From positions 1 to 24,866 of the IMG/VR virus record IMGVR_UViG_3300008107_000452: a DNA stretch of 24,866 nucleotides. The stretch is one strand, 5' to 3'. A program made the translations under genes and the position numbers. This DNA comes from a virus. Every line of letters begins with the position of its first letter. Positions within the stretch are counted from its first letter, which is position 1. Below, in pieces: positions 1-24,866 of this stretch. Below the pieces are notes generated by a model. The model did no database searches, had not been told where the DNA came from, and saw nothing but the letters and a program-made list of their open reading frames with translations.

Positions 1-378
1 TTCAAAAACTCTTGTTTGAATTTTTTTAGTACCTTCGGCGTTGGTTAATATGATTGAATTTTTAAACTTCTGCCAATTGATGACAAAAGAAGTATCTAAC
101 ACTCCACCATTTTCTTCTTTAACTAATTCGTTAAGAGCATTTATAGTGTATAATGTATTAGATTCTTTTTTTCTATGTATTAAGATTGTATTTTCCAACG
201 GAGTATCCGGTTGGAATGCTGTATCAATATTGTACGTGATGAATAATTCATCTAAATTCGCCTTATTTTGGAGAATATAAATGTAATTATAAACGATGTG
301 GTAAGTTTCACGGATTAATTGTAAAGTATTTTGTAACTCACCCTTCGTTGTAAACGTACACAAAAGTTGTGTTTTCAT
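1..378 (-). CDS. Conserved phage protein of unknown function, N-terminal part (3' end off window)
   Basis: An open frame of 126 codons begins with ATG at 376-378 and runs off the left edge without a stop, so the protein is incomplete. It starts MKTQLLCTFTTKGEL and contains LENTILIHRKKESNTLYTINAL and a GGVLDTSFVINW segment. It reads as a soluble, mixed alpha/beta protein with no signal peptide or membrane segment. From memory, similar sequences with an 'IL.HRKK..NTLYTINALN' core occur in T4-like marine phages without a known function; I could not check this. The start is supported by a purine-rich GAAGGG about ten bases upstream and by an ATATTTATA element at 409-416. It follows the large multidomain gene after a gap of 68 bases and probably has its own transcript. 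Confidence 0.75.
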   Translation of the reverse strand, partial: MKTQLLCTFTTKGELQNTLQLIRETYHIVYNYIYILQNKANLDELFITYNIDTAFQPDTPLENTILIHRKKESNTLYTINALNELVKEENGGVLDTSFVINWQKFKNSIILTNAEGTKKIQTRVFE

Positions 379-408
379 CGGTTCTATCCCTTCTTTTTTT
401 AATTCATC

Positions 409-416
409 TATAAATA
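409..416 (-). promoter_or_regulatory. ATATTTATA element upstream of the left-edge gene
   Basis: The minus strand reads GATATTTATAGATGAATT; the first T of TATTTATA lies 38 bases before the start codon at 378. It is one of seven copies placed 27-38 bases before start codons in this window. The core GATATTTATAG is identical to the copy at 17737-17744. The role as a late promoter -10 box is inferred. Confidence 0.5.
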
Positions 417-446
417 TCAAAAAACAAAGGGAAGGATAAAAACAGG

Positions 447-3400
447 TTATTTTGATTTTCTATCGTAAACTCCTTTAGATTCGAAGCAATTTTGCATATC
501 ATCGGACCAGTCAATTGTTGTAGATGTTGGTGATGTTGGACCATCTTTTCCTCTATATGTTTTTTTACCTACTCGCTTTCTTACACCACCTTTGGTTAGA
601 GAGTATATTATTACAACCTTTCCACTTACTTCACCATCTTCATTATATGAATATTCTTCATTATCAAAATCTAATTCAAATAAATCTTCCAACTCTCTAG
701 TATCTTCTACATCCAAACAACTTTTAATTGTATTAGCATCAACATCAAGGCCCTCCATAGTTAAATTTGTACTTCTTTTTAAGATTTGATGAATATCATT
801 TTCATCTTTAGGTTCGTTTATTTTATCTAAATGGTACAAATCATTTGCATCTCTAAAAGCAAGTAAATCACCTACCTTCTTTTTTTTGCCATTTGTAGAT
901 TTACCAACTAGTGTATTTAACTGCTTATATGTTTCGGTTTGAGTATCTAATGATTTTTTTCTTAGTTCACCCAATAGTTTTCCAGTATCTAAACTTTTTG
1001 GTATTTTTGTTTTATATTTTTTATCTAATTTGTTTGCACTAATTCCTAATGCTTTTTCAAGACTAGCTATCTTTGTTAAATCACTTTTATCTTTAACTTT
1101 TTTAGATGATAATTCTGCTAATTTATATTTGTATCTCTCATATGAAGCTGCTCTTTCAATTAGCTTTCGTTGGTCATCATTAAGTAAACTTGTATTATTT
1201 TTATTAGATGCAATATTACATAATACTCTAAGGGATGATATTGATTTTATTTTTGTTTGTCCTTTTTTTGTGTTCTTCCAATTAATAAAATTAGATACAT
1301 ATTCTATTCTACTTTGTTTAATTATTTTTTCAGAATTATTTAATGATTTTAAATCATCTGCTGCTTGTGCTTTTTCTTCATCGGTAGATGCTGATATTTT
1401 TTTATCTTTTAATGCTACTTTAAGTTTTGCAACAGTTTCATACTCAGGATATTTAGATGTAATTTCATTTAATTGTTTTTCCGCTGCTATTTCATCTCTA
1501 CTTTTCTTTCTTTTTTCACCCAACATACTTTCCATAACTATCATAGAAAAATCATCGGTATATGATGCGGCGTTTTCTTCTTTTAAATTTTTTATCTTAT
1601 TAATATTATCCTCATTTAATTTAAAATATTTTGCTGTATCATTACGCTGTGATAATTCCTTACTAAGTTGATTCATTTCGTTTGGTGTAACTTCAGAAAA
1701 ATGTTTTGCATTAACTGCAGATACAGTTTTATAATTTGCTTCAATTTCGGTAATAGCTTTTAGGTTTTCATCTAATATGGCCATTGCTTTCTGATGTGTT
1801 TTTTTATCAATTAAACCGAAACTAAGCATATCGTTTAAACGATTTTTATTTTGAATAAAATCATAATTTAAAGTTGAATTACCTTGAATATCTTTTAATG
1901 TTTTTTTATCAGAATGACCACAATAAACAACATTACCATTTTCATCAACACTCATAACAACAGTATCAGCAGCGTTTTCACCACCACCACCTGCAGCAAT
2001 CCATTCTATTAATTTTTGTTTTGGTACTTCAAATGTAATACCAGTACCTTTATCATGAATAAAACATTTACCATTTTCAGGAACAGCACTTGCAATATCT
2101 ATCATATTTTGTTTATCGCCCTTAATACCGGTTGGGGTTGTATCTAATTCAGAATTAGTTTTACCAACTTTAGTTTGAGTTCCACCAAATGTGTGAATTT
2201 TAGATGTTTTACCAAATCCTTTTTCTTGTGCATTAGTAACAGCGTCTTGTATTCTATTAAATTTAGTACGAGCACTTCTAGCCGCAATTACACAACTTTG
2301 ATAACAATCCTTACTTTTAATGTCAGGAGGAACTACTATTCGTGTCTTTCCTGAAACTTTCTTTTGTTCAGACCCCAATTTAGTTGGACAAAATTTATTA
2401 TGCATTAACCTAGCTAAATCATCTTCTGACATATCAGAGTATCTTTCTAATATTTTAACACCTTCATTTGAACCATTTTCATTGAAGCAAGAACCGGCAT
2501 TACCAGGAGCTACCCACCAAGAACCTTGAACATATCCTTTATTAAATGCTGTTTGTGCGGATGGGTTTTCAGATAATAATACAAGCTCTCCACTTTTTGT
2601 TTTAGGATATAATTCATTTTGAATCTTTTCTAATTCTTTCGGGTCTCTATTTGTATATGGATATTTTTCTTGAGATTGTTCACCATCAATAGGTTCTTCA
2701 ATTCCACCATCCATAGGTTCTTCAGTAGAAGCTGCTTTTGCTTTTGCCGTTGCTTTCTTTTGTTTACTAGTGTCAATTGTTTGTACTTTTATTTTTTTAC
2801 CTCTTGCAGTAGTTTTGTTTACAACTGCTTCAAATAAAAGATATGTCAAACTTTCATCACCTTCAATTAATACTTTTTCAACTACACTTTCAGTTGCAAC
2901 ATATTGTGCAGGCCCACCAGGAGTATCTGAGTAATATCCACCACCAATACTGTAAATTACACCACCGTCTTTTGTTGAAGGTTCTTTTGGTTCAGGTAAT
3001 TTTTCAGTTTCTTTTGGTTCTTCTTTTTTACCTTTCAACATATCATCAACTAAATCAGCATGCCCCTCACCTGCAACTACAACTGGTATTTTACCTTGTG
3101 CAGATAATTCTTTTTGTTTTTTAATAATATTAAGGTCTCTTGCTTTATTAAATGCAACCTGAACATCATTTACTCCGGTTTCTCTATCGCCATTATCTTC
3201 TGGAAATGATAATCTATATAGTGTATCTTTATCTTGTTCAGATGGATTATCCCAATTTTGTATTGGTGGGAATCCAGCTTCTTTAGCTGCATCTTGTAAG
3301 AATTGTTTACCTTCATCATCTAAAAATTTAGATGGCTTCATCGTATCAGTACCCTCACCTTGTCCAATCATACTAGCCCAATTACCAGCTTTGATTTTAC

Positions 3401-5165
3401 TTTGTGAAAGACCAGTTTGTTTCTCTTGTGATTTATATAATTCAGATTCAGGTTTGTGTACATCTAATGCATCTCCATCAAAACTATCCACACCCGCACC
3501 CATTTCTTTAAATTTTTCTTGTGCAGGTATCATTTCATCGTTGAACTCCAATTCACCACTATTACCGGTTGCACCACCTTCACCAACAAATACAATATCT
3601 TTCCATTTTTCTTTTGGTACGGTTGCTTTTACCTGATTTACAATATCATCAACCATTTTTTCGTTTCTATGAACGGTTCCAAAAAGATATCCGCCACCTT
3701 CAAATTCAATTGTTTTAATTTCTTTACCAGATTGCTCACCTTTAAATGTTTTTACATTTGATTCAGGATCAGTTTCATTTGGTTTTACTTCTGCTGCTTT
3801 TGGTTCAACTACATCTTCCTTATTAGCATCTGCTTTTTTAGCCGCTACACCCTGTTCTTCTGCAAATTGATTACACATCGGAATAGCATCTTTAATATCC
3901 TGGTCAATTACTTGCACCTTCATTGGTATTTGTGCATCCGGATGTTTTGCATTATATGCTGCAATCGCCGCCCATCTATGGTGACCATCAATTACATATC
4001 CATCTCTACTCACATAAATTGGTGCGGTAATTTTTGGATGACTAGGGTCTTCTTCTAAAGCTCCCATCATACCTACAACTTTTGGACCAACTAATTCCGA
4101 TTGAGTTGCTTTTAATTTATCAGCAGGAACTTCGGTTTGAGTTACTGTAATTCCTTTTTCTTTCAACATTTTTTTGAATAATGGTTCAGTATCTACTTCA
4201 CCATCTTTATCAACAGGCATTTCTGCTGCCGGAGTTCCAGGTTGTGGTTTACCTTTAAATTGTGGCATCTCTGCTCTTGGAATGCCTAAATTATCATCAC
4301 AATATAAGTTAGTACCAGGTACGGTAATTTGACAAAGGTTAATATTTGGTGCTTTTTCACCTTTAGCTTTTGCATCCGCAACCATTTGTTGTACCTTTGA
4401 TATATCGGTATTAAATTTATCTAAGTCTTCTTTATCAATTCCATCTGGTATATCAGATTCACCACCAAATGTATCAGGATCGGCTTCTGGTATTTCACTT
4501 TGAACATCTACCGCAGGAATTGGATTAAAATCATCTTCTGTCTTTTCAGGTTCAACTTCTTTTTCAGCTTCTTTATCTTGTTTTTCAGCATCTTTTGCCA
4601 ATTGAGCAAGAGTTTCTTTTTCTTTATCCAAACGAACACCCATTGCAGGGTCCAATTTAGGGTCAAACATTGTAGCTGCTTTTTTGATTGGGTCTTCTTG
4701 TGGAGCTTCACCTTGTTCACCACCTTTATCACTTTTTGGTTCTTCAGGTTTTTGTGGTTGATTCTGACCTCCTAAATCTTTATTAAGTGAATCTCTTTCA
4801 TCCGAACCTTCTGGTGGAAGTAATCTTTCTGCTGCTTTTCTTCCAGGATGGTCTTTTGGTAATCTTAAAAGATTTCCAACTAAACCTTCGGTATCTTCTC
4901 CCTTTGCGTTTTTATATTTTACGGTTTTATTTAATATAGGATTTTTGAAAGTACCTTCTGCTTCTTTAACATACTTTTCCGGTGTCTTTCCTTTCTCAGT
5001 CAATAAGTTTTCAATTAACTGATTTTTAATATGAGATAACCCCATTTCAGAAAGTACAATACCCAACTCTTTTAAGTGGGTTGGGTTCTTTGGGTTTGGC
5101 ATTCCATTATCAACTCGGAAAGCCCATTCAGAAAGAATTTCATTAATTAATTGAGATACATTCAT
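447..5165 (-). CDS. Very large multidomain phage protein (1572 aa) with ParB-like and possible TraB/GumN-like modules
   Basis: No signal peptide or membrane segment is visible. Residues 1-45 form a compact start (LINEILSEWAFRVDNGMPNP). Residues 50-260 are a charged, Pro/Glu/Lys-rich linker. Residues 345-440 resemble the ParB/sulfiredoxin nuclease fold: YVSRDGYVIDGHHRWAA at 384-400 has the DGHHR signature. Residues 475-712 carry GTVH (496-499), IVFVGEGG (524-531) and VVVAGEGH (695-702), spaced like TraB/GumN/Tiki-type proteins (weaker call). Residues 860-1100 are Cys-containing and unrecognised. Residues 1130-1450 are Lys-rich and helical, and the last 120 residues are acidic. It starts six bases after the nuclease stop, so the two are probably cotranscribed. 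Size and mosaic make-up suggest a virion-packaged or polyprotein-like effector. That role is inference; the reading frame is certain. Confidence 0.7.
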   Translation of the reverse strand: MNVSQLINEILSEWAFRVDNGMPNPKNPTHLKELGIVLSEMGLSHIKNQLIENLLTEKGKTPEKYVKEAEGTFKNPILNKTVKYKNAKGEDTEGLVGNLLRLPKDHPGRKAAERLLPPEGSDERDSLNKDLGGQNQPQKPEEPKSDKGGEQGEAPQEDPIKKAATMFDPKLDPAMGVRLDKEKETLAQLAKDAEKQDKEAEKEVEPEKTEDDFNPIPAVDVQSEIPEADPDTFGGESDIPDGIDKEDLDKFNTDISKVQQMVADAKAKGEKAPNINLCQITVPGTNLYCDDNLGIPRAEMPQFKGKPQPGTPAAEMPVDKDGEVDTEPLFKKMLKEKGITVTQTEVPADKLKATQSELVGPKVVGMMGALEEDPSHPKITAPIYVSRDGYVIDGHHRWAAIAAYNAKHPDAQIPMKVQVIDQDIKDAIPMCNQFAEEQGVAAKKADANKEDVVEPKAAEVKPNETDPESNVKTFKGEQSGKEIKTIEFEGGGYLFGTVHRNEKMVDDIVNQVKATVPKEKWKDIVFVGEGGATGNSGELEFNDEMIPAQEKFKEMGAGVDSFDGDALDVHKPESELYKSQEKQTGLSQSKIKAGNWASMIGQGEGTDTMKPSKFLDDEGKQFLQDAAKEAGFPPIQNWDNPSEQDKDTLYRLSFPEDNGDRETGVNDVQVAFNKARDLNIIKKQKELSAQGKIPVVVAGEGHADLVDDMLKGKKEEPKETEKLPEPKEPSTKDGGVIYSIGGGYYSDTPGGPAQYVATESVVEKVLIEGDESLTYLLFEAVVNKTTARGKKIKVQTIDTSKQKKATAKAKAASTEEPMDGGIEEPIDGEQSQEKYPYTNRDPKELEKIQNELYPKTKSGELVLLSENPSAQTAFNKGYVQGSWWVAPGNAGSCFNENGSNEGVKILERYSDMSEDDLARLMHNKFCPTKLGSEQKKVSGKTRIVVPPDIKSKDCYQSCVIAARSARTKFNRIQDAVTNAQEKGFGKTSKIHTFGGTQTKVGKTNSELDTTPTGIKGDKQNMIDIASAVPENGKCFIHDKGTGITFEVPKQKLIEWIAAGGGGENAADTVVMSVDENGNVVYCGHSDKKTLKDIQGNSTLNYDFIQNKNRLNDMLSFGLIDKKTHQKAMAILDENLKAITEIEANYKTVSAVNAKHFSEVTPNEMNQLSKELSQRNDTAKYFKLNEDNINKIKNLKEENAASYTDDFSMIVMESMLGEKRKKSRDEIAAEKQLNEITSKYPEYETVAKLKVALKDKKISASTDEEKAQAADDLKSLNNSEKIIKQSRIEYVSNFINWKNTKKGQTKIKSISSLRVLCNIASNKNNTSLLNDDQRKLIERAASYERYKYKLAELSSKKVKDKSDLTKIASLEKALGISANKLDKKYKTKIPKSLDTGKLLGELRKKSLDTQTETYKQLNTLVGKSTNGKKKKVGDLLAFRDANDLYHLDKINEPKDENDIHQILKRSTNLTMEGLDVDANTIKSCLDVEDTRELEDLFELDFDNEEYSYNEDGEVSGKVVIIYSLTKGGVRKRVGKKTYRGKDGPTSPTSTTIDWSDDMQNCFESKGVYDRKSK

Positions 5166-5171
5166 AATTCA

Positions 5172-5780
5172 TTAAAATTTATGGTCAGCTGGTTCACATA
5201 TCATTTCTAATTCGTCCCAATGAAATTTTGGTTTTTCATTTAGAAATACAAAACATTTCCATTTATTTGATTTTTCAAAGTAAACGTGTTTTTGTAAATG
5301 TGATGGGATTGCTGCCCCAGTTGGTACTCTTTTAACAGGAGTATCAAAGAAAGTTTTTATTAAAACGGTGATTGGTTCTACATCATCCCACTTACGAATT
5401 TGTTCTTCTAACATTCTCCACTCACCTCTATTAAGATATTGATTTTGCATTATTGAATTTAAGTATGAAAACGTCTGCTTCAAATTCACTTCATTATCAG
5501 AGAACGTTGCTGCAGGTGCTCCATGTCCTTTATCGTAAACATTTCCTTTATAATCTTCACCATCCGAAGTTTTGATTCCTTTTTCAGTATAGAAATCCAT
5601 ATGACCTCTATTAACGTTTGTAGGTCTATTAGTTGAACGATACTTAATGATTAGGGGTTGTTCCAACGATTGTGAATAAAGTATATCAAACACTTCATTC
5701 TTAACTCTCACATCAGGTAGTTGTGCAAATGTTACTACCGAAATCAATAAAAACGATAAAAGGAACGTTACTTTCTTCAT
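5172..5780 (-). CDS. Exported DNA/RNA non-specific endonuclease (NUC1 / Serratia nuclease family)
   Basis: A 202-residue protein. Residues 1-19 are a clear signal peptide (MKK, a long hydrophobic core, then TFA before Q20), so it should leave the cytoplasm. The catalytic core matches the Serratia nuclease pattern: YDKGHGAPA at 82-90 supplies the general-base His86, and LNRGEW at 116-121 supplies the metal-binding Asn117. MLEEQ at 123-127 supplies Glu125, the same eight-residue step as Asn119 to Glu127 in the Serratia enzyme. The usual DRGH motif is DKGH here. The family cuts DNA and RNA without sequence preference using Mg. The frame is open upstream to 5846, but that start would overlap the polymerase gene and bury the signal peptide, so I chose 5780. 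A promoter-like element lies at 5805-5812. A phage nuclease sent to the periplasm or outside is unusual. Confidence 0.85.
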   Translation of the reverse strand: MKKVTFLLSFLLISVVTFAQLPDVRVKNEVFDILYSQSLEQPLIIKYRSTNRPTNVNRGHMDFYTEKGIKTSDGEDYKGNVYDKGHGAPAATFSDNEVNLKQTFSYLNSIMQNQYLNRGEWRMLEEQIRKWDDVEPITVLIKTFFDTPVKRVPTGAAIPSHLQKHVYFEKSNKWKCFVFLNEKPKFHWDELEMICEPADHKF

Positions 5781-5804
5781 ATTATAGCATATTTTTGTAT
5801 ATAC

Positions 5805-5812
5805 TATAAATA
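5805..5812 (-). promoter_or_regulatory. ATATTTATA element upstream of the nuclease gene
   Basis: The minus strand reads CATATTTATAGTATATAC. The first T of TATTTATA is 32 bases before the chosen nuclease start at 5780. It lies in the gap between the polymerase stop and the nuclease start, which supports the internal start. Confidence 0.5.
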
Positions 5813-5818
5813 TGTTCT

Positions 5819-7099
5819 TTAGAGGTTTCCGTAATCCTTTCCCCAACTAGCTTTGACAGGAAACCCACCTTCTTCAATTATCACTTTCAATCCTTTAATC
5901 ATCTCTTTATCCACATCAGTAGGTACATCAAAAAGAAACGAGTCATAAGTGTAAAGATTTAGTGTAATTCCACTTCCTTTAATATACTCCAATATTCTTA
6001 CCATCTTATCCACATTCATTTCAGTTTCTACCGCTTGTAGTAGATAGTTAAATACTTTTTGTGGGTTTGGTTGTTCAATCCACTCCAAAGGAATAATACG
6101 ATGGGGTGTTTGTAAGTACCCCAGCTTTTGTGTTTCAATCCATAGGTTATCAATATAATCAGCTACGGCGTTGAAGTATGGAATTTGGCGGAAATCATCA
6201 TCAATACCACCATATAATAATTGGAACGTAACCCCTTTGGATTCCTCAACACTACATCCATATTGGTCAGCTAACCATTGGTGTACGTTACCATCCGGCA
6301 TTTGGAATTTAACCAACTTACCAATAAGACGAGGGTGATACGCATTGTAGTCCATTTGTAGGAATATACCATCCGAAACAAAACAATCTCTACTACCATC
6401 CGATTTATTCAATGCAGCATAGTTTACACCACCATGACGATTAGATGGACGACCTGTTATCGTAAATGGATTGTATTCGGTATATACCATATCTCCTTTT
6501 AAGTGTTTCTGGGCTTGGGGCCATCTATCAATGAATTTTTCCGCTACGACCCGAATCCCAAATCGTTCAATATCTGAAAGGGTAGGTAGGAATGTATCGT
6601 TGTACCAATTATAGGTTTTAGTTTTTTCTCTCCTATGTTTTTTTAATTCCGGTTCTATCACTTCCGCAAGTTTAAGAATGGGAATAGATTGAATGATGTC
6701 TTCTTTGTAACCTTTGTGTAATAAAGGAGCTACTAATTGTTGTAGTGGTTGAGAGTAGTCTATCGTTTCTCCGGTTTTAAGAAAATGCGCCGTATCAACA
6801 TCATTCAATCCTTCCCTAACATTTAGAGATTGTAGTAGCTTTTTCTTTTGGAATACCCACTTTTCTCCATTGGTATTCAAAACACCCTCTATTAGTGATT
6901 TAGAGAGTGACAGCGCATCAGTATGTTTATGTGGTAGAATATACCTATCTTCCACAGTTCGTACAAATATAAAGGAGATATCGGTGTTTAATGGGTGTTT
7001 GTCATTATCTACCCAAAGTGGATACCAAATGGATATTTCGTTTTCCAATCTTTCCTTCAATTCATTCAACTCACCAATATTTTCCACTATTCTTATCAT
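5819..7099 (-). CDS. Compact, divergent family A (PolA-type) DNA polymerase, 426 aa
   Basis: Polymerase palm and fingers motifs of family A are in order. TITGRPSN (213-220) matches the T-GRPSS region. Motif A is QMDYNAYHPRLIG (248-260) with catalytic Asp250. Motif B is KGVTFQLLYGG (288-298), with Lys288, Phe292 and Tyr296 spaced as K758/F762/Y766 of Klenow. FNYLLQAVETE (350-360) fits the N..Q...E helix, and motif C is YTYDSFLFDV (383-392) with Asp386. The first 170 residues look like a degenerate 3'-5' exonuclease domain without the DxE active site; there is no 5' nuclease. Differences from Klenow: the steric-gate Glu710 position is His255, the Arg754 position is Val284, and the motif C Glu883 position is Ser387. 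It overlaps the upstream small gene by 29 bases. It probably synthesises phage DNA, though its place among late genes is odd. Confidence 0.85.
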   Translation of the reverse strand: MIRIVENIGELNELKERLENEISIWYPLWVDNDKHPLNTDISFIFVRTVEDRYILPHKHTDALSLSKSLIEGVLNTNGEKWVFQKKKLLQSLNVREGLNDVDTAHFLKTGETIDYSQPLQQLVAPLLHKGYKEDIIQSIPILKLAEVIEPELKKHRREKTKTYNWYNDTFLPTLSDIERFGIRVVAEKFIDRWPQAQKHLKGDMVYTEYNPFTITGRPSNRHGGVNYAALNKSDGSRDCFVSDGIFLQMDYNAYHPRLIGKLVKFQMPDGNVHQWLADQYGCSVEESKGVTFQLLYGGIDDDFRQIPYFNAVADYIDNLWIETQKLGYLQTPHRIIPLEWIEQPNPQKVFNYLLQAVETEMNVDKMVRILEYIKGSGITLNLYTYDSFLFDVPTDVDKEMIKGLKVIIEEGGFPVKASWGKDYGNL

Positions 7100-7337
7100 C
7101 CTTCTTTGCAGCTTTTGCTTTTTCTAATGTTGATTGCTTTTTTGCCAACTTAGCTTCCTTTTGTTGTTTTTTTAACGCCTTTTCATAATGTGGCGGAAAC
7201 TTATTTATAACCTCTATCGGTCCATTTGGAAACTTCTTTAAATCATATTTCCACACAGATTCACACCCATCATCATCTTTATAGGTTACTTCAAATTTTA
7301 CAGGCTTTTCTTTTGCCGGTTCAGGCCACCTTCCCAT
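7071..7337 (-). CDS. Small lysine-rich protein, function unknown
   Basis: I place the start at 7335-7337, giving 88 residues beginning MGRWPEPAKEKPVKFEVTY. The frame is open to an earlier ATG at 7376, but a host-type promoter (7354-7385) would start the RNA at about 7347-7350, inside that longer frame, so the later ATG is the usable one. The first half (FEVTYKDDDGCESVWKYDL) looks like a short beta unit; the second half, from about residue 45, is a Lys/Ala-rich helix that may bind nucleic acid. The last codons overlap the polymerase start by 29 bases in another frame, so the two are likely translationally coupled. I do not recognise the family; a polymerase accessory role is only suggested by position. 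Confidence 0.7.
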   Translation of the reverse strand: MGRWPEPAKEKPVKFEVTYKDDDGCESVWKYDLKKFPNGPIEVINKFPPHYEKALKKQQKEAKLAKKQSTLEKAKAAKKDDKNSGKYW

Positions 7338-7353
7338 ATAAAACAAATTTATA

Positions 7354-7385
7354 CAAATATACGAAAAAATCCCCAAATTACCAAA
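7354..7385 (-). promoter_or_regulatory. Bacteroidota-type promoter for the small gene and polymerase
   Basis: On the minus strand TTTG (7385-7382) is followed after exactly 20 bases by TATATTTG (7361-7354). This matches the Bacteroidota consensus TTTG-N19/20-TAnnTTTG. It shares the block ATTTTTTCGTATATTTGTAT with the tmRNA promoter. The -33 box lies in the loop of the tmRNA terminator. Confidence 0.7.
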
Positions 7386-7400
7386 TGTAAAATGGGGATT
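7364..7400 (-). terminator. Rho-independent terminator of the tmRNA
   Basis: The minus strand reads AATCCCCA (7400-7393), a 17-base loop, then TGGGGATT (7375-7368) running into a T tract at 7369-7364. It begins nine bases after the encoded CCA. The structure overlaps the next promoter. Confidence 0.8.
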
Positions 7401-7408
7401 CTAAAAAG

Positions 7409-7781
7409 TGGTGGAGATGACCGGACTCGAACCGGTGTCTTACGAAGTAATCATAATACCAGCTTTTCACACGTTTAGGATAAGGTTTAATCTTATTCAC
7501 CTTCCAAAATAATTGGGGCCGAATGGTTAGTTCAGCGCTTCCACCAACCGATTTAGAGTTTCGGTAAACTTAATGTTCACTTCTTTTTAAATTCCACGAG
7601 TGATGCGGAAGGGATTAGGCTGCTACAGCGTAATCAGCACCAATGAATGACATTACATCATCAAAGGTCCAAGTAGATAATTCTACGTCAGTTATTGTTT
7701 TGTACAGATTTAAAGACATCTAGCACTTCTGTCTACGTGTGATACTATGCTTCTCATCGCAATCAATTCCAAAGCATCCCC
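7409..7781 (-). ncRNA. ssrA: Phage-encoded tmRNA (ssrA)
   Basis: A complete 373-base transfer-messenger RNA, which rescues stalled ribosomes and adds a degradation tag. The 5' end GGGGATG (7781-7775) pairs with CATCTCC (7419-7413) and includes the G3-U70 wobble that makes alanyl-tRNA synthetase charge it. A discriminator A and CCA are encoded (7412-7409). The T arm is ACCGG-TTCGAGT-CCGGT. TTTGGAATTGATTG matches the conserved D-loop region. CATAGTATC pairs with GGTATTATG and ACACG with CGTGT to form the long helix 2. Pseudoknot 1 (7735-7702) is foldable: AGAC with GTCT, and GTGC-AGAT with ATCT-GTAC. The resume codon GAC is 12 bases after it. The RNA lies between tail genes and has its own promoter and terminator, so it belongs to the phage. 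No SmpB gene is visible; host SmpB is presumably used. Confidence 0.93.
7615..7689 (-). other. tmRNA tag reading frame (24 codons plus stop)
   Basis: From GAC (7689-7687) to TAA (7617-7615) the frame encodes 24 residues, starting DVELSTWTFDD and ending GADYAVAA. With the alanine carried by the tmRNA, the tag would be 25 residues. The end YAVAA resembles the usual YALAA signal read by ClpXP-type proteases. The resume codon is set by the 12-base distance from pseudoknot 1 and by the context AATAACT before it, comparable to E. coli AATAGTC before GCA. Common tags have about 8 to 15 encoded residues. Confidence 0.85.
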
Positions 7782-7786
7782 ATATC

Positions 7787-7826
7787 AATAAATACAAATA
7801 TACGAAAAAATATTTATATTACCAAA
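7787..7826 (-). promoter_or_regulatory. tmRNA promoter: Bacteroidota type plus ATATTTATA-like box
   Basis: TTTG (7826-7823), 20 bases, then TATATTTG (7802-7795) gives the host consensus with the same spacing as the copy at 7354-7385. Start of transcription would fall near 7791-7788, leaving a short leader for RNase P to remove. A second box, GTATTTATT (7795-7787), resembles the phage late element. It sits where a -10 box would start RNA at the mature 5' end, 7781. The -33 box directly abuts the stop of the upstream gene. Confidence 0.7.
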
Positions 7827-8192
7827 TTAATTTACTTTCGCAAACTGAAGAAGATTAGGAAGGTATAGACCGAGTTTAGGCATTTCTTCTTTTACAAACT
7901 CTATTGATTTTTTATTTGAATTCATAATTTCTTGTGGAACACCTTTAATTCTCCATCTAATTGATGTAGTTTTATAAAGTCCATTACCCTGAATTATTGG
8001 CCTATACGATTCACTTATTTCGTATATTGGAGAATCATTATCATTTATTTTTTGTACGAAATATCTTTCAATATATCCAATACTATATTCTACATCACCC
8101 GGTGTTGGTAAATAAGTTTGAATTTTAATAGGCTTTATTTTATTTGCATTATTTAGACTAGCCGCTGCATATTGTAATACATTTCCTACCAT
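7827..8192 (-). CDS. Small baseplate-region protein, unknown
   Basis: A 121-residue soluble protein without signal or membrane segments. A TPGDVEYSIGYIERYFVQKIND segment is followed by YEISESYR and ends in an amphipathic C-terminal helix. It follows the hub gene after a gap of 14 bases with no promoter or terminator between, so it is the last gene of the tail/baseplate transcript before the tmRNA. I do not recognise the family. Position suggests a baseplate or tail completion protein, as judged only from its neighbours. Confidence 0.7.
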   Translation of the reverse strand: MVGNVLQYAAASLNNANKIKPIKIQTYLPTPGDVEYSIGYIERYFVQKINDNDSPIYEISESYRPIIQGNGLYKTTSIRWRIKGVPQEIMNSNKKSIEFVKEEMPKLGLYLPNLLQFAKVN

Positions 8193-8206
8193 AATATAAA
8201 ATTTTA

Positions 8207-11014
8207 TTATTTAGATACTTGTTGTCTATATTGTCCAACAACTTCGGTAACCCACTTACTATCTTGAATATCATGCTCAACCTGCACTACTTGAAAGAAT
8301 CCATTTTTTTCATACTTTTCCGGAATACCTTTTATAACAAAAGTATCACCTCTTCTAATTCCACTTTTTCCAAAAATTTTAAAAGAATATTTTATTGGTA
8401 ATAAGTGTGAAGTTTTCATTGCCCCAGGATATGATTCAAATGCTTCATTTTTTATAATATCAAATAGTTGTGGGTCATCACAACAATAAATTTTAAAATT
8501 TTTATTAAATTCGGTAAAATTATTATTTAAATTTCCCAACACAGCAGGAACAATTATATTAACATCTGGATTTGGTACGATATTAATCTTATCCAAATTT
8601 GTGGTTAATGTGGTTGCCTGCGTATCTAATTCAATATCTTTAAGTGTTTTTATTTTATCAGCAAGATATTTTAATCTAGCGCCTTCTGGAGTAGCTTCGT
8701 AATATACAGTTTCTCTCGGGTCAAGAATTCCCAACCATTCTCCTAAAGAACGTCCTGCGCTTTGACTCAAATCTACTTCCATAACCAATTCACCTTTTGC
8801 ATTACGCCATCCAATAAACTGCGTATAACTTCCTAGTGGGTCATTTACATTTGGAATAATACCAGTATCACTTTTTACTAAAGTTTGTTCAATTGTATCA
8901 TAGTAAGTTTCTGCTTCAGTTTTTGTTTGAGGGTCAACTTCAAAAGCCACTTTATTTGGGTCTGGTTTTGTTTTTGCAAGTTTTTCCTTACTATTTTCAC
9001 TATTTATACTATCCACATCAATTGCTGATAAAAATTTATCTTTTTTATTTGAAAATAGGCCACCAACATCAATGTTTTTAGAATCAGGATTAACTGAATA
9101 CATTTTTCCGGATTCCGGTTTTTTTGTTTTTGTATTGTAAGTTATAGATTCTCTTTTTAAAATAATTTGGTTAGTCATTTCAGATGGAATATCAATATCT
9201 AAATTTGCTTCTAAAAATACCGATGCCGCTCCACTATGTGCGAATGTTCTAACAGGTTTACTAGAATCTCTATATCCAGTCCAGTTTTCATCTATTATTT
9301 GCAATTCTACCGAATCTCCAATTTGTTGTTCTATAATTTGAAAATTCCAAAATGAATTTACAGCACTGGCCATTTCGTTTAATATTTCTAATAAAACGTC
9401 TCTAATAGATTTGTTATTTGAATTTATTATTGCATTTTTAAATACTTCATAGTTTACATACAAGTGTTCCAATTTTCCATAATATCCAGGTAGTTCAAAG
9501 AAACCATTGTAACTTGATTTTTTAACACTAGCTGGTGGTATTTCTTCATATTGTACGAAAGACATCCAACCCTGTTTTACAGTTTCTTTACCGGTTGCAC
9601 TATCAACTACCCACATATCCGCATTAATTGAATTATCTATTTCAGAATTAATAAGGTCTCTATAACTTACAGTTTCGGTTGTACAATATAATTTATAAAA
9701 ATCAGGCATTTTACCTGGTATTAAAAGCTTTGATGGTCTTGTTGAAAACATTTTTGGAAACGCACCAATAAAACTTCTTGGATTTATTCTACATTTAACA
9801 TTTTTACCATTGTATTTATAAGATATCAATCCATTATTTGCATTTAATATTTTTATTGCATATCCAAGGTTGATATATTGGTTATTTGATATAAATTTTT
9901 CTTTTGGTACTTTAAAGCCCGCAATGTTTATTTCAGCCGATGTACTTTCAAAATGACTTTTTATTGTAGATTTAACTACATAATCAAAATTTATAAAATT
10001 AAACCAACCTAAATTATTTTTTCTATTACCAGCTTCTTCAATAATATTTGTTTTAACTTCTGGTATTTGTTTGCTTGATGGTAAATTATTATAAAGCCAT
10101 TTAGCTCTCCTCAATCCCAACGTCTCATTTACATCTCCTGTTGTTATTGATACATCGGCTGCACTATATGTCTGTGTCGCTGGTGTATCTCTTACTTGTG
10201 TACCGATTTTTTTACCACTCGCATCATATGTAGTTCTTAATTCTAATATTGGATATTGAAGTTGTAAAAACGTTGGAAGACCCGGCATACCTCTCAGTTT
10301 TATAGTCAATGTATAAGAGTCATTATCAGCCGATGTAAATGAGCCACCCACTATAAAGCCTAAAAACGAATCATAATCACCATCAGCGGCCACTCTAACT
10401 CTATGGAGATTATTATAGTCTAAATTTTTTGCAGTTATATCCTGCACCATACCTTCACCTTTAGAAGTATTAATTAATTGACTTAATCCTTTTTCAGTAT
10501 TTAATCCCCATTCCACACATAGAGTATATCCAGGTTCCATCACATATTCTTGCAATCTTTCAGCCTGAGAAAGTGAAAAACATTTTATCGTAAGTTCACA
10601 TACTCTTGAAATTTGGTCTTTACCTTCTTTTACACTCAACCCAGTTATTATCGGATGTGGTCTTAAAACCAATTCACCAAGTGTTTCATTTGCTTTTCCA
10701 AATACAGGTCTACCACTCCAATCAATTCCTACTTGTGCAGCAGTTGTACCATTACCATATAAAGATGCAATATAGTTATATCCTATTATTTTATTATTAC
10801 TATCAAATATTGGTGTACCCGGATTAGCAGTGACTGGCATATCTGGATTTGAAAATAGCACTAATCCATTCCCCACTCCGGAAATAATTCTTACCCAAGC
10901 AGTTAAGTTTGATGCTGCTGTTGATTTTTGTAACCCATTTAACAATCCATCACTAATAGTTGTTATAGAATCATAAATTGGTTTTTCTATTGTTGTAAAT
11001 AAAGGATATGCCAT
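8207..11014 (-). CDS. Large baseplate hub protein (gp27/late-control D-like), 935 aa
   Basis: The region 115-170 (ELVLRPHPIITGLSVKEG, then ISRVCELTIKCFSLSQAE and EPGYTLCVEWG) reads as a tail-hub beta barrel of the kind that interacts with the tube end. The C-terminal 85 residues, with IKYSFKIFGKSGIRRGDTF, IPEKYEKNGFFQVVQVEH and WVTEVVGQYR, match the closing pattern of hub proteins of the gp27/gpD/VgrG type, where a last beta domain ends in W-T-V...R. The central part is long and unrecognised; no lysozyme motif is seen. It lies directly after the LysM wedge gene (five-base gap). In T4 the hub forms a trimer at the base of the tube. Hub identity is inferred from motif and context. Confidence 0.65.
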   Translation of the reverse strand: MAYPLFTTIEKPIYDSITTISDGLLNGLQKSTAASNLTAWVRIISGVGNGLVLFSNPDMPVTANPGTPIFDSNNKIIGYNYIASLYGNGTTAAQVGIDWSGRPVFGKANETLGELVLRPHPIITGLSVKEGKDQISRVCELTIKCFSLSQAERLQEYVMEPGYTLCVEWGLNTEKGLSQLINTSKGEGMVQDITAKNLDYNNLHRVRVAADGDYDSFLGFIVGGSFTSADNDSYTLTIKLRGMPGLPTFLQLQYPILELRTTYDASGKKIGTQVRDTPATQTYSAADVSITTGDVNETLGLRRAKWLYNNLPSSKQIPEVKTNIIEEAGNRKNNLGWFNFINFDYVVKSTIKSHFESTSAEINIAGFKVPKEKFISNNQYINLGYAIKILNANNGLISYKYNGKNVKCRINPRSFIGAFPKMFSTRPSKLLIPGKMPDFYKLYCTTETVSYRDLINSEIDNSINADMWVVDSATGKETVKQGWMSFVQYEEIPPASVKKSSYNGFFELPGYYGKLEHLYVNYEVFKNAIINSNNKSIRDVLLEILNEMASAVNSFWNFQIIEQQIGDSVELQIIDENWTGYRDSSKPVRTFAHSGAASVFLEANLDIDIPSEMTNQIILKRESITYNTKTKKPESGKMYSVNPDSKNIDVGGLFSNKKDKFLSAIDVDSINSENSKEKLAKTKPDPNKVAFEVDPQTKTEAETYYDTIEQTLVKSDTGIIPNVNDPLGSYTQFIGWRNAKGELVMEVDLSQSAGRSLGEWLGILDPRETVYYEATPEGARLKYLADKIKTLKDIELDTQATTLTTNLDKINIVPNPDVNIIVPAVLGNLNNNFTEFNKNFKIYCCDDPQLFDIIKNEAFESYPGAMKTSHLLPIKYSFKIFGKSGIRRGDTFVIKGIPEKYEKNGFFQVVQVEHDIQDSKWVTEVVGQYRQQVSK

Positions 11015-11019
11015 ATATT

Positions 11020-11301
11020 TTAAATATTCGCTTGTAATATATTACGATAGTTCACAGGTATTCTTAAAACGATTCCAGGCTTTAATCCAATCGGTGCATC
11101 GTGAATATTATTTGCTTCCGCAATAATCCACCATAAAGAAGAATCATTGTAAAAAGTAGATGCTATAATATCTAATCTATCTCCTATCGTTGTTCGTATA
11201 TAGATATCATTTACATCTTCTGGTATATTTGCCATTAGTTTGGAAACATATACTTCTTTTCCACCAGTATTATATTTTATTCTATCATTTATATATCTCA
11301 T
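11020..11301 (-). CDS. LysM-type baseplate wedge protein (gp53/Afp7-like)
   Basis: 93 residues. The segment TTIGDRLDIIASTFYNDSSL through WWIIAEANNIHDAPIGLKPG to VLRIP is a LysM-like fold as found in T4 gp53 and the small LysM proteins of contractile injection systems: G-D-R-LD-A-YxD, WWxIA, N, PGxxLxIP. These proteins link baseplate wedges or the hub to the wedge rather than bind peptidoglycan. The position between a baseplate protein and the hub fits. The gene overlaps nothing and is 11 bases from its upstream neighbour. Confidence 0.85.
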   Translation of the reverse strand: MRYINDRIKYNTGGKEVYVSKLMANIPEDVNDIYIRTTIGDRLDIIASTFYNDSSLWWIIAEANNIHDAPIGLKPGIVLRIPVNYRNILQANI

Positions 11302-11312
11302 ATATTAATATT

Positions 11313-12983
11313 TTAATATCCTCTTGCAGGCCCAATCGTTGGAGTACCAAAAGCTGGAGTTCCACGTAATTGTTGCATTTGTTGAACATATATATTAACT
11401 TGTCCAAATTGTGTCTTTCTAATACCAATACCCAATCCCTGTTCACCTTTTTGTCCATATATTGCACCTTCTCGTGCCCTAGCATTATTAATAGCTTGCT
11501 CTTGGGCAGCCAGTGTCATACTAGCTTGTTTATTTTGCTTTAAAACGTTTAGGTTATCTTCTACTTTTTTCTGGGCAGCTGCACCATCTAGCGTTTTTTT
11601 GATTTTTTTAGTATTTGCAACATTCATCTGCATCAAAGAATTTGCTTTTACTGTATTTCTAAGATTATCTTGTGATATTGTTATCGTACCTGGATTAAGT
11701 AAACTGTTGTTATTTTCTGTTTTTTTAGGTGGTGGCGTGATTGTTAAATTTCCATTTGTAATAGTCCAACTACCACCTTGTTGTTCAATATCATTAAGTA
11801 CAGCTGCTACTCTTTGTCTCTTATCATCATTTTCATCTATACCCGCAGCAAGCTTATCTTCTGCACGATTAACCACATTAATATCTCTAATTATATCATC
11901 AATTGGTTCTATTAACCACGCTACTGTGGTTGATATTGGGCTGTTCCAGAAGTTGAATTTGGATTTACTTTCTACTTTTTCACCACCACCAACTTCACTC
12001 GCCTTTAAAAGTTTATTTTCCCAAAAATTACCTTGTTCTACTTTTTCAGAATGTGGATTTGCATATACAGGAACTTCAATATGTACAGGAGGACGTGTTG
12101 AATCTATAATATTTCCTGATTCTACTGATGTTGTTAGTGTTAGTCCGGTTGTAGGAAGTACAACATTATTATCACCATGTGTTCCAGGTGATGAATTTGC
12201 ATGATTTGTAGCACCATGTCCTAAATCACCTACATGTTTATTTATTTGTGCATCATGTGAATTATTATGCGAATCATCTCCAAACAACAATTTTTTTGGT
12301 GCATAATAGAATGTGGCTAATGTTCCTTCTTTTTCTGCTCTAGAAAATGCATTTATTATATAAGGATTGAGTTTTATTACATTGGCCGGGTTGTCACCTA
12401 TTGGTAATTTAATATCAAATTTACCCTGGAGCTTATGTACCCATTCCGCACTTTCAACAAACATTTTTCCAACTTTACCACTATGTTCTACTTTATGCAT
12501 AATTTTGTTAAAAGGAGAATAAGTGATTGTAGTAGGCTTTCCATAGTTTCCTATCACCGTATATGCCAATGAAGCACCTATACTTTTATCTTGATTTCTT
12601 GCATCAGCAAATGTTAATATACCTCTACCAGCTAAAATTGCACCCATAGCATACGGGTTTTTTGTTGCAATACTATATGAAATTTCTTTAAGTATTCTAA
12701 TATTCATTTCTTCTTGCAACTCAGCTACCCCTCCCTTATCATAAAGGCCTTTATCATGACCGGTTTTTGTTTCTATATAAACTTTACCAGCAGATTCAGT
12801 ATCATCCGCATAAACAACATGATTAATTTGAAAAGTTTCATTTTCCGAATTTTCGGATAGCTTGTGACCAGTTTTTCCTTTTCCTAAATCTTCACGTTTA
12901 ATATTATTGGATTTTTTTGGAGTTTTATCTCCAACACCAGATTTATTAGGAACACCACCACTATAATCGTTTACGTTTGACAT
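11313..12983 (-). CDS. Baseplate-region structural protein with His/Asn-rich linker, unknown
   Basis: 556 residues with no recognised domain. The first 50 residues are polar and probably disordered. Residues 55-230 look like a folded beta/alpha part with GAILAGRGILTFADA. Residues 236-272 are a low-complexity stretch rich in His, Asn, Gly and Asp with six histidines. Residues 340-400 contain a hydrophobic patch (TTVAWLIEPIDDIIRD), and residues 440-500 are helical and Gln/Asn/Lys-rich, followed by a Gly/Pro-rich tail. It stands between the gp48/54-like and LysM genes with gaps of 11-12 bases, so it is very likely part of the baseplate, but I do not recognise the family. Confidence 0.65.
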   Translation of the reverse strand: MSNVNDYSGGVPNKSGVGDKTPKKSNNIKREDLGKGKTGHKLSENSENETFQINHVVYADDTESAGKVYIETKTGHDKGLYDKGGVAELQEEMNIRILKEISYSIATKNPYAMGAILAGRGILTFADARNQDKSIGASLAYTVIGNYGKPTTITYSPFNKIMHKVEHSGKVGKMFVESAEWVHKLQGKFDIKLPIGDNPANVIKLNPYIINAFSRAEKEGTLATFYYAPKKLLFGDDSHNNSHDAQINKHVGDLGHGATNHANSSPGTHGDNNVVLPTTGLTLTTSVESGNIIDSTRPPVHIEVPVYANPHSEKVEQGNFWENKLLKASEVGGGEKVESKSKFNFWNSPISTTVAWLIEPIDDIIRDINVVNRAEDKLAAGIDENDDKRQRVAAVLNDIEQQGGSWTITNGNLTITPPPKKTENNNSLLNPGTITISQDNLRNTVKANSLMQMNVANTKKIKKTLDGAAAQKKVEDNLNVLKQNKQASMTLAAQEQAINNARAREGAIYGQKGEQGLGIGIRKTQFGQVNIYVQQMQQLRGTPAFGTPTIGPARGY

Positions 12984-12995
12984 TTGCCTAAATTA

Positions 12996-15038
12996 TTAAA
13001 ATGTATCTGGTTTTACCGAAACAGCACCATTTGGAGTCATAGCCATTGGTGAACCCCAGTCAACTCCTTCGGTAATATATCCATAACTATAAAGTTTGCC
13101 CATCGTTCCTCTACTTTCTAAGAATTTAAGTGAAACTTCTGCATTAATTATCATAGGTAATTTAAAACCTTCACCACTTATATCTGGATCAACAACACTT
13201 ATATTTCCCGCCAAACCTGGAAATTGTATTGGTTTAGAGTTTAATAATTTTTTATTAAGTCCAATTTCCCAAGGGGTATCAACGTCAACCGTAAAAGTTA
13301 AACTATCAATAACCGCCTCTCTACCCTTATACATGTCTCCTAATGTAAATTTAATTATTGGGGGAGCAACCGCACCAACTTGACCTTTAAAATCTTGTGG
13401 CATCGTTAATCCCGCTAAAGCGTTCAATCTTTGCCATGCGTTCTGATGTTCGACTAAGTTCAAAGAAAATATTTTAAAACTAAATGTCAAACTTCTTTCA
13501 ATACCACTATATGTGTAGAATGGGAATGGATTTCCTAAAAATTTATTAGGCTCCCACTCCGGTGAAAAAGTTTCTGACAATTCGGATACCGTACATCTGA
13601 ATTGAACTGTTCTATCTAATGCAATTGAATAAAATTTTAATGGAATCGTATCAAAATCATCAAATGTTTTATCTGGATTATCAGCAGTTACAGCAGTTTC
13701 CCCAGCATATGTAATATTTGATGATAAGTTTAAAACATCACCTTTTGTACTCATTCCTCTTCTTGAAAAAAGAGTATTTTCATTAGTTAGTTTAAGTGCC
13801 GGATTAACATCTTCTTTGTTGATTAATTCCATCAATTCTTTACCATAATCTGGATTATCCACATCCTCAATGATATCTACTTCATCAATACCTCCAGTTC
13901 CTTCATTTGGAATATAATTCGTACCTACTTTTTTAGGCAATGTCTTTGGTGGTAATTTTGCTCCAGAAGCTTTTAAATATTCCGCTCTTCTTCGGATTCC
14001 CATTGCCTTTAATCCAATCTGTTTATCCAATGGTTTAAGTTCATCAAGTTCAGCTGCTTTAGAATAAGGTGTTGTACTTGACCAAGGTGTAAACGGTCTT
14101 CCTTCTTGTTGTGAAAATCCCGTTTGTGCACTTTTATTTTTATTAATTTTTTTACTAAGTAAAGCGTTTACTCCTTTTGTTATAAGTTTAGAAACTCCTT
14201 TTGAAATAAAACTTTTAACAATTGATGTAGCAGTTCCAATTAAAAAATCTTTTGATTGAGATAATGCGTTTGTATTTGATTTTAATATATTTTGAATAGC
14301 GTTTGGAACTTTACCTGAACTAGCTAATTGTAATAACGCTTTATTTCTATTATATTCGTGTGCAAATAGTAATGTATCTTTTGGTTTTTTATTTCCAATT
14401 GATGATTTTTCTTTTAATCCTCTACTATTAAGTTCTTCCGCAACTTTTGAAGGTATCATTGGCATTGGAAACAACGCACCTTTAATACTATCAGTTGCAC
14501 TTATTGCCAATTCAGTTCCCAATGCAACTAAATCAGGTTTTGGCGGTAATGCATCTTTTCCTTTTTTACCGGCAAAAATATTGTTTAAATAATCACCCGC
14601 AACATTCGCAACAGCATCACCAATTTTATCACCAAGACCTCCTGATATATTTTGGTTTGTATGTCTTTTTTGAAAAGATACCGTACGAGTTCTTCCATTT
14701 ACAATTCTAAAAATATCCCCACCATATATAGTAGGTCTTGTTAATACTGAAAACTGTTTTAATCCAACCTGGTCTTGCTCTACAAATGATTCACTATAAG
14801 CATCACTATATTTCTTTCTTCTTTCATTAATTTTTTCAATAAAATCAAACCCATTGATAATATCTCCAATCAATCCATTTTTTTGAGTTTGATTAATTTT
14901 TTTAAGCAAGAAGTTAGAAGAACCAATAGGTAAATCTTTACTATTTCTAATGGCGTATGCAACTTCCGCCGTTTTTCCGGCATTTGGACCTTCTGATATT
15001 ACTTTGGTCTTAAATAATTCTTCTAAAGTTGTTGCCAT
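12996..15038 (-). CDS. Baseplate/tail-tube junction protein (gp48/gp54-like), 680 aa
   Basis: The last 230 residues give the clue: DTIPLKFYSIALDRTVQFRC, then RSLTFSFKIFSLNLVEHQNA, WQRLNALAGLTMPQ, PPIIKFTLGDMYKGREAVID and SLTFTVDVDTPWE. This order of 'R.ltFsFkvf', 'W.RlN.L.gl..P', 'PP.i..T.Gdm' and 'SL...vd...WE' is that of tube-initiator proteins at the baseplate, such as T4 gp48/gp54 relatives. The first 400 residues hold a Lys-rich region with several short hydrophobic helices (about 265-295) and are not recognised. The gene directly follows the tape measure, as 48 and 54 follow 29 in T4. Identity is inferred from both motif and order. Confidence 0.6.
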   Translation of the reverse strand: MATTLEELFKTKVISEGPNAGKTAEVAYAIRNSKDLPIGSSNFLLKKINQTQKNGLIGDIINGFDFIEKINERRKKYSDAYSESFVEQDQVGLKQFSVLTRPTIYGGDIFRIVNGRTRTVSFQKRHTNQNISGGLGDKIGDAVANVAGDYLNNIFAGKKGKDALPPKPDLVALGTELAISATDSIKGALFPMPMIPSKVAEELNSRGLKEKSSIGNKKPKDTLLFAHEYNRNKALLQLASSGKVPNAIQNILKSNTNALSQSKDFLIGTATSIVKSFISKGVSKLITKGVNALLSKKINKNKSAQTGFSQQEGRPFTPWSSTTPYSKAAELDELKPLDKQIGLKAMGIRRRAEYLKASGAKLPPKTLPKKVGTNYIPNEGTGGIDEVDIIEDVDNPDYGKELMELINKEDVNPALKLTNENTLFSRRGMSTKGDVLNLSSNITYAGETAVTADNPDKTFDDFDTIPLKFYSIALDRTVQFRCTVSELSETFSPEWEPNKFLGNPFPFYTYSGIERSLTFSFKIFSLNLVEHQNAWQRLNALAGLTMPQDFKGQVGAVAPPIIKFTLGDMYKGREAVIDSLTFTVDVDTPWEIGLNKKLLNSKPIQFPGLAGNISVVDPDISGEGFKLPMIINAEVSLKFLESRGTMGKLYSYGYITEGVDWGSPMAMTPNGAVSVKPDTF

Positions 15039-15051
15039 GTATTATTTTATT

Positions 15052-17463
15052 TTATCCTCTTTGTCCATAACTAAACACATTTCTAGACGATTCGTCTACG
15101 GATGTTGCAATACCAGATGAAACTCTATTACCATCCAAATATGCGGTTGTTCTTATTTTACCAGAATTCATATCCTGTCTTAATTGTTTCATTTCATTAA
15201 CCAAAACTTTTATAGCACCATTCATAGATGTACCACCGCCTACTGCCGCAATAGGACCTACACTACTTTTGTTAGCAGCATCTAATTGTCCTAAAATATC
15301 CGGACCTACTGCGATTTGGTCATTTCTACTAGTTTCAAAAATACCACCTTCAGAAGTTGCAATTGTAGTTGAACCGCCAGAACTTTGAGCTTGCATAGCC
15401 ATATCTCCTACTTTTTCCGCTCTACCAAGGTATCCCATCAAACCACCAATCGCAACACCGGCTGCAATAACTCCAATAGCTCCCCATTTCGCATTACCTG
15501 CAAAAATACTCGCAATAGCCTCTTTTGTTTTCATAATTGCTGTCTTTTTACTCAAAAGATACATTGCAGTTAATCCACCAATAATTGCAGGGAATAAACC
15601 TGGAATTTTATTTAAAGCCCCAAATACCGCACCAAACATATTAGCAAGTGTAGTAACAAGTGGTGTGACCGCTTCTATTAATGGAACAAACCCAGATGAA
15701 AGTGCCGCAACTATTCCTTTGAATGAATTTTCTAATTGTGTTATTTTATCTGCAATTTGTTCTTGTGTTTCTAACTCTTTTACTTTTGCTGCAAGTTGTT
15801 GTTCATTCATATTGGTTATATCTAACCCCTTATCCATTGCAGTTTCTACCAATTTCTTTTGAGAATCAGACATATGTGTAAGTTTCTCTTGCATCAATAG
15901 TTGTTTACCCAATTCTTCAACTGTCATATTAGTTGCATCTGCAACTGCCTGCTTTGTTATTGGGTCCATATCAGCAAACTTCCTATATCTTTGAACTTGT
16001 CTAAGTATTTCAGCTTGTGCGTCTGCTGCTTTCCCATCAAATGCCAATGCTCTTGCTTTACTTAAATTGAACTGTCCAGCTAACATTGAAGATGCTAACA
16101 ATTCTTTTTCTATACCTTCTTCAAAATTTAAAAGTCCTTCGGTTGTTTTTAATACACTTTTTAAGTTTGTACCTAATCTTCTTGCTTGAATTGCCTGTCT
16201 AGCTAATAGAGTTACATCACCTCTAAAGTATTTGTATGTATCTTCGGAAGCTTCTGAAATATCTTCAAAAACTTTAGCAGGTGCTACTCCAACTTGGTCT
16301 GATAAATATGCTACCTGTTGCGCTAGGTTTTGAGATGTTTCCGCACTCAATCCACCTATACTTTGGAAAGCCATATTAACAGCTGCTGCATCTTTTTCTG
16401 CAACGGCAAAGTTTTTATTTAAAACAATCATTGATGCCGCAACTGCTTCTGAAAATTTAACAGTATCACCAAACTCCGTTTTAAGAGCTTTCACCGTTTC
16501 ATAATAGTCATCCGCAGTAACACCTAATTTAGCATAGTTTTTGTATATACTATGCACTTGATGATTTAGTTCTTCGGTTTGATTTTTTGTTAGGCCAGTT
16601 TCTTCTCTGAATTTCTTAGCTGCAGATTGCATTTGTGAAAATTCATGAATAGCCGCTGCTAATAATCCGCCTAAAATAACAATTGGACCCAATCCATTGA
16701 TTATTCCTTTTGCCAAATCGCCTATACCCGTTACAATGCTTTGAATTCCTTCTGGCAAACTCGCAACTATTCCACTCATTTGCTGTTTTAACTCAACAAT
16801 TCTTTCTTGTTGTTTAGTTAATTTCTCATTTACCGCAAATACTTGTTCTGCAATTTTTCTATCTTCTTCACTTAATCCTACGATTGAAGTTTCAAATTCC
16901 ATTCTCCTTCTCGCAGCTTCACTCATTCCAAATAAATCTTGTGATTCACTTACTAATGATTCTGCAGAATCTATTTGTGATTGTCTTATTTGTTCTAAAA
17001 CAGTTCTTCTTGCCTGTAAATTTTTTCTTTCATCATCTGATGCATTTACTTCTGCTTTTTTTAATTCAAGTATTTTGGCTGTAATACCCGCAAATGCACT
17101 ACTATTTTTGGTTGAGGATGTAAGAACTTTTTTTACATCGTTACCTAATTTTGTAAAAGAGGTTTGAAACCCTTCTACCATATCTAGATATTCTTCCTGT
17201 CTTTCTCCTGCTTGCTCCCAAAACTTTACATAATCTTTTGCCTTATCTTCAATATCATCAAACGCTTCTAATTTATCTTCTAAAGTTTTTAAATTTTCTT
17301 CGTCCTGTTCATTTCTTTTTTTAAGACGCTTGATTTCCTCTTGCCCAGCAACAGCCATTCTCTTATTTCGTTCCTCAATTCTTTGTTGAATCAGGTCTTG
17401 CTCTTTTAAGAGATTTTTTTGAGCTTCTAATTCTTCAGATGATAAATTTCTAACGTCTGCCAT
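15052..17463 (-). CDS. Tail tape measure protein, 803 aa
   Basis: The first 230 residues are almost entirely charged coiled coil. A hydrophobic helix at about 252-272 (GIINGLGPIVILGGLLAAAI) is followed by a long helical region rich in Ala, Gln and Glu (VTADDYYETVKALKTEFGD). A hydrophobic stretch at 602-680 has several possible membrane helices. The end is soluble (KVLVNEMKQLRQDMNSGKI). This layout, coiled coil with membrane helices near the end, is typical of tape measures, which set tail length and help DNA cross the membrane. It follows the tail chaperone-like genes and precedes the gp48/54-like gene, as expected. At about 800 residues it predicts a tail of moderate length. Confidence 0.85.
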   Translation of the reverse strand: MADVRNLSSEELEAQKNLLKEQDLIQQRIEERNKRMAVAGQEEIKRLKKRNEQDEENLKTLEDKLEAFDDIEDKAKDYVKFWEQAGERQEEYLDMVEGFQTSFTKLGNDVKKVLTSSTKNSSAFAGITAKILELKKAEVNASDDERKNLQARRTVLEQIRQSQIDSAESLVSESQDLFGMSEAARRRMEFETSIVGLSEEDRKIAEQVFAVNEKLTKQQERIVELKQQMSGIVASLPEGIQSIVTGIGDLAKGIINGLGPIVILGGLLAAAIHEFSQMQSAAKKFREETGLTKNQTEELNHQVHSIYKNYAKLGVTADDYYETVKALKTEFGDTVKFSEAVAASMIVLNKNFAVAEKDAAAVNMAFQSIGGLSAETSQNLAQQVAYLSDQVGVAPAKVFEDISEASEDTYKYFRGDVTLLARQAIQARRLGTNLKSVLKTTEGLLNFEEGIEKELLASSMLAGQFNLSKARALAFDGKAADAQAEILRQVQRYRKFADMDPITKQAVADATNMTVEELGKQLLMQEKLTHMSDSQKKLVETAMDKGLDITNMNEQQLAAKVKELETQEQIADKITQLENSFKGIVAALSSGFVPLIEAVTPLVTTLANMFGAVFGALNKIPGLFPAIIGGLTAMYLLSKKTAIMKTKEAIASIFAGNAKWGAIGVIAAGVAIGGLMGYLGRAEKVGDMAMQAQSSGGSTTIATSEGGIFETSRNDQIAVGPDILGQLDAANKSSVGPIAAVGGGTSMNGAIKVLVNEMKQLRQDMNSGKIRTTAYLDGNRVSSGIATSVDESSRNVFSYGQRG

Positions 17464-17476
17464 TTATCTTACAACT

Positions 17477-17710
17477 TTATTTTATGATTCCAGCTTTTTG
17501 CAAATATTGATAAATGTCTGGATTTCTTTTTTTAACTTTTTCTAAATAATCTTCTGCCTGAGCATTAATATCATCAATTTCATCCTGTAATTTACTTAAT
17601 ACAGGATCATTATCTATTACTTGTTGGAGTTTTTGTGGTGCTTTCTTACTCGTAAACAATCCCCAAAATTCCATTATGTTACTTTCTGATATTTTGTATT
17701 TCTTTGCCAT
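17477..17710 (-). CDS. Small protein upstream of the tape measure, unknown
   Basis: 77 residues, mostly helical: an N-terminal helix with NIMEFWGLFTSKKAPQKLQQ and a second acidic coiled coil (LSKLQDEIDDINAQAEDYLE) ending in YLQKAGIIK. No signal or membrane segment. It sits 13 bases before the tape measure and behind its own terminator-promoter pair (17758-17788 and 17737-17744), so it heads a tape measure transcript. Size, charge and place suggest a tail assembly helper or a tail tip component. I do not recognise the family. Confidence 0.7.
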   Translation of the reverse strand: MAKKYKISESNIMEFWGLFTSKKAPQKLQQVIDNDPVLSKLQDEIDDINAQAEDYLEKVKKRNPDIYQYLQKAGIIK

Positions 17711-17736
17711 TTTATATTATTTACACTTATTCAAAC

Positions 17737-17744
17737 TATAAATA
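17737..17744 (-). promoter_or_regulatory. ATATTTATA element upstream of the 77-aa gene
   Basis: The minus strand reads TATAGATATTTATAGTTTG. The first T of TATTTATA is 34 bases before the start codon, and the element directly follows a strong terminator. The core is identical to the copy at 409-416. Confidence 0.55.
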
Positions 17745-17749
17745 TCTAT

Positions 17750-17788
17750 AAAAAGAAAAAGTTAGGATTATCGTTTAATCCTAACTTT
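17750..17788 (-). terminator. Rho-independent terminator overlapping the gp51-like stop codon
   Basis: The minus strand has a perfect 13-base stem, AAAGTTAGGATTA (17788-17776), a five-base loop, then TAATCCTAACTTT (17770-17758), followed by TTCTTTTT. The TAA stop of the 55-codon ORF is the first three bases of the right arm, so a translating ribosome would open this hairpin. Confidence 0.85.
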
Positions 17789-17935
17789 ACTAGCATTTGA
17801 AGACCTTTGTGCTTTTTTATTCTCTTCAGCTTCTCTTTTTTTAGTTTCTATCAATTTATTATAATAAAACATTCTCAAATATGTTGGCATTTTATATAGT
17901 TCCATCATTGTAAAACCATTACTATATTCAACCAT
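17768..17935 (-). CDS. Small gp51-like tail assembly chaperone (55 aa or frameshift extension)
   Basis: A 55-residue ORF from ATG 17935 to TAA 17768: MVEYSNGFTMMELYKMPTYL, then RMFYYNKLIETKKREAEENK and a basic tail. The pattern MPTYLRMFYYNKLIE...K..E resembles the short second parts of tail chaperones (T4 gp51 position; T domain of lambda gpGT), from memory. The frame stays open upstream through HSYNLHTQIFE and GLPKN to the T7 run at 17984-17990 inside the gp26-like gene, and closes at a TGA just before it. It may therefore be made as a fusion by frameshifting rather than from its own ATG, which lacks a Shine-Dalgarno sequence. The order gp26-like, gp51-like, tape measure is that of T4. Confidence 0.6.
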   Translation of the reverse strand: MVEYSNGFTMMELYKMPTYLRMFYYNKLIETKKREAEENKKAQRSSNASKVRIKR

Positions 17936-17963
17936 CTCAAAGATTTGAGTGTGTAAATTATAA

Positions 17964-18728
17964 CTATGATTCTTCGGAAGGCCAAAAAAAGTTCACGCCC
18001 ATCACAATGGGCGCTACCTCCGTTTCTCCATCATCATGAACATACTCATAAGTCATATTCATATCTGGAGAGATTTTTTTAACATATTCTCTAAATGCTC
18101 TGCTATCTCTAGCTAAAAATTCGTTATTGATAAATTTATTAATCTTACCTAATTCAGTATTACCATCTACACTCTTAATCATATATCTTAATCTAGTAGT
18201 GATTTCAAAAGAACCATCTTTATTTAATTTTTCTAAAGCCTGTATATCTTTATCAATCAACTTCTCATCACCATGTGTAAGAAGTTTAAATGTAATCTTT
18301 TTACCATTTGAAGGTAGAGTAAATTCAAATTCATTTTTATGTTCAAATAATGAAAAATCTACATCTTTTGTTTTTAGTTTTGATAAGTCTACATCAAATT
18401 CTATATTCTTACCAAGTTTTGCGGAAAAGAATGATGCTTTGTACTCTGCACCATATCCCAATACTCTTGTAGCCAATACAATTGCGTTCTTATCTCCCAA
18501 TAAAATATCATCAATATTAATATTATCAACAATAATTGATTCAAAAAGTTTATCTAATACAATCCCTTTTCTAATAAGATTTGCAGATGAAAGAATATCT
18601 TCTTCTTTTGCCGTCATATATTTTATTGTTATACGGCCCGAAGATAGAGGATTTTCTTTTGGATATAGTTTTCCTCTTGATGGAAGGTCTAATACTTCCG
18701 TTGGAAAATCAAATTGTTTTTCACTCAT
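17964..18728 (-). CDS. gp26-like baseplate/tape measure chaperone, 254 aa
   Basis: The start FPTEVLDLPSRGKLYP (8-23) followed by ITIKYMTAKEEDIL (33-46) and LIRKGIVLDKLFESII (51-66) is the signature arrangement of T4-like gp26 proteins (T4_baseplate family): LPS-G-xY, then a 'mTa.eE..L' helix. The remaining part holds a beta section (KNEFEFTLPSNGKKITFKLL) and a helical end. T4 gp26 was long described as a hub subunit; its small partner gp51 and position before the tape measure suggest a chaperone role similar to lambda gpG. It ends NFFWPSEES; the two Phe codons and the Trp codon form a T7 run where the ribosome may shift into the next ORF. The terminator at 18785-18818 and an ATATTTATA element precede the gene. 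Confidence 0.75.
   Translation of the reverse strand: MSEKQFDFPTEVLDLPSRGKLYPKENPLSSGRITIKYMTAKEEDILSSANLIRKGIVLDKLFESIIVDNINIDDILLGDKNAIVLATRVLGYGAEYKASFFSAKLGKNIEFDVDLSKLKTKDVDFSLFEHKNEFEFTLPSNGKKITFKLLTHGDEKLIDKDIQALEKLNKDGSFEITTRLRYMIKSVDGNTELGKINKFINNEFLARDSRAFREYVKKISPDMNMTYEYVHDDGETEVAPIVMGVNFFWPSEES
17984..17990 (-). promoter_or_regulatory. Candidate frameshift site (seven T) at the end of the gp26-like gene
   Basis: The minus strand codons are AAC TTT TTT TGG CCT. A +1 (or -2) slip on the T run gives GGC CTT CCG and continues in frame to the gp51-like ORF without a stop. The new frame is closed by TGA at 17995-17993, directly before the run, so the slip site sits exactly where the second frame opens. 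Not proven. Confidence 0.45.
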
Positions 18729-18752
18729 AACTTTGTTTATTTAGTTTATATA

Positions 18753-18760
18753 TATAAATA
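18753..18760 (-). promoter_or_regulatory. ATATTTATA-like element upstream of the gp26-like gene
   Basis: The minus strand reads TGTATTTATATATATAAAC. The first T of TATTTATA is 32 bases before the start codon. It follows the terminator at 18785-18818, so it should open a new transcript. Confidence 0.5.
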
Positions 18761-18784
18761 CATTAAATTAAAAAAATTGAAAAT

Positions 18785-18818
18785 AAAAAAGGGATACTTT
18801 TTGGGTATCCCTTTTTTT
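18785..18818. terminator. Bidirectional rho-independent terminator after the tail tube gene
   Basis: The stem GGGATAC (18791-18797) pairs with GTATCCC (18805-18811) around a seven-base loop, with six A on the left and seven T on the right. It can stop transcription in both directions, and it closes the sheath-tube transcript 16 bases after the tube stop. Confidence 0.9.
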
Positions 18819-18833
18819 ATATTTGTTTGAATA

Positions 18834-19337
18834 TTAGTATTCAAGTACAGCGTAATCGTAAGTAAGTGTTAATTCAATTGATACTGGCTCATTTGTTGAA
18901 GAAAAATCTAATTCACCAAATGATGCTCTTGAAATGAATGCTCCATAAAGAGTCCATTTTTCAATCTTATCACCTACTGGACCTAACAAATAGAAATTAA
19001 TATTCTTTTTGTAAAATTCACCATATCCATCTCTACCAGTAATAGATTCATGAGATAAACGTACCCACTCCATTACCAATTGTGCCGCTGAAGGAACGAT
19101 TGGGTCATACAACGTAATTGTTAAATCTTGCCATTCACCTTTACCTTTTAACTTTCTATATGTGTTAATATGTTCAATTTTGATTGTTTCAAATTGAATT
19201 TCAGGTCTATTTGCTGTTTTTACCATATACGCTGGGATACCAACTTCTGCAATCTCCATATAATAACGGTTTTGCATTTTTGGTTCGAAGTTCGTAAACG
19301 TCATCTGTTGATACGGTAATATTAATTCGTCTGCCAT
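18834..19337 (-). CDS. Tail tube protein (gp19-like)
   Basis: 167 residues, the usual size of T4 gp19. The pattern TFTNFEPKMQNRYYMEI, then IPAYMVKTANRPEIQFETIK, HINTYRKLKGKGEWQDLTIT and LYDPIVPSAAQLVMEWVR is that of T4-like and contractile-injection tube proteins: a beta barrel that stacks as hexamers inside the sheath. The end (GAFISRASFGELDFSSTNEP) is the conserved inner strand region. It follows the sheath by 53 bases and has its own ATATTTATA-like element and a Shine-Dalgarno AAAAGGAAAG. The strong terminator directly behind it suits a highly expressed major virion protein. Confidence 0.92.
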   Translation of the reverse strand: MADELILPYQQMTFTNFEPKMQNRYYMEIAEVGIPAYMVKTANRPEIQFETIKIEHINTYRKLKGKGEWQDLTITLYDPIVPSAAQLVMEWVRLSHESITGRDGYGEFYKKNINFYLLGPVGDKIEKWTLYGAFISRASFGELDFSSTNEPVSIELTLTYDYAVLEY

Positions 19338-19360
19338 GTTTCTTTCCTTTTAATTTATAT

Positions 19361-19369
19361 TAATAAATA
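19361..19369 (-). promoter_or_regulatory. ATATTTATT variant element upstream of the tube gene
   Basis: The minus strand reads GATATTTATTAATAT. The first T of TATTTATT lies 32 bases before the tube start. It would allow extra tube transcripts independent of the sheath gene. Confidence 0.45.
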
Positions 19370-19390
19370 TCTATTTAGTTTGTTTTCATA

Positions 19391-21718
19391 TTATGCTCCA
19401 AAACTTGCTCCAGTTGGTAGAATGTTGAAATCAATTACGATGAATTCCGCAGTTCTAGCTGGTTGAAGGAAGATTGCTCCTGCTAATATGTTTCTGTCAA
19501 TCACATCCGGTGTATTATTTGAATCGTCCATTACAACATTGAAAGCGTATAATCCTTGTCTTTGTTGAATTGATTCCAAATAAGGTGTTACGGTATTGAT
19601 AAATCTAGCTCTAGTATCAGTAGTATTTTGTTCAAACACTAAATAACGAGATGTAGATGCTACGAATTTCTTAATGTTAATTAATAATCTTCTTACATTG
19701 ATTCTATCCAATGCCGATGCCTTATCTTGCAATGTTTTTTGTCCAAACGCTACAATACCTTGATTTGGGAATTTTGCAATAGGATTTACTTTGTTTTCAT
19801 AAAGTATATCTCTTTCAGCGTGTGTAAGTATATTTCTTAAACTTTCAGCTCCAAATGCAGTTAATCCACCTCTATTCAAACCCGCTGGTGCGAACCATTC
19901 TGCTGCAAATCTATCGTTAGATGCGTAAACAGCTGGCATTATAACCGATGGTGGAGTGATAATTGATTTATTACCAACTCTATTAATTAACCAAGGATAA
20001 TAAGTACCTACATAGTTTGAATCTACTGAATTAGCCTTTTCAGTTGCTGTTGTGATTGAAGATTGATAATCAGTAAAGTCAGCGATGTAAAAACAATCTT
20101 GTCTATCTTCACACATATCAATTACCTTTTGAACTAAATCTGGATGATTTTCATAGTTTAATCCAGGAGTTGATACTAAATTAATATCGTACTCATCTGG
20201 ATTAGAAAGTGCGTTAATTGCTTTTTGATAACCCACAGATCCAGATTGTGTTAAACCATTACATTTTAATCCTTGATTGTTTGCAGCTCCCCAATCAGCA
20301 TCTCCTGCTAATGCAACAGGTACAGTTGGGTTTAAACCATCAAATCCACCCTGGAATCCTAAAATAAATTGTCTTTTAACCATATCAGCCGCAACAGAAC
20401 CTGTCATTTGATAGCTCAATTGAGAATCAAATGCAAATATTACGTTTGAACCAGTTAATGCTCCTTCAGGAATTGGTTTTAAGTATTGATAGTTATCTAT
20501 GTATTTAGTTGTTGATTCAAAATCAAATCCTGAATAATATCTTGCACTAGTAGTTGTATTAGAAATTGAACCACTTTGGAAAACTACAGCTGGTACCCAA
20601 GTTGCTTCTGATACATTGGTTGTTACAATTGGATTTTCGTAAGCCGAATGTCCAAATGGTGCTGCAGATATTGGGAATGAACCCGGAGTAGATACTTCTA
20701 CTCTTATATTCAATGATTTATTTGAATAATATCCATTTTCAGTAATTTTACCATCATTACCAATTGTATATTCTCTATCACCGATTACTCTAGCAATATA
20801 TCTTGGAGATGCTGGGTCTAAATTTACATCACCCCAAGATTCAATGATTGATGAATTTTTATCGGTATCATCAAATTTTCTTAATGTTACATTAAAAGTT
20901 GCGTAATCAGTTGATGCGTTTTCACCAGCCGCTTTTACATTTGAAATACCAATTTTGAATTTTTTATTATAAACATTACCATGTCCAATTGTATGGAAAC
21001 GGAAAAGTTCGTATCTTAAATTGTTATTATCTTTTTGTGAAAGTACCCAAGGAGTAGATGCTACTTTTGCATCAACTGTAAAATCTTGTGTAGGTAATTG
21101 AATTGCGTAAATTTTTACTCCCTCATCACCACCACCATCGGTATCATATTCTGCTGCTATATTTTCAAAATATGTATAAGAATATGCAGTTTTGTTTCCA
21201 AATGGAGATTCACCAAATACATCTCTAATATCATTTTGAGATGAAGGTAATACGGATGCACTAAAAGAACCACTCAATGAAGGTGCAGTTATTGCAAAAG
21301 ATCCAGAATATGCTGCTCTACCATCACTTGTTAAAACTGCACTTGAAAAACCTACTTTTTCATCTCCAACTTTAGTTGAATGTAGTGTAGCTACAATTTT
21401 CTTTCCAATAGAACCGGATGCCATAATAGCTAAAGGTGCGGTTTGATAATAACCACCAATACCTGCAACTCTTACAATTGTTGCCGAATTTGCGTTTTCA
21501 AGGTATTTAGCTACTGCCGTTTCTGTGTAATATGTTCCGTCAGGAACTCCAAATAATGTTTGAAACTCCGTTGCACTTCTTACAAGTGTAGGTAAGAACG
21601 CTGGTCCTTCTTTGAAAGGTCCAATAAACGCTCCACCGATTTCACCAATTCCTTGTGCAATAAAGGAAAGGTCATTTTCTCTTGTGAATACACCAGGTGA
21701 TACTATTCTTTCTGCCAT
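19391..21718 (-). CDS. Contractile tail sheath protein (gp18-like), 775 aa
   Basis: The start MAERIVSPGVFTRENDLSFI through GEIGGAFIGPFKEGPAFLPT and VRSATEFQTLFG is diagnostic for sheath proteins. The C-terminal 131 residues (NPIAKFPNQGIVAFGQKTLQ, DRINVRRLLINIKKF, FEQNTTDTRARFINTVTPYL and RTAEFIVIDFNILPTGASFG) form the conserved fold that joins subunits and contracts. The length is somewhat above T4 gp18 (659); the middle, residues 120-450, holds the variable, surface-exposed domains. A good Shine-Dalgarno (GGAG, seven bases before ATG) fits high expression. There is no clear promoter in the 38-base gap upstream, so it is read through from the gene before. Confidence 0.97.
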   Translation of the reverse strand: MAERIVSPGVFTRENDLSFIAQGIGEIGGAFIGPFKEGPAFLPTLVRSATEFQTLFGVPDGTYYTETAVAKYLENANSATIVRVAGIGGYYQTAPLAIMASGSIGKKIVATLHSTKVGDEKVGFSSAVLTSDGRAAYSGSFAITAPSLSGSFSASVLPSSQNDIRDVFGESPFGNKTAYSYTYFENIAAEYDTDGGGDEGVKIYAIQLPTQDFTVDAKVASTPWVLSQKDNNNLRYELFRFHTIGHGNVYNKKFKIGISNVKAAGENASTDYATFNVTLRKFDDTDKNSSIIESWGDVNLDPASPRYIARVIGDREYTIGNDGKITENGYYSNKSLNIRVEVSTPGSFPISAAPFGHSAYENPIVTTNVSEATWVPAVVFQSGSISNTTTSARYYSGFDFESTTKYIDNYQYLKPIPEGALTGSNVIFAFDSQLSYQMTGSVAADMVKRQFILGFQGGFDGLNPTVPVALAGDADWGAANNQGLKCNGLTQSGSVGYQKAINALSNPDEYDINLVSTPGLNYENHPDLVQKVIDMCEDRQDCFYIADFTDYQSSITTATEKANSVDSNYVGTYYPWLINRVGNKSIITPPSVIMPAVYASNDRFAAEWFAPAGLNRGGLTAFGAESLRNILTHAERDILYENKVNPIAKFPNQGIVAFGQKTLQDKASALDRINVRRLLINIKKFVASTSRYLVFEQNTTDTRARFINTVTPYLESIQQRQGLYAFNVVMDDSNNTPDVIDRNILAGAIFLQPARTAEFIVIDFNILPTGASFGA

Positions 21719-21756
21719 TTTATTTCTCCGATTTGATTTTTAATAGTGGTATTTGT

Positions 21757-22152
21757 TTACAAATAGTAAGGGATAGTTGAACCACTTGCTAATGAGCCGG
21801 TTGACCAAGGGAATTCAAATTCTCCTATTGAAACTATTGGTGATTTCTTTTCCTCTAATTGTTTTTCTATTACATTGGATATATGTCCCCAATAATTCGT
21901 TGATACATTTGAACCACTTACATAATTTTTAATCCATTCAAGCACATCTGCTTCGGTTAATTCATCGTAAGGAGTAAAATTTTCTGGATCAACAGATGTT
22001 ATAGGAAATGGTGTTCCACCAACGAATTCGCCAGTATCACCATCTTCATCAGTTGCAATAACTTTCCAATATGTTTGAACAACAGCTCCTTCTATACCAT
22101 TTCTACTTTGTTTTTTTAGGCCTGTTAATTTCCAATCGTATGTATATGCCAT
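21757..22152 (-). CDS. Small tail-region protein, T4-like phage family of unknown function
   Basis: 131 residues: MAYTYDWKLTGLKKQS, then VVQTYWKVIATDEDGDTGEF, PYDELTEADVLEWIKNYV and a C-terminal FPWSTGSL. The 'tW.v..l', 'V.YWkv.atD..G', 'y.dLTE..V..Wi' layout is shared, from memory, with small proteins of T4-like marine phages (a DUF7936-like family); function unknown. It is a small beta domain with a helix, without signal or membrane segments. Its own ATATTTATA element (22172-22179) precedes it, and it reads through into the sheath gene, so a tail structural or regulatory role is likely. Confidence 0.7.
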   Translation of the reverse strand: MAYTYDWKLTGLKKQSRNGIEGAVVQTYWKVIATDEDGDTGEFVGGTPFPITSVDPENFTPYDELTEADVLEWIKNYVSGSNVSTNYWGHISNVIEKQLEEKKSPIVSIGEFEFPWSTGSLASGSTIPYYL

Positions 22153-22171
22153 AATTTGTTTTTTAATTAAT

Positions 22172-22179
22172 TATAAATA
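22172..22179 (-). promoter_or_regulatory. ATATTTATA element upstream of the small gene and sheath
   Basis: The minus strand reads TTAATATTTATAATTAATT. The first T of TATTTATA is 27 bases before the start codon at 22152. It is the nearest promoter-like element upstream of the sheath gene. Confidence 0.5.
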
Positions 22180-22197
22180 TTAAGATTAACTTTTTTA

Positions 22198-22485
22198 TTA
22201 TGATTGTAATTCTTCAACTACATTAAACCCAAATTCTTCACACATTTTTTCTGCTAAATAATGATTACTACCACTCCATGCAGTTAAAACATTTGCCGGA
22301 ACTTTCCATTCTCCGGCTGCAACCAAATTATCAGGAATTGCTACGGACTCTCTATTAGGGTCTCTAAATCTTAATTCATATCTTAATGTACAATCATCAT
22401 TTTGTAAATCATAATTAAGAAGGTTTGTAAAAACTATATTTACAGTTTTTCCAAATAAGTTTTTATCAGTTACTTTTGTAAGCAT
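22198..22485 (-). CDS. Small protein of unknown function in tail region
   Basis: 95 residues: FGKTVNIVFTNLLNYDLQND, then LRYELRFRDPNRESVAIPDN and a helical end with AEKMCEEFGFNVVEELQS. No signal or membrane segment. It follows the preceding gene after 15 bases without a promoter between them, so the two are in one transcript. I do not recognise it; the tail operon setting suggests a minor structural part. Confidence 0.65.
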   Translation of the reverse strand: MLTKVTDKNLFGKTVNIVFTNLLNYDLQNDDCTLRYELRFRDPNRESVAIPDNLVAAGEWKVPANVLTAWSGSNHYLAEKMCEEFGFNVVEELQS

Positions 22486-22500
22486 TTTTATTATTTTATT

Positions 22501-22926
22501 TTAACAATCAACTAAAACCGATGGAGATGCTATTACATTTCTTTCAATTAAATCTGCCGCAATCTTTTCTTTTAACAAAGGATATGCTTTTGCAAATATA
22601 TCTGCACCTTCCAATACACTAAAATCAGAAACTTTCTTTTCATAAACTCTACCATCAATAATTTCTTCTTCGGTTCTTATCATAGGTAATGAATGCCAAT
22701 GTGGAATTGCATCAACTTTTGCAAGGAATCTATCTTGAATTGGTGCACCCATACGATTAGAAATATTAGTTTCTAATAATCTTGCGGTTTCTTCATTTTT
22801 AAATACATTCACATAAAGTTCTAATGCACCTTTGTTTCTATCTACAACGTAACGATAAATTCTAACATACGCTTCATCGGTTATACCCTGTGATGTTCCA
22901 ATTTCTGCTGCTATTTTAATTGCCAT
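22501..22926 (-). CDS. Small protein of unknown function in tail region
   Basis: 141 residues. It begins MAIKIAAEIGTSQGITDEAY and reads as a beta-rich N-terminal part (VRIYRYVVDRNKGALELYVN) with a helical end (ADIFAKAYPLLKEKIAADLI). The N-terminal 'I...iGts.g.t..aYvRI' strand is like small virion proteins that bind a fibre or tube, but I do not recognise a family. It directly follows the tail fibre, 38 bases after its stop, and has its own ATATTTATA-like element. Confidence 0.65.
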   Translation of the reverse strand: MAIKIAAEIGTSQGITDEAYVRIYRYVVDRNKGALELYVNVFKNEETARLLETNISNRMGAPIQDRFLAKVDAIPHWHSLPMIRTEEEIIDGRVYEKKVSDFSVLEGADIFAKAYPLLKEKIAADLIERNVIASPSVLVDC

Positions 22927-22947
22927 AGTTATTCTCTTTTTAATATA

Positions 22948-22955
22948 TATAAATA
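22948..22955 (-). promoter_or_regulatory. ATATTTATA element after the tail fibre gene
   Basis: The minus strand reads ACTATATATTTATATATATT. The first T of TATTTATA is 29 bases before the start codon at 22926. No terminator is seen between the fibre stop and this element. Confidence 0.5.
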
Positions 22956-22964
22956 TATAGTTGT

Positions 22965-24866
22965 TTACTCAAACCCTAATTTTTCTTTTAACATTTTTAC
23001 TTCCGCTTTCAATTCTTCAATCATTTTTTGTTGTTCCTGAATAGCGTTTACTAATAATGCCGGTATTGCTCTATCTCTCAATGCTAAATATCCACCATCA
23101 TCAGGTCTTACTAATAATGGTTCAACATCTTCAACTTCTTGTGCTATGAAACCAATATCATGTCTTAATCCGGTTGTTTCATACTCATCAGTACCTTCTT
23201 TCCAATCAAATTCAACACCTCTAAGTCTAAGTACTTTATCCAATGCATTTTCATAGTACTTAACATTATCTTTCAATCTTCTATCCGAAGGGGAGCCATA
23301 TGCGATAATGTTGTTTGATGCGATAATCACACCATCATATCTTAAGTTGATGTTTGCACCACCACCTCTATTACCACTATGGATTCTTAAACCATATGAA
23401 GCTCTTAATGCTAAATAACCATCATTTAAGTCAACTAAATCACCATCATCCGATACCCAAATACCACCAGAACCATAGTTATCAAAGTTTGAACGTAAGA
23501 TATAAGGAGTACCCAAAGTATCATCATTCAAATAGTATCTCTGCCATCTGGAAGACCAACCACCCCATCTTACAACGTTATCACCATCCAAACCTAAGTT
23601 AATAGCATAATAGCCTCCTTTGTGGAATGACATAAACGCACCATTATTACCAGTAGAGTATGGTTGACACATTGCCGAATCGGTTTGTGTTGCGTAGTAT
23701 CCTCTATTGTAAGTAAAGTAAACTCTTGAATAGTGGTTGTAGTCATAAGTAGGAATACAATATTCACCTCTATTATTTGAGTCAACCTGTGCTTTCCAAC
23801 CTGAATTATACGGCCAAGAGTTTCTAAACCAAAGTCTATCAACTGGTCCACCTTCTATTTGCCATCCATATCCATAACCACTATAAACATAGTGATATGT
23901 CTGCATACCTAACCAGTGTGATGTTCCAGGAGGCTGGTTTCCAGGATTTGACCAAGTATCGGTAAATCCAGCTCCCCATCCTTGAACAGTATTCAGGTCT
24001 TGAGTACCCCAACCCATTACACCGGTCCAGTGGTTACTATCACCGGTATAATCATTTCTACGATAGTTAGAACCACCTTTACCCGTCAAGCCGGTTCTCA
24101 TTCTACCATAATCAGTCAGACCTTGCCATTGAGAGTTACCATTGCCATCAAAGTAAAATGATGTATCTCTATCATAGTAAATGTTAAATCTCGCATCATT
24201 ACCATATGTAATACGATACAACTCCATATGAGCGTTACCATATTCAATACGAATCTGCCAGTTACCAGAACTATTCAACATACCAAATCCACTACCATCC
24301 CAATATCCAGCGTATCCTCTTAAATCAGATTCGTAGTTATTGTAAAAGACTATACCACCATATGCATATCCACCACCAGCTGATTTCCAATATCCATTAT
24401 TAGAATACCAGTGCATTCCTCTGTTTTGATTATACAAACCTTGTCCAGAGTTATTGTTTCTGAACCAACCATTTGCATAAACTTCTTGGAATGTTGGTGA
24501 TGAATCAGTTCTTACTGCCTGATTGATTATACCCGTCAACCATCCCCAATAACTTGTCCATATATTTCCATCTTCTGCAAAATAGTGAGTGTTATTACCA
24601 TCAGTTCTTCTCATAATGTGATAACCACCACTTCTTTGTTGCATGTACAAGTGAGATGAGTGCCATTGAATTTTATTATATTCTCCGGTCCAACCACCCA
24701 TATCAGAATACAGCATATATCCCGGTCTTACATAAAGATTGTTTGTAGATGTTCCTGCAAAACTAGCATCTCCATTACCGCTACCAAAATAATAACCGGT
24801 ACTATTTCTATCGTATGTTATATCTGCTTGAAAAGAACCATATATATAAGTTGTACTACCAGTATC
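22965..24866 (-). CDS. Tail fibre with C-terminal S74 intramolecular chaperone (5' end off window)
   Basis: The frame is open to the right edge, so the N-terminus is missing; 633 residues are visible. An internal ATG at 24716 is not the start, because 50 in-frame residues precede it. The fibre part is very rich in Gly, Tyr, Trp and Asn, with related units such as YDRNSTGYYFGSGNG (18-32) and YDRDTSFYFDGNGN (231-244), typical of beta-helical receptor-binding fibres. The last 107 residues are the peptidase S74 domain: SDRRLKDN with Ser527 and Lys532 as the self-cleaving pair, then GVEFDW, HDIGFIAQEVE, IPALLVNAIQEQQ and a final coiled coil. In endosialidase-type fibres this domain trimerises the fibre and then cuts itself off just before the Ser, here the codon at 23286-23288. 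Confidence 0.92.
   Translation of the reverse strand, partial: DTGSTTYIYGSFQADITYDRNSTGYYFGSGNGDASFAGTSTNNLYVRPGYMLYSDMGGWTGEYNKIQWHSSHLYMQQRSGGYHIMRRTDGNNTHYFAEDGNIWTSYWGWLTGIINQAVRTDSSPTFQEVYANGWFRNNNSGQGLYNQNRGMHWYSNNGYWKSAGGGYAYGGIVFYNNYESDLRGYAGYWDGSGFGMLNSSGNWQIRIEYGNAHMELYRITYGNDARFNIYYDRDTSFYFDGNGNSQWQGLTDYGRMRTGLTGKGGSNYRRNDYTGDSNHWTGVMGWGTQDLNTVQGWGAGFTDTWSNPGNQPPGTSHWLGMQTYHYVYSGYGYGWQIEGGPVDRLWFRNSWPYNSGWKAQVDSNNRGEYCIPTYDYNHYSRVYFTYNRGYYATQTDSAMCQPYSTGNNGAFMSFHKGGYYAINLGLDGDNVVRWGGWSSRWQRYYLNDDTLGTPYILRSNFDNYGSGGIWVSDDGDLVDLNDGYLALRASYGLRIHSGNRGGGANINLRYDGVIIASNNIIAYGSPSDRRLKDNVKYYENALDKVLRLRGVEFDWKEGTDEYETTGLRHDIGFIAQEVEDVEPLLVRPDDGGYLALRDRAIPALLVNAIQEQQKMIEELKAEVKMLKEKLGFE

Follow-up and report, generated by a model that had tools for sequence, protein, structure and literature searches.

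In 2024, Yutin et al. gave the name divPolA1 to a divergent PolA found in 14 phages, which also carry a regular polymerase, of family A, B or C (PMC11348598). The thumb of divPolA1 is truncated and its exonuclease inactivated, and from genomic context the protein was assigned a probable role in replication (Yutin et al. 2024, PMC11348598). Gene 1 of phage immuto_3-5A is a named member (PMC11348598); in the literature, we met the name divPolA1 in Yutin et al. 2024 and its preprint only. Two further groups serve for comparison. As published, the divPolA2 of barbaviruses (AUR84708) likewise lacks a thumb and is an additional PolA of phages that encode another polymerase, and TV-Pol (Iyer et al. 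2008, PMC2579912) is described as having a two-helix thumb module and RxxxK fingers.

Here, we describe a polymerase gene in a 24,866-base IMG/VR record, analyzed over its whole length and called the window below; IMG/VR records are fragments. The open reading frame lies on the minus strand, starts with ATG, is bounded exactly by positions 5819 and 7099, and encodes 426 amino acids (aa). The features of the window are as follows.

1-378, minus strand: 5' part of im2, a gene of about 140 aa, cut by the window start
447-5165, minus strand: 1572-aa protein, with a phrog_2859 segment at residues 272-451
5172-5783, minus strand: DNA/RNA non-specific endonuclease (PF01223, E=3e-18) with an apparent signal peptide
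5819-7099, minus strand: divPolA1 gene, encoding a degenerate exonuclease-like N-terminal domain, almost no thumb, a palm and shortened fingers
5939-5947, minus strand: motif C, Y385-D386-S387
6212-6250, minus strand: O helix, with V284 (R754 position), K288, F292 and Y296
6335-6352, minus strand: motif A core, D250-Y-N-A-Y-H255, with the catalytic Asp and the invariant His at the E710 steric-gate position
6440-6457, minus strand: T215-G-R217-P-S-N220, ahead of the palm, with R217 as the R668 equivalent
7409-7781, minus strand: complete tmRNA gene (Rfam RF00023, E=3e-25)
8207-24716, minus strand: T4-like contractile tail region (baseplate, gp19-like tail tube, tail sheath, tail fibre)

A preliminary description had presented the 426-aa product as a PolA-like protein with clear palm motifs in which three usual active-site residues are replaced by H255, V284 and S387, and this account holds. 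Motif A reads LQMDYNAYHPRLIG, the O helix CSVEESKGVTFQLLYGG and motif C LYTYDSFLFD; motifs A, B and C and the two catalytic Asp residues are those of a PolA palm fold. In a search of the PDB with a profile built from 64 relatives, Klenow matched at E=5e-10, pairing H255 with E710, K288 with K758, F292 with F762, Y296 with Y766, Q355 with Q849, D386 with D882 and S387 with E883, in an alignment that spans the polymerase part only and not the exonuclease-like N-terminal region, where motifs II and III found no confident alignment. MAFFT alignment with Escherichia coli PolA gave the same residue pairs and placed V284 opposite R754, so that the two alignments confirm the equivalence of H255, V284 and S387 to E710, R754 and E883 of E. 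coli Pol I. The motif interiors are ungapped in both, and at the sequence level no neighboring Glu or Arg is close enough to shift into the vacated positions. The exonuclease-like N-terminus likewise has no DxE in residues 1 to 160, as originally noted. The Pfam family PF00476 was matched by 43 of the 64 relatives at E<=0.1 and was not reached by the window protein searched singly. Against six relatives, dN/dS of the gene is 0.12 to 0.16; the gene is under purifying selection.

Structure prediction, which the preliminary description had proposed, yielded a confident PolA-fold model. Two features were overlooked there: the near-absent thumb, which shows in the alignment and in the helices of the model, and the shortened fingers. 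The AlphaFold2 model (pLDDT 95.4, pTM 0.92) matches Bst Pol I with a Z score of 27.5 over 403 aligned residues (root mean square deviation [rmsd] 3.9, 17% identity). Counted from the conserved Gly of IERxG to the conserved Arg of TGRxSN, the thumb span is 36 residues (G181 to R217) versus 124 in E. coli (G544 to R668), and the equivalents of Y766 and Q849 in the fingers are 59 residues apart versus 83. The protein therefore lacks almost all of the thumb and some of the fingers, about 88 and about 24 residues, respectively, relative to E. coli PolA. The two proteins share the palm fold and the equivalents of D705, D882, R668, K758, F762, Y766 and Q849; in contrast to E. coli PolA, the window protein has His for E710, lacks R754, E883 and DxE, and thus combines the canonical family A palm with the loss of the steric-gate Glu, the O-helix Arg and a complete thumb.

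The window protein belongs to divPolA1, which large tailed phages carry as an additional, accessory polymerase of the family A type. It matches immuto_3-5A gene 1 by tblastn at E=5e-40, and the two proteins join in one alignment and tree, the phylogenetic placement that had been called for. The earlier suggestion of a separate PolA lineage is therefore correct in that the lineage is distinct, but the lineage is not new, being the divPolA1 of PMC11348598. We took immuto as the reference because LR796625 and MK892584, two divPolA1 reference genomes, were not among the matches of our phage-collection search. A relationship to divPolA2 was rejected (hhalign against AUR84708, probability 0.3%, E 0.21). 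TV-Pol is set apart by its description: the window protein has a reduced thumb and has not kept the Arg of RxxxK.

The 14 published genomes are only a small part of the family: a profile search of IMG/VR confirmed at least 587 stretches. Close relatives of the window gene account for 110 IMG/VR stretches and the immuto branch for 312, the E-values of the related-locus search being relative to the candidates. The relatives that have names are the Flavobacterium phage immuto, the Microcystis phage Mel-JY01 and LR756508 (484 kb). A few relatives lie on contigs binned mostly as Bacteroidota; from these MAG bins and two isolates, we infer that the carriers are mainly phages of Bacteroidota.

Like immuto_3-5A gene 1 (QQO91919), with which it is homologous from end to end at 26 to 27% identity, the window protein has a truncated thumb and no DxE, and in both lineages divPolA1 is a second polymerase encoded upstream of replication genes. 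The lineages differ in that the window clade accompanies PolB, whereas immuto_3-5A has a full-size PolA. At the R754 position, the window clade has Val or Ile and immuto Tyr; in motif C, the window has Ser and immuto Ala. Unlike immuto, the window also has genes for a nuclease and a giant protein between divPolA1 and im2, and a tmRNA gene upstream.

Several observations concern these neighboring features. The tmRNA gene, just upstream of the polymerase gene, encodes a 24-aa tag ending in ADYAVAA; ARAGORN placed a tmRNA a short way upstream in 34 of 35 window-clade loci and in none of seven outgroup loci, with several loci having a different, shorter predicted tag that was possibly misread. The endonuclease gene comes after the polymerase gene, and the immuto replication region also has an EndoG-like gene. 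No Pfam match was obtained for the 1572-aa protein, whose phrog_2859 segment reads like a ParB-type DGHHRWAA motif and whose relatives vary strongly in length (1412, 743 and 373 aa). Several tail-region proteins of 500 to 900 aa matched no family. Positions 18607 to 36971 of the immuto locus hold the 7-deazaguanine DNA modification genes QueC, QueD, QueE, FolE, DpdA and QueF; DpdA acts after synthesis and therefore gives no reason for an altered polymerase.

Among 66 representatives under 80% identity, the three changes behave very differently. His255 is present in all 66, as are D250, D386, F292, Y296 and Q355, and K288 is present in 65, the remaining sequence having an X. At the R754 position, by comparison, there are 53 Tyr, 6 Val, 5 Ile, 1 Thr and 1 Gln, and at the E883 position 36 Ser and 30 Ala. 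Since the search patterns partly included the His, two controls for bias were made. The residue is present in all 21 representatives outside the motif-A search pattern and in 39 of 39 members reached through the neighboring gene im2, which rules out search bias as the source of its invariance. Two of 29 members reached through im2 have Arg at the R754 position, where Pro also occurs; the site is unconstrained, and the missing Arg is no lineage trait. Little can be read from the loss of the second motif-C acid, since the regular PolA of the immuto phage has HDQ in motif C although it retains the other Glu and Arg. This leaves the His as the one fixed signature. Of the changed fidelity, sugar or base selection that the preliminary description had raised for all three replacements, a sequence-based case is thus plausible only for the invariant His.

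Relatives on longer records have a separate replicative polymerase and a linked replication and recombination operon, both of which the preliminary description had overlooked; the window fragment itself has neither FEN nor a replicase. Separate PolB, PolA or PolIII was found in 12 of 14 long relatives, each of which has one divPolA1: PolB in nine, with PolIII alpha additionally in one of these, and full-size PolA in three (open frames of 778 to 791 aa). The search found no other polymerase in the remaining two, G005 and G006. These records stop roughly 9 and 16 kb past divPolA1, no farther out than where PolB is located in relatives (about 15 to 21 kb). A role as the sole replicative polymerase was rejected, given another polymerase in most long relatives. 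Priming is already provided for, as a DnaG-type primase is encoded by five records across the family (immuto, Mel-JY01, LR756508 and two IMG/VR relatives). One of the five has a divPolA1 85% identical to that of the window; no such primase was found in the 207-kb contig G002. An argument for a primase role from the lack of any other primase was accordingly discarded.

The operon has a recurrent order: divPolA1, im2, gp32-like single-stranded DNA-binding protein (SSB), UvsX, FEN and DnaB. The window reaches only the start of im2, and the replication genes downstream are seen in relatives. In 35 representatives with 7 kb downstream, im2 was always present, clearly downstream in 30 and abutting divPolA1 in 5. 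Those of the other genes that were found all lay downstream on the same strand (SSB, 29/29; UvsX, 28/28; FEN, 27/27; DnaB, 24/24), and a single FEN-type 5'-3' exonuclease per record was found in this arrangement in 13 of 13. Conversely, divPolA1 was present at all 36 im2 loci with 5.5 kb upstream. Among 50,697 phage records, exactly six contain im2, and these are the six with a clear divPolA1 (four immuto, LR756508 and Mel-JY01). One im2 example (L284:1106-1531, minus strand) has the core HRKKxSNxxYTINxLN. The im2 protein matched no PHROG or Pfam family beyond weak matches. Its model is confident (pLDDT 90); comparison with the PDB gave Z scores no higher than 6.4, over a common ferredoxin-like half, and comparison with BFVD matched one phage protein, so that no match was informative.

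The active site of divPolA1 keeps the residues of the chemistry, and the part that grips duplex DNA is missing. Judging from sequence and model, we favor an accessory polymerase that resembles Pol I and acts distributively, in gap filling or on Okazaki or recombination intermediates, a reading to which we give about an even chance. divPolA1 would actively copy DNA templates, adding only a few nucleotides each time it binds, because it has no thumb and no proofreading, and SSB, UvsX or im2 would hold it on DNA. With the separate FEN, it would cover the tasks that E. coli Pol I performs with fused parts, filling the gaps left by primer removal or recombination, and bulk synthesis would be left to the PolB, PolA or PolC replicase. 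Like E710, the invariant His most likely still makes contact with Y296 and the sugar, with selectivity somewhat relaxed. Against the favored reading, that this invariant residue is His and not Glu suggests a specific task beyond mere relaxed selection. We infer the division of labor between divPolA1 and FEN from gene order alone. The true partner could instead be UvsX or DnaB, and the gaps could instead be filled by the host's own Pol I.

Another possibility is that divPolA1 extends D-loops, with UvsX and gp32 setting up the invasion and divPolA1 starting synthesis before the replicase. The order divPolA1, im2, gp32, UvsX in all long enough representatives agrees with this, as does the varying kind of regular replicase. 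In T4, however, the replicase itself extends from recombination D-loops, and the present evidence does not separate D-loop extension from gap filling; we regard the former as unlikely. Lesion bypass by a translesion or mutator polymerase is quite improbable. It would draw on the absence of DxE proofreading, on an altered O helix and gate, with the R754 position unconstrained, and on the effect of E710 on fidelity in Klenow (PMC4882331). Against it, the active-site pocket is conserved near-strictly, and the linked genes are those of replication and recombination, with no linkage to lesion-repair genes seen.

Synthesis of RNA or of mixed RNA/DNA, by a PolA-derived primase or RNA polymerase, also appears very doubtful. 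Motif C of divPolA1, with DS, resembles that of T7 RNA polymerase, but the His is bulky and T7-type RNA polymerases have a small residue at the steric-gate position. Moreover, the PDB profile matches at E<=1 include no RNA polymerase, and the five records with a DnaG-type primase speak against a priming task. Also in favor of RNA synthesis is the replacement of E710 in every member, the Glu that, going by the title of Astatke 1998 as cited in PMC4882331, reportedly blocks rNTPs in Klenow. Altered sugar choice enters a further reading that we consider just as doubtful, in which divPolA1 and im2 would form a two-protein polymerase, im2 replacing the thumb and the His making the enzyme rNTP tolerant or a mixed-sugar polymerase. 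If true, this enzyme would serve one replication step, for example joining recombination with lagging-strand priming. Finally, the missing thumb and DxE motif and the three changed active-site residues could mark a catalytically dead scaffold or regulator. We consider this highly improbable, as members below 80% identity all retain both catalytic Asp residues and the Lys, Phe, Tyr, Arg and Gln.

The word "steric" is absent from the divPolA1 paper (PMC11348598), and it appears that neither the invariant His at the sugar-sensing position nor the strict linkage of the partner gene has been noted previously. The protein would make testable what a family A polymerase can achieve with almost no thumb and a His for the steric-gate Glu, and strict co-occurrence names im2 as its candidate cofactor. 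Large phages with a replicase of their own retain this minimal second polymerase under strong constraint, whatever the family of that replicase.
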